From Romanomermis culicivorax (lineage: Eukaryota > Nematoda > Enoplea > Mermithida > Mermithidae), in assembly GCA_963922205.1 (NCBI GenBank), contig CAWUHX010000020.1:1-64000 (forward strand): DNA of 64,000 bases, in the 5' to 3' direction. The translations under genes and the position numbers were made by a program. Positions 1 through 64,000 of this stretch are shown here, one piece after another (position 1 is the stretch's first letter; each line of letters starts with the position of its first letter). Below the pieces are notes generated by a model. The model was not told where the DNA came from. It was given only the letters and a program-made list of their open reading frames with translations, and searched no databases.

Positions 1-16
1 CACACTCTATCAGATT

Positions 17-41
17 AAGCAGTGGTATCAACGCAGAGTAC
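17..41 (+). other. SMART cDNA-synthesis adapter sequence
   Basis: These 25 bases match, as I remember it, the whole oligonucleotide used in SMART template-switch cDNA kits (it begins AAGCAGTGGTATC and ends AGAGTAC). A 25-base match by chance in a 64 kb window is negligible. It is not a biological feature. It most likely marks library-derived sequence joined into the assembly, or a chimeric join, so the first few dozen bases should not be trusted as contiguous genome. No second copy was noticed elsewhere in the window. Confidence 0.93.
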
Positions 42-298
42 TAACCATGCTCCTCATATTTTGAGTGGAGACTTCGTTTAAAAAAAATTCGACTGGCAAT
101 CATGGTTTTTTTCATCCAAGCAATCACGAGTCAGCTTTTTGTCTATAGTCATAATCATGCGAAGGGGTCGTCATAGATAAAAATTGGTCAAAATGACAAG
201 AATCGGTCAAAAATAGGCGTCATTTTTGTCCGAAAAGGCGTTTTAGGGTACTTTTTTAGTTTGCCCCTTATGTGTATTTATGATCTTATGGATTGCGT

Positions 299-457
299 CA
301 GGGCCGTGCACAAATGGGGGGGCGGGGGAGCGGCCGCCCCCCCCCCCCCATTGAGGCAGCATGCACTCAGTGTATCGCGTAAAATCAACATTTTTTGGAG
401 TTATTCAGTAAAAAAATGTAGTCCGCCCCCCATGAAAAAATCCTGCGCTTGGCCCTG
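299..457. mobile_element. Short hAT-type MITE with perfect 8-bp target duplication
   Basis: The element starts CAGGGCCGTGC and ends with the inverted form GCTTGGCCCTG. It is flanked on both sides by GATTGCGT (291-298 and 458-465). An 8-bp duplication with CAGGG-type ends is typical of the hAT superfamily. The 159-bp body carries a G run followed by a C run and has no coding capacity. A second diverged copy lies near 1326-1472. The other parts of 1-2340 hold no gene I can recognise. Confidence 0.82.
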
Positions 458-1325
458 GATTGCGTATTGCTCCTTTTTATAACTGTCCATGTTCTTAGAT
501 CTGCCTCAATTCTACGTTCCATTAATTAACGGAACTGTGCAAAATTGCGCTATTAAGAAATCTGTGACGAAAAAGCGTTCAGTGAAAGAAAAGCGTTCCT
601 GTGTGAGCAAGTAAGCACGAGCACTTTCCGTACTGTGTAAAATCGTTTCAGCACAGTTGCTCTTAATTTTTCCTAAAGGTTTTTCAAGTACAACAAGGTC
701 GTATTCACTAGGAATGTATATCGTACTTTTTGACCGATTTCAGGATTTTATTTTTCATTTTTTCTCCACAGGCCAATTAGCTCATAGGATCAAAATTTTA
801 TAGGCCAATCCGAATGTCAACGAGCCAAATTTAAAATGTTTGTGAACAAATGTGGCGGTAAAAACCATTGTTTCAACAGATTTTTTAAAAAACACGCTTC
901 AAAATCACAGTAGAAGCCCATATAACGGATCAAGCATTTTGAATACATTTTCGGTCACACACCGAATAAGGCTCACATATAAGATCAGTAATGATATGCA
1001 TTACAATTTCAGTTAAAATATTCAATGTTATAGTGAGGCACTACATGTTCCTCTGTCTATTCTTCGTCTATTGAGCGAAATGCTCAAATAACAACGTATG
1101 CAACTTTTCTGCTCTACTGATAGCAACTCAGCTTTTATAACAAATAAAACATTGCGCATTAGCATGATTCCACCAGGGACAGGCGAGACCAATTTTGCAA
1201 CAGCTGCCGTTTTAGTTGATCCAAATTCCTGTCACCTCTTTGGTTCCGGCACAATATTTTTTTACATAAGTCATGCGACATCAACTTGTTGATTCGACCG
1301 AACCAGTGTTTTTTTTGCACGAGGT

Positions 1326-1472
1326 GTTTTGCATAGTGCAAAAAACCCCGATTGAGGCAGTTTGCACACGGTGTATCGCGTAAAATCGACATTTCCTGGG
1401 GCTTTTTAGTGGAAAAAATTTAGTCCGCCCCCCTCATGAAAAAATCCGACGCATGGCCCTGGTACAGATGAT
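1326..1472 (+). repeat. Second, truncated copy of the 299-457 MITE
   Basis: This stretch repeats the right part of the 299-457 element: GATTGAGGCAG, GGTGTATCGCGTAAAATC, then AGTCCGCCCCCC, ATGAAAAAATCC and GGCCCTGGT occur in the same order. The left terminus is not clear. No open reading frame of interest overlaps it. Confidence 0.7.
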
Positions 1473-2365
1473 ATAATTCCACGAAGGAACGATATTTTTG
1501 AAATTCGAGGCTGAAAACACCTCTAAATTACGCTAGAATTCCAAAGTTTTTACAAGCCAATTTGGCTTGTATCACTAAATTTTTAGGAGCCAATCAGAAT
1601 TTTTAGATGCCATGGCTCCCAATTGGCCTAAAAATAAAACCCCGACCGATATGCTACCCGATAGTGCCCGATATTTTCTGACCCTACCCAATCCGAAAGG
1701 GGAAAAAAGATTTTTGATACCTCTGTGCATTACGGGTCACGGTTCAAAGAATTTAGTTGATCATTCTACTGCTGGAAAAAAAAGAAAATTATTTCAAGTT
1801 CGAGATTAAAATTTATACATTTCAAAAATAGAATTTTCTTGGCAGTTTTCCCATGAAAGTAGTGAGCGAGAGAGAGTACTGAATGATCGATGTATTGGTA
1901 TCAGCTAATAATTGACTTTTTTGAATATCGGTTGGTGGTTTTTTGGGTGAGATAATCGATATCTTATTTTCTACGGCAATTCTTCATTTCTCATTTCTTA
2001 AAACAGCAACTGGTATTTAAAAGTAATAAGATAAGTCATTATTCATTTCCAATGTATTTTACACTAAAAAATAAAAACTGCACATAATTATGTTTTAACC
2101 CGTGACTCGATTTGCCATAAATCGGGTCAGACCGATATTCTCTAGCCCGATACATCCATAGTATTCACAAAGCTGGATTAGCGTTATTCTGTGTGGACAA
2201 AGAACGTATACCTCCGTTTTATTCAAGTCTGTAAATAGCTTGGTTAAGGTAGTGCTTTAAACACAAGTTGCAAACTCTTTGAAGCTATTAGAATTGAGTA
2301 AGCTTGCGAACTTATGATACTTTCAACTATTTTTTGAGAATGATCACATACATCTGCGGGGATCA

Positions 2366-2746
2366 TATTTGTTACGGAGCTCCATGATCTGGGAGTAAAG
2401 CAACTTATTTGTGAATTAGGTCAACAATTGTCCAAAATTTTACGGGGGATCATTGTAGGAAAAACTCATTTTTCACCCGAAAAGACCGAAATGTTCAAAA
2501 AGATGCCAATTTTTGTCATGACTTTATAAAATGGTTTTTGACAATTTTCGTTCAAAAGAAACTCTTTTTCAACCCAAAAATCGACATCTTCCTGTTTTTC
2601 GACCAAAAAGATGATGGCCTTTTCAGCTATAGGATTGTTTGCCTTTTTCAGCTATAGGATTGGCGAATCTTGTGGAGGTCACCATTAACTGGCCGACGAT
2701 TTCTGAGGTGGATCTCCTCCCCCCCCCCACCCAATTGCATGTATGA
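2366..2746 (+). repeat. Diverged copy of the CATACATGTAA repeat family (family B)
   Basis: The left end resembles the family start (TTGTTACGGAGCTCC against TGTAACGGAGCCC) and the right end is CAATTGCATGTATG. Between them are the family hallmarks: GGCCGACGATTTCTG and a C run just before the right end. Within it a 17-base unit, TTTCAGCTATAGGATTG, occurs twice near 2624-2660. The target duplication is no longer visible. Confidence 0.6.
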
Positions 2747-2857
2747 CTGGAATATAATATTGTTCTTGAAGGGTATCGTAAGATGTCTTTTTCAAAATTT
2801 TCATTCACAGTAGTATCAAGAAGAAGTGTGTGAAGCTTTTAAGTTCATGGATTGAAC

Positions 2858-3785
2858 CAGAGGTCCCCAAGGTCGAAAATTTAGGTAGGGGTAAAATCGT
2901 AAATTTTAAGGGTAGTCCCCTACTTTAAGCTTTTTACAGTCAAAAAACATTAACTATTTCAACTCCATTTTCCAGCTCCCAATCATACAACTTGAATGCA
3001 CTAATTATACGTACAGAATAGTCACACTTTGACGATTGTCGTGTCAACTGATACCTGCACATTTCAAGAATCAAGCACAACATACTTTTGAAAACATTAT
3101 TCGAACCAGCATCTTCAGCAGTATGGGCTTATTCCATCACTGATAAGACTTGGAACAGTGCTTCCAATTGAAAGTCCTGATGCTGAATGTGGCTTTAGTA
3201 TTATTAATCCCATTAGATTATGAACTACGAGTTTGAAACCAAGTACCACTCATGATCCACGTCAACAGACCTCACATGTCTCAACACATAGCAGGAAAGT
3301 ATGCCACAGCTTGGGTAACCATATGCGCACAGAAGACCCAACGCAGAAGCGGGGAAAAGGAAAGGAGAGCATGAAGAGGCAGAATTTTAAGAATATGATG
3401 TTTTTCTTCCCAAGGGGCGATTTTTTGATTAATCACATATACATAAGTCATTATTTCATCTCCCAATTATATATAAATGATTTCCTACAAGTAGTATATA
3501 TTAACGTGCTGATATCCTTTCCCAAAAATCGCTATAAGGCACAGAAGTTGCATACTTTCCCATTATTCTTTGCTCAGTAAATGTGTCAAAAAGACCAGTG
3601 AGTAATTCCTCACAATCACACATTGTGCAATTTTTCTCGAATTACTATGACCTACTGGGGAGAGGATGAGGTCTACCGAAATTTTTTGCTATAGTGAGCT
3701 GTTTTTATGGGGGTAGTAAACGAATTTCCAAATCTAAGACCGGGGTAATACCCCCCCCCCCCATACCTCCCCATGGGGTGCTCTG
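2858..3785 (+). mobile_element. Decayed hAT transposon
   Basis: The ends are CAGAGGTCCCCAAGG on the left and the inverted CCATGGGGTGCTCTG on the right. The flanks are GATTGAAC (2850-2857) and GAATGAAC (3786-3793), a 7 of 8 match as expected for an old hAT target duplication. The interior holds a relic of a hAT transposase C-terminus (3105-3390) and a C run near the right end. At 928 bp it is an internally deleted, inactive copy. Confidence 0.75.
3105..3390 (+). pseudogene. hAT transposase C-terminal dimerisation-domain relic
   Basis: One frame reads YGLIPSLIRLGTVLPIES, then PDAECGFSIINPIRL, a stop and TTSLKPST. This resembles the C-terminal block of hAT transposases and their domesticated relatives (pattern LP, then E or C, then GFS, then N-I, then R-x-L). 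The stop is TGA where CGA (Arg) is expected. A frame change follows, after which a second frame reads LMIHVNRPHMSQ, which fits the next part of the domain. It is therefore a pseudogene fragment with at least one nonsense and one frameshift mutation. It lies inside the hAT element 2858-3785, which supports the assignment. Confidence 0.65.
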
Positions 3786-3901
3786 GAATGAACTATTTCT
3801 TATGAAATATTACACGATTTCCTCCTAATTGCCTGATTAAAGTTCTTTCAAAAGTTCCTAGTGCTTATTCGAATACGTATACAAGTTCACCAATTTTATA
3901 G

Positions 3902-6900
3902 GAAACTCAAGTCAATAATTGAGGCACCGGTGAACAGTCAAGACAAAGATGAAAATTCCAATGACGCAGAATCGCTCGATCCCGTTGAGCCAGGTCCTTC
4001 GACCAGCATCGCGCCGCCTAAAAGCGTAAAATCATCGTTACCGCCTCTACGCTTATTGGATTGCTACAGGTTGCGTTTTGTAAGAAGCAGTTTACTTCGT
4101 AATGCAATGTCGTGTAATTTTTAGAGAATTGCATTTATCCGTTCATAAGACAATGCTGAAGGTTGATTTGAATTTTAGCTTAAATAAGGACGTTGTAAGT
4201 TCTTTTATGTCTTCGGTAAATACGTACGTCAGATTATAGTTTAATCACTCCACAGACGCAAAGTAATCAAGTAGCTATTCATTTCCCGGAATTCCTTTTA
4301 CTGTTGGAAGATTTACATTCCAAATTGCAACATTGCCTTCCGACTTCTACTCGCGGCAGTTGGTTCTGTAAAGTGAGTTTCGTTTCCGCGTAATATTTAG
4401 TCTATAATCTGTCATATTGCATTGCTATTGGTCACTTAGTTATGTGCGACTATGTGTACACTGGAAGTATCTGAAAATTATGCAATCCATTAATAATCTG
4501 AGTCCATCAAGAAAGTGGAATTCCAATACAGCAGAAGGCACTGTTTTTCGTCCTAATGAGAACCAAGGTCAAAAATTTTTTCCCATTTTCCACATACTCT
4601 TTTTGTATTCAAAAATACCCACAGACAGACGCTTGTCATTGGAAATGGGTCGGAAAACAAGAAATTTTGAATGAAGAAATAAAAAAATCAACCATTTCAT
4701 ATTAACACTAAGGGCCAAATTCCTAAACGTGGGCTAACTCTAGCACGGGACAAAACTCATGCTAAAGTCCGAATAAGTCAAAAATTTAGCCCGAGATGGT
4801 ATTCCAAAAGAAAGGCTAGGCTAAATGTCGGCTAAACTCGAGCTAAAAATCAGCTTTTTTAGCCAGAACTTTAGACCTAGCAGGGGCAGGTCTAAAGTAA
4901 GTGTTAAATCATTTTTCATGTTAAGTAAAATGGAGGCGGTCAATTTTATTGAATTTATTGATAATATTAATGAAGATCAGGTTGTTGATGATTTGAGTGT
5001 TAATATTATAAGCTGTGTTGATCCGTTTGAAATTTACAATGATCGAGATTTTTATTTATGATATCAATTTGGGAAACCTGCCTGCCGAGAAATTATTCAC
5101 ATATTATATGATAGAATTAAACGATTAACAAATCGACATCAAGCTTTATCACCTGAAATACAAGTAAAAACAATTTTTTCTTTACAGTCTTTGCATGCTG
5201 CAACAAAATGAACAAGGAAAAGATGATTACATATTCATATAAGTCAATGAATTGACAGGTGGCACTCTGTTACTTTGGGTTCCATAAAATCCAGTGATAA
5301 CACTTTCGACATTTCCCCGTTGATTGGAGAAAAACGGAACTGGTAGTGGTGACGAAATACGGGGTGCTGCAGCCGGAAATTGTGGCGCAGATGTTCCAAA
5401 GGTTCCTTGAATTTGTTTCAACCTTTCTTCGTAATAAGCAAATTTTGCCTTTGAAGCTTTAATTTGCTCTTTGACAGCTTCGACATGCAAATTTGCAAAA
5501 CTTTCGCATTATCCGATTCTTCCTGCATTAGCTTTAACTTCAGTTGATGTTCAGCTTCCATGTGTTGCCACCTAAAATCAAATAATGGCAATCTTTCTCT
5601 AATAGCATGCTTCGTTGTAGGCTTTGAAACCTTTGATATTTTGGGTTCTTCAGAAGTAGCCATAGATGTCAATGCTTAAATTACAAAAAAGTAAAAATTC
5701 TCAGGCCTAACAGTGCAAAATTTTACATCGTAATTGTATTAAAGCACTACTCTCTGATTCGGGCATCTCTGAATCAAATTCGGTGACCCTGTCTTGATCA
5801 GGTTGGTTGGTCTGCAAGTTTTCAAACTGATCAGATGTTTTGTCGTAAGACTCGGCGTCATCATCAAAATTTGTTGGAATTCTTTCGAATTGCCCGGGAA
5901 TCCATTCATAAATTCTTTGATATGTATCTGGAATTTCTGGAGGTGCCGAACCATCACCTGTCGATTTTTTCAGCTTTTTGAATTCACAAACTTTCTTCTT
6001 CGTTTCCTGTTCAAAACTTTTGCATTAGCTACTTATGTACTTATTCTGACAACCCTACGTTTTGTGGCCTCTGGTAGATTTCAAAGGGATTTTGGCGACA
6101 ATCATGGAGTTTTGCAAGGAGCTGTGTCGAAATTTGTGCATAAAGTTATTGCTGAAATTGCCACATTGCGATCAACCTACATCAAGTTCCCCAACCTTGA
6201 CAAGTTCGAGGATTTGCAGCATAAGTTTTATCAGATGCGAGGGTTCCCTGGTGTGCTGAGTGCCATTGATTGCACTCACGTGCCAATACAAGGGCCAGGA
6301 GGATTGGATAATGAATTATACTGGAATCGCAAAGGCTGGTTTTCAGTGAACGTTCAACTGCTTTGTGATGCCAATCTTAAAATTAGAAATATTGTCGCTA
6401 GTTGGAAAGGTAGCACCCATGACTCCCACATCTTCAACGAATCGTATCTTAAAATCAAACTTGAGCAGATTCCAAAGAAATTTCACATCCCCGGAGATCA
6501 TGGGTATCCATGTTTGCCCTATATTCTAACTCCATTAGCTCCTGCCACAACATCAGCTGAAAAACGTTACAACCTTGGTCATTCTTCAACGAGAATGGTC
6601 ATAGAACGTCTAAATGGAATTTTGAAGCATCGTTTTCCGTGCTTGTCACTAAAACTTAGATTCAGTCCGGCCAAATGCTCTGCAGTTATCGTAGCTTGTG
6701 CAGTTTTGCACAATTTATCACTGATCCTGAATAATAGTATTGACCCAGAGGATGACGAATTCGAAGAAATGGAAGTGGGTGATCATGATAATGATAATGG
6801 TGATAATCTACAAGGACTTGCAAAACGCAGGGCCATCATTAATCAATATTTTTAATTATTTGCAAATTTTTGTTTACCTGCTTTAATCTCTTCGATTTGT

Positions 6901-9900
6901 CTTGAAGCTGCATTATAGATCTTTTCTGACAGTTGGGGTTTTTGGCGAATAAATCGACAATCTGGTCCCATGCTTTCTTTTTTGCTTGAATGGTTGTGGA
7001 ATCAGTTCGCTTGTTTTCGATTATATTAACCACTTGTCCCAGACATTCCATCAAAAGATGAACTTCTTTATCAGAAAAATTTGAATCTCGACTTTTTCGA
7101 CTCGTTTTTCAGTTGTTGACAAAGGCACAAAGACAATAAATTTTTACGATAAATGTAAATAGCGCAAGTTTAGTCTGAGTTTAACCCGTGCTAGAAAATC
7201 TAGTACTAGCACGTCTTTTGGAATAACACTTTTGATTTAGCCCGGGCTAACTAAATCTGCGGACAAATGGACGATTACCTAGCCTGTGCTAAGTCAAAAA
7301 TTAGCCCTAGCCTAGCCCTAGTCTAGCGCTCCTTTAGGTATTTGGCCCTAAAGGTCGGTTTATACAGCGACATTTTATGCTACATGTATGTTGATGGACA
7401 TATATGCGACATGCGTATGTTAAGTAAAATCATTAGGTGTGAACAAGCGCGATAAGCCCGACATTCAGTTTGCTGTTTCGCTAAGCCGGCTATTTTAGCT
7501 GACATGCACGCGCCGGTACATGTAAGGGCTATATGTAAAGTCCGATTCGCATGGCGACATATCACCCGATATATATGATCAAGCCTGCAGCCCGAAAGTT
7601 TTTTTTTGGGGGGGGGGGAGTAAAATTGGCATTTCTGACTTGACTTGAAAAAAACCAAAAAAGATTTGTCTTTTTTAACACTTCAAACATTCCGGGGGGC
7701 ATGGCCCCCAACCCTCCTGCCTACAGGCCAGTATATGATGCAACATGTATGTAGGGTTCAATGTCGCCTGTCACGATTACATGCACCGGAACATACAAAT
7801 AACATATAAATGCCGCTTTTATGTCGGCTAACATAGCTGAGCGAAAAAACAAACTGAATGTCGGGCTTATGTTGCACTCGTTCAACCCTGATGATTTTAC
7901 TTACATAAGCATGTCGCTTATATGTGGGGACATGAATTTTGCATAAAATGTCTCCGTAACCGGCTTTTAAGTCATGACAGACGACATTTCACTCGATGTA
8001 CATGTTGCAACATGTATGTCGAATGAAATGTCGTCGTGTGAACTGGCCTTAATAAACGAAAGTTTATCTCTTTATGGCAGTGTTTCAACTTTCATGATTA
8101 TAGTGAATACTAAATGGCTATAGCGAAAACTTTTTCAATATAGAAACCTATGAAATGTTAGAAAATACATTGTAGGGCCAATTTGTAATACTGTTGATTC
8201 AGTTTTTTGCCGAAAAGTAATGGTATCAAATAATTAAATTATACATTCACCTCATTCGAAAAAATTAGATTTTCGCGATATTTCATAATGAAGTATCGAG
8301 TTTTACTTACTTTACATGAGATAAAGCATTGCAGATGCATTAAAGCAATCATAACTGAGAAAGGAATGTGCGAAGTGAGGCAGAATTTTCAAAAAAATTT
8401 TGACCATAATGAAACGCTCAAGAATGTACTTTTTCCGGCCCCAAAATTATTTTATTCTAGTTCGGGGACCGAGCCAAAATTTGTTTCCCATTGCCCAAAT
8501 CAATTCCCAAGAAGATTAATTTTGATAAACAATAGAAATCGTATTCCTGATATTTTTCGCACATGATATAGTGAGGTGTAATTTATCAGCCGCTTAGACG
8601 GCACAAATTATGTGTCCTTCAAACCAATTTTTTGTGAAACGCTTAAAATGTGAGGCACGGAAAATTCCTGAACTTTGTCGAATCTGGTGGCATCATTTAT
8701 TTCTATATGTTCTATATTTCAGTATATGTTCTAAATTTCAGGTTAATCCCGATGCCCATCTGCGATTCCAAATGATCGATGCGGTAGATGCCAAAGATTT
8801 GTACGATAATTTCGTTTCATTAATTACTTATTTGCTCAACCAATTGAAAAATTGCAGACGATTCTTGAAAGTGCGACGTTTTTGTACGCTGCAAAAGTTT
8901 GACTTACTTATTTTATTAAACTTTAGGAGAAAGATGACGCCAACGAAAGTTACGTTGATCAGAATTTTCAATCTTGGTCAACGGCTTGTGCGAACGTCTC
9001 TCACTGCATAGAGACCATTGTTTCTTGCTTACTGTTAATCTTCCAGTGGTAGGTTCCCAGCATACATGTAACGGAGCCCTGAGGTCTGGGGGGGGGGTTG
9101 AGCCACTTTTTTGGGGCGGGGGGTCAGTAATTCCCAAAATTTTGGGGGAGGGGTCTCTGAAGGAAAAAAATTCGATTTTTTCACGAAAAAAGTCCGAAAA
9201 ATGGTTCAAGAAATAGTAATTTTTGTCTAAAAATGATAAAAAAATGTATTTATGGCGCGAAGCGCCGAGAAAATTGATGTTTATGACCATTTTTTGTTCA
9301 AAAATTGACATTTTTCATCAAAAAATTAACATTTTTCAGTATTTTTCCGACCAAAAGTATGGGGGTCCCTAGGGCTACCGTATGGCTAGCCATAGGATTG
9401 GAAAATCCTGGGGGGGGCGGTCGCCCAATGGCTAGCCATATGGTCGACGATTTCTGGGGGGGGGGGGTTCCCATAGCACTTCGCCCCCAATTACATGTAT
9501 GGTTCCCAGGGTTTTTTTTTTGTACATGACCCATTTGCACACGTACAAACGGCAGCCAATATTTCATTTGTATAATTTTCACATAGCAAAAATAGGTATA
9601 ATTAAGTAACCTGTGTTCCTCTACATCATGTCCAAAGACTAATAACCAAATCAGTGTAATTTTCAAATTTTATTTATACACTACGAAAGAAGATTCATCA
9701 AAATTGAACAAAAAATTGGAATTTTCGAGTTTCAAGTATAATTTACAAGCATTGTGGAACAAATTTTCTAGAAAACTATCCAATAGCATAATGAATTTGA
9801 ATTCGATGATAAATCGATGGTTAAGTCCTCTATGATGACAAGTGAAAGCCCAAAAAACATGTTAATCTTTCCGCCGCGCAGCGCCGGAAAAATTTTTTGT

Positions 9901-12900
9901 GTACTGATATTCCTTGACGCTGGAAAATCAATTTTCCAAACATTTATTGCAAGAGTTAGATTCGAATTTTGTGTTTAAATGTTATTATTTTTTAGAATTT
10001 TATTTTTTGAAAAATTTCAAAACTCGTAATTTATTTGCTAACTCTCATGAACTTGGCCGAAAAGATATGAGTGGAAGAGTTGAAATTTCCAAAAACTACT
10101 TCCATGAAGTTTCCGAATTGATCTTGCGTTAAGAAAGAGATAATCGCTTCAAAAGGTTTAGAAACTTGACGTATTGATCTTTCTCAAAAAATGTTTCAAG
10201 GAAAAACTGTGAATCTTCATTAAATATCAAGATAAAATATTGAAGATTACCACTTAAAACATGAGATAATATGTTTGAGATGATGAAAACTAATCAAATG
10301 ATAGATGAAGGTAGACATTCTGAAAGCCGTGTCTGAGCTAGGAAATACACATTAATGATTATTAAATTTATTACCGGCGCAAAGCGCTGGAAAATTTTGA
10401 GGGGAAATAGCCGTTTGCACATGTACAAATGACTACCTCAATTTCGTTTGCCCCCAAAAATTTTCATTTGCCTCCGGCTGGTCGGTTCACTCACATTAGT
10501 GACCGTAATCACCAAGATAGATGGGCCTGATCCTGGGGTAAATACGTCATTTTTTGCTAGTGTCGCCATGTTTTGTGAGAACAGAAATGTAAACATGTGA
10601 CAAATTTATTCACGGATAACGCTATTCTGCCTTCGTCAGTACGGAACGTATATACTTTTTCATCTTTTTTGTTAGGAAAGGAACCGATGGAAAAGCGAGC
10701 AAAGAACAAACCAAACTTTTGCTGAAAATATTAGCCAACTTCTTTTGCAAATCAAATACAACACAAACCGCTGGCAATGTGGCAAAGTGAGTTAAATTTA
10801 AATTGATCGCGTTCATTAAATAAAAACATATACGCTGAAAACCTCCGCTAGCTAAGTAGCAGCTGTTTGATTTTCCAGTTTTTATACCATTATTCGTGAT
10901 ATGACTTTCTTCATGCAAACTTCTTTCTAGCCTTTCTTTATGCCCGCCTTTTCTATAGTTGCTTAATTTTTTCCAAAATCGCACAAAAAATGGCTTAACC
11001 AAGAAATTTAACGTCACTCATGAAAGCTCCAAAATTCATATAGTTATACAACTGTTTCATCTCCACTTACAATTTCGCTGGAAAAAGGCTGCTCAAAAAA
11101 AGACTCTTTAGTTACGTTGGATTCTTCAGTATCGTCGACTGCTGTACTGCATTACATATGTTTTTTATCAAATGTCATATTAATGGTCATACCTGTGTGC
11201 AGTCAGTTAGCCTGAGAGGGTAAACTCAAATTTTTTTTGGTAGTAAATATATATTAACTGTTTTTTTAAGAAAACCCATGCAAAGGAAGCTTAAATATTT
11301 TAGTAGTACCTGGGATGCCATCAGAAAACTGCGAGTAGAGTAGCTTCTGAGTTGAAAAAACTTATAGCAATTCACATATAGTTAAAAAAACAGGCAGCAA
11401 ATGATTGCCCACCCAAAATCCATGGGTTGTAAGTAAATTTCGTCGAGCCTGCTGGGATGGCGTAACCGATACTCTTACCATATCTCCAATGCACAGGTAT
11501 GTGATAGTCGATTATGCCTGTTTGGGCTAGGTCTTCTCCATAAATATTATTGTAACCTACCAACCGGGTAATGTTTTATTTTTAAATATCACGTTAACCA
11601 TGGATCTATTCTAGTCTTTGTCTTAAATCTCTGAAGCCTGTTATGAAACTCCAATAATCTGGTGCGTTAATGTTACTATTATTCAATCTTGATAGGGATG
11701 GGCCGGGTATCCGGATCCGCGGATATCCGCCTAAATTTTAGGAAAAATACGAAAATGCGAAAATACATAAAAGATTATGGTATTTTCAGTGTATAAAAAA
11801 TTTCTTCGTACAAAGACTTTTTGGCCGATCTTTGTACAGGCACAAAGAGCCTTGTACAAAAAAAACACTGCAATGGTAGCAAAATTATACTTGAGAAACA
11901 GTAATTTTTCAACAGTAACGATTTTTGGTAGGATCATAAATTTGACCAGCACCACTCAATAGCTGTTCATAGGGGACACTTTTCGCTGGTGCTAATTTAA
12001 AATTACTCTCTGCATGAAGCAATTGTCCAGAGACGTTTGAGATTCAAGTTCATGCTCTAATTTGGTTTTTGAGTTGCTAGGTTCATTTTTTTGGCTCTCT
12101 TTAAAGAAAGCACAAAAATTAATTCTTTAACATGACAATACCAGTAGCAATTTGTTCCACAATTACTTCTATTTTCTTTATCTTCCTTTTATTAAGCCGT
12201 AAACTGCTTATAGTCGTATATTGCCATGTGTTTCCTCTCCAAATGTTTTCTTTGGCATCCAGTAGCACAACCTTTTCTAGATAACTGTATTCTGCATTTA
12301 TTGCACTTTGCCTTTTCTTCATCATCTGGGGACACTGTGAAGTAGTCCCACACTCTGCTAGTTGAAGAAGAACTTGAATCCGTAATTTCTGAAAAAAGTT
12401 TCTATTTATATTCATTTCTTTTCTGATGAAACCAATATTAGTCTAAGCATGAATACAATTTAATAAATGAAAATTACTAATTAGTACATGTTAACTATTT
12501 CAGTAAACGAACACCCCAATCATTAATAATCTATTAATCTATTGACACCAATGAATATAAATTCATACAACTCAATTTTAGACAAGTTAGACATGGTACA
12601 TATACTTATTGAAAGATCCGGATCCGGTCGGATCTGTTCCTCAAGATCCGGATCCGCTGAACCAAATATTTCAAGATCCGGATCCGCTGTCGCCAAAAAA
12701 GTCGATCCGGCCCGTCCCTAAATCATAAAGATGTATTCATAATCTACCACCCTCGCAAATTTACAGCAGCTCCAAATTTTGGTAGCTGTTTCTCTAGATT
12801 CGAATTCCGTATGTTTAGAATCGTAGCGGAAGAATTGATGCTGTATTCGGATGTGTGTCAATCAATAATTAGCTTAAACGAGCTTCTTCAAATAATTTGC

Positions 12901-15900
12901 CAGTTATCCGTCTATGTCGATGATAGCGAATTTGGTGCCAAAATAGGTAATGAATGAAAAACGGAATAATAATCGATGCTTGAATTATATTTTTTATCCA
13001 GTTAAAAAGAGTAATAAGAAATTGCGAAAATTGTTAATCCTTGCTTTCATACGTGTAACGGAGCCCCAAGGTCTGCGTGGGCAAGCGGCGGGCGGAATAT
13101 TTTTTAGCAACGAAGTCCGGAACTCAATGAAATTAATATTTTTTGACAGCTTATGACCTGCAATGATCAATGCATATAAGAAACATCAGCGGAAAGCAAG
13201 TTTAAGCAAAATTATCAATTTTTTTAGTAGTGAAAAATATGCACTTTAGTGAGCGACCCCAAGTTTTTGAACGCGTGAAGTATATGCAACATGCATGTAT
13301 AGGCAGCGTAGGCTAGCCTGGTTTTTCAACGTGTAAGTAACACGCGCAAGTTCACCCGCATCCGTTCATCAGAAACCCACCCTACAAAACCTTTTCGGCA
13401 CTGAAGGTATTAAAGTGTAAACTTGGATGTGTAAACCGGTAAATGCAGAAATAACACCCATTTTTGTACACTCCGTGCACAGCTATCAGAATGGATTTCA
13501 TTTTGAGGATGCCCCCGATGGGACGGGTGCTACGCGCCCACCTCCGTGGCTTCGCTCTGCCCTAAGCCTACTCCTAAGAATTAAGTAGATAAATGACAGG
13601 CATTACACTGTAGTTTACATTACTTTGGGGCAGATAGTTATCTTTACACTAACATCAGTTTACATTACTCATTTCATAGGCTCAGGCTTATTCTTGCTCA
13701 TTTATGTTAATCTTATTAAAAAGTAACGTCTATACTTTTTGTATTGAAATCGATCAATCTTCAGCAGCATCCCACGCCTTCAGAAATCGTTTCTGCTAAT
13801 TCAGCATAGATGAAAAATGATCATCATAATTTTCTGAACAAGATGAAAGGCTAAATTCGGGGAACCGCATGCGGCTCCCCAAAATCAAAATTTAAGGGTG
13901 TCCCTGAAGGAAAAAAATTCGATTTTTTTACAAAAAATTTTTCAAAAAATAGTAACTCTTTTAAAAGACGTGAAAGGATGTATTCATGGCGCTTTTAAAC
14001 ATTTTTTGTTCAATAATTGACATTTTACATCAAAAAGTTGACACTTTTTGTGTTTTTCCCACCAAAAGTATGGGGGTTACAACTATATGGCTAGTCATAG
14101 GATTGGAAAATCCTGAGGGGCATCACCCATACCTGGATAATAGATTTAACTGGATGCAACTCGGTACCAGATCAGGCGACCGCGGTACCAGATAACCTGA
14201 TTCTAAGCATCAGATCTGTTGTATGTTAACATACAACATTCCACCCGTAGGATTGATGTTTTAGCCAATCCACGGGTCCCGAACCCGGCCATTTTTGTTG
14301 AGCCCTGGTCGGGCTGGTTACACCTACCCCGACATTGGCCAATGGTGGGGCAGCTACGGCGCCACCCAGGATGCCCTTCAACAGATCATGTTTTGTGTAT
14401 GAACTGATTTTAACCGAGAAAATGCAATCGAGAATTCAAAGGTTAACCAAGTAAACAGGGAATCGGCCAATCAACCAGAAAATTAACTAACCAACCAATC
14501 AGTCAGGGAATCAGTGAACCAATCTGTCGCAGTGAATTAACTAATCAGTAAATCAACCAACTAACCAGGGAATCAATGAAACAACCAACCAACCAGAGGA
14601 TTAGCCAGCCAACCCGAGAATTAATGAATCGACCGACTAACAAATCGAAATATCAACCAACCAACTAAGGAATCAACGATCTAAACAACCAACCAATCAG
14701 GTAATCAGTCAACCAACCAACTAACCAGTCGAGGAATCAATCAACCGACCAATCGGGAAATCAACCAAGGCATCAATGAATTATACAACCAAGGAATCAA
14801 TGAACCAACCAACCAGGGAATCAATGAGCCAATCAAGAAATCAACCAACCAACCACCGGTATAACTGTAGTATGTCTCCACATTTCAATTTTTACGTTTT
14901 ATAATTTCTGCGTGTTTTATTATTTCTGCGCGTCCACATTTCAACTGGATTTTTTTGTTATATAGGTCATTTTTTGCGCTGATCACGAAAATGAGATCCA
15001 TTTTTAGTTTTGACAAAAAATTCTGATGCAAACAGGGTGTTCCTTATGTTTTACGATGTCCATACACAATACGTTTTTATAGCAATAACTAATAGCAGGC
15101 AACATTAGGTAGGTAACAAAAAAGACAATAACGTTTGGAAACGCTGGCACCGGATATTGATCAAATAACAGACTTGTGCTTAGGAACCACATTTGTAAAA
15201 CAAGCAGCAGACACCAAATTTGTGAGTAAAAGCAGCATAGCAATTACAAAAAGAACACCCTGTTTGCATCAGAAATTTTCGTCAAAACTAAAAATGGATC
15301 TCATTTTCGTGATCAGCGCAAAAAAATGACCTATACCACTAAATATCAGTATATGTTTCATGTTAGAAACGAAAAAATTGAAATGTGGAGACATACTACA
15401 GTTATACCCCAACCACCTAGTGAATCAGGAAATCAATCAACTAACCATTAATCTGGGGATAAACCAAAATCCAACTGCAGGGAGATTAACCAACCTACAA
15501 AGAAAATCAACTTACTTTGATTTTCTTGTTGGTTGGTTGATTCACTAGGTGAATAAACGTAATAATAGTAATTATAATTTGCAGGTAATTTCTTAACTGG
15601 CTGTTTAATTGAATCAGCCAACTTAACAGCCAATTAGAAAATTACCAACCGAATCACAGTGTCAATGAACCAGCTAATCAGGGAGTCAATCTCAACTAAC
15701 CAGCTGATTAACTTAAGAATCAAGCAATCAGCTGAAAAGATTTTTTGTGGACCCCACAATATTATGGGATTCCCACCCAAAAATTTGGGATTGTCCACAA
15801 AAAAGACCGAAAATTTTCCCAAAAAAGATCAAACAAGCTGATTTTTTCCAAACTATTCGGGATTAGGGGGTCCCAACATTTGAGAATAGAGTTCGACCAA

Positions 15901-18900
15901 GTTGGGGCCCCCTAATTACAGGTGTGTGCTTAAGCAGACGAGTATATATATTTTTATCTGATGATTTGGTTTTTGCTCGCATGGTTGGATCATCACTTCG
16001 CAAACTGGGCCATTGAGCAGTATATTTTTTGGATTGAAATTTTCAATTGGTGAACCATTGATTTTGATCCTTTAATTCGTCGGGGTGCGCAAGGCTTGAT
16101 CCGAAGCCAGTTATTATCTTGTTTATAATTAAAAAATAGGTGCAACTCCGGTGTTTTATTTGTACAAACCTTTTTGTACATGTAGAAAGATCAGCCAAAA
16201 ATTTTTTGTTCTCTATTAAAACCATGATTTTGAGAGTGTTTTTGCACAAACCTTCTTCTAGATCAGTGTTATTTCCGCACGCTTTCATCTGCAATGTGCG
16301 AATGACTTAAAATTTTTCCCGCACACGAAAATTTTTTCCATTCGAAGTTGAAATCATTTTAAAAATGTGCAAAATGAGCAAAATTGTAGATTACCGGGAA
16401 AGCTTGAAAATTATCTGGTTTTCTAGCTCAAAAACATTATTTTAGATTGTTTGAGCAAAATTAATAGTTGCTGCTGTCACTTCTGTGATTAGAGCTGAAG
16501 ATTTGTAGATTTCCATTGATTTTTCAATTAGCTCAATATTTGATAAAATATTGAGCCAATTGAAAAATATATAAAACGTTACATTTTCAGTCGAGAATCG
16601 CGTATTCATCGTTTCTCAGCAACAAAATTTGTGTTCACAAAGTTCAGAAACCTTCAAGCGAGAGAAAGAATTCATGAAGATCAATAATAAATCTTGATTT
16701 CCAAAAAATCTGAAAATACTTGAGATTACTGATTAATAAATGAAGTGAAGAATTTCAATTCAAGAAAACCATGCACGTTTAACTTTTCCGGTGCGTAGCA
16801 CTGGAGAATTTTAAAATGCAGGAGCTACTGAAATGTTGGAAATTGTATTGTAGGGATCAAGCCTGTAGTCAGGAATTTTTTTCGGGGGGCACACATTTTT
16901 TCACTCAATTTACTGTAAAATTGGCATTTCTGACTTTTCTTGAAGAAAAAAACCAAAGGTAGCTTTTTTACGTCTACTTTTTTCAAGACTTGAAACATTT
17001 CGAGAGGCCATGCTCCCAACCCCCCCCCCCTCCTGCTACAGGCCTGATAAAGAAAATTTGTAATACTCTGAGTTCAAATTTTCCCTACAAAAATGATGAT
17101 ATTAAGTAATGGAGAAATGTGAGAAAAAGAAACAAATTCGTACTAATAGTGACAATTATACGAATTTTACTCACTCTTGCAGAGACATCTAGCAGATTCA
17201 TGGAAAAATGTACTTTTTCAAGTTCTCAGACTTTTCCAGATTTCCCAGGCGTAATTTTTTCTTCTGATTTTCCAGGTTTTCCACTGAGTACACTGGTATG
17301 TCCTAAAAAGTGTATAGACTATTGAATAAACTTGAGAGATTGCATTCTGTCCCTTTTCTACAAGATAAGTTTACTATGCATCTGGGTCCCACCCCTCATT
17401 TGGCATGACAACCATCAAAACGATTCGGGAACCAACCAACTTTTTGGGCTAGCTGGTACAAGATGAACCGATAGAGTTTGTCCAGGTATGCCATCACCCA
17501 ATGGCTAGCCATGAGACCGACGATTCATGGGGGGTGGTTCCTATGGCGCTTGGGCTATTCTGATTTTTTTCAATGTGTTATTATCCTTCATTTGTGTAAC
17601 GAGGAACAAACCACGGTTCTTTTACTTGATTTTTTGACATAATTATTCTGTAGAAAAGTTTGTTTTAATTGGCATGTCCACCCACTCCATTTTGCACTTC
17701 GATTTAGAGGGAACCGTGATCTTTGTTAACTGGCACTAATTTTTCTCAGAGATATCCCAGATACTGGCGCCTGTGCCATGGTATCTGGCACAGATATTTT
17801 GACCTTCATAGTTTTACTACGCCATAAAACAGTGTAAAACTCTCTACTCATGGTATGCCAGTTCTCCACTGGGCGCCGCGCATTTCGAATTTTCATTTTT
17901 TCGTCCCATTGATAGAGAGTTTTCCATTAGTTCTTAAAATTTAATTTTGTTTAGCTAAGCTGGCTTTGGATTCGTTGAAAAAAGAATGGCCGGATTTTGA
18001 CGTTTTCTCGCAAAAATCTGCCACCGCGAAAACCAATGCCGTGATCAAATCTCTCTTGAGGTAATGCACTTTGAGTAATTTTAATCAGCATGCATATCAT
18101 TTTCCTTTTAAGCATATATTTTTCGAAACAGACGAATAAACGATTGAACGTTTGTGAAAAAATGATTCAAAGTGTTCTAGAACGAGGTGTCGAAAAATCA
18201 GATGATATGTTTACAGTGGAAGACTACAAGACAGTCAACAAGTGAGTTTTCAAGTTGGTTTTTGTGACTCAAGTTGTCTGTGGTATTTATTTTTTTACTC
18301 AGGAATAATCAAACTTCGTAATGTTAATGACTAGAGTTATACGGAGTGTGATTGGGGGATTCTCAAGATTTATGTCTCAAATATTTAATTCGCATCATTT
18401 CTGACTGTTTCCGATAAGTCCAGAATGTGATTATATTAAATTTTCTGTAGCAAAATTTTGCACGTTTTCTTGATTTTTCAACAACGAAAGCGATTAACTA
18501 ATTTAATGATTAATCAGCTTACAAGTTCTCGAAAACTTTATCCTAATTTTCATTCAGAAATACTTATCCAGTATGGTACGCTGCTTTATTTCATGAACTT
18601 GTCTCTTGTACGAGAGAAATTGCCCTGACGATTGGAGATTCAGAAGTAAGTAAACGAAAAATATAGATTTGAAAAAATTTTGGAACGCTGCAAATTGACA
18701 TTCCTTCAATCTGTGAGACTATATTCACGAAAGCGTGTATAGTAAATAACCCATGCGTAAACTTTCTTTACGACGAGGTACAATGAAGAACCTACCTGAA
18801 GAGATTATACCTGTAGTATGCACGTTGAATCTTTTTCACTCGTTCGCTGACTGCAAATTTCGCTACAGTTATTTTGATTATAGATTTAAGTAAAAAACTA

Positions 18901-21900
18901 GCGAATTCCATTGAATGTAACTACCGTTTATTCGACTTTCGTTGGTTTGCTACCAGCTCGAGCTCAATATTACTACAGTACATGTTATCCTCTGGATCAC
19001 TCGTTCGTTTTTCTCAGCCGTTAATAGATATAGTGATTCTAACATTTATTGCATCACAAGTGCAAAAAAGAGTACTTATTCATTTTATTGACTCTTGAAT
19101 TTTTTTCACGTGTAAGTTTTTCAATTTTTTCGACGTACATGAGGGTCCTTGAAGAACAAATTTGGATGTTTTCGCCTAAAAAGTCTAAAAAGCGGTTTAA
19201 AAATAGTAATTTTTGTTTAAAAACTGTAAAAGATTGTATCTATGGCGCAAAGTGCCGAAAAATTGACATGTTTGACCGTTCTCTGTTCAAAAATAACTGT
19301 TTTTTATCAAAAAATTAGCATTTTTAGTTTTTTCCTGACCAAAAGCATGGGGGATCCTATGAGAACCATATAGCTAGCGGTTCGAACATCATCAGGGCAG
19401 AAAATGACAGATGTTCTTTCTGCTTGAGGAATCCAAACTATCGGTTGCGTGCCTAATTTTTGCATTTTGCGCTACTGAAAAATTGCTGAATTCGCTTCCA
19501 TGAAATTAATGTGGGAAAGATTCGCTTTCCTGCATTCTGGAGCATTCAACTTTAGAAAATTTCCCGACGCTACGCGCGGAATTAACGATCTTCGACTAAA
19601 ACATAGAATATCTGCCGCTAAATTCTTGGCAACCAGCATTCTCGTTCTTTAGATTATCTGAAAACAATGTCTTTTGATGCATTACTATGCTATGCGACTT
19701 CACCAGGTCGAGTTTCGGCTATGTTTAAAAATTTGGAATTCATCCCCCCTGAAAACAATCTGTAGGTAGTGATGGACCGATGGCCAAAAATTTGCCATCG
19801 GCCGATGCCGATGCATCAGCCAGGGTCACCGATGGCATCGGCCGATTGCCGATGCATCGGCTGTAACATGTACAAAATGCAACCTGAAGTTGCTACACTG
19901 TAATAAATTTAAAATTATTATGAATTATTCATAAAGTTCTACTGATATTTTTAACATTCAATAATTAACAACCTTTCATTCATCCAATTTGTCATCGACA
20001 ACGGCATCTGTTGTACTACCTTCACTTTGATTGCTGAGTTCACTAGAAGCTTCTTCAACTTCAGCTTGTTTTTCCAGTTTGCACTATTGAATCCAATCTC
20101 AGCAATAAACGGGATCTTTTTCTACTTCTAACATCTTTTACTTTTTAAAATGATCATTCACTAGCTACTGACCCAATTGGAGCTGATAAAAATTTCATGG
20201 AAAGCTGAAGAAATTTTTTTCATAATGAAACTTATTTTCAACTGCACACTATTTTGACTCACATTAGCTAATTCTGGTTTTGTTGCATTTTACTTATATT
20301 ATTCTAGTAATGTATTCGAAAACGATGGCTTTTGCTTGCTCAAATGTTGACATTGCATATTTTTCGGGCTACAGCTCATCTTCAGATGAACTTGCAATGC
20401 CCAAATAGTGCCTGAGATTGGTCAGTTTTGTGTAAGTGCTTGAATTTTTTACATTAGTATTAATTGTGGCTTACTGAGAAAGTTTGGAGAATGAGTTTGA
20501 AGATTCATTCAAATTTTTGAACCATATTTTCAGAAAAACGTTGATTTTGTTGTTCTTGATCGACAACCATTCTAGCCAAAGCTGTAGTCGTTTTTTCTTG
20601 AAATGCGTCTAAATAATAAAAGTGAAATGTAAGTAGTATTTTAGATTTTCACGATTTTTTGATAAACAATATATTATATAGAAATGGAAATTGTTGAGCA
20701 TACTGACCTAACCCTTAACAATTTTTCGAGTGAAAAATTTAGAATAAGGGGCTATATGTAAACGATTTTGACAACGATACTGATTTGTGTCACTTTTCTA
20801 TTCGGAAGCATTTTATAAAAAACAGACTGTAGTTCACCTTTGTCTTCTGATTGAGGATCACAGAAAGCCTAAATTATTTAATTTTGATTTGTATGATCAA
20901 TATGTGTTATATTTCAAATTTCAATCCTTTTTTTTAAATCTAGGGTCTAGTAAAGATGCCAAAGCATGAAGTCTATTGTCTTCAATGGGTTTAAAGTGGG
21001 CTCGATTATCATTTCTATAAAAATATTGATTCATTTTCCCCGACAATTCCTCCTTTAATGAACCCAATCCAGGAAAGTTGAAATTGTGGATTGAGTGGCG
21101 TAAAATTCTTAATCATACGATTCTTTAATTTATGTTTTTCAAAAAAATTTAGGCACAAAATCTAGCTTACTTTTCTTCAGCTATTTCCTCCGAAATACAG
21201 GCGTTTTTAGATTCATAGATTTTTACAGTTTCTGCAGAAGATTTTAACAAATTGACAAGCTGCCAAAACATAATTATCTAAGGTGTGGATACATTATACG
21301 TGTATTAAAGTATATTCTTACCGCCGCAGCTAAAATATCACATTCATAGCTTGTCAAATTCTTGTTACCTAGTTCATCAATGGTAACACAGGGCAAATAT
21401 GCCAGACATTAAAACAACCATTTTCACAAAAAAATAATGCATTTACTAAGGTAACTGTAAAATATGTATGTAAACAATCTGTTTTTTAAGCATATGCACC
21501 TGCATTCATTGTAACAAAAAGTTGCCAAACAATCGGCCAGGCAGAAAAACGCAACAATCGGCCGATGCCGGTGCATCGGTTCAACTTTAGGTACGGCCCT
21601 GTGGCTAGCCATAGGATTGGAAAGGTCGCTCAATGGCTAGCCACATGGCCGACGATTTCTGTGGGGGGGGGGATCCCTATATCACTCCCTCCAATTACAT
21701 GTATGCATAGGGGGTATTACCCGATCTCTGAAAATTCGTCAATGTATATACAACCCCGGTGAAAATGACTCACAGATCGAGTGGAATGGGAGAACAAAAT
21801 GACTTACGGCTACAATAAATTTTGATAAATGCTACTATGGCTAAGCCAATTTGAAGTAAATTAGTCAATCGGTGGTTTCAGGAGGATTGCTATTGGGTAG

Positions 21901-24511
21901 TATTTTTTTGTGAGTGGGTGGTCATTTTGAGAAAAATGCCGTTAGGGTGTCCACAGATTTGGAAATGATGTTTGAAATGGTAAAACTAGAAAACTGCGGA
22001 GCATCACTGTAGTTTTTTGTGCGAGATGAATTTTCTTTGGCTCAATAAACATGGCGCATTCAAATTTACACAAAGTACACAGAGATTCTGACGACATTAC
22101 CTTGTCAGAAAATGCTTCTTCATGCTTTAAAATCAAAAAACACAAGAATTTTCCACAGCTTCGCGCCGGATTCTACTTTATAATTCTTCGGATTGGTCAA
22201 TCCGCTGTTTTTCTCAAATCGTTCTCTTTTGGGAAAAAATTCTCTGAAAAGGGGAAAATGTTCGGAATTCGATATGAAAAATAGAATTTTTGTGCATTTT
22301 AGAAGGTGAACATCTCAAATTTTCCATTTTTTGTGATTAAGCTTTTAAACCTGAAGCAGAGATTGAATTAAGAAGCATCAGGTCGCTGTAGGGAAGTGAG
22401 TACTACCTCTACCGTATGGGATTTTGCCCATGTCTAATTTCCGCGCTCGGGATGTCTGCCAACCACACTTGTAAAATTTACCGACAGTGTGAAGATCAAG
22501 GTGTAAGGAAAGATTTGTACACTCTGCAAAAAATATGTTTTTTTTACAAATTCTTTTTTGTCGTATCTAAAAAATATATAACCACCTAGCAGACGTGTTT
22601 GCTTGTCTTACGCGAAGATAGATTTTTAGCTTCGCCTCCACCATGTTTATGAATACGACATTTTCCCAACTACATACAGGTCAGGTTGTCTACCTACCGG
22701 TTGGTAATTAACACTTCAGCAAGACTGATAGTTTTTTTAGCGACTAGTATGATTATAATCACGATTTAGATCTATTGATTCTACCTTGTTTTTATGGCGA
22801 AATTTTTAGGCTCCGGAAAGCGCCCTCGCTCTTTGGGTCAAAGCCGTGCGCCAATTCAAATTTATGATTTCAATTCTAAAAGTAATTCGTATACTGTTAT
22901 CGTTGTGAACAGTATTTACATTTTAACTTTATGATTCAGAAAGTCAATGCTCGTGCCGTCCTTGTCGCTGCGATGCAACAAGGAGACATCTTCTTGCGTA
23001 TATTTATCCAAAATTGTATGAGTCTCCTGGATCGAACGTTTTCAGAAAGCTTTGACGACGTTAAACGTCTGCTGAGTGCCGTTCAAAATGCTACTAGACA
23101 GCTTCAAACGCTATGCATTCACTCGAAAGCTGTAAGAATTGGTGATTTTTCATTATTATGGTGGATTAGCATTCGAAATTTCTTGTGTATAGTTTTCAAT
23201 CCCGCCCGATATTTTTTGTGATCTTATATTGTGTGTTCAGCTGTCGTAATATCAGGATGAGGTCAATATGTGAGCTGAATATACAAATTCTTTTAAAATC
23301 TGTATATTCTTTTTTTAATGATGAATGATTCCTTTGTGCGATATTTTTGGAAAATGTTAATTTTTTATTTTTTCCAGATCGAGAATATCTTTCGCTTTAA
23401 AAAATTTCAAAAGGTTCATTGTAATGAAATTTTCTGAAAAGACGAAACTGAATTTGAATCTTGTCCGGATAACATTGTGATTTGGGGCCACTTTCACAGA
23501 GCCCATTTTGAAGCTAATGCGAAGATAATTTTCAAGTCGACCTGTCTCGAAAGCCGAAATTTTGCTTTGTTAAACCAATCCCTAATTATTTATATCGCGT
23601 CACGATACTGTCGTAATCGGAATGCTACTCTAATCTACGATGCTAAAAAAAGATCATCGATTTTCACGGCAGTGTTTCTTGAACTTTTCAAGAATTTTTT
23701 GCTAAAATTATTTCGACTTTAATAATCAAAAGTTTGAAATAAACGTTAAAGATAATTTTTTGAACTTCTCAGACCTGTGTAGGGAGTCGTTGGTTTCCAT
23801 GTACTTCGGGTGTGGCTTTGAACCTTCGCAACAGTAACATTTTTGTCTTTATCTTCGCAAACTTATTGCTATTTCTATAGATGTCAAAAGACAAATCGTT
23901 GACAAAATACGTTCCTCCGCTGAAAAAAACGTTAGAGGAGTTGTTGTACAGAGTAAAAGCAATGATGGCCATCAATAAATGCGAAAAGGCAATAAAAATC
24001 AGCGACCTTAAATTACGAAACTTGCAGGTTATACTTTTTAATCAGTAGACTTCCACATATGCTTGGAGATTTCAAATGTACAAACTAATTTTTTGTCCGT
24101 TTTCAGGGCGAAGAGCTTTTGTCGCAAAATTTCTACTACGCGACAGCGCAAAGTGACGACGAAGAAAGTGATGTCGACGAATCCGTGTCTAAAGACGCAG
24201 TAAGATTGACGGTTGTTATTATATGGAAGCTTAATTCCTAAATTAATGGCTGTTAAGAGAAGGCTAATGCTAAGAAAACGTGATTTGCATTTATTCGAAA
24301 AATGTTTGCACATGAAGAAGAAATCATTGGTTATTCTCAAATCTTGACTTGACAATTATTATAGGAAATCGCAAAAGATACTGAGAAAGATGACGATGAA
24401 GAAAACGAATCGGAGCCACAAGAGAACGAGGAAGAAGATAGAGAATATGAAACGAATGACGATATCACAGAAAGTCCTATTCAACGCACTCAAATGAGCG
24501 ATGCCTTTTGA
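3902..24511 (+). CDS. FANCD2: Fanconi anemia group D2 protein, 3' two-fifths of the gene
   Basis: FANCD2 works with FANCI as the DNA clamp of interstrand-crosslink repair in the nucleus. Fourteen exons are visible: 3902-4069, 4125-4194, 4256-4372, 8742-8870, 8927-9048, 12786-12946, 17955-18060, 18113-18241, 18558-18645, 22811-22881, 22940-23131, 23881-24027, 24107-24199, 24365-24511. They match the human protein in order from about residue 880 to the C-terminus, for example FPEFLLLLEDLHSKL, then SIYFSKQTNKRL, IQNCMSLLDRTF and LTKYVPPLKKTLEELLYRVK. The last exon is an acidic tail like the vertebrate one. The N-terminal part, with the monoubiquitinated lysine, lies upstream of the window. Junction phases agree except at exon 10, which looks one base short. 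Exon 6 needs the acceptor TTTTGGTAG rather than the upstream ACAG. Introns 3, 5, 6 and 9 are long and full of transposons. Confidence 0.92.
4930..6855 (+). pseudogene. Harbinger transposase (DDE_Tnp_4 / HARBI1-like), broken
   Basis: The catalytic half is open from about 6029 to 6855. It carries the three catalytic residues at D (SAIDCTH, codon 6268), D (PGDHGYP, codon 6496) and E (VIERLNGILKH, codon 6604), with the last two 35 residues apart as expected for this family. The N-terminal exon starts at ATG 4930 and reads MEAVNFIEF up to NDRDFYL. A TGA at 5059 then replaces the expected CGA, after which the frame continues to LSPEIQ at 5163, followed by GTAAAA. The intron to about 6028 holds two exons of the antisense Myb-like gene. 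Exon phases do not join cleanly (acceptor candidate GCATTAG), so the copy is probably dead. Confidence 0.85.
5227..7104 (-). pseudogene. Myb/SANT-like accessory protein of the Harbinger element
   Basis: PIF/Harbinger elements encode a second, Myb-like protein needed for transposition. Exon 1 (about 7104-6878) reads NFSDKEVHLLMECLGQ and ends in DKSKRLKQ before GTAAAC; family members usually have W where this copy has S (KWKRLK). Exon 2 (6006-5727) begins after ACAG and contains KKSTGDG and PPEIPDTYQRIYEW. A 52-bp intron follows. Exon 3 (5674-5227) reads MEAEHQLKLKLMQEESDNA, then the frame shifts near 5500 and continues as NLHVEAVKEQIKASKAKF. No ATG opens exon 1 (an ACG stands at the likely start). 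Exons 2 and 3 lie inside the transposase intron. Confidence 0.78.
7352..8049. mobile_element. Non-autonomous PIF/Harbinger element abutting the previous one
   Basis: The ends AGGTCGGTTTATACAGCGAC and, inverted, AGGCCAGTTCACACGACGAC are imperfect terminal repeats followed by GACATTTYAT. The flanks are TAA at 7349-7351 (shared with the element on the left) and TAA at 8050-8052. The 698-bp body has repeated ACATGTATGT-like words and no transposase. A smaller MITE with its own 8-bp duplication is inserted at 7580-7731. Confidence 0.8.
7580..7731. mobile_element. 152-bp hAT-type MITE nested in the Harbinger element
   Basis: It starts CAAGCCTGCAG and ends CTACAGGCCAG, flanked by TATATGAT at 7572-7579 and 7732-7739, a perfect 8-bp duplication. 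It contains a G run and ATTTCTGACTTGACTTGAA. A related copy is at 16857-17048. It is non-coding. Confidence 0.82.
9061..9501. mobile_element. Family B hAT-type MITE just inside FANCD2 intron 5
   Basis: Inverted termini CATACATGTAACGGAG and CCCAATTACATGTATG enclose 441 bp. The flanks are GTTCCCAG at 9053-9060 and 9502-9509, a perfect 8-bp duplication. The body has two G runs, an interior GC hairpin (GGCGCGAAGCGCC near 9253) and the family words GGCTAGCCATAGGATTGG and GACGATTTCTGGGG. It lies 12 bases downstream of the exon 5 splice donor, which it leaves intact. Other copies: 2366-2746, 21594-21708, 29400-30656, 48933-50070. Confidence 0.87.
9507..10480. mobile_element. hAT-like element, CATTTGC word variant
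   Basis: The left end is CAGGG followed by a T run and TTTGTAC. CATTTGC, GTACAAA and CATTTGT words recur within about 100 bases of the left end. On the right, GTTTGC, GTACAAATG and CATTTGCC occur near 10410-10475. Two GC hairpins (near 9891 and 10376) sit further in, in opposite halves. The middle (9752-10345) is shared with 57945-58530 and, inverted, with 34160-34690. I could not find a clean target duplication; the family B insertion at its left border overlaps the first three bases. Confidence 0.55.
11693..12720. mobile_element. hAT element with GGATCC-rich ends and BED-finger relic
   Basis: The termini are TAGGGATGGGCCGGG and, inverted, TAGGGACGGGCCGG. The flanks AATCTTGA and AATCATAA agree at 6 of 8 positions. 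Multiple GATCCGGATCC words lie near both ends (11712-11735 and 12615-12690). A minus-strand frame (12386-12192) encodes a BED zinc finger, the DNA-binding domain of hAT transposases. The catalytic part is deleted. It sits in FANCD2 intron 5. Confidence 0.75.
12192..12386 (-). pseudogene. BED zinc-finger fragment of a hAT transposase
   Basis: The minus-strand frame reads SRVWDYFTVSPDDEEKAKCN, then KCRIQLSRKG and RKHLERKHMAIYDY, and stops at 12192-12194. It has the BED pattern: aromatic VWDYF, a C-x2-C pair (CNKC) and an H-x4-H pair (HLERKH). BED fingers bind transposon ends. No start codon or transposase core is joined to it, so it is a remnant. Confidence 0.72.
13049..14120. repeat. Mosaic of family B pieces around a long-inverted-repeat element
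   Basis: A family B left end (CATACGTGTAACGGAGCCCC) is at 13049. Typical right-half words (TATGGCTAGTCATAGGATTGG) appear near 14083. Between them, 13255-13745 matches the element at 29662-30502: shared words include GTGTAAACTTGGATGTGTAA, AATGGATTTCATTTTGA and CAGTTTACATTACT. At 13403-13420 it lacks the Harbinger MITE found in the 29.8 kb copy, so it serves as an empty-site paralogue. No gene was seen between 12947 and 17954. Confidence 0.55.
14440..15730. repeat. Degenerate AACCAATCA-type tandem repeat
   Basis: From about 14440 to 14857 and again from 15409 to about 15730 the sequence is made of variants of AACCAACCAATCAGGGAATC, with a loose period of about 20-40 bases. Spacing and sequence are too irregular for a CRISPR array. 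A fold-back element (14858-15408) interrupts it. Part of the right section is inverted (GATTCACTAGGTG at 15539 against CACCTAGTGAATC at 15414). Confidence 0.8.
14858..15408. mobile_element. Fold-back element with 9-bp target duplication
   Basis: Inverted ends GGTATAACTGTAGTATGTC and CATACTACAGTTATACC continue inward as long arms; for example GATCACGAAAATGAGATCC in the left arm matches its inverse in the right arm, as does the CAAACAGGGTGTTC segment. It is flanked by CCAACCACC on both sides (14849-14857, 15409-15417). A 9-bp duplication with long terminal repeats fits a MULE-like element. The repeat array around it reduces certainty, since CCAACC is common there. Confidence 0.75.
16517..16567. 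repeat. Near-perfect AT-rich palindrome
   Basis: TTTTTCAATTAGCTCAATAT is followed by a short spacer and the inverted ATATTGAGCCAATTGAAAAA, giving a stem of about 20 bp with one mismatch. It lies in FANCD2 intron 6. It may be the centre of a decayed inverted-repeat element; function unknown. Confidence 0.65.
16857..17048. mobile_element. Second copy of the CAGGCCTGTAG MITE
   Basis: It begins GATCAAGCCTGTAG and ends CTGCTACAGGCCTG. It shares ATTTCTGACTT, CTTGAA, the GGGGGGC tract and CATG(C/G)(C/T)CCCAACC with 7580-7731. A long C run is near the right end. The flanks do not show a clear duplication. Confidence 0.65.
19130..19380 (+). repeat. Internal fragment of family B
   Basis: GTCCTTGAAGAACAAATTTG, TATGGCGCAAAGTGCCGAAA, ACCAAAAGCATGGGGG and CATATAGCTAGC follow the order of the 9061-9501 copy. 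Both termini are lost. It lies in FANCD2 intron 9 and encodes nothing. Confidence 0.65.
19769..21585. mobile_element. Probable hAT element with CCGATGCATCGG subterminal words
   Basis: The left end is GTGATGGACCGATGGCC and the right end, inverted, is GTTGAACCGATGCACCGGC. Flanks TGTAGGTA (19761-19768) and TTTAGGTA (21586-21593) agree at 7 of 8. GGCCGATGCCGATGCATC-type words cluster at both ends. A minus-strand segment near 20100-19980 ends in an acidic stretch, possibly a transposase tail, but no domain is recognisable. It sits in FANCD2 intron 9. Confidence 0.6.
21594..21708 (+). repeat. Right end of a family B element
   Basis: GTGGCTAGCCATAGGATTGG, GGCCGACGATTTCTG, a G run and the terminus CCAATTACATGTATG are present. 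The left part is replaced by the hAT element 19769-21585. The stretch 21709-22810 holds no recognised gene; a family-like GC motif (CAGCTTCGCGCCGG) is near 22158. Confidence 0.7.
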
Positions 24512-24539
24512 TGATTTCATCACAGACGTGAGCGCCTTC

Positions 24540-24545
24540 AATAAA
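24540..24545 (+). terminator. Candidate FANCD2 polyadenylation signal
   Basis: AATAAA occurs 28 bases after the FANCD2 stop codon TGA (24509-24511). It is the first canonical signal in the transcribed direction. Cleavage would fall near 24560. This would give a very short 3' UTR. Confidence 0.5.
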
Positions 24546-26100
24546 TTTCCGCAGTTTTATAGAATTTTTTACTGAGCAAAGACTATGGTGGCTCGCTTTA
24601 TGTGAATATACACCTGAATATGATGATTCGTGGAATAAAATGATGGTCTTTATGCAAAAATTTCAGCGTTTTTGGTTTTTTCAGCTACGCATCTTTCGCT
24701 TCTTAATCAAATGTTTGCATTTATGTCTAGTCAACATTCCATTTTTGAGGTGAACTGAAGTTTCCACAAACGCCTAGATTGCGTTAGGACATGTCATGTA
24801 TGAACATACATATTTATTTGTTGTCTTAATTTGAACCACAAACGACGATCCAAACACCGTTTGCATTTTTTTGAATGTATGTTTAGGCTTGAAAAAGTTC
24901 GGCGCATAGGGTCAAAAATTTCTATATTTCATTGTTCCATCAAGTAAAAATTCAATTGTTTTGATCTTTAATACAAAATTAGACACTCGTGAGCAGCAGA
25001 GGTGCTCTGCTCCGCATCATAGGCTCAGAAAGGCAGTCCAGACTCGGTTCGTCGGAAAATTTCGGTGGTTTTGTTGTCTAGAATGCATGAAAATGCACTT
25101 TTTTAGCGTTCAGCTCCGAAGTCTTCGATTGTAATCGAGACTATTTTATAAGTTCAAAAAAACCGTATCTTGACCTCGTGCAATCTGCCTCCTGACTCTT
25201 CGTAATACCCTGGCCGATCCCAAGCCGAATTAAAAAACTAATATCAAGGAATTTTTCTTTTTAAGACAAACTAGCAAACGGTATGAATTCTGTTCTGAAA
25301 TTGTGTGACTCTACATTTTTCAGAAATTCCTTTGTTGATCGAACCTGTATGCCTAAAAATGGCAACCTTTTTTTGTAGCTCTAATTTCTGCGAAAGTTTA
25401 AAAAAAAATTGCTGCGTGATGACCTCAAGAAGATTTCGCCTTCTATACATGTACGTGGATGTAAAATATAATTGTGCGAATTATAAATTGAGATAATCAT
25501 TCCGTTTGCCGTGAAGTATTCTCTGCTTTGTTGTAGTCATCCAGACGTTGTTAGTCTTCAATTTTATTGTTCGATAACCCGCCTTCTATTTTGCTATCGG
25601 TACGTACTATTGTCAAATTTGGTCGTTCGTTATTTACTGTATCTAACTGAAAAAAGTTCCTTGTTCTAGAACTAGTATTTTTAAGTTCAATTTGTGCCAA
25701 GGCATTTGGCTTCCAACGTTTTTTAATCGCACTACTTTCCTGGACATGAAACAAGTTTTCACATCCTACCATACATTTTTTTCAGAACGAAGAACGTGCG
25801 TAAGCTTTCCGTAGTATAGTTTCAATGGAAGAAAACTTGGAAACCAGGTTAGTGAAGCTAGCTTTCAATTTCTCCTGGTCTGCATTAAACATGCAAGGAA
25901 AAAAATTTTCAGTTGGAAACGTTTAGAAGGGTAAATTTAGGGTATGATAAAATTTAGTTGAAAAAGATAAATTTTGGCAGGGACATCTGATTGTTTTGTC
26001 AATTTCTAAAAGTTCGAGTAGGAGTATTTGTAGTGTCAGATAAGGGAGCTCAGTCCCCATATGTGCATCTATGGCCTTCATTTGGGCAAACGTGTTCTAT
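24546..26100. other. FANCD2-bZIP spacer, nothing recognised
   Basis: No conserved coding block, RNA gene or clear repeat could be identified between the FANCD2 end and the tandem array at about 26.1 kb. Short open frames here lack splice-compatible homology. This region may hold the bZIP promoter or upstream exons, but I cannot show it. Confidence 0.4.
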
Positions 26101-26119
26101 TTCTAGCATACCGGCTCAT

Positions 26120-26530
26120 GGGGGGAGCCCAACAGGGATTTACTATTTGAGCATTATGAAGACATGTAAGTTACAATTCAAGCACATCAGATTATTAATT
26201 CACTATTTGAGCACTCTGCGGATCAGGTATTCACTATAAAGGTAGATACAAACCAACGATTTATCATCTGAGCATTTTGATGAATAGTTATTTACTGTCT
26301 AAGTATCGATTGAGCTCCGAAGACCTGGTATTTGCTATTTAAGGGCCAGCAGACCACTGATTTATTATATGACTATTCTATAGACCAGGGCCCGGCTTTT
26401 ACAGTTTAGATACCCGTAAGACCAGTGATTTAATGCCTAAACATTCAAATGATGAGCTATTTATTATTGGGATAGCTATAACTTTTATTTACTACATGAA
26501 AATTCTGAAAATCGAGCCCTGAGTCTTAAG
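26120..26530 (+). repeat. Degenerate tandem repeat, period about 30-35 bp
   Basis: Variants of TTTACTATTTGAGCATT followed by a short GAAGACC-like segment recur about every 30-35 bases (near 26139, 26200, 26229, 26262, 26289, 26329, 26361, 26396, 26430, 26460, 26488). Units are strongly diverged. It lies upstream of the bZIP gene. Confidence 0.6.
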
Positions 26531-26786
26531 TTTTAATATGGTTGCATTATTAAGACCAGACGCGCTGCTAGACAAGTAGACAAAATCAGTTTGTTCAACT
26601 TAATCATCCAATTTTTTCATCTCAGGTCTTCTTTTTTTTGCTGGATATTATCCCACATTTGCCGATGTTTTTCGTCCGAAATCGCCTCTAGATGCAGAGA
26701 AACAAGACATCTGTATCATTACTCGATTGACCTGAAATTACATACAACAATCTTTAGTTGTCGTATCATAGATTAATTTTAAAATT

Positions 26787-27230
26787 TACCGTAATTATTC
26801 GAATAAACGCCGCCCTTGAATAAACGCCGCCCTCGACTAAACGCCGCACCTTATGTGTGAAAAAAAAATAAACGCCGCCCTTGAATAAACGCCGCGGCGT
26901 TTATTCGAGGACTTATCATCCTTGGTTTAAAGTGCAAAAATAAGTACAGTTTGCAGTACGAGTTTGAAGTTGATTCGGATGATGAAATTATAACAGTTGA
27001 AATTCCCTGAATATATACCTAATTACCTATTATCAGTGCTTTTATAAAAATTTGTTAATTATGAATAGTAATTGTTAAAAAAGTGAAAATTTTATTAAAA
27101 TATATGTGGTGTTTAACTCGAAATTTAAATAAACGCCGCCCTCGAATATACGCCGCCCTCGAATAAACGCCGCACCAAAAGTACAATTGAAAAAATAAAC
27201 GCCGCGGCGTTTATTCGAATAAATACGGTA
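26787..27230. mobile_element. Inverted-repeat MITE with AATAAACGCCGC words
   Basis: The ends TACCGTAATTATTCGAATAA and, inverted, TACCGTATTTATTCGAATAA enclose 444 bp. Each half carries three or four direct copies of AATAAACGCCGCCCTCG and a palindromic AATAAACGCCGCGGCGTTTA. The flanking bases are T/A rich, which would fit a TA target site. No transposase. It is a strong candidate for forming a hairpin. Confidence 0.75.
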
Positions 27231-27607
27231 TATATGCTAAAGCGCAAAAAAGTATTTTTTATCTTGAATCTCTCCCCTTACTTCCCAAGTTTTTGAATTT
27301 TTCTCCTAAATTTTTCTTGGGAAAAAAATTTTAAATCGAACGTTTTTGAATTTTATTCTAACATTACATTATACAGCCGAAAACATAAATTCAGGAAGCA
27401 TTTTTGGGCCATGCCGTAGGCAAAAATTTTTTAAGCTTCAACTATTCCGCAGTTTTGTAATGTTCCTGAATATTTGGTGTTTTTCTTCAATCTAAGGATA
27501 TCTGACCTCTGGACTCTGGTTAAGTATAATCGAAAAGCCAAATTGTCGCTCCAGATGCCTTTTCGTTAGGCTAACGTTTTAAACATAGATGTTTTGTAGC
27601 TAAACAC

Positions 27608-28394
27608 ATGCATTCTGATTTTTCAAATGAGCTGAATTTAGTTTTTTACAGTGATTTCTGTTCGCAACCGGAACCTGTGTTCAATAACAAGGATCCGTTG
27701 TTAACATCGAAATGGTCGTCGTCTCTAGGGTCCGACTCGTCAATTGATGACGCCCAAAATGAACTCGAGGCCTTGGAAGACCCCATGTCTCCTCTAAGTG
27801 GGAATACGATAAATGATTGTTACTTGGGTACGTGCGGAGCGATGTTTTTTTACATATTTTTCTTGTAATTATATTTTTTAAAAGATTTGATCACAAGATT
27901 TCCGTACAGGGATGCTTCATTGTTCCTATTACGTTTTTACTCAGATACGCTCCTAGTTCATATATTTTTATTTTCAGATCGTTTTGCCGCTTATGATCAA
28001 AATACCAATTTGTCTGATGACACTTTCGAGCCATCAACCAAGAAGCGCAAGAAACCCGTCGAAATTCGCATAAGTAATCAATGCTCGTTTTAAAGTTTAT
28101 TTGACGAACACAGATGCTCATGTGAGATACGGAAAGGTCTGCTCGAACCATTGTAAACCCATACCTGAACGTTTGATCATAGTCATTCACCCTTAATTCA
28201 ACTTTCGAAACTGAAAAAATCGCCAAAAAATCACACTTTCTGACCAAAATTGGTTGAAATTTTTACCCGTCACGCAGACCTCTTGTAAGTTTTTCATTCT
28301 CTATCCTCCCACCTAGAAAATATTTCCCGTGCATTTATTTGGGAAAATAATTTTCACAATTTCAGAAAATTTACTATCGCAGATTTCTTTAAAA

Positions 28395-28437
<43 letters not shown>

Positions 28438-31400
28438 CATTGCATCGTTTTTCTTTGTTTTTGTAGTTCCTGCCAGAAAGAGATGTCAACCGCCTCAGCC
28501 TCAGTTGCGTCATGTACCTGTTGGAGCTACGTTAGAAATCGAGACATCGACAGTCGACTCGCAACGTCGTGCCCATGTAAGAATCTTGTTACATGGTTAA
28601 TGACTGAAAATTTTGTTGAATTATATACTACCCATATTATAGCAATTCACCAATGTAAAATGCAATTGGCTGATATGTAGATCCTTGAATATTTTTTTAT
28701 TTGATTGAAAGGTTTCGTTTCAGCTCATGCTGAATTGTGTGCTAATTTTGTGGAGATGAGTTCTTGTCATCAGTGCCAATTTTTTATTTCGAAATATTTT
28801 TCTCATTTCAGACTTCTATCTACAAACAAAATACGGCTCAGAGTCAAATTGTGCCCGTTCAATCAGGTAGCATTATTCCGATTCGTCAACTGGCTTCAGA
28901 TTCTGCAGTTCCCATTCCTGGTCTGCGAACTGATCCTACGATTTCAGTGAGTTTCGGGGCATATTTTATTGTAAAACTTCCGAAAATACGTTTAGCCTTT
29001 CCCTAACTGGTTTATACGTACTTCGACTACATTGTAGAGATACGGAGCCATGAAGTATATGCAGCGCACATATTGTATACTTTAGAAATTTGTTCCAATT
29101 CAGACGCTGAATCGTCGTCGAGTCTCTGAATCCTTGAACGCTGCTCTTGCGGAGTTCGTACGATTAGAACCAGGCTCGGTTGCTAATAGTCAAAATGCAG
29201 AACTTAAACAGAAATCCAACTGCGAATGGAAAATGACTAGGTGTGAACGCATCGGGTTTTTATTTAGTCCTAAAAGCTCAAGTCTGATATGAACAGTTTT
29301 TCTGTCAATGTTTTTCCGAAAATCTAAATGTGTTAACTTCATATTTTCAATCCATTCTTCCCTATTCGGTCTCTTCCACGACTGATTTTTTTCGATATAT
29401 GTTTTCTGGTGGGTCAGGCGACTTTTTTGGGCCCAAAGGTCACTGATTCCCCAAAATTTTAGGAGAGGGGCCTCTGAAGGAAAAAAATTCGATTTTTTTG
29501 ATAAAAATTGCCAAAAAATAGTTTAAGAATAGTTATGTTTCCCTAAAAATTGAAAATGTATTCATGGCGCCAAGCGCGGAAAAAATTCAAGCTTTTTATC
29601 TTTTTTTGCTTAGAAATTGACATTTTTTATCAAAAAATTTACATTTGTCAGTATTTTTCCGGTACTTATGCACTTTATGGCCTATCGAATTTTTTCCAAG
29701 TCTTTTAACGTGTAAAGTGTATAGAGCGTGCATGTACAGGAAATGTAAGCTAGCTAGTTTTTCAACGGTCCCCGTCTACCCAACCTAAAAAAGTATTTTC
29801 GACACTGTAAAGGCCCTGTCATACTTCACCGCGCGGCGCCGGTTGTTCTATTCGTACTAAAAAGCGGCGCCGCGCGGTACCGCCTTTGAAGTATGAATAG
29901 GTTTTTGTAATTTTTGCGGCGCCGCGCGGCGCCCCATCAGGTTTCAACTAAGCCAATAGACATTTTTTGAGAAGAGCAAAATCCAAAAGTAAAAAAGCGG
30001 CGCCGCGCGGTACCGCGCGGTGAAGTATGACAAGCCACCGCGCGGCGCCGCCTGTTAGTATGAATAGGACAACCGGCACCGCGCGGCGCCGCGCGGTGAA
30101 GTATGACTGGGCCTTAAGGATCAACGGTGTAAACTTGGATGTGTAAACCAGTAAATGCCAAAAAAGCACCCATCCTTATACACTCCATGCACACCTCTCA
30201 GAATGGATTTCATTTTGAAGATGCCCGTGACGGAACGGGCGCTACGCGCCCGCTTACATGGCTCTGCTTCGCTCCACCGTAAGCCTCAGAATCAAGTAGG
30301 TAAATGACAGGCAATAAACCGTAGTTCACGTTACTTTGGGGTAGATGGTCATTCTTAACTAACATCAGTTCACACTATCTTATACTTAGCGTATATATGC
30401 ACATTGTAAATACCGCCTACATTCCTATACCTATTATGCTGTATATACCTTACACGTTAAAAAACCGAAAGAATTCGATAGGCCATATAGTGCATAAGTG
30501 TCATTTTTCCGACCGAAGGTATTAATGTCGCTATGACTTCCATATGGCTAGCCATAGGATTGGAAAATCCTGGGGATCGCCCAATGGCTAGCTACATGAC
30601 CGACGATTTCTGGGGGGGGGGGGTCGTATAGCACTTCCCCCAATCACAGTATGGTTTTCAATATTTATTGTGTTTTAAGTCGAAGAAAAAGCCATTCCTT
30701 GTCGAAAAGTGAAAAGCAGGTTTCGGCGCACTCGCGCGAATATAGAGGGAAGCGGGATAAAAACAACGACGCGGTTAAAAGATGTCGCGAAAAGAAAAAG
30801 CGGGAAGACGAACAAAAGACGGCTCGTTTGGCGCGATTGGAAATCGAAAATAAGAAACTACAAGAAGATAACGCAACGTAAGTTTTCAAGAATGGGATAA
30901 AAAAATGTGAGATCGCAGTAATCGATAAACTTTCCCCGCATTCTACTTTGTATTTATTATTGTGCTGAGAGTACGCTGCCTTATGCCGTAGGCATAATTA
31001 GCCGGTTTTTTTGTGGCCGTAAATTTTTGCGGCCCGCAATTTCGGGTCGGTTGCGGCTCTCACAATTGCATACTTTTGTTCGGTTCCGCAAAAATGCGGA
31101 ACCGGAAAACCGCAAATGCAAGCACAGTCCACCGGAATTCCAAGCCGGAAATTATTTAAGAGATGCAGGTTGTTCATGTAAGTTAACATAATACATACGG
31201 AAATTGAAGCATTTACTGTACGTGTCAAAAATTGATCATTTGATTTTTTAAATTTTCAATTGAATTAAACCTTCTAAAATCAGTGTTGCCAAGTTAGGGG
31301 TTTTTCCCCAAATATAGGGGTTTTTCAAGGACGTTGAGGTCTTTCTAGGGGTTTTTTGTTTCAGGGGTTTTTTATTTTTATTTTTGAGGTTTTGGGGGTT

Positions 31401-34400
31401 TTTCAACGAATTAGCTTGTTTGAATTTTGTGTTCTTGATAGATAATTACTATATAAAATAAGAAAAAAAGCGTGATGATAAAATTGAAAAAATGAAAATT
31501 GAAATGAATATTGATTGAATAGTGTGGCTAGTTTGTGTAAATTATAATTGAATTAGCATATTCTTGGCTTAATTACCGAATTTTGGCTCTTAGTGCGGCG
31601 TGTTTTTTCCAACAAATTTTTCCCCAAGCGGGGAAAGAAAGACCCTAAAAATTTTCCGCCAAAGTAATAATAAAACTGAATGAATATAGGGTATAAAAGC
31701 ACTGAAACACATTAAAATTTGATAAATTGATAAATTTTATATAATGTTACGAAGCGGAGTGCATTCAAGTTTAAAATGCTACATCTAGGGGAAGTTGGAT
31801 TATAACTTTTTCCCCGTCTGGCTAATAGTGCTAAAAGTTTTCCTTTTTTTCCAAAATAAACGTTTTGGGGAAAAACACGCTGGTTTGGTGTAAAAATGCT
31901 CTGTTGACATGTTCCGGGTGGGGTGCACTGCATATTCTTTCAGAGATCGAATAAAAAGTTTTTCAAAATTTGCTCTTTTGGATTTTATGGACTTTTTGCT
32001 GGGGTTTATTGTGGGTTTGTACTCATTTCGAGACACTAGTAGGAATGGCACTAGTCAAGTTTAATGCCAGGCCAGGTAGTCACAACTGCTACTTATCGAC
32101 TGACCTTCGTTCGATTGATCGTTGCTTGGGCAATCAGAATTTGGCTTACCATTGAGCTTAGGCTTAAGGGTCATTTATACTTGCCTTTTTCGGCGGAACG
32201 GAACGGAAATAAATCGACACAACGTTTCTGAACGAAAGGGAAATTTTCTTTCCATCGGTTCGGTCAGGGGCTATCATCCGTCATTTTCTAAAAAATTGCA
32301 GTAACCCTCTCCGATCGAAAGTTAATTTTCAGGCTGAACGTTCCGAGCTGTTGGCGATCGGTTCCGTTCCGTTCCGCCGAAAAAGGCAAATATAAATGAC
32401 CCTTTAGGCTCTGACTTAGGCACAATTTACTTATGTGTATATTCTGTATAGTGTATATAAGTTCCAGCACTAAACTTTATGAGCGCCATAGGAACTATTT
32501 GAAACATGATTAGATACATAAAATTGAATCAAATCCACTTAAAATTCTATTAAAATAATACGTAAAACTTATGACTAGTTCTGCCGATGAGCCACTAAAA
32601 AATTAGTTTTCAAAAAGTGCAACTTTTTGGGCAGAAACAAGATTAAAATGGCCTAATATGTACGATGATTTTAAGTATAATAAATCATTTGAAAGTTTTA
32701 TAATTCAAGTTTATAACAAAAGAAATGAAAAGTTTTTGTAAATTTTTTTTCTTCTGTTTCTTTTCCTTTTTTCGTTTTTGTAAACGTGAGCAAAAAAAAC
32801 CAAAGTTAGATGATTAAAATCCAAGAAACTCAAAACCCAAAAAACCTATCTTTTCCAACCCTGACCCTCTTACTCTTGATCATTATCATCAAACTCAGAT
32901 GAGAATTCACCTTGGATTGAAGTCTACGTTTTAGCTCTCAACTAAGCAGGCTTATTATAAGTATGCAGTGTTTTTTCTACACAATGCAGACTTTTTAGGC
33001 TTTGTGTAAATTTTTTTTGGTGATTTCTGCACTGGTGCAGAATTGTTTGAGTCCTTTGTTTGATCACATATATTCTTCTATGATGTGTCAGTCATTGATT
33101 TTGAACCTTTAAAATCAATTATTTCTTATTTTATGATTTTAAAATGCCTAGTAAAATGCTATAAATTCGTTCAAATTTAACATTGAATTACTCTTTCAAT
33201 TTGCATTTTCACTATATTCACTTTTATTCTATTGTAGCAGGCAGTGTTTCCCCCTAAATTGTTTTTTTTCGGAAAAAATTTCAGAAAAGGAAACAAAATT
33301 TGGACTAGAAAATTTTGGGTTTCTGGTAGGGCTGTTTCGATCACAGAATTTTAGTCATTTCGAGTTCGAGTTCGAGTTTGCTCCTTTTGCTTTTCCGAGT
33401 TCGAGTTCGAGTTTAACAATTTTTCTGAGTCGAGTTCGAGTTCGAGTAATTCACTATTGTATATAAGCATCCATTTTGTTACATAAATGCCGGTCAATAT
33501 TATTATGCACATGGTCTGGTACAACTGAACTACATAGAACTGTTTAGCATATGTCATAGTTACTAGGTATAGAATTTTATGCAGTCACTATTTGTGTCAT
33601 ACTTCCAGGTTGAAGCAGATCCTATTTTTAATCAAATGCATTATTTTGTATTACCACACCAATTATACGTTTTATCTATTTGAGCAATTTTTGACTTGAC
33701 ATCATTAATAAAATGCCTAGAAAAAGTATTATTTGGGATGGCTTTGAAGAAATTGTTTATCAGGCAATCAAGCAGAACGTCTATTGTTTTTCAAGTTGAA
33801 TTTGATTGAAACAAAATTCAAGTATTGATTCATTGATAATGAAAAACGTGGTTTGTTAGACGAATAAAATGTTTGGGAAATTATGTTACTTATGACATAT
33901 CTTTATCTTAAACACTAAGCAGGATTTCTTAATTTCATTATATTTTAAAGTTTAAACTCGAAAAGAACTCGAAATAATGGTTGAAAAAAATCGAGTTCGA
34001 GTTTTAAACTTCAAAGTTTTCGAGTTCGAGTTGCCCAAATTGTCGAGTTTTAATCGAGTTCGAGTTCGAGTACTCGAAACAGCCCTAGTTTCTGGTATGG
34101 AGAAGATGCATTTTGGTGTATTTTAGAAGGTCATAATCTCAAAATTTTCCAGCGCTCCGCACCAGTTATAACTTCCATAAACATTATTATGTATTACCTA
34201 GATCAGGCGCGGCTTTTAGCATGTCTACCTTCATTTATCACTTTATATATATAATAGATTTCATCATCTTAAACGTATTATCTTATGTTTGTCTCAATTG
34301 GTTATCTTCAATATTTTATGATGATATTTAATGAAGATTCACATTTTTTTGAGAAAGATCAATGCATAAAGTCTCTAAACCTTTTGAAGCGACTATTCCT

Positions 34401-36976
34401 TTCTGAACGTGAAATCAATTCAAAAGCTTCATGGGAGTAGTTTTCGGAAATTTCTACTCTTCTTACTCATTTCTTTTCAGTCAAGTTCATGAGAGTTTAG
34501 GAATAAATTACTGGTTTTTAAATTTCATAAATAATAAAATTCTAGAAATTACAACTTCTGAACACAAAATTCGAATCTAATTCTTGAAATACATGTTCGG
34601 AAAGTTGATTTTCCAGCGTTGGATAGTTTGATGGAAAATTTGTTCCACAATGCTTGTAGTTTAGACCTTGGTCAAACTCGAAAATTTCGATTTTTCCCTC
34701 AATTTGGATAAATTAATGGCTCTGAAAACACCAGAAGGTTTGAAAAAGTTCAAGAACATATAAATAAAGAATCTATAAGCATTTCTAAGCGAAAAAACGA
34801 CTTCAGGAAATATGGAAAAAATTTTTCTGGGTGCTGAAAAAACACTGAGTATCGACTAGAATTAGGATTTGGAGGCTTATAAGTTGGAGATTTTGTGTTG
34901 TATTTCTGCAAGCACTGCAAGCTGAGGCTTAGGCTTCATTTGAGAAGCTTCTAACTAAATTTTTAAATCTTTTTAAAGTTAAAAAATACATGTTTAATCT
35001 AGTTTGATCATTGAAGTTTGAAACCCACAATTTTCTGACAGTATCATTGGACAATATTTTATGTGTGCGATATGACTTGGCTTTTAATAATCAGAGTTGT
35101 TACTTTTTTACTGTAACAAAACCTATGTTGAAAAAAATTACGTCGAGCATGTTTGATCATTTAAACAGTTCGATGCAGCAATCGGCTGAATATGATGATG
35201 AAGATGAAATTATGCAGCTAGTAGCTGAATAAAGCTGTTGATTCTTGATAAACTTATGTTTGATCTATTTTTTACCTATGAATTAAATTTATTCTATGCT
35301 TTTAAAAATTGGGGGTTTTTAGGGGTTTTCAGAAAATTGTGAGGTTTTCTAGGGTTTTTTTGGAACGATTGAGGTTTTTTGGCGGAAAAATTGGGGTTCT
35401 TGAAGGCGGGTACTTGGCAACACTGTCTAAAATGCTCTGAAATGCATCTCCCCAAATGGGGAAAGTGCCCAAAATTTTTCACCCTTTTCCGAGTTTTTCC
35501 CCCCAAAAAGCACGATTTGGAAAAGAAAACAGTGGCGCGGAGCGCTGGAAAGTTTTTAAATTTTGACCTTCCAAAGTTCACCAGAATACATCTTTTCGGT
35601 TTTGAATTCCCGAAAATTTTTGCCACATTGCTGAATTATTTTTCCCTCAAAAGACCCTCTTCGAGGAAAAAACCCCGGACAGAGCTAGTTTTGAAGAAAT
35701 CGGCTATATAGTTGATAACATTCAGGTTATCTACTGTTATTCAGCGCAGAATTGCATATAATGTATCGATTGCGGCATGTAGAACCGCAAAAAGTATTCC
35801 ACTCGAGAAGTCCGGGTCCGTAAACTGCACTAAACCGCAATGCGGTTGCGGGTCGCCACCCGCAAAATTTTTTTCTGGTTGCGGGTGACTTGCGGGCTGC
35901 ACTGTTTTATGCCCGTTGCGGCCAAGTATGCCTACGGCTTTAAAGTTTCATACGTAGTATTTTTTGTATAACTTCGAAATGATTTGCACAAAGCATGATA
36001 AAAAATATCACTTGATGAATCCATAAATATTTGATCCCACCGTGAAATGGGAATGTGCTCGAAAGAGTTACAAAACAGGCTGTACACAGTCTGATTTTCG
36101 TAGAAAAATTTTCTGCTTTCGTTTTTCTCACTCATTTCTAACAGATGTTGTGGTAAAATGGAGAAAAAGCGAACAAAAGCTCTGGCAGAAAATTACGGGG
36201 ATAGGTTTCATTGAACCTAGTTTGCTGTCGAAAAGTGTTTCCGAACGAGGTCTGAAAATTACATGTTTTTAATCTTAGTTGAACAGTCTCAGACTCGGTT
36301 CAAGTAAAACTGCGTTTCTGTAACTGCAAAAATTGTCAGGTCGAGGTCAGACTGTCTTCCGGAACTATCGGATCTGCGCTGTTCAAAAACACGAATTCAG
36401 ATGGATTATAATTTTTCCTTTAATCGATGAGCTGAATGTATGTGCAACATACATCAAGAAAAAAATCAATTTTCAGCTGAATTTACATTTTCATTGAGCG
36501 CTTGAATTTCATAGTGAAATATGTTCTGTCTCGTACCGGGAATATTTACTCATCGCAGATTGATTTTCCGAAAATGTTTCAGTTCAGTATATTTGCAATA
36601 GTGGTTTCTGAAAAATTCAAGTGAACAATTTTTTGTTTTTAGCTTAACAGATGACATTAATATGCTGCGAGGTCATAGCATTGATTTCTACGCTGAAATA
36701 GAAATGTATCGTCGTGAAAATGAGATTTATCGTCGGGAAAACGAAATTTTAAAAAATGACAAACAATTCTTGGAAGAAAACAATGAAGATTTACAACACG
36801 AAAACGAATGCTTGAAAGCAAAGATTAACGAGTTAGCATCGGATGACCTTGTCGAAACTGTCTCCTGTTTGGAAGCAGAACGACATATGCTGGATATTTG
36901 CGGCAATATATTCGACGTTTCGGCAAGCATCGATGGGAAACTGTCGTCTACGGAAGATTTTCCGGTAAATTTTTAG
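27608..36976 (+). CDS. C/EBP-like bZIP transcription factor
   Basis: Seven exons (27608-27827, 27978-28073, 28467-28576, 28812-28946, 29104-29240, 30680-30877, 36643-36976) join in phase to a 409-residue protein, so this is likely a complete coding sequence. The N-terminal 230 residues are low-complexity, rich in S, P, Q and acidic residues, as in activation domains. Residues about 253-275 are the DNA-contacting basic region (KRDKNNDAVKRCREKKKRE). The leucines at 286, 293, 300 and 307 form the zipper, which spans the exon 6/7 junction. NNxAV is the C/EBP hallmark, but CR in place of SR is more like Fos/Jun, so the subfamily is uncertain. After the zipper come a tandem MYRRENEI/YRRENEI and a further charged coiled coil to about residue 345. 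An AG exists at 27597-27598, so a 5' non-coding exon is possible. Intron 6 (5.8 kb) is packed with nested transposons. Confidence 0.85.
28390..28435 (+). repeat. (TA)n microsatellite in bZIP intron 2
   Basis: An A run is followed by about 20 TA dinucleotides, about 30 bases upstream of the acceptor for exon 3 (28467). It is simple sequence and likely length-polymorphic. Confidence 0.9.
29662..30502. mobile_element. Long-TIR element (MULE-like) inserted in family B
   Basis: The left arm contains ACTTATGCACTTTATGGCC, TATCGAATT and AACGTGTAAAG; the right arm has the inverse (GGCCATATAGTGCATAAGT, AATTCGATA, TTACACGTT). It is flanked by ATTTTTCCG on both sides (29653-29661, 30503-30511), which fits the uninterrupted family B sequence. 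A 9-bp duplication with long arms is MULE-like. A related copy is at 13255-13745. Confidence 0.75.
29811..30114. mobile_element. GC-rich PIF/Harbinger MITE
   Basis: Termini AGGCCCTGTCATACTTCACC and, inverted, AGGCCCAGTCATACTTCACC are flanked by TAA at 29808-29810 and 30115-30117. Subterminal blocks of GCGCGGCGCCGC repeats are self-complementary and make 304 bp of unusually GC-rich DNA in an AT-rich window. The paralogous locus near 13403-13420 lacks it. Non-coding. Confidence 0.85.
31596..31881. mobile_element. Probable hAT-type MITE, TTCCCC word variant
   Basis: The left side is GCGTGTTTTTTCC, then TTTTTCCCCAAGCGGGGAAA and GACCCTAAAAATTTTCC. The right side is TTTTGGGGAAAAACACGC. The order of T run, inverted word, GACCY and A/T run matches the ends of 57713-58659, but with CCCC/GGGG as the word. 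No matching target duplication was found, so the borders are approximate. Confidence 0.5.
32167..32403. mobile_element. PIF/Harbinger MITE
   Basis: Inverted ends AGGGTCATTTATACTTGCC and GGCAAATATAAATGACCCT are flanked by TTA (32164-32166, 32404-32406). Next to each end is TTTTTCGGCGGAACGGAACG or its inverse. 237 bp, non-coding, inserted in the hAT element 31281-35425. Confidence 0.86.
32966..34847. mobile_element. hAT-like element, TGCAGAA word variant
   Basis: It opens CAGTGTTTTTTC and closes GAAAAAACACTG. TGCAGA and TTCTGCA words recur near the left end, as in the related left end at 43266. The interior 34160-34690 is the inverse of 57945-58530. The flanks (TAAGTATG, AGTATCGA) do not form a clean duplication. 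It is split by the hAT element 33327-34087. Confidence 0.6.
33327..34087. mobile_element. hAT element with CGAGTT-repeat ends
   Basis: Inverted ends TAGGGCTGTTTCGA and TCGAAACAGCCCTA are flanked by GTTTCTGG on both sides (33319-33326, 34088-34095), a perfect duplication. Arrays of GAGTTCGAGTTC lie near both ends and are in inverse orientation to each other. 761 bp, no transposase left. Removing it restores a sequence like 43560-43600. Confidence 0.9.
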
Positions 36977-38334
36977 TTGTATTTACCAGCACAAACGTAA
37001 TTTTAATGTCGTGGTAAACTGGTTATTTTTCGGAGAATGCATTACTCCTTCGACAAGAAAAAATTACGGTTTCTTTACGCATTTCATTGTAAAAAATAGA
37101 CTTCAGGGCCGGAAGTTGATGCTTTATATCCGTTCTAATCGATCTAAATTTCTACAAAAATCGTTGTCATATCGTATTTTAGTTCACCGTAGGCCAAAAC
37201 AACTTGCCGGAAGCAGTAACCTTGGCATCGCAATATTTATGTTAAATTTTTAAACCTGAACATCCCGTGTTATATTATTTCTATTCGTTTTGTATTTTCG
37301 CAAAATTGTAGGTATATTCATAGTCTGTTTTTTTCAAATGCTTGTAACGCAAAAATGCTGAAAGTAAGTACGCATGCAGAATTTCGTGTCAAGACGATAT
37401 CGTTGTTGACTGTATGTTAGGAATCGATCAACCGGCTGCTGCGAACTATGACTAAACTCTCAACTCAGCTCGGTAACTCTTTTAAAAATACTTTCTGTCC
37501 GATGCGAGAAATGTCCAAAAAAATCTCCCACAGCTAAAAAAAATATTCGCTGCTCTGCGCAGAAAAAGCTAAGCAAATGATCAACGCTGTGGCGCAATGT
37601 ACCGGACTTTGAGATTTCAACTTCCCAAAGCACACCAATTGTATCACGATCTTGATTCCCGAATTTTTTTCATAAAATGAGAACCATGTGCGAAAGTTTT
37701 TTCTAATTTCCAAATTTTTCTGAACAAATAGCCTTCAATTCCGTCAGTAACTTCAATTATGGCGTTTTTTATTGTAATACAGTATAGTGTGCGCTCGCCA
37801 GGTAATTGAACAAACAATGCATACTTCATTTCATCTTTTTTCGGTTACAAGCATTCAAAAAAAACAGACTATACGTATATTTTCCGCTTCTTCAGTGTAA
37901 ATAGCCAGTGCTATTTTTGATCAGCAAGCACGTACATGCCAGAAGTCAGACGGTGTTGTGTGCTTCCTGATCAAATTTATAAACTTATTGCTTCGTCTGT
38001 TTTTATGCTAAATATAGCTGTTTTTAATTTCTCATCTTTCGTTGTAAAATTTACTGGTATGTACATAAAAGTAGTTTTTTAAATTGCAGGAATCACTCAT
38101 CCTACTATCTGTTTTCCAGAAACATGGATTTGGCAATTGTTTGCGTGTCAGCATTGCTGATCACAGAATTCGTCGGGAAAATTGTGACGCTTTTTGAAAC
38201 AGGAAGATTGCAAGTGTTTTCAATACAGCTCGTGATTATTTCCATTTCTGGAATCAGAATGATCGACAGATTTATGTTCTATTCAGTTAGCGTCCCTCTG
38301 TAAATGAAAACGGACATGTAAACTGGCTGATCTA
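36977..38334. other. Spacer after the bZIP gene, nothing recognised
   Basis: Between the bZIP stop codon and the fold-back element I see no conserved coding block or structured RNA. A GC motif of the dispersed hairpin type (GCTGCTCTGCGCAG) is near 37550. The region presumably contains the 3' UTR of the bZIP gene, but no convincing polyadenylation signal lies close to the stop. Confidence 0.4.
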
Positions 38335-39115
38335 TTCTCAACTGAGCGATTCCCAATTGGGCGATTCCAAGCGATCGAGAGTAATAACACTTTCGTCATA
38401 TTTTCCTTCTTTACCTTGTGTGTGTTGCCACTGTTGTCTATGTTTTCGTTCATGTATGTTTTTACGTTTTCGTCTTTTGTCTCCGCTTTCCTTCATTCCT
38501 TCTAGTAATCGATTTTTTTTGCTCATGATACAAGGCATTAGAAGTCATTTTTAATAACCGAGGTCTGCCGGACAATTCTCGGCGAGCTTGAGTCTTTCAT
38601 CGTTCTAAGTGTGAAAATCTTCATAAAAAACATAAACAAAAGCTTACTGGGTGAAACAAAACATCAAAAGAAATGAACCGTCAACAAAAATAAAGGCATT
38701 AAAAATAAGAGAAAATAGGCGGAGTTAAAAAAGAAAATAACGTGAAAAAAGTGACAGCAAAGGCGAAGCAAGATAAAGAAAGCAGTAAGAAAGGCAAAGT
38801 ATGCGAAAAAGGACAAAAAAAATAATCATGAGAATAGAAAAAATGAAGAAGTAAAAACAAAAAATTAAGATGAAAAGTAAATAAGTATGAAGAAAAAATC
38901 ACAAAGGATAAAATTAAATAGAATATTTCATGAGCAAAAAAGAAAAAGTAGATGACAATAAAAAAGAAAATGAAACAAAGCAGGGGCAAACGATGAAAAC
39001 ATAAACAATACACACGGAAAACAAAGAAGTAGTAGTTATTTCGTTCTCGATCGATCGTCTTGAATTGCTCAATGGAAAATCGCTCACTTGGAAACCCAAA
39101 CCGCCTTTGACTGTT
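38335..39115. repeat. Large imperfect fold-back element
   Basis: The left arm contains TGAGCGATTCCCAATTGGGC then AGCGATCGAGAGTAATAAC. The right arm is its inverse with about 75 percent identity (AAGTGAGCGATTTTCC, ATCGATCGAGAACGAAATAAC). The left arm continues as a pyrimidine-rich plus strand and the right arm as a purine-rich one (38690-39030). The phenylalanine-rich minus-strand frame across it is a by-product of that composition. 39116-39918 has no gene apart from the UPF3 3' end. Confidence 0.6.
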
Positions 39116-39612
39116 AGCGCACGCATAGAAATGCATTGGTGGACGTGGCCAATAAAAAATGACCAACTGGCTCGAGCGAACAAAGAATGTTAGAATTAGC
39201 ATGCTCGAGGTGGGATAGGCGAATTACCAGCAGCCAAATCGAAGAATATTGCTTCAATAAAGCGTTTGTTCGGAATTGTTAGAAGCATTATATATTTTAC
39301 AGAAAAGTTATATTATACAGTCCGAATTTTAATAATTCTATGGACAAACGACAAAAAAATAAAGGGGAAATCATTAAATAACGAAATAACAGGAAGTGCA
39401 GCCGTGAAACTGACGTCTTCATTTCTGAGTTTACTACAAATTGAATTACTGTAGTCGCAGGTGATCCGCACAAGGATCTTACAGTAAACTTGCTGTCTCA
39501 TATCTTACCGCTTTTACTGTAAGACTTTTGTGAATTATAGCATTTTTAAAAATGCTTCTAAATCAAAAAATGGCAAAATAAGAAGTCTTCAGAGATTTTA
39601 CTGTATGTAGAA

Positions 39613-39618
39613 TTTATT
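39613..39618 (-). terminator. Candidate UPF3 polyadenylation signal
   Basis: AATAAA on the minus strand (TTTATT on plus), about 300 bases past the UPF3 stop codon and overlapping a second AATAAAT. It is the nearest canonical signal I see downstream of 39919. Confidence 0.4.
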
Positions 39619-39918
39619 TATCTAAAAATTTGTAAGGTCGTATTTACAAAGCTGGATAAGCTGGTGTCGCTGTTTCGTGCATGAAGGTAGAAAGTAATTA
39701 TGTGAGAATTTACTCCATGGATAACGCTGATCCGTCTGTGACGATACGACTCTTTCTATCAGTTGTTATAGCACGAAAATTTGCAGCTCTATACTGTGAC
39801 CTTACTCTTTGATTTCATTTTTAGAAGCACTTCGAGAAAAACAGGCTATAAATCACGGAATTAAAAGCTATGTTCACGCATCAAATTTGCGGGTTACAAA
39901 AAAAGAAGCCCATACAAT

Positions 39919-42900
39919 TTAGTCTGTTTCCTTGAAAACGAGCGGTTTTTCGGCTGCGGCTAATTGTTTCCGTCGTTGCCCGGGCGTATAGAGCGGAATT
40001 GAAGGTTTATCCTGTGAAAACGAATAAAACAACGTGAAAAAATATAAAAACTAAGGAATCGAGACTGGCAGGACTCGAACCTGCAACCTTCGGCTCCGGA
40101 AACCGACGCGATAATCCATTTCGCTACAGTCCCGATGAAATATACCTATAATTTTACCGGTAATACCACGGGGAACTTTGACGAAAATTTTCTGATAAAT
40201 CCAGCAGAGCTCAAAAATCGTTGATCATGACGAGGTTTTTAAAAAGCTATTTTTCGAACAATATTCTGTTGCATAAGGAAATTTAACATCTGGAAAACCT
40301 AGTGATACAAGTCGATACAGGGTAATTGAGAACAGAAAGCAATCTAAAAATTGTTAAACAAAATCATAAAGGTTTTGGTGTTCACTGTCACATTTTATTT
40401 ATGTTTGAAACACACCAGATTAATCAAGGAGGTGTAACGTAAAGCAATTTTGTTTTTAGGGAATTCACGCGATTAATCCGAGTAAATACGAAACAAATAA
40501 CGTTGAACAAAATTTGCATTTGCTGAGATATGATTTTCATTGATTTTATTGGAACTGACCAACGTGGAAATTTGAGTTTCACATGACTAAATTTAATGTT
40601 AAACAGGGTACTTCAGTAAGAGGCGCATAAAATTGATTACATACTGTTCATTACTTGATACTCGGAATAAAAAAACACCGCGGATGCACAGGAAGTTACG
40701 AAAAATATAGTAAATAAGTCATTTACGTAGTGCGAGAAGCTTTTCACCTGGGAACTTAATTACCAATACTATTGAATTTAGAGGAAACTGTGAATAAAAA
40801 TTCTTTCAATACCCTTAATTTCTAAGATCATGACTAGACCCGGAAACCATAAGATTTCCAGAAAAATCTATGTCCTGCACCCTAAACCTATTCATCCATC
40901 GCTCACATTCTATGCTCCTGTCGTTCCGTTGAGCCTACTTTTTTCAAGCTTACTTTGTAACGAGTTTTCGATCGTTCTTTACTGGCGCCAGCTGTGGGTT
41001 CAATTTTTTCGGTCGATTCGTTATTTTCTCCTTTCTTTTCAGGTTGTGATTTATCGTCATTTCTCTCCTTTGCGCTTTCTTTAATCGGTTGTTGTAATTT
41101 TGGCGCCATCGGACCGGCTTTAGGAGATTTGTGGGAGACAATTTTCGTCTTCTCTTCTTCTAGATCGATCGCGCACGTTTCTTCAGCTTGACTTTCTGAC
41201 GACGTACGTTGTTGTTGATTGTAAGATGATTGCGCCTTTTTGACAAATCGGGGTGCTTTGCTTCTTTTAGGAAATTCGGATTTATCTTTTTTAGAAAGCT
41301 TAACTCTGCCATGGTGATTCGGATCGTCATGTCTCTGAAATGAATAAAAAAGTGACCAGATATACTAAAAAGATTTTTGAATAATATTCGAGTTTACTGT
41401 ATTGAAAAATCTTCGAATAGCCGCAACTTATTGATAAAATTAAGGAAAAACAATAACGTAACGCCAAATGGAAAATTTCATTACATGCAGCAGGCATGCT
41501 ATCGAATTGAAATCAGTCTCAGATTATAAATTCAATTTTAGGAACCTTTATACTTTATACTGATTGATACTGATTGAACCGAGCGTCAGTGACGCCGAGA
41601 AACTCAATTTTAATTATTATCATGAAGCCATATCACAATAAAATGATTAGTATATTTCATTCAATCAGACACTATAATTCAAGGCAAAAATTGCAAAACC
41701 AGAGAGCTATGACTCATCTTATGACAACTATCTCGTTCGACATGGCTTTGGACTTACCTCCTCGATTCTTTCTCTTTGTTTCTGATTTTCCATTTCACGC
41801 TTCTTTTTCGCTGCGTCTGCTTTCTCTTTCTCGATTCGTCTAGCGTATTCTTCCTCGCGTCGGATTCTTTCCTCCTCTTTTTGACGACGCTTTTCTTCCC
41901 CATGTTTCTAGAATACTGATAAATTCAGTGAAACATATACAAATCAAAACAAAAAGAAAGGTGAATATTAAATTAGCAGCAAAAAATATGTTAATCAGTT
42001 TTACATCCTCAAGCTTCTGTCAAATTTAATCGCCACAAAAAGTCTTTCATGTAAAGCTTTATATCATACCCGTCGTTCTTCTTTTCGCCATTCTAAGAAA
42101 TCCAATAGCGGCGTCTTCAATTTTAAAACGCCCTTATTTTCTGAAGGAAAAGCTAAAAAGCCTACAAATTCTATTCATTTTCTAATGATCACAGAATTAC
42201 CCTTCAACTCTTTCTCTTTTTTCTCAATTTCGGCTAGAACGCTTGATAACGGTTGAATTTCACTTTGTTTTGGATTTTTTAATTCGTCGACAAATTTTTT
42301 GAAATCAGGATCTAAAGATACAAAAAAAATTATGACTCTAAGAATCAAATTTATATAGGCTAAAGAAAGAACAAACCTTGATCAATCGTGCCGCACTTGG
42401 CGTCCTTCTTCACTTTTTTGGTCGGAATCTTTTGGTTAGGAGCTAATTCAACAACCGCGGGATATTCGCTGCCTGAAAAAAAATGTCTGAGATCACGTAT
42501 TTCAGCGTGCGGGCACAAGAACTGTTTCGAGCAAAATGCCATATTTCCATGGCAGATAGCATCCACGCGATTTCACACAAAAATAAGACATTATAGTCCT
42601 AGGATATCCCAACAAAACCCATGTTTGAATCAAATCTCTGAATTTCAGAAGAATGAACGACAAGCAATTCGAAAATTTGTAAATACACAACTAAAAAAAT
42701 CAGACAAATAACCGCACCCTTAGCGTCAACGAATACATAACCGTCGAAACGTTCTGTAAATTGTATAACATCTTCGATACATGGAATGCTAATGTACGCC
42801 CTAGTGTAAGACCACGGGCTGAGACTGAAATTAAAAAATGCGTCCATATGGCGAAATGCAGTGTGGTCCAAAAAAACGACCAGCCTGAAAGTGCTATTAT

Positions 42901-45025
42901 ACAGTAACCAGAGAAGATCTGGCTGCAGTAAGGTTTTTTGCATTCAAAAGCAAAATTATTGCGGTTATCATATGCTAGACCTTCATATTTTCTAATAAAC
43001 CCATGCTGATCGATATGGTATGGAGTTTTGACAGATTCTACAAATAAGAGTATCAACAAAAAAAACTTTTGAAGGGCTAATATTTGAATAAAAGATGCTA
43101 AATTATGGCATCACGCTAGTGATCGACCGGAGCTCCGGCTCCGGTAAGTCCGGCCTATTTTCTGACCTCCGGCCTCCGTGCCAGAGGTACTCTCTAAAGT
43201 GACCGGTGGTTTTTATTAGGTTCATTCTGATATAATAGATGATTAATCACATATTTGTTTTACTGCAGTGTTTCTTTTCGGCACAGTGCAGAATTTTCAG
43301 GCTTCGTGCAGACCTTTTTTTGTGATTTCTGCAATGGTGCAGAATTTTTTTGTCATGTTTTTTAGTCATGACCACATATACTCTTCTATAAGGTACCAGT
43401 CATTGATTCTGAACTTTTAAAATCAATTACTTTTCTCATTTCAAGATTTTAAAATGTCTAATCAACAGTTACTGTTTTTTCTCCAAATCGTGCTTTTTGG
43501 GGGGGGGGGATTCGGAAAAGGGGAAAAAACTTTGGGCTCTTTCCCCATTAGAGAAGAAAATTTTGGGGATGGGATACAGAAAAGATTCATTTTGGTGCAT
43601 TTTAGAAGGTCTTATCTCAAAATTTACCGGCGATTCGTGCCGATTATAACTTTGATAATCATTACTATGTATAACCTAGCTCAGGCTTTTATCATGTCTA
43701 CCTTCACTTCTCACTTAATCTATAATAGTTTTCGTCTTCCTAAACGTATTATCTCATGTTTTAATTGGTAATCTTCAATATTTTATCTTGATATTTAACG
43801 AAAATTCAAATTTTTTCCCTGTCACATTTTTTTGGAAAAAGTCAATACGTCAATTCCTTCACCTTGCCATGTTCTTCAACCAACTCGCCTCCTATTCACT
43901 CAAGAAATGAAGCTGACAGCAGTAGCAGTCAAGGTGAAAGTAGTGATGATGAACTCAGTTCGTCTGGAAATGAATGGTGTAGTTGGGAAAATGAAATGTT
44001 CATGAAGTTCAAGTTCAGGTACCATATTTGTAGCACTATATTTTATTATATCTCCGGCCTCCCGCCGGAGGTAAAATTGGACCCCCGGTCGATCGTTACA
44101 TCACGCACACGGATTTCGTTTCATTCCTTTTAGAAATATGCATAACTAACTCTTTTGAAGTTAATCATTTTGAATTTTGGAACACAACAAAATCGAGTGA
44201 AAAGAGTAATAGTTTGAAAGTTTTACACAGCAGATACTGTAGCAATATGTGTACGAAACTTGCAGTCAAAAACCTATACTCCATTCATTTTCAAATGAGC
44301 CTCAGAATGCAAAAAATGCAAACAAGGCTGTGGATAACCATGCATCCATCGTGTGCAAAAATTTTATTTTTATAAGTTATTCCCGGCTGTGGGCCCCATA
44401 CGCAGGTTGCTTATTATTTGCATGGACATATGGTTTTCTTTCTGAGGCTCATTTGAAAATAATAGACTAGAGCAGATAGGCTTTCTCAGAAACTAAACCT
44501 AGCCGTTGTAGCTTTGTATGATTAGATATGCTATATTACCCTATACATATGTACAATAGTTATGTACGTACAAATAACTCTATAACCTCATATCGGCCGG
44601 CACAAAATAGAAATAATCGTAAGCAGGAGGAGGCGCAATTTGATCCAAAAAATCTTTTTCCGTTAGACTAGGAGGCAATCGACGAACAACGACCTGAATT
44701 GTGTAAGACAATTTGGGTTAGATCTCGAGAAGTATGAATATCTCTGAACCATGTATATTTGCATACAAAAGCTGATTTTTTGCGTTTCAACATCGATAAA
44801 GGAATGTTCTGAATATTATCTTAATCCCTCCAATTCTAAATGTTTCCACAATAGACTATAATGAAAAAAGAACCCATTCTCAGGAAAATTAAAATTCTTA
44901 GAAATCAAGAATCTTGTTTCTTGGATCCTGCACGCAGCAAGCTTTACTTTTGTCGATACGAATTTTTTCCCAGTTTTCCGACTTTCGTCATTCTCTTTCG
45001 ATTTTTCTTCACTATTTTCGCCCAT
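39919..45025 (-). CDS. UPF3: UPF3, regulator of nonsense transcripts 3
   Basis: UPF3 links the exon-junction complex to UPF2/UPF1 in nonsense-mediated mRNA decay and shuttles between nucleus and cytoplasm. Nine exons on the minus strand (45025-44948, 44693-44587, 42824-42718, 42472-42377, 42311-42201, 42140-42070, 41907-41758, 41334-40954, 40011-39919) join in phase to 397 residues; human paralogues are about 470-480. Residues 27-150 are the UPF2-binding RRM-like domain (VVVRRLPPSLTEKDFLDQ, SYTRAYISI, ERFDGYVFVDAKG, YPAVVELAP). Exons 6 and 7 encode the charged K/E/R-rich helix. The last exon encodes the exon-junction-binding motif (DKPSIPLYTPGQRRKQ). The start is the first ATG of exon 1. A possible read-through of exon 8 would stop at 40903, but the GTAAGC donor and the conserved last exon favour splicing. 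Intron 2 has a hAT insertion and the last intron a tRNA gene. PCYT1 lies upstream on the same strand. Confidence 0.93.
40060..40133 (-). tRNA. tRNA-Arg, anticodon CCG
   Basis: The minus strand folds into a full cloverleaf: acceptor GGGACTG with CAGTCTC (one G-U pair), D stem GCGA/TCGC with GG in the loop, anticodon stem TCGGT/GCCGA around TTCCGGA (anticodon CCG, reading CGG), a 5-base variable loop, and T stem GCAGG/CCTGC around TTCGAGT. The discriminator is G and there is no intron. The internal B box GGTTCGAGTCC is canonical. A T5 run about 10 bases downstream (40046-40050) can act as the RNA polymerase III terminator. It sits in the last UPF3 intron on the same strand. Confidence 0.95.
43117..44098. 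mobile_element. hAT element in UPF3 intron 2
   Basis: Ends TAGTGATCGACCGG and CCGGTCGATCGTTA are flanked by CATCACGC on both sides (43109-43116, 44099-44106), a perfect duplication. CTCCGGC-type words flank both ends. Inside is the left end of a CAGTGTTT element with TGCAGAA words (from 43266), a stretch shared with 34160-34690, and a short serine/aspartate-rich frame (43870-43990). No transposase core. Confidence 0.87.
44286..44461. repeat. Short inverted-repeat element in UPF3 intron 2
   Basis: CATTTTCAAATGAGCCTCAG and its inverse CTGAGGCTCATTTGAAAAT bound a 176-bp segment. Target duplication unclear. Probably a MITE of undetermined type. Confidence 0.6.
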
Positions 45026-45116
45026 AATCTGAAGACAAAAACTTTGTCAAAGGTTCTTCAATCCACCTTGATTGCATAAACAGACAGATGTTCGCCCCTT
45101 TACGTTTTCAAACGCA

Positions 45117-45145
45117 TGACGTCGACGCCCAAAACATTGACGTCA
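45117..45145. promoter_or_regulatory. Pair of CRE-type bZIP sites upstream of UPF3
   Basis: TGACGTCG (45117-45124) and the full palindrome TGACGTCA (45138-45145) lie 92-120 bases upstream of the UPF3 start codon. TGACGTCA is the cAMP-response element bound by CREB/ATF proteins. The position fits a proximal promoter, but the transcription start is unknown. The PCYT1 3' UTR shares this roughly 0.9-kb interval. Confidence 0.45.
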
Positions 45146-45911
45146 TCGAGACTTCAGGGAATAAGTAGTCGTTGATGATGTAGATTACATAACAAAATCT
45201 GCATAAAAATCGCACAAGATCGAGATAAATTTATTCACTTTACTCTAACATAAAACGGGTTATATATAAACACGAATTATCGTGAAAGTTAAAATCTCGA
45301 AAAAACCATGAAATTCAGAGGGCGACGAAGAAAAATGATCACTTATTCGCGAAAGCAACATAATCTACTTACGCGAAGGAAGACGGACGACATTTGATTT
45401 TAGACTTCCGTAGAATTTTCAGGTAAAATTTTCTGGGAACGTACAAAATGTAGTTTTATGTAAAAATTAAGAAAACCTCTATAATCTTACATTGTTGGGT
45501 GGATAGAATTTACATGAAATTTTTGATACGCGACTCACGTAAAATTGCTCTTCAATAAATATCGTAAAACAAAACATAAACCATCTGTATAGCGCGTAAA
45601 AACTGAAATGACGGAAAAGAAAAAAAAGAAATATTAAAATATCGATATCAAAAGAGTTAAATCATAGGATACCCGGACAAAAGAAGTGCTGATCGATCAG
45701 TTCTTAGGCTATTAAAGTCTTGTAAGCTCAGAAGATAATGATGTGTCACGAGTTTGAAAATTCAATATACCACAACCATCGGGAAAGGCAAATTTGATGT
45801 TATTGCAGTTATTTCGCAAATCTGCAATTAAGTCTCTATGACTACCCCATTGCATCCAACTAGATTCACCGGGCACCCTAACATTAACAATATTTCTAAG
45901 AAGAACGTAAT

Positions 45912-48900
45912 TTAACTCGAAGTACCATTTTGAACGCTAGATTTTTCGTAACCGGTCATTTTTTGACTATTCTGCTCCGGAATTTCCACATCACAATCGT
46001 TATTCGTAGAATTAGAAACACAGTCGTCGAAATTTTCGCCCTCGCTCGACTCGTCTTCGCTATTTGATATGGGCATCGGCGAGGGACTTCGACTAAGCAT
46101 ACCTCTTATCCTTTGTAAAGTCTAAAACATAAGTTTATTTTGCTAACAGTGCTGTAAAGTCGTATTTTTTCGAATAAAATCTGTGAGAAAGCATCAAGAA
46201 TTGGAAAGTAGAAATTTTGAAGGAGGCTCTTGCCTGACAATCATAAAACTTTGACAAAAAATTAAAAACGCAAAAGAACGACTAGAATAAAATTGAGCGA
46301 ACAAGATAAAAAGTAGATCAAAACAATTAAAATTCTATGGCTATAGACAGTGACTAACTCACAAAAAAGAGATTTGAACTACTTTTAGCAAGTGCATTAA
46401 TTTTTAGATTACGTGCTTCATAGCAAACGAATCGAAAATTATCAGGATGAGAATACAATAAAGATTTTTGAGGTGATTTTGTTCCGCTACCTAATTAACT
46501 GAAAATCATTACGTTCTTCAACTTTTGGTGATTATTCATATTGATTCTTTTTGTCTCAAACATATTAATCTCTGGGCTTGATTAGGGCGTTTCAATAATT
46601 TTTCCGCACAATCAAAAAGGCTGAGCAAGGTGAAGCATCATAAAAAGAACGAAGTGATATTTTTAAGAATAAACAAGAAAAAAGTAAAGGGAAAGGAGGA
46701 ACCTAAAATGGTTTGCGAAAAGCGCGTTTCGTCAGAATTATTTCACTTCATGTACATAGTTATGCGAATACATTACTCACCATTGCATTATCCGCATTGA
46801 ACATATCAAGGAAATTGAGCACAAAATCGCGTGATTTTTCCTCCCAACGGTGAAATATTTCTTTACCTCGTTCCATTATACCATCGTATTTTATTTGAAA
46901 TTTGTATTTTTTCTCCTTAACACATAACAAAATTTGAAACTCATAGCTCAGCTGTACATACAGAATGAATTGTTTTAAAGCTCTCAATTTTTAAATCGAG
47001 GTTTCTTATCCACGCCGAGAAAATTTGGTTTTTCAACCGAAAAAATTAATGTCAGTAAAGTCCGAAAGTAATGAAAAATTGGGCATTTTCTAAACAGCTC
47101 ATTTAAGCGTTCATTTGACACAATAAAAATTATAAACTTATCAATTGACGTTTTTTGACAGTTCATGACTATTATTAGGAAAAGACTCATTTTATGTCGA
47201 TTATCACGAAATGCTCACCGAAAAGAATCCGACATTCAACTCTTTGGCCGAATAACCTCTAGCCAGATTCCTACGGACGTAATTATCATAATCTTTGACT
47301 ATACGAGCAACGACGTCGCTGGTTGACACACCATCCGTACGTTGAGTTTCGACAAACATGTCGACATCGCGGAATTTTTGGTACAAATCCTCCTGGCCGG
47401 GTGCTGAATATGGTATGGCGTCGTGAGCGATAAAATCTACCTTTATAAAAATTTAAAGTAAACATAAACGGAAAGCTTCAGACTGACTATGCTGAATTGT
47501 ATACTTTCAACTCTCGGAGAAAATCCAGTGTGACGTACCAAGGGGCATCGGGATAAACTTCGTCAACGTAACGGCAATGCCGAACAGCTTCGAATCGTTC
47601 GTTTTCGATGTTAACGGTTTTGCCTTTATATTTGTGAGTGAGTTTATCGCCACAAACTACACAAAAAGTGACGATATGAAAATCTTCACATATTTCAAGT
47701 ATAACACGAAAAATCATCTCAAAGTGACCTTTTTATAATTCGATTCGGCATATTATAAATTAAAGTTACGAAATAGAACTCGGAATAATTTAAAAATATT
47801 CGTGGTATGTTCAAACGAATGGATTTTTCGATTTTCGAATAATTTCGAAAAAATACTCTCAAGAACTTTCATAATTTTAAGGTCTAACATTCCAAAAAAG
47901 AGTCGAGCTTTTAGGTGAAGGTTCAGAGAGATAATGCAGCTTCAAATGACACGAATAAATATTATCCTGATATTTTCTGATGTTAGAACAATTAATGCGA
48001 ATGATATGATCTGAATCTAAATGGTCGTCAGTCAAAGTTTCTCGAAAATTCTGATCTCTCAAATGAGCGATTTATTATCGATCAAAAGTGGGGATAAGTG
48101 CCGTAAGAACCGCCAGAAATTTTCGGTCATATGGCTAGCCAAGTGAATCGAATCACGTGATCTATTAATTGAGATTGGGATAGGCTGAACTGTTGCGCTC
48201 TAATTCTACTTCAGGACTCGTCCTGTAAAGGTGTGAAGTAGTGGAGTAGCGATTATGTCCTCTACTCTCTAACTCAAACCACAGTCTTATTTCGACGACA
48301 CGGTGACTCTTCTCAACATTTGCCAATCTTATGACTGAAACGGGCTTACAACAGGAAAACACCAGACTTTTTGGTCGAAAAAACTGAAAAAGTAAATTTC
48401 TTGGAAGAAAATTTATTTTCGAATAAATACCATAAATACACATTTCCATGGTTATTTAGACAAAATTTGCTATTTTTCGAACCGTTTTAGGACTATTTTA
48501 TTCCTTCAATAACTCCCTAAAATTGTGGGCAACTGATGACGACAACCACAAAAATGTCGCTTAACACTCAAGACCTCGGAGCTCCGTTACATGTATCATG
48601 TTATTTACCTCCAACAATCAGGTAAACGTTAGGAAAGGCGTTTTTCGCCTGTTTCAACTGCAAAGCATGTCCGTGATGAAATAAGTCGTAAATTCCATCG
48701 GCATAGACTCGAACGGGGCGGCTGGTACGACCTGCTTTGGCGTCTTCAAACGAAATTTTTTTCGAATAATCAACTGCATTGCGTATAGCGACCGCTCGAG
48801 GGTCTTGGAAAAATAAGGCTTCCTCATTCAAGGCCTAAAGGACAAACTCTTAAATAGGTGAAAAAGAATAAGTAACATAAAAAGGAAATATACTTATATT

Positions 48901-51199
48901 CAGCCAGACCGAAGTAAAGCCAGTATCCTAGTCATACATGTAACGGGGAACTAAGGTCTGGGCGGGATGTCCGCATACATGCACATAAGAGGGGTAGGGG
49001 GTAAGCTCCTCTACCTAAGACCCTGGCCATCCCCCTTAGCCAGACAGCCCCATAGGGAGTGGTATGAGGGGGATTTTACCCCTACCTAAATTCCTAAAAA
49101 TTGATCACTGGGTGCCTAATTTTGAGACAAAATAGAGTGTTTAGTCTACATTTAGCTGCACTACCCTCATAAAATTTCAACTTTACCTGGAAAGTCTGAC
49201 CTTGGGGACGAATGCCCTTAGCCCAAAAAAAAATGTCAAACATCCCCCTGAACTTTTTCCAAGACAATTTTTTGATGATTTTTGTGCATATTTTGTATGA
49301 AGAACAAGCTTGCGAATTCTTTTTTGTTTTTTAGCTCGCCCATCTATTACCCCCTGCATAAAAAGTCCAAGGACTCTCCTCCCTAAAAAATTCTCGCCGT
49401 GCATGTCTGGAAATAATAATTTTTGTCTAAAAAACTGTAAAAAATGTATTCATGGCGCGGAGCGCCAATAAAATTGACATTTCTGACCACTTTTGTTCGA
49501 AAATAGACATTTTTCATAATTTTTCCAGAAAAAAGTATTTGGGTCCCCATAACTATCATATGGCTAGCGATAGGATTGCAAAATCCAGGGTGGGCCACCC
49601 AATGAATAGCCATACGGACAACGATTTCTGGGGGGTTCCTATAGCGCTCCTCACAATTATTAGAGGTGAAACGGTTAACCGGAACCGTTATTAACCGAAA
49701 AAATTTTGTAACTGGAACCGAATAATACTAAATTTTAGAACCGGAATATAATTTTTCAAAATATCGATTCCTAAACGGTTCCTATGATCTTAAAAAAGGA
49801 CTATTTCCAACTCAAAACTTTATTTTTTTTCATAGAATTTAAATAAACGAAATTTAAAACGACCAAATTATTGTAGTGTGGTTGTTGGTAGTTGATCAAT
49901 GAAACATATACATATATTATGACATATTATTTGACAATTCGACGTCAATAGATGTCGATATCTATACTTTGTATAGGAACCGGAACCGTTATTCTAAAAA
50001 TCGAAGAACCGGAACCGATATTCTTTAATATCAAGAATCGTTGCACCTCTACTAATTATGCACATGTATGATCCTAGTTTATGCCATGTTAAGCGACGGC
50101 GTGACTTTCTAAATTAATTGACCTTCGTATTTAGAGCCTGAATTCAACATCTAGTTCAATGAAATAAGGGAAAAAACCACAGTTCAGGCCTAGCAATAAT
50201 GGAGAAAGTGAAAAGACTGAAAAAAATAAAAACATACGAGCTTTATATCCATAGCATAAAAAATAGAAAATTCAACAAAAATTCACTGTAATCTATTGGT
50301 GCACACTTCAGATTATTCATTGAAACAATACGATAAGGCTAAGAAAATAAAAATTTGCGTCGGTGCTCTAACAGCAGATAAAAAAACATGACGAAGAATT
50401 TTTTACGTAGTGCAAGGTGTGTGTTAGTGTTACCTAGTTCGTTACCTACTCTTTCATTTGTAATTTGATAGTTCCAACTATTAATGATTTTTTCTTTAAT
50501 TTCAGTCGAAAAAACTAGTTCCAACAGAGCTATAGAATTTTTGGCATTTTCTTACCTTTACTTGAACAGTATGTTACCAATTATAACTAACTACTGAAAT
50601 GTACCTGGATTGTCCTTCAAGAAAACGTGCACAAAATGGGGTAAACGTTGTGTATAAAACTTGTCGTTAATTTGACCCCGATATCTTAAATGTGTTCATG
50701 AAGATGAGAATGACGGATTATCGACAAGAGAAAATAAAAAATTGAGAAAGAATAAACATAAAATTAATTAAAGCGAGTAAGAGAATTTGATAATACGGAT
50801 ATTTGTCGACATAATACAGCTGAGCTGAAAAACATTAACATCGGGTGGAATGAACACGGATCCTAAACTCTGACGTGTCACCTAGTATTTTTTCTTTGCT
50901 ATCTTCGTCGGGCAACAAAAATGAGGTGTGTGGCATAGAAAATTGGCTCTTACTGGCTGAACATTTTGAGATTTGGACACCGTAGAGACACCATTAATGG
51001 TAATTTGGTTATTAGTCGATCCATAAGTTTTCGTATGATCGCTTTTCGTCGACCGTGATGACAAAGAATTCGAACTCCTAGTCGTAACGCCGCCACTTTT
51101 GTTCATAGCCATCGAAGAGCCATTTTTCGGTTTTTCTTCTTCGCTACTGCTAGTCACAGAAGAGGCCATGGATTTTCGTTTTCGTTGCGACGACGGCAT
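45912..51199 (-). CDS. PCYT1A: CTP:phosphocholine cytidylyltransferase
   Basis: The enzyme makes CDP-choline from CTP and phosphocholine, the rate-limiting step of the Kennedy pathway, and is regulated by binding membranes. Six exons (51199-50954, 48834-48609, 47656-47505, 47440-47219, 46915-46781, 46121-45912) join in phase to 396 residues (human alpha 367). An N-terminal basic cluster (QRKRK) resembles the nuclear signal. The catalytic domain has [16 protein letters not shown] with the HxGH signature, RYVDEV, the [10 protein letters not shown] (RTEGISTS) motif and RRNLARGY. The membrane-binding helix (EKKYKFQ to WEEKSRDF) is about 19 residues shorter than the human one. The C-terminus is acidic and Ser-rich with an SPSP motif, as in the phosphorylated tail. 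Intron 1 (2.1 kb) contains a nested transposon pair. Alpha and beta paralogues cannot be told apart here. Confidence 0.94.
48933..50070. mobile_element. Family B element in PCYT1 intron 1
   Basis: It opens CATACATGTAACGGGG and closes CACATGTATG, flanked by perfect ATCCTAGT copies (48925-48932, 50071-50078). Family words TGGCTAGCGATAGGATTG and ATGGCGCGGAGCGCC are present. A second element is inserted at 49661-50051, just before the right end. Without it the copy would be about 740 bp, longer than the 9061-9501 copy because of an extra G/C-rich segment at 48960-49070. Confidence 0.88.
49661..50051. mobile_element. hAT-type MITE nested in the family B copy
   Basis: The ends are TAGAGGTGAAACGG and, inverted, TAGAGGTGCAACG. 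Flanks ACAATTAT and CTAATTAT agree at 6 of 8. AACCGGAACCGTTAT-type words recur near both ends in inverse orientation. 391 bp, non-coding. Confidence 0.8.
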
Positions 51200-52249
51200 A
51201 TCGCAAAGTTTAATAGGTTAAAACTAATAAATTTTATTGCAGGTTTGTTTGCCCTATTCTGTTGATTTAACGTCTTGTTGAATAGTTGAATGTGTTGGTT
51301 TTTTCAATGTTTATTGTTGCACCCCCGAACGAGGCGTGAGCCACGAGAATCTGAAACTATCATATAATATAAAAAGTAAGCCAAAGAAAAACTAGAGCAA
51401 TAAACTCTCGCCGTTTTTCACTCCATAAAATCTACACATCACCGCAGCAATTAATTTAATGAAAATTTAAAACCAGACATTGACTTTACATGACGTAAAA
51501 ACAAGTGGAGACTGGTAACAAAACAATGCATATGGCACAGCTGATTAATGCAGCAGGATGTTTTACAAAACATCGAACATTAATGAAATTCGATTTACTT
51601 GAAAATGGTAAGGAATGCACATCAAACTAGAAAACTTAATTGAAAATTGAAACAAACGAAATGAAAGCACAGATCGATAAATTCAATCAGTCAATAAGAA
51701 ATGCAGATCCTTTGCAATGGAGCAGAAAAAGCAAGTTTGCATGGTATATAATTCCTTTAATCTCTCATTAGATAAACATTTACAAAAGTTCTTCAGCGTC
51801 GATAATTACTCATCTATTTTAAACTCAAATAATCTTTTCCTATATACTACTAGTCACTCAATGGCCCGTGACATTTTTAATACTAGTGCCAGTGTCAGAC
51901 TACTAAAGGAGGTATGATCGTGAAAAAACAGGTTTTCTCATACGAGATATGTGTTAAACACGTCAGCTGAGGTCCGTACATACGCTAGACAAAACTACAT
52001 TAATCTGAAACAACACTCTCAATTTGAGAGTCTCAAAGCCATCCGCCGAAGCCGTCACATTACCAAAAAATATAGGAAGTACGCGCCATGAGTCACGAAA
52101 TATTTCATTCCGGCATCAGACACACTCGTGGTTCGAGTAGGGTGCACGAGCGTTACCAGATTGGAAAAAAATATCCTGCATACTTAGTGTGTTAAAGGGA
52201 TAATTTTTGAGTCGGTGCGAGATCCGCTACCTATTGCACATCTGCTACC
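51200..52249. other. Region upstream of PCYT1, nothing coding recognised
   Basis: This should contain the PCYT1 promoter. I see no clear TATA box, CpG-dense block or conserved coding segment. No repeat family from the rest of the window was recognised here. Confidence 0.4.
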
Positions 52250-52252
52250 TTA

Positions 52253-52917
52253 AGACGGATTCATACTTCATCCGGCGTCCGGCATCCGAAAAAAGTGTAT
52301 CTTTAGATTTTTGATGGATGACGTCATTTTTTCGGATTCCCACGGTGCTGTCCGATTTTCTTGCCGGAAGACTGTAATTTTGCCGGATCGGAAGAGTAGA
52401 AACATTTTGTACTTTTCCTGATGCTGGAAAGCATATTTTGTATGTAATTTCAATAGAACCACATGTAACTGGTTTTTGCATATACAATGTATGTGGGAGA
52501 TATCGATTTTTTATTCAAGGCAAAATTTTGTGTTTTTAATCATGACGTTCGTTTAATTTGGTAGTAAAAATTGCTAGATCAAGAATATCTTGTTCGTCTG
52601 ACATCATCAACTAATAATTACGAGCAGGCCTGGAAAATAATATTATATATATTTTTCATACACCATTTCTCTTGAAACAAAATATTGAACAGATTTCAAA
52701 GTATTTAAACACAGTAAAATCAAGAATAAATTGTCATCCGGTCTTTCCGGCGCCGGAAGAAATATATGAATTGCCATCCCATCCGGCAACTTGCCGGACC
52801 CACATTTCGATCCGAATTCGGATGCTGGAAGCCGGATTGCGAGTGATGGATACTGAATGCCGGAAGCTAAAAATAACTTGCCGGGTGCCGGACGCCGGAT
52901 GAAGTATGAATCCGCCT
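52253..52917. mobile_element. Non-autonomous PIF/Harbinger element
   Basis: Inverted ends AGACGGATTCATACTTCATC and GATGAAGTATGAATCCGCCT are flanked by TTA (52250-52252, 52918-52920). GCCGGACGCCGGA-like words are frequent near both ends. 665 bp with no transposase frame. Confidence 0.87.
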
Positions 52918-52920
52918 TTA

Positions 52921-53617
52921 GTCAGATCCGCTACCAAGTGCACGTCCGCTTTTTTTTCATTAAATAACGTAGGCAGGATTTCATTATCGGAGAATATACT
53001 GTATGCATTTACAAATTATTAGGCTCATTTAATTTGAAATTTGATGATGCATGTATCGTGCATATGATGAATTTAATTCTCTAACAACCTGAAAACATGC
53101 GGTTGCAACTGATGGACATCGAAATTTTCAATGTTCCCCCTATCTTCAGAAGTAAATGCAAGAAATTTGTTGTGCCATATGCGTGTCAGGAACCTCAGTA
53201 AGATGTAGTGATTTGGTGTTCTTGACCCAGGGTTATGCCAATAACTCTAAGTTGCAATGAGATATTGCCATGGATCCACTTTTGCTGAAAATAATCAGTC
53301 TTTGGTTTACTACGGACGTATATAATCAATATTAAATATTTGAAAATAATTGAAGACAGTTTTTGAAAAAATACAAAACGAAAACGATATTTGCATAACC
53401 AAAATTGGTGCTGGTGAAGAATGAGAAACTTTAGCCTGGACTGATTGTTCTATCACTCGAGATGCTTATGTGGGCACAGTAATAAGTAAATAAAAATTTT
53501 TCACTCATTAGAATGGTTGTGTGGTCATTCAAATAAGCACTTGCTGACTCCTTCACCAAAACTTTGCAAGTTTGGCTTCGACCTCCCCCAAAAATGGTTT
53601 TTTATCGTGTACTCAAA
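52921..53617. other. Spacer, nothing recognised
   Basis: AT-rich sequence without conserved coding blocks or a recognised repeat family. It separates the Harbinger element from the dense hAT cluster that starts at 53626. Confidence 0.4.
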
Positions 53618-53625
53618 CACCTAAC

Positions 53626-54738
53626 CAGGCCTTTTTTTGCACAGGTTAGGTTGCAATGTGTAACTTTGGAGAAAATTTTGATTGCCCACTCTAAAATCGA
53701 TAAATTTGCTTTAATTTATCGAAAAACCATCAAAAGTTGGTTTTCTTGTATTCGATTCGTGTCAGTTTTAGGTTTGCAAAACCCTATTTCCTGAGTTTAA
53801 GGGAGAAAAATAAAAAGTTGGTATGAGTGACTTGCTCGGCGCATAGCGCCGAAAAAATTGAACTTTGAGACTTCTAAAAAAGTTGGAATCCAGCGCATTT
53901 TTCGGAAACTATCGATGATCCATTGTGATCTTCTCGCCATTTGTCGAAAATTTCAGCGCGTAGCACTGAAATTTTTCTGGGTTTGGGTATTTTAGAAGGC
54001 TGGAAAAATTGATCTTGCCAGCATGAATTTTTCAGACAAAGGATCCGATATTTCAAGAAATTCGATGAATTTTCAGTCGAGCAAACTAAATTTCAAAAAT
54101 TAGGCAATGAACCAAGAATTTAGATTCTCCAATCAGCAAGAATTCCTAACATTGTCCTAGGCTCAAAATGTTTTATTTTCTGTCAAAATTTTTTACACTT
54201 CACAAAAAGATTTTGGGTAGAGAAATCTTGGTTTTAATCAAATTTGTAAAAAAACCATGCAAGATCAAACATTCATTCAGGATATGTTGATAGTTAAAAG
54301 CTTCAAGCATAAGCTAGAATGATATTTTCTAAACGCACACTAAAACTAATAAAAAACTATAAATGAATTGAAATCCTGCGCCGAGCGCCGGAAAATTGTC
54401 AGTAATTTTCCATTTTACAACGCATAAAAACGCACTCTACAGCCTAACCAAAAGACCTGTAATCGGGTGGGTTGGGGGGACCCCCCCCCCAACTCGGCCA
54501 ACCCTATACCCAATCCCCCTAACTTGGAAAAAATTGGCAAAAAAGTGCCTTTTTGGGGAAAATTTTCGAGTTTTTTCGCGCCCCCCCCCCAGATTTCGGG
54601 TTCAACCCCCCCAAACTGGTCGGACCTCTTATAGGTATGATTAAAAGGAAAATCAGGCCTCAAGTTGCACTGTGCAACTTTGCCGGAAAAATTGTGTTGC
54701 ACAGCCCGGACTTTGGTTGCTGTGTGCAAAAAACCCTG
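53626..54738. mobile_element. hAT-type element, GTTGCAC word variant, copy 1
   Basis: The left end is CAGGCCTTTTTTTGCACAGG followed by GTTGCAATGTGTAAC. The right end is GTTGCACAG, GTTGCTGTGTGC, AAAAAACCCTG. Flanks CACCTAAC (53618-53625) and CACCCGAC (54739-54746) agree at 6 of 8. GC hairpins are at about 53837, 53955 and 54379. A family E unit (54455-54640, G and C runs) is embedded. Non-coding. Confidence 0.7.
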
Positions 54739-54829
54739 CACCCGACTGGTCGGACCTTGCAGGTATATGGTTGCGTGGGGGAGGGGACAGGTTCGAACAT
54801 TTGAGTACTAAGTCCGACCGAGCTGGAAA

Positions 54830-55625
54830 TAGTGCCTCACACTTTCAAAATTCTAGGACCCGGGTACCCGGTCTCTAGGGTACCCGGGTTACCCGGGTAT
54901 TTCGAGTACCCGGGTATACCCGGGTTCTATATGCAAGTATTTAAAAAGTCAGTGAATGAACGCACTCCATGAAAATTTTCAGAAAACTCATAAATTTTGA
55001 GGCATGAGCCTTGCAAAGTGCTACTAAACAAAAGTTAGGAAAAACCAATAACATATTTTAGTCAGACAAATTTTTTTTTCAAAAAAAAAATTTTTCCTTT
55101 GAAGAAAATAAATATTTCAAAATTTCTTACATTTTTGAGCAAATTGTGGTGACCTGGTCATGCATCACAACTATTTGATGAATCCATTTCCAAACTAGAT
55201 ATCCCACTAGGTCTGGGGTTAACCGTCTCTACCGGCTCATCATCATCGATTTTTATCTTATACACAATGCATCCCTTCAACTTTTATTGTTTTCATACTG
55301 TATCGAGTACCGATATTTCACACAGGCATAATTTCTCGAAGACTTTTTTATATTTCCGTTTCGTGCTTCATTGTTGAAACACATAGATTTTTTGTTGCTA
55401 AAAATACGCTACAGTGGCTTTTTGAGAGCCATAAGCGGCCTTGTTAACACGTTGAGCAGGTAAATGCACTGAATTAATAAAGAAAAATACGTTCATTCAG
55501 TGTATCTGCACATAAATACAAGTAATAGTATATAAATATTCCGTTTATACAATATCTTGTTGAGACCCGGGTAGCACCCGGGTTTCATTCAGAAAATTGA
55601 CCCGGGTACCCGGTGTGAAGCACTA
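54830..55625. mobile_element. hAT element with ACCCGGGTA words
   Basis: The ends are TAGTGCCTCACAC and, inverted, TAGTGCTTCACAC. It is flanked by GCTGGAAA at 54822-54829 and 55626-55633. ACCCGGGTACCCGG words cluster at both ends. 796 bp, no transposase recognised. Its right target copy is also the left target copy of the next element. Confidence 0.88.
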
Positions 55626-55633
55626 GCTGGAAA

Positions 55634-57070
55634 CAGGTTTTTTTGCACACGTGCAACCAAATTTTTTCTGCCATGTTGCACAGTGCAACTTGAGGCCTAA
55701 CCGCTAGTTTGATTAGGTCATTGGGTTTTCTGTCCAGAGACGCATTTTCATGCGTTCTAAAATGGAAAAAAAGTGACAATTTTCCGGCGCTTCGCGCCGG
55801 GTTTCAATTAATTTATGATTTTTTATATTATTCTAGTGCGCGGTTATAAAAGGTCATCCTAGTTAGTATTTGTAGGTTCTAATTATCACCATATTATGGA
55901 TAAATGTTCGATCCTGTATTGTTTGTTGACGAATTTGATGAAAACTAGCATTTTTATCGGTCATTTTCCCAAAAAATTTTTGCCATCTTCATAAAAATTT
56001 CGACTTTCATGTGATTAAAACATTTTGAGTGTAGAAAATTTTGCCGATTGAAAGATCCAAATTCTTAGTCACTTGCCTAGTTTTTGAATTTTAGTTTGTC
56101 CGACTGAAAATTCATTAGAAGAAAGAAAGAAATTTATTAAATGCGAATAAGTTACAAGTGTAAATACGAATAATACAGAAAAGCTCATGGACGTGACAAA
56201 AGCACGTGCGAATTGAGCTTTAAAAAATGACTTAATTTAGACCGAAAACAGGGCATATTTTTCCAACAAATGATATCATTGGGTAAGGAATATAAACATC
56301 AATATTTCGCAAGCAAAAATCATGTTTTAAAGCATAAGAGTTATATTTCGATTCATACAATTTAAATAAGTTGGACGCGCGATAATTGAACGGACTCAAG
56401 GTGAAAAATAAATCAGGTGAAATAACTTTAAATTTCAAAATTAAGAACATGTAAGATAAGTCGATACACGTACGTCTAAATGCGAGGTCATCAAGGCCAG
56501 ATTTGTCGAGGCGCTCCTTATAGCTTAAACCTTTATGACCGAAAAGTCTTTTTGTAAACCTTCGTTGAACTCTTTTTACCAATTTAGTATCCCCAACGAG
56601 ACAAGGATTCCAGAGTCGTGAACATAGGATTTAAAAGCCCTGCCACCTTAGATGCTTTTTTAACCACATAATTACAGTGGGCAGTTACAGACAATTTTTC
56701 ATTGAAACTTAACACATTCACTGAGAAATGCAACATTCTGCCTGGGAAATAAAAGGTAAAAAGATTCATTTTCCAGCGTTCTAGAATATTGAAATCCAGA
56801 AAAAATTTTCGGCGCTACGCGCCGATCACATTATTCTAGTCTACTCATATTAATCTTTTCATTTTCTCCCCAAAACTCAGAAAATGGAGTTTTAAATGTC
56901 TAAAACTGACGCGGATCGAATGAAATACAAGAAAACTAGTTTGCGATGGTTTTTTCGATAAATTTAAGCAAATTTATCGACTTTAGAGTGAGCAACCAAA
57001 AATTTATCTGTGCAACCAAAATTTTTCCCCAAGTTGCACATTGCAACCTGGTCTGTGCTAAAAAACCCTG
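55634..57070. mobile_element. hAT-type element, GTTGCAC word variant, copy 2
   Basis: The left end is CAGGTTTTTTTGCACACGTG then GTTGCACAGTGCAAC. The right end is GTTGCACATTGCAAC, CTGTGCTAAAAAACCCTG. It is flanked by GCTGGAAA (55626-55633, 57071-57078), perfect. GC hairpins are near each end (55784-55800 and 56808-56824) in opposite halves. A CR1-like LINE fragment is inserted at 56110-56785. Confidence 0.87.
56110..56785 (-). mobile_element. 5'-truncated CR1/L2-like LINE, reverse-transcriptase C-terminus
   Basis: The minus strand reads RMLHFSVNVLSFNEKLSVTA and HCNYVVKKASKVAGLL, then after a frameshift near 56583 continues TKLVKRVQRRFTKRLFG, YKERLDKSGLDDLAFRRTC. VQRRFTKR followed by Y-x-x-R-L and RR-x-C-x-D-L is typical of the region after the reverse transcriptase in CR1/L2/Jockey-type elements. 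The 3' end has a short TTTC repeat (AAATTTCTTTCTTTC). It is truncated and frameshifted, hence dead. Confidence 0.78.
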
Positions 57071-57109
57071 GCTGGAAAGAAGGTGCTCCATAACCCTCCC
57101 CCCCATTAA

Positions 57110-57712
57110 AGATACGAATTGACCGCGGATCTTCATACCTGTAAGAGATCCAACCAGTTGGGGAGGAGGGTAAACCGAAAATTTTGGGGTGGGGGTCCCG
57201 AAATTTCCAAAATTTTGGGGAAGTGGGTCGAAAACACCAAAAAAAGTCGAAACAATTTCGAAAATTTTCCCGAAAAAGCCACTTTTTTCCCAATTGTTTC
57301 TAGTTTGGGGACATACCTGTAATTGGGGGTGGGTTGGGGGACCCCCTAACTTGGCCAACCATATACCCAACCCCCGCCAGTTTGGAAAAAATTTAAAACA
57401 AAAGTGCAAAAAGGTGTATGTTTTTTTGGGAAAAATTTCGACTTTTTTCGACCCCCTCCCCCCAACTGGTCGGACCTCTTACAGGCATGTTGGGTGTGGT
57501 GCGCATACCTGTACTTGGGGGGGCGGGGGGACCCCTCCCCCCCGACTTGGCCAACCATGTACCCAACATCCTCCAACCCCCTCCCCCCCAGTTTGGAAAA
57601 AATTAAAAAAATTTGCAAAAAGGTGTATGTTTTTTTGGCCTTTTTCGGGGAAAATTTCGACTTTTTTCTACCCCCCCCCCTCAAAAATTTCGGATTTACC
57701 CCCCCCCCCAAC
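57110..57712. repeat. Cluster of family E units with CATACCTGTAA ends
   Basis: At least three units lie side by side: one inverted (about 57133-57310) and two direct (57312-57489 and from 57501). Each is bounded by CATACCTGTAAT or TTACAGGCATG and contains GGGTTGGGGGACCCC, AACTTGGCCAACC, ATATACCCAACC and AACTGGTCGGACC. The last unit is interrupted by the element at 57713. The ends resemble family B (CATACATGTAA), suggesting relatedness. The proline/glycine-rich open frames are caused by G and C runs. Confidence 0.7.
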
Positions 57713-58659
57713 CACTGTTTTTTTTCCATGAACTTCTTTCCACAAATGTGGAAAGAGGTCAAATTTTTTTTTCACATGTGGAAAATTTTTTTTTTCGTCT
57801 CAAAATCCTCGTTTTTTCGCTTAAAAATGCTCACAGACGCTTTATTGCACTGTTTTTGAGCTTTTTCAAGCCTTCCGGTGTTTTTAGAGGTTAATTCATT
57901 AAAATTGAAAAAAATTGAAATGCTCGACTTTAAAGCCTAATCTACTAGCATTGTGGAACAAATTTTCTAGCAAACTATCCAAGAGCATAAATTGACTTTG
58001 AATTACATGAGAAATCGATGGTCAAGTCCTCTATGATGGCAAGTGAAAGTCCAAAAAAGATGCTAATCTTTCCCGCGCGAAGCGCCGGAAAAATTTTTTG
58101 AGGTAAGTATTGGCATTCTGCGACGCTGGAAAATTAATTTTCCGAACATTTATTTCAAGAATTAGATTCCAATTTTGTGTTCAAAAGTCGAAATTTCTAG
58201 AATTTTACTTCAAAAATTTTAAAATCTGTAATTTATTTGAAAACTCTCATGAACTTGGTTGAAAATATATGAGTAAGAAGAGTATATTTCCGAAAGATAT
58301 TTCCACGAAGCTTTTGAATTGATTTTACGCTAGCAAAGAAATAATCGCATCAAAAAGCATAGAGACTTGATCTTTGTCGAAAGGAAAAAAAGCGAATCTT
58401 CGTTAAATATCATGAAGATTACCAATTAAAACATGATATAATACGTTCAAGATGATGAAAACTATTATAGATTAAGTGATAAATGAAGGTAGACATGATA
58501 AAAGCCGCGCCTGAGCTACTGAATAAATAATGATGATTATTGCATCTTTTCAATATGAAAACCCCAAATTTTTCTTCCACATTAGTGGAAAGACCTCAAA
58601 AATTTTTTCCACATTCCAGATTTTTTTCCACATAGTGCAAATGTGGAAAAAAAACAGTG
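57713..58659. mobile_element. hAT-type element, TTCCACA word variant
   Basis: The ends CACTGTTTTTTTTCC and, inverted, CACTGTTTTTTTTCC match exactly. Next come TTTCCACAAATGTGGAAAG and GGTC on the left, and CCACA/TGTGG words at four positions on the right (58575-58650). Flanks CCCCCAAC and CCCCAAAC agree at 7 of 8. A GC hairpin is near 58078. The interior 57945-58530 is shared with 9752-10345. Inserted in family E. Confidence 0.78.
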
Positions 58660-58684
58660 CCCCAAACTGGTCGGAGGTCTTAAG

Positions 58685-59522
58685 CAGCGTTTTATTTTTG
58701 TGCACGGACATTTGTGCCAATTGGCACAAGAGACCAAAAAAATTTGTGCCAATGGCACAAAAAATTTTTTTCACTAGAGACATACTGAAAACTACGGGAA
58801 AGTTTTAGGCCAAAAGTTTGATAATTGTTTAACGCATTAATTTTTTGTAAAAATCGTGCCCAACCCATTTTTCAGCTAACCATGTCAGTGAAAAGAGAAA
58901 AAACTGTGCAACAAAGTAGTTCATGGAATCCCAAAAAGAAATGGAACGCTGAGATAATTTAAATAGCTCTAGAATTGTTCTGGAAGTTCAAATTGATTAA
59001 ATTTTCGACTACGAACAAACATCTATGTTATGTTTATGTATATTTAACAACCATGTAAAGACTAGAGAAAATAAAGTCAACAATCGCGTTGATTTTCGAT
59101 CGAAACATTGTGCCAATATCAACGATATCGATTTTTCTATTTAAATCAATCAAACACAAAAAGTAACAATTTCAGTTTTAAATCCGAATCTGACTGAATG
59201 AAGAGAGAATATTCAGAATTTCTTTTCACTCATCAGTCTTGACAGCCTATAAAGTTTGCTGCAACGATACTAATACACTGTTCAAAGAGAAATCGTTCGC
59301 GTTCGGGTCAAATATACGAATAGGAAATATTATATTCATTGATTCGGCGCGAAGCGCCGAAAAATTTTTGCGTTTGCAGCCCTAAAACGTCTAAAAATCA
59401 AGGAAGTTTTATGTTTGATAAGCCAAAAATTTTTTGCCAATTGGCACAAATGCTCAAAATTTTTTGTGCCATTCCAAATTTTTTTGTGCCAAAAACCATG
59501 TTTTGGCACAAAAAAAACACTG
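58685..59522. mobile_element. hAT-type element, TTGTGCCA word variant
   Basis: The left end is CAGCGTTTTATTTTTGTGC and the right end AAAAAAAACACTG. It is flanked by GTCTTAAG at 58677-58684 and 59523-59530, perfect. TTGTGCCAATTGGCACAAG and GTGCCAATGGCACAA lie on the left; GCCAATTGGCACAA, GTGCCATTCC and TTTTGGCACAA on the right. A GC hairpin is at 59343-59357. The centre encodes nothing recognised. Confidence 0.86.
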
Positions 59523-59530
59523 GTCTTAAG

Positions 59531-60209
59531 GGTGGTGCGGTGCGGGGCGGGGTTGGGTATATGGTTGACCAAGTTGAGGGTGGTGGACCCAACATTCGGG
59601 TATATGGTTCGACCAACTTGGAGGTGGGTCCCCTCTCCACCGCCAATTACAGGTAATGCGGATTGCGGATCTAAACTTTTATGAGGAAATAACGGTGGGT
59701 GTGGTTAAAAATTTTTAAGCCGCAGTCTTTTCACTGTATTTGATGCTAGGGTTACTATAACTACGTACGTTTGTTTACTTTTGATAACTGACACGCAATG
59801 TGGTCGTAATGGAACTCATATTCAAAATCAAGGGAGGCTCACTGATCCTATTCAGAAAAGTTTTGATGCAGATTCCTTGAGGATTATCTTTCTCAAAGAT
59901 TGTGAACCACATGCGTACTTCCTGTTTTATAGTATAAGACTGCGCTTGCTGAACCTTCAACCGCACCTTATATCACATCAAACTAAATAGCCGCTAAGGT
60001 AGATTCGTATATTAATTTAATGTTAAAATATATCACGTAATATGTACAGTCGTCGTAAATAAATGCTCCGTGAGTGGAAGTTTTTATTTTCGAAATTTAT
60101 TTCTTCAAGATACTGTTTTAAAAATCAGGCAATTTTTAACTGGTAGCAGTTTGAAAACGTCAATGTATACAACTGATCAGTAGCATCGCTGGCGAAGCCG
60201 AATTTTCCA
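59531..60209. other. Family E end and unassigned sequence before the ShKT exon
   Basis: 59531-59656 is an inverted family E end (GGGTATATGGTT, GACCAACTTGG, CCAATTACAGGTAATG). From 59657 to the ShKT exon I recognise no gene or repeat; it may contain the 3' UTR of the ShKT gene. Confidence 0.45.
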
Positions 60210-60512
60210 TCAACAATTCACGGCACATGATTTAGGGCAATTTAAACGCATAAATGTAATATGGTCCGACATATGACATAGTCCCCTTCTGGCCCAAATG
60301 ATGCAATGTTCGGGTAAAATATCGTTCAGGCTGTCGACGCAAGCCTCTCGTTTGTTCATTGGCCTGACCGATCTTTTAATTTTTATTGTGCTTCCAACAT
60401 GGGGTAAAAATTTATAGCATTGGCCGCATGTGAATGGGCATTCCCTCAGTGCCCACTCACTGTCCAGGCATCTTGGAGTGAAAAATTGGTATATTAGTTC
60501 AATAATAATCAA
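60210..60512 (-). CDS. ShKT-domain protein, C-terminal exon (partial)
   Basis: The minus-strand exon ends at TGA 60210-60212. Its last 44 residues form one complete ShKT domain with all six cysteines (ACVDSLNDIL, EHCIIWARRGLCHM, NCPKSCAVNC). Before it is the C-terminal half of another (RCLDSEWALRECPF, TCGQC), so the first cysteines are in an upstream exon. A splice acceptor is plausible at ATTTTTCACTCCAAG. ShKT domains are small disulfide-rich modules found in secreted proteins of many invertebrates, often attached to peptidases or peroxidases and only sometimes in venom peptides. With only the tail visible I cannot say which type this is. Upstream exons were not found; a retrotransposon occupies the next 3 kb. 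Confidence 0.7.
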   Translation of the reverse strand: MIIIELIYQFFTPRCLDSEWALRECPFTCGQCYKFLPHVGSTIKIKRSVRPMNKREACVDSLNDILPEHCIIWARRGLCHMSDHITFMRLNCPKSCAVNC

Positions 60513-60529
60513 TGCAGTAAATTGGTAAA

Positions 60530-60572
60530 TAATAGTGGTAGTAGCAGTAGTAGTAGTAATAGTAGTAAGTAG
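60530..60572 (+). repeat. (AGT)n microsatellite
   Basis: Imperfect GTAGTAGCAGTAGTAGTAG tract about 20 bases from the ShKT exon border. It is followed to 60725 by three loose copies of a GTATGGTTAAGCATA-containing segment. Confidence 0.85.
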
Positions 60573-60911
60573 TAAGGCCGGCCTGTATATGTTGTATGGT
60601 TAAGCATATCCCTATCTTTTGTGTAGGACCTATAATTTGTCATTTTTGGCCGATTTATAGGTCATATGGTTAACATATACGGTCTATTTTTCTGTCAATT
60701 TATAAGTAGTATGGTTAAGCATGCAGGTTCTGGAGTTACCATAATAGTTGAATTACAGTAATATTTGGATTATGGTAAACGTAAAGTTAGGGTAATAGTC
60801 CTGTTACTGTAGGTGGAAAAGGAAAATTAATGACGAACAAAAAATGGAAAAAGGAAAACTAAAATGAACAAAAAATAGAAAAGAAATAAAAGGAAAGCAT
60901 GTATAAAAAAC

Positions 60912-60937
60912 GACTTCCTCCGTGGGCAGAGGAAGTC
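60912..60937. repeat. Perfect 9-bp stem hairpin
   Basis: GACTTCCTC and GAGGAAGTC flank the 8-base loop CGTGGGCA. It is followed by TTTCAAAAATTTGCGCCCC. Its position ahead of the retrotransposon coding remains could mark the 5' end of that element or of a separate RNA gene; function unknown. Confidence 0.5.
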
Positions 60938-61331
60938 TTTCAAAAATTTGCGCCCCTGGACCCCCTTTGACAAAAAGTTCGGCAATAAACGAGTTGTAGC
61001 TACATTGTGTTTTATTCCGAGTATCTCGATTGATTACTTTAGGATTTTATATATTGTTCGAGACGTGAAACCGAACAATGTGGAAAGCGAAATTCGAGTC
61101 GAATACGAATCAACGGAATACTTCTCAACAAATTCCGATTGATTCAAACAACTGCATGAAATGTTCGTCAATTTCGACAGGAAAAGATCCAGATTAGGAA
61201 ATTATTAAAAGAGATAAAGTTGACTTACTCAGTGGAGGTGAACCTGAAAAATTATTGGTTCCAGGAGTGGGCTGCCCAGCTGAAGTAATCATCAATGAGA
61301 ATACCTTCATTGAATTTAAGTACCTCTCACA

Positions 61332-61742
61332 AACCATGCTAGATGTGTTATGTGTAATAAAACTTTCAAAGCAGGACAGGCATCTAAAGACAGCATCAGC
61401 CGCCATTTGACAAACAAACATATGGTGAAGGTTTCAGGATGTATCTACAAATATCGATTTTGCAGTTTTGTATCTCACTCGAAATGTGCTCTTAGGGAGG
61501 TTAAAGGTCAGGTGTCTGTAATCCACCCGAGTTATATGATGGAAACTACGGAAAAACTTCAGTTTTCATGCCCATTGCATGCACAAGCTAAACATGAACG
61601 TCCATCTTATCAATCAGTTAAAAACCTTCTTAATTCTAAACATCAGTTAAACTCTAGATCTATGGAGATTATGGTAAGGAATGAAAATCTTGAACAGCCT
61701 GTGATCGTTGGCAGAATCAAAAAGCTGAATGTGCTCTCATGA
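61332..61742 (+). pseudogene. N-terminal zinc-finger region of the NeSL-like ORF
   Basis: The frame reads ARCVMCNKTFKAGQ, SRHLTNKHMVKVSG, giving a C-x2-C and H-x4-H finger of the type that NeSL and R2 proteins use for nucleic-acid binding. The preceding 100 bases continue the protein in another frame (DKVDLLSGGEPEKLL, ENTFIEFK). A second cysteine cluster (YKYRFCSFVS) follows. The segment ends in TGA at 61740-61742. Confidence 0.65.
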
Positions 61743-61904
61743 TGCATTAAGCTTTGGCCCAAAGTTCCCCATTGTTGAAGAAAACGAAAAGCCATTAGAT
61801 CCATTCTCGTATTCTAATTTCAATATTGACGAAGTAGATCCGAGCTTTTTACGCACTCAAAATCAGTATAGATTCCATATCACATCATTTTTGAATACCT
61901 GAAT

Positions 61905-62270
61905 TTGTTCATTATGCCACATTTTCCTGGAACATTTTTGATTGATCCAATTGTGTGGCAGTGTGAGTTGTCACATTTATCAATGCCAAAGCTCATCAAT
62001 GTACGAGTAAAATACAACACTGTAACATTACTAGTTTTTTGGGAAAATAATCACTGGGTCGTTGTTATTTTTACTTGTGAAAACAAAACAGCCTACTACT
62101 ATGACTTTTCTAGGAGACCGCTGGAGCCCACGCTGGATATTATGATGAAAATTCTCAATCACTTCTTGAACACCCCAAATGAGATCCTGAACCTTGTTAT
62201 GCCGCAAACCAAAACATACCCAATTCAGTCATTTGAAACTAAAGGCAACTGTGGTGTGTATGCAGGTTGA
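61905..62270 (+). pseudogene. Ulp1-like C48 cysteine peptidase domain of the retrotransposon
   Basis: The full catalytic set of a Ulp1/SUMO-protease fold is present: His in ENNHWVVVIF (residue 50 of this frame), Asp in AYYYDFSRRP (67), Gln in YPIQSFETKG (108) and Cys in GNCGVYAG (116). Such domains occur in NeSL and Utopia retrotransposon proteins and are thought to process the polyprotein. The frame opens near 61905 and stops just after the Cys region, so the domain survives in a broken ORF. Confidence 0.8.
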
Positions 62271-63015
62271 AAACTTTCTGAATCATCAGCCCTTACAATT
62301 CTCCAGCCGAGTAGTTCATGCATGGCGAAAAACTTCACTGAGCATGTTTGGATCATATTAGGACAAACAGAAAGTAACATTTATTGATAAATCATTTTCA
62401 AATTCAACACTTGGAATCGAATATTCTCATAACAAAATTTACGAAGTTTCAACTGCAAGGGATTTAGATGCATGGTTAAATCAAGTACCATGTTCTTGGA
62501 AACGAAATGGGGAAACTTGGGAGATATTTAAAAACGTGGTGGCTAATTTTCTGGGAAAAGTAAAGTCACAGTGTGATCAGAAAAAGAAACAAGCCAGGAA
62601 TGAAGTCAAAAGCGGCATAAAATCAGGATTTTTGGTGGCAACTTGCAACCTCCGGCCTTTGATCCAGAAGAATCATCTCGACTTCAGAAATGTTATATTG
62701 CATCAAAAAAGAAAGCTATGAGACAGATGCTGAACAGTGAGGCTAGCGATTATTCCTTAGATGCATCCAAAGTACCTAATTTTTTCGAATCAGTTTATGC
62801 CAAGCAAACAAGTGATATGTGTGTTACTGCATTGCCATTGACTAATTCACTGCCTGAAAGCATCACAGAAAAGTGTTGTGTTCCTTTTACTGATGAAGAA
62901 GATAGATTGTCAGTGAGAAATGCTCCAAACTCATCACTGGCATGGACTACATGACCTACTCAGATTACAGATATTTTGATTCAACAGGATGAAAACTGTG
63001 CAGAATTTTTAATAT

Positions 63016-63916
63016 ATGTTTGGAAAAAAGAGAATCCCAAAAGCCTGGAAAAGTTCAAAAATTATTCTCATATACAAAAAGGGAGACAAAAACGATCTTT
63101 CGAATTGGAGACCTATTGCCCTAAACCTCACGATCTACAAGCTTTATGCATCTCCATGGGTGTGTTCTGTTTTACGATTACACCAGCTATTGAAACAAAA
63201 TGATATCGGCCGATGTATTTATGGTGATGAGCAGAAAGGCTTCTTACCCAAGGAAGGATATGCAGAACATATATTTCTATTAGAAGATATCATTCAGTTC
63301 CACATGAGCTTATATGTTCAATGCTAGAGAACCTAAAATTTCCATCCCTTTTTGGTGATATTGTCCGAGACATATATACCAATAACACTATTCTAAATTC
63401 ATGGCAAAGAAAGCCGAAAAGTCGACGTTAAATCTGGGATTTAGCAAGGGGACCCTATGAGTCCTTTACTTGTCAACATTGCCATAGAAGCCATTGCGTG
63501 GCGGATGAAGCAAACATATCTACCCGACAGCTACACTGGACTCAATCAAAAATTTGTGATTTTTGTTTATGCTGATGACATTGTGCTGGTGTCAAAGAAG
63601 CAGGATAAGATGCAAATGATGCTTGATGATATCTGAAATCGTATGAAACGTGTACACTTAAACAGAGGATCAAGTGTCAATCAACAATTTTACATCGATA
63701 AGACTATTATGCCAGCATTAAGCGGCTGTGAAGCCTATTCTTATTTGGGCAACACCACAAGGTGTTAACTCTGCTTGCCAGCTCCAGGAAAACATACTTC
63801 AGGCCATTAATGATATAGAGACAATTGAAAAATCTGCTTTGGCCCCATGGCGAAAATTGGATGTGATAAAAACGTTTGTTTTGCCATGCTTTAGACACAT
63901 TATCCATTTTGCTTAG
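63016..63916 (+). pseudogene. Reverse transcriptase domain of the NeSL-like retrotransposon
   Basis: The motifs are in order: IPKAWKSSKIILIYKKGDKN and LSNWRPIALN (RT0-2), then DEQKGFLPKEG with EHIFLLEDII, GDPMSPLLVNIAIEAIAWRM, and the catalytic FVYADDIVLVSKKQD. After it come YSYLG, APWRKLDVIKTFVLPCFRH and, at the window edge, ARKICHLPK, which are the thumb and linker. At least three frame changes (near 63327, 63440 and 63750) and internal stops show the copy is inactive. The downstream endonuclease would lie beyond 64000. Confidence 0.85.
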
Positions 63917-64000
63917 CCATAAAAAATTGATTTCCATACTTTTGACAACAATGTCATAAGAAATGCCAGAAAAATTTGCCATCTACCAAAATATTCTGCT

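Follow-up and report, generated by a model that had tools for sequence, protein, structure and literature searches.

Elements and ends in the window

The window, the whole 64-kb stretch of Romanomermis culicivorax DNA analysed here, holds a series of elements and single ends marked by short words repeated near their termini (Table 1). Four of them (A, H, F and G) had been described beforehand as bounded by matching 8-bp flanks, and this was borne out. Random pairs of 8-mers from the window match at six of eight positions in 0.74%, at seven in 0.09% and at all eight in 0.007% of 200,000 draws. Such 8-bp target-site duplications, a hAT trait, recur outside the window. Flanks are perfect (8/8) around class T copies in loci L003, L011 and L024, class A copies in L006 and L001, a class B copy in L024 and a J/K copy in L015. 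They are imperfect around class A copies in L005 (7/8) and L008 (6/8), and a copy of element H in L001 has flanks of 2/8 with its ends as set here. A related empty site lies in L051, which has GAGGAAATCAAAACTACAAGAG at the position where L005 carries the element between ATCAAAAC and ATCGAAAC.

Table 1. Elements and isolated ends mapped in the window.
Feature	Position	Strand	Word	Termini	Flanks	Remarks
Element A	57713..58659	+	TTCCACA/TGTGGAA	CACTG..CAGTG	7/8 (CCCCCAAC/CCCCAAAC)	
Element H	58685..59522	+	TTGTGCCA/TGGCACAA	CAGCG..CACTG	8/8 (GTCTTAAG)	
Element F	53626..54738	+	GTTGCAC/GTGCAAC		6/8 (CACCTAAC/CACCCGAC)	family of element G, opposite orientation
Element G	55634..57070	+	GTTGCAC/GTGCAAC		8/8 (GCTGGAAA)	
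Element B	9507..10476	+	GTACAAA / CATTTG			interior 78% identical to element A; right terminus incomplete in window
Element C	34100..34847	-	no clear word seen	left terminus 34847		interior 79-80% identical to A; right end lost
Class E right end	35447..35534	+	CTCCCCAAATGGGGAAAG			in register with A and T right ends; outer word sites decayed
Element D2	43471..43865	-		terminus near 43471		class E right end with interior common to A, B and C
Class D end	32966..33150	+	TTCTGCA/TGCAGAA			
Class D end	43266..43460	+	TTCTGCA/TGCAGAA			
Class K end	11771..11870	-	TTTGTAC	terminus 11870		
Class J end	1304..1403	+	TTTGCAC			
Small element N	31602..31882	+	TTCCCC-like		2/8	ends as set here

Element B has an intact relative in L024 (5379-7254, flanks 8/8). 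No stop-to-stop frame of at least 150 aa lies wholly inside A, H, F or G, so these elements lack coding capacity. They display the short repeated subterminal motifs typical of hAT elements and the high copy number typical of MITEs: the TTCCACA pair pattern occurs at 3424 places in the genome. For a TTCCTCA right end, 1409 candidates were found; of the 40 best that were scored, 38 matched over the full length at 96-100%, counting the query's own place. Copy lengths vary from 763 to 1252 bp in class A and from 879 to 1031 bp in class T.

Words are specific to the copy

We examined CA[CG][TC]GTTTT termini in 357 kb, part of which was chosen for the TTCCACA word. Across 76 termini, the first word of a terminus had on average 1.78 further copies within 120 bases compared with 0.49 for the words of other termini; the highest of 200 permutations reached 0.79. 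Reversing the sequence abolished the excess (34 termini, own word 0.50 versus 0.55 for others). Likewise, TTCCACAAATGTGGAAA with at most one mismatch occurs 1721 + 1703 times in the genome and its reversed pattern 1 + 3 times. Because reversed-sequence controls fail to reproduce the pattern, we rejected the idea that the words are mere composition.

We then asked how well words agree within a copy. Among 100 places listed from the genome, mainly of two families, right-end word pairs were concordant in 38 of 42 (24 T/T and 14 A/A; 10,000 permutations averaged 21.5 and peaked at 33), a count that stems from copies of roughly two families and does not amount to 38 separate changes. Right ends in this sample mostly bear a single word, in line with the preliminary description. 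The spacer tracks the class, being TTTCGAA in 16 of 24 T copies and TTCCAGA in 10 of 14 A copies. Local DNA, a sample biased to TTCCACA in which inverted pairs were tallied on both strands, gave 56 concordant and 12 discordant inverted pairs for TTCCxCA, 24 and 8 for TTxTGCA, and 28 and 13 for TTTGxAC, with 0, 0 and 2 matches, respectively, in reversed sequence. Agreement was weak for direct pairs: 9 concordant and 6 discordant for TTCCxCA (9 and 9 on the other strand; 1 and 1 in reversed sequence), and 15 and 13 for TTTGxAC (5 in reversed sequence).

The further claim that all positions of the word change together failed. At the innermost left site, the TTCCTCA family carries TTCCACA in 23 of 33 sampled places (pairs T/A 23, T/T 9, T/G 1). 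Words are also mixed within a single class B element, which holds both TTTGTAC and TTTGCAC, and are incoherent at outer sites between the two copies of class E (0.62). Several classes differ by single letters in a common frame: TTCCACA of class A is one letter from TTCCTCA of class T, and E and G are one further letter away at the inner pair, where TTCCCCA is found. These differences might trace a stepwise walk of docking sites, with TTCCTCA, TTCCACA, TTCCCCA and a TTCGCC-type word following one another a letter at a time, at the same sites of one inherited frame, inner sites lagging behind outer ones. We rate such a walk as less likely than not, and the incoherent outer sites of class E weigh against it.

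Shared interiors and exchanged ends

Elements of several different word classes have interiors that are 70-82% identical. The frame (56-63% identity) falls below the interior module (63-76%) for five of the six pairs of classes, as in the coral MITEs discussed below; in the A-G pair the two are equal at 0.63, and three A copies with deletions in the interior lower the interior values of that class. For the pair A and T, similarity is higher in the words (0.66) than in the frame (0.56). The lower conservation of the frame relative to the interior tilts the balance towards end exchange, or towards ends that change faster as a whole.

Junctions record such exchange. The intact element at L024 5379-7254 still has, immediately internal to its B-type end, an E-type (TTCCCC-type) remnant, TTCCCTAAATGGGGAAAGAGCC, which shows that some words changed when the entire end was replaced, and in L030 and L046 the same interior module is joined to TTTTGCAC and TTCTGCA ends. 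Whole ends have been swapped too, besides word changes. Exchange might even account for everything: old families would each have kept their own ends, interiors would have been captured by recombination or template switching during gap repair, and no word would have changed in place. These junctions and the lower conservation of the frame favour this account. However, A and T lie one letter apart, and E and G one more at the inner pair, all in one alignable frame, and the TTCCACA site persisting in the left end of the T family is what in-place change predicts. We consider exchange alone doubtful, a shade more so than the stepwise walk.

End frames compared with words masked

Right ends of classes A, T, E and G align with their words in register. 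When words were masked and A, T, E, G and H were each represented by a single right end, every one of the ten pairs was equalled by only 0-24 of 300 shuffles. Within the window, masked A and H were matched by 0/300 shuffles at right ends and 16/300 at left ends; crossed comparisons gave 5/300 (A left, H right) and 76/300 (A right, H left). Other comparisons were poorer. GTTGCAC ends against the A/H frame reached 13/300 or better in 4 of 16 comparisons, the other 12 falling at 32-252/300. Half of the left-end comparisons between classes (7 of 14) had at least 22/300 shuffles as good. Representatives of J and K against A, T, E, G and H gave 42-162/300 in nine of ten cases and 19/300 in one, and two further TTTGTAC ends gave 8-32/300 against A and H. 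Class D paired weakly with L030 (15/300; second D copy, 146/300).

The same end plan had been proposed for all four flanked elements. It was recovered better than chance, with words masked, for the TTCCACA and TTGTGCCA elements, and the GTTGCAC elements fit it only in part. More broadly, the expectation that masked backbones would align held for right ends of A, T, E, G and H, and did not for most J/K comparisons or for 12 of 16 with GTTGCAC. These poor matches, together with those among left ends, are what unrelated families would show if they had converged on one layout, T/A tracts and paired sites being a requirement of every such complex. Yet interior homology across classes and the right-end tests argue against convergence, most of all for A, T, E and G with their common interior and frame, and we regard it as unlikely. 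Judged by alignment, different word classes hold inherited common interiors and several hold an inherited common end frame. To this extent the earlier reading stands: common descent covers the interiors and, in several classes, the end frame too, with words that differ between classes and mostly agree within a copy.

Search for a transposase

Genes of the hAT type are abundant in the genome, with at least 150 PF05699 matches (150 scored of 1837 candidates). Around the gene in 22 hAT loci (L029-L050), read in stretches of 2.9-4 kb that may miss ends, we saw no CASTG T-run end pair, and no transposase was seen inside elements of these word classes. Where hAT loci could be read to an end, a reading that left out L038, L043, L044, L045, L049 and L050, they bear other words: GGATCCGG in the L029-/L046-type and GGATATCC in the L039-type. 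On contig C1, a 4.4-kb stretch bounded by T-type ends was a candidate autonomous element but was set aside: the 1.6 kb read (L051) holds nested sequence, with a frame resembling a LINE reverse transcriptase (by eye) and an F/G-type element. Scanning viral contigs for the interior module gave 0 matches. Since no transposase was tied to the words, we infer rather than observe their role as docking sites.

Termini take the forms CACTG, CACCG, CAGTG, CAGCG and CAGGG. The first two do not match what we take to be the hAT terminal consensus, and 8-bp duplications are not exclusive to hAT elements. Both points would suit another superfamily with such duplications, for example P elements with a THAP finger. 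But CAGTG, CAGCG and CAGGG termini also occur and hAT genes abound, and we rate this origin as improbable, somewhat below convergence. A host repressor, or a regulator encoded by the element as VANC is in VANDAL, could also bind the words, their turnover reflecting an arms race with silencing, but despite the precedent for such turnover (PMC5735166) this is the least probable account, as the words adjoin the terminus, at a similar place at both ends, which is where transposase sites should lie.

Discussion

We propose, at what we judge an even chance, that these are non-autonomous hAT-like elements whose words are putative docking sites for transposase, replaced at individual sites one after another and also through end exchange. 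Each word would probably dock the transposase moving its family; paired inverted words would be bound by two zinc fingers simultaneously, with A/T tracts flanking them and their position phased to the complex. A lineage coming under a transposase of other preference would have its words replaced along either of two routes: point changes at many sites in one frame, presumably from TTCCACA to TTCCTCA with the innermost sites last, or exchange of the whole end. The underlying cause may be a change in what the transposase binds, or selection to escape cross-mobilisation.

Several known systems resemble parts of this proposal. In the hAT element Hermes, quasi-palindromic paired sites near the left terminus are bound by two BED fingers, and an A/T-rich tract beside the site and strict phasing to the terminus are needed (PMC10368747). 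The elements described here share the palindromic word pair, the flanking A/T tracts and the fixed place relative to the terminus. However, Hermes is one transposon with one motif (AAGT), whereas here many related families carry different words, none of them tied to a transposase. In Herves and other hAT elements, each transposase binds its own short subterminal motif, as we propose by analogy, although those motifs were compared between distant elements and ours lie within one inherited frame (PMC3143072). The CMITE families of corals also combine a common interior with different terminal repeats, but are piggyBac-like, with TTAA duplications and lengths of about 100 bp, and are not known to carry a repeated subterminal word or a one-letter series (PMC2872659). 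In VANDAL21, many short motifs in related elements diverge together with the binding protein VANC, but these are Arabidopsis VANDAL elements whose motifs spread by tandem repeats and whose protein acts against silencing (PMC5735166). The coral CMITEs thus already exemplify common interiors bearing different ends, and VANDAL21 the turnover of motifs. For a one-letter word series in one frame, we found no precedent in the literature searched.

A transposon lineage that escapes to a new binding specificity must change many sites together. With its thousands of copies, more than one word in a single frame and ends only partly converted, a genome like this would make the escape route traceable, and would supply binding sites matched with their proteins for experiments. 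The stepwise walk, if true, would document in nature how a DNA-binding specificity was switched at many sites simultaneously.

Copy-specific words at element ends

Reading the window sequence directly, we found four elements with termini and 8-bp flanks as the preliminary description had claimed: A (57713-58659, word TTCCACA), H (58685-59522) and the GTTGCAC elements F (53626-54738) and G (55634-57070). Random 8-mers from the window match at 7 or more of 8 positions in 0.09% of draws. The window belongs to a genome of 359,112,060 bases in 595 contigs. The short repeats at element ends (words) are copy-specific above chance, as had been proposed, and are rare in reversed-sequence controls. The adjacent elements at 54830-55625 and 55634-57070 have one target in common, with GCTGGAAA before, between and after them (window 54822-57078). 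C-rich repeats with GGTCGGACCTCTTACAGGTATG-like ends surround the elements (window 54450-54615 and 57130-57720), and A and H lie beside or inside such repeats.

A partly common frame beneath different words

With words masked, the remaining end sequence (frame) was compared using one representative per word class. All ten right-end pairs among A (TTCCACA), T (TTCCTCA), E (TTCCCC), class G (TTTCGCC, distinct from window element G) and H outscored shuffles; 0, 0, 0, 1, 1, 4, 4, 11, 11 and 24 of 300 shuffles did as well. Left ends gave 0-4/300 in 7 of 14 between-class comparisons and 22-211/300 in the other seven, the poor ones involving class N (TTCCCC-like) and class B (GTACAAA/CATTTG). For window elements A and H, the values were 0/300 at right ends and 16/300 at left ends. 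Representatives of J (TTTGCAC) and K (TTTGTAC) aligned with each other (2/300); against A, T, E, G and H, nine of ten comparisons gave 42-162/300 and G with J gave 19/300, while two more TTTGTAC ends gave 8-32/300 against A and H. The GTTGCAC ends, which the preliminary description had given the same end plan as A and H, fit the A/H frame in 4 of 16 comparisons (0, 3, 4 and 13 of 300) but not in the other 12 (32-252 of 300).

Coherence of word sites within copies

TTCCNCA followed after 10-18 bases by a second TTCCNCA occurs at 3104 + 3109 places genome-wide, compared with 294 + 302 for the reversed pattern. The 100 places listed, which all lie on contigs C1 and C2, were divided according to their spacers into 42 right-end, 33 left-end and 25 other pairs. 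The right-end pairs comprised 24 T/T, 14 A/A, 3 A/T and 1 G/A. Concordance in 38 of 42 (permuted mean 21.5, maximum 33 in 10,000) reflects coherence within copies rather than 38 independent changes, since these pairs are copies of about two families. Left-end pairs were 23 T/A, 9 T/T and 1 T/G, and the innermost left site of the TTCCTCA family is mostly still TTCCACA. Leaving out the decayed window copy, three of the five T copies have TTCCTCA at the inner site of the right end and the other two have TTCCACA. Given this T/A excess on the left and the mixed inner sites on the right, the claim that all positions of the word change together fails: inner sites differ from outer ones.

Shared interiors and two probable routes of word change

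By BLAST within the window, the interior of A (57894-58541) matches the interior of a GTACAAA/CATTTG element (9693-10363) at 77.8% identity and parts of 34800-34177 and 43818-43655 at 79-80%. Among the loci compared, an interior module running from GGCGCGAAGCGCC to GCATCTTTTC is joined to A, T and E right ends, to a class G right end (one copy) and to class B, and also occurs with a TTTTGCAC end in locus L030 and a TTCTGCA end in L046. A GGCGCGAAGCGCC-like palindrome is repeated in interiors of several word classes, adjoining ATTTT tracts (window 59345-59359, 56810-56824 and 58073-58089; related loci).

Words are probably altered by two routes, in place and by end exchange. For the in-place route, A and T words differ at position five alone; class E reads TTCCCCA at the inner pair of locus L041 and CCCCA at window 35447, with outer sites decayed, and all three words are seated in one frame. 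For exchange, a remnant of a TTCCCC-type end, TTCCCTAAATGGGGAAAGAGCC, lies directly inside the GTACAAATG-type right end of an intact element (L024, 5379-7254) flanked on each side by CCATACGG. Alignment of 17 rows (13 used, four classes) gave between-class identities of 63-76% for the interior module, 56-63% for the frame and 49-66% for words. In five of the six class pairs the interior was more alike than the frame, A-G being a tie, and A and T were closer in their words (0.66) than in their frame (0.56). Within-class identities for interior, frame and word were 0.68, 0.90 and 0.90 in A (three copies with interior deletions), 0.85, 0.81 and 0.94 in T, and 0.71, 0.66 and 0.62 in E. Taken together, these values make the interior-versus-frame comparison a rough one, which leans towards faster change or exchange of ends.

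Mobility and age

In addition to the target duplications, a related empty site exists for one insertion: L051, a diverged copy of the host repeat of L005, reads GAGGAAATCAAAACTACAAGAG where L005 holds an element between ATCAAAAC and ATCGAAAC. Of 1409 candidates for the TTCCTCA right end, the best 40 scored contain 38 full-length matches at 96-100% identity, counting the query itself; this list is by design the top of the ranking. From such sequence similarity, the TTCCTCA family looks young.

Other transposon lineages

A second hAT-like lineage also carries family-specific palindromic words (ACCCGGGT, GAGTACTC, GGATCCGG and GGATATCC). BED finger and words are both readable in L029-type (via L036) and L046-type families. 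BED frames some 60-100 aa long, with the same score of 43.9 bits, are numerous among the matches listed, as if a finger-only derivative had amplified; such a product might act as a repressor. For a HARBI1-like frame in the window, the best named relative is a protein of Romanomermis culicivorax, a mermithid nematode (identity 50%, query coverage 81%), outscored by two unnamed proteins. This relative marks the window as animal DNA.

Further transposon features in the window and related loci
Feature	Window position	Strand	Details
Second hAT-like lineage	54830-55625; 33950-34085; 11693-12720		TAGNG termini; also L039, L046, L029
hAT-like element	11693-12720		TAGGGATGGGCC termini; GGATCCGG words; flanks 6/8
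BED finger	12228-12359	minus	Inside element 11693-12720
HARBI1-like DDE transposase reading frame	5773-6855		PF13359

Words, transposases and precedents

The Hermes study describes two BED fingers of the transposase on a quasi-palindromic pair of subterminal sites, a required A/T-rich tract beside the site, and severely impaired cleavage when the pair is shifted by one base (PMC10368747); the word-bearing ends here share this anatomy of paired sites and A/T-rich tract. Other studies assign each hAT transposase its own motif (PMC3143072) and domesticated hAT DNA-binding domains a wide specificity (PMC8097297). By analogy, we infer that the words would be sites read by a transposase. No end pair of these word-bearing types was seen around a hAT gene in 22 hAT loci (L029-L050).

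Coral CMITEs already combine common interiors with differing ends (PMC2872659), and VANDAL21 offers a known case of motifs turning over in concert (PMC5735166). Among the open-licence literature matches listed, none describes subterminal words that form a one-letter series within one inherited frame.
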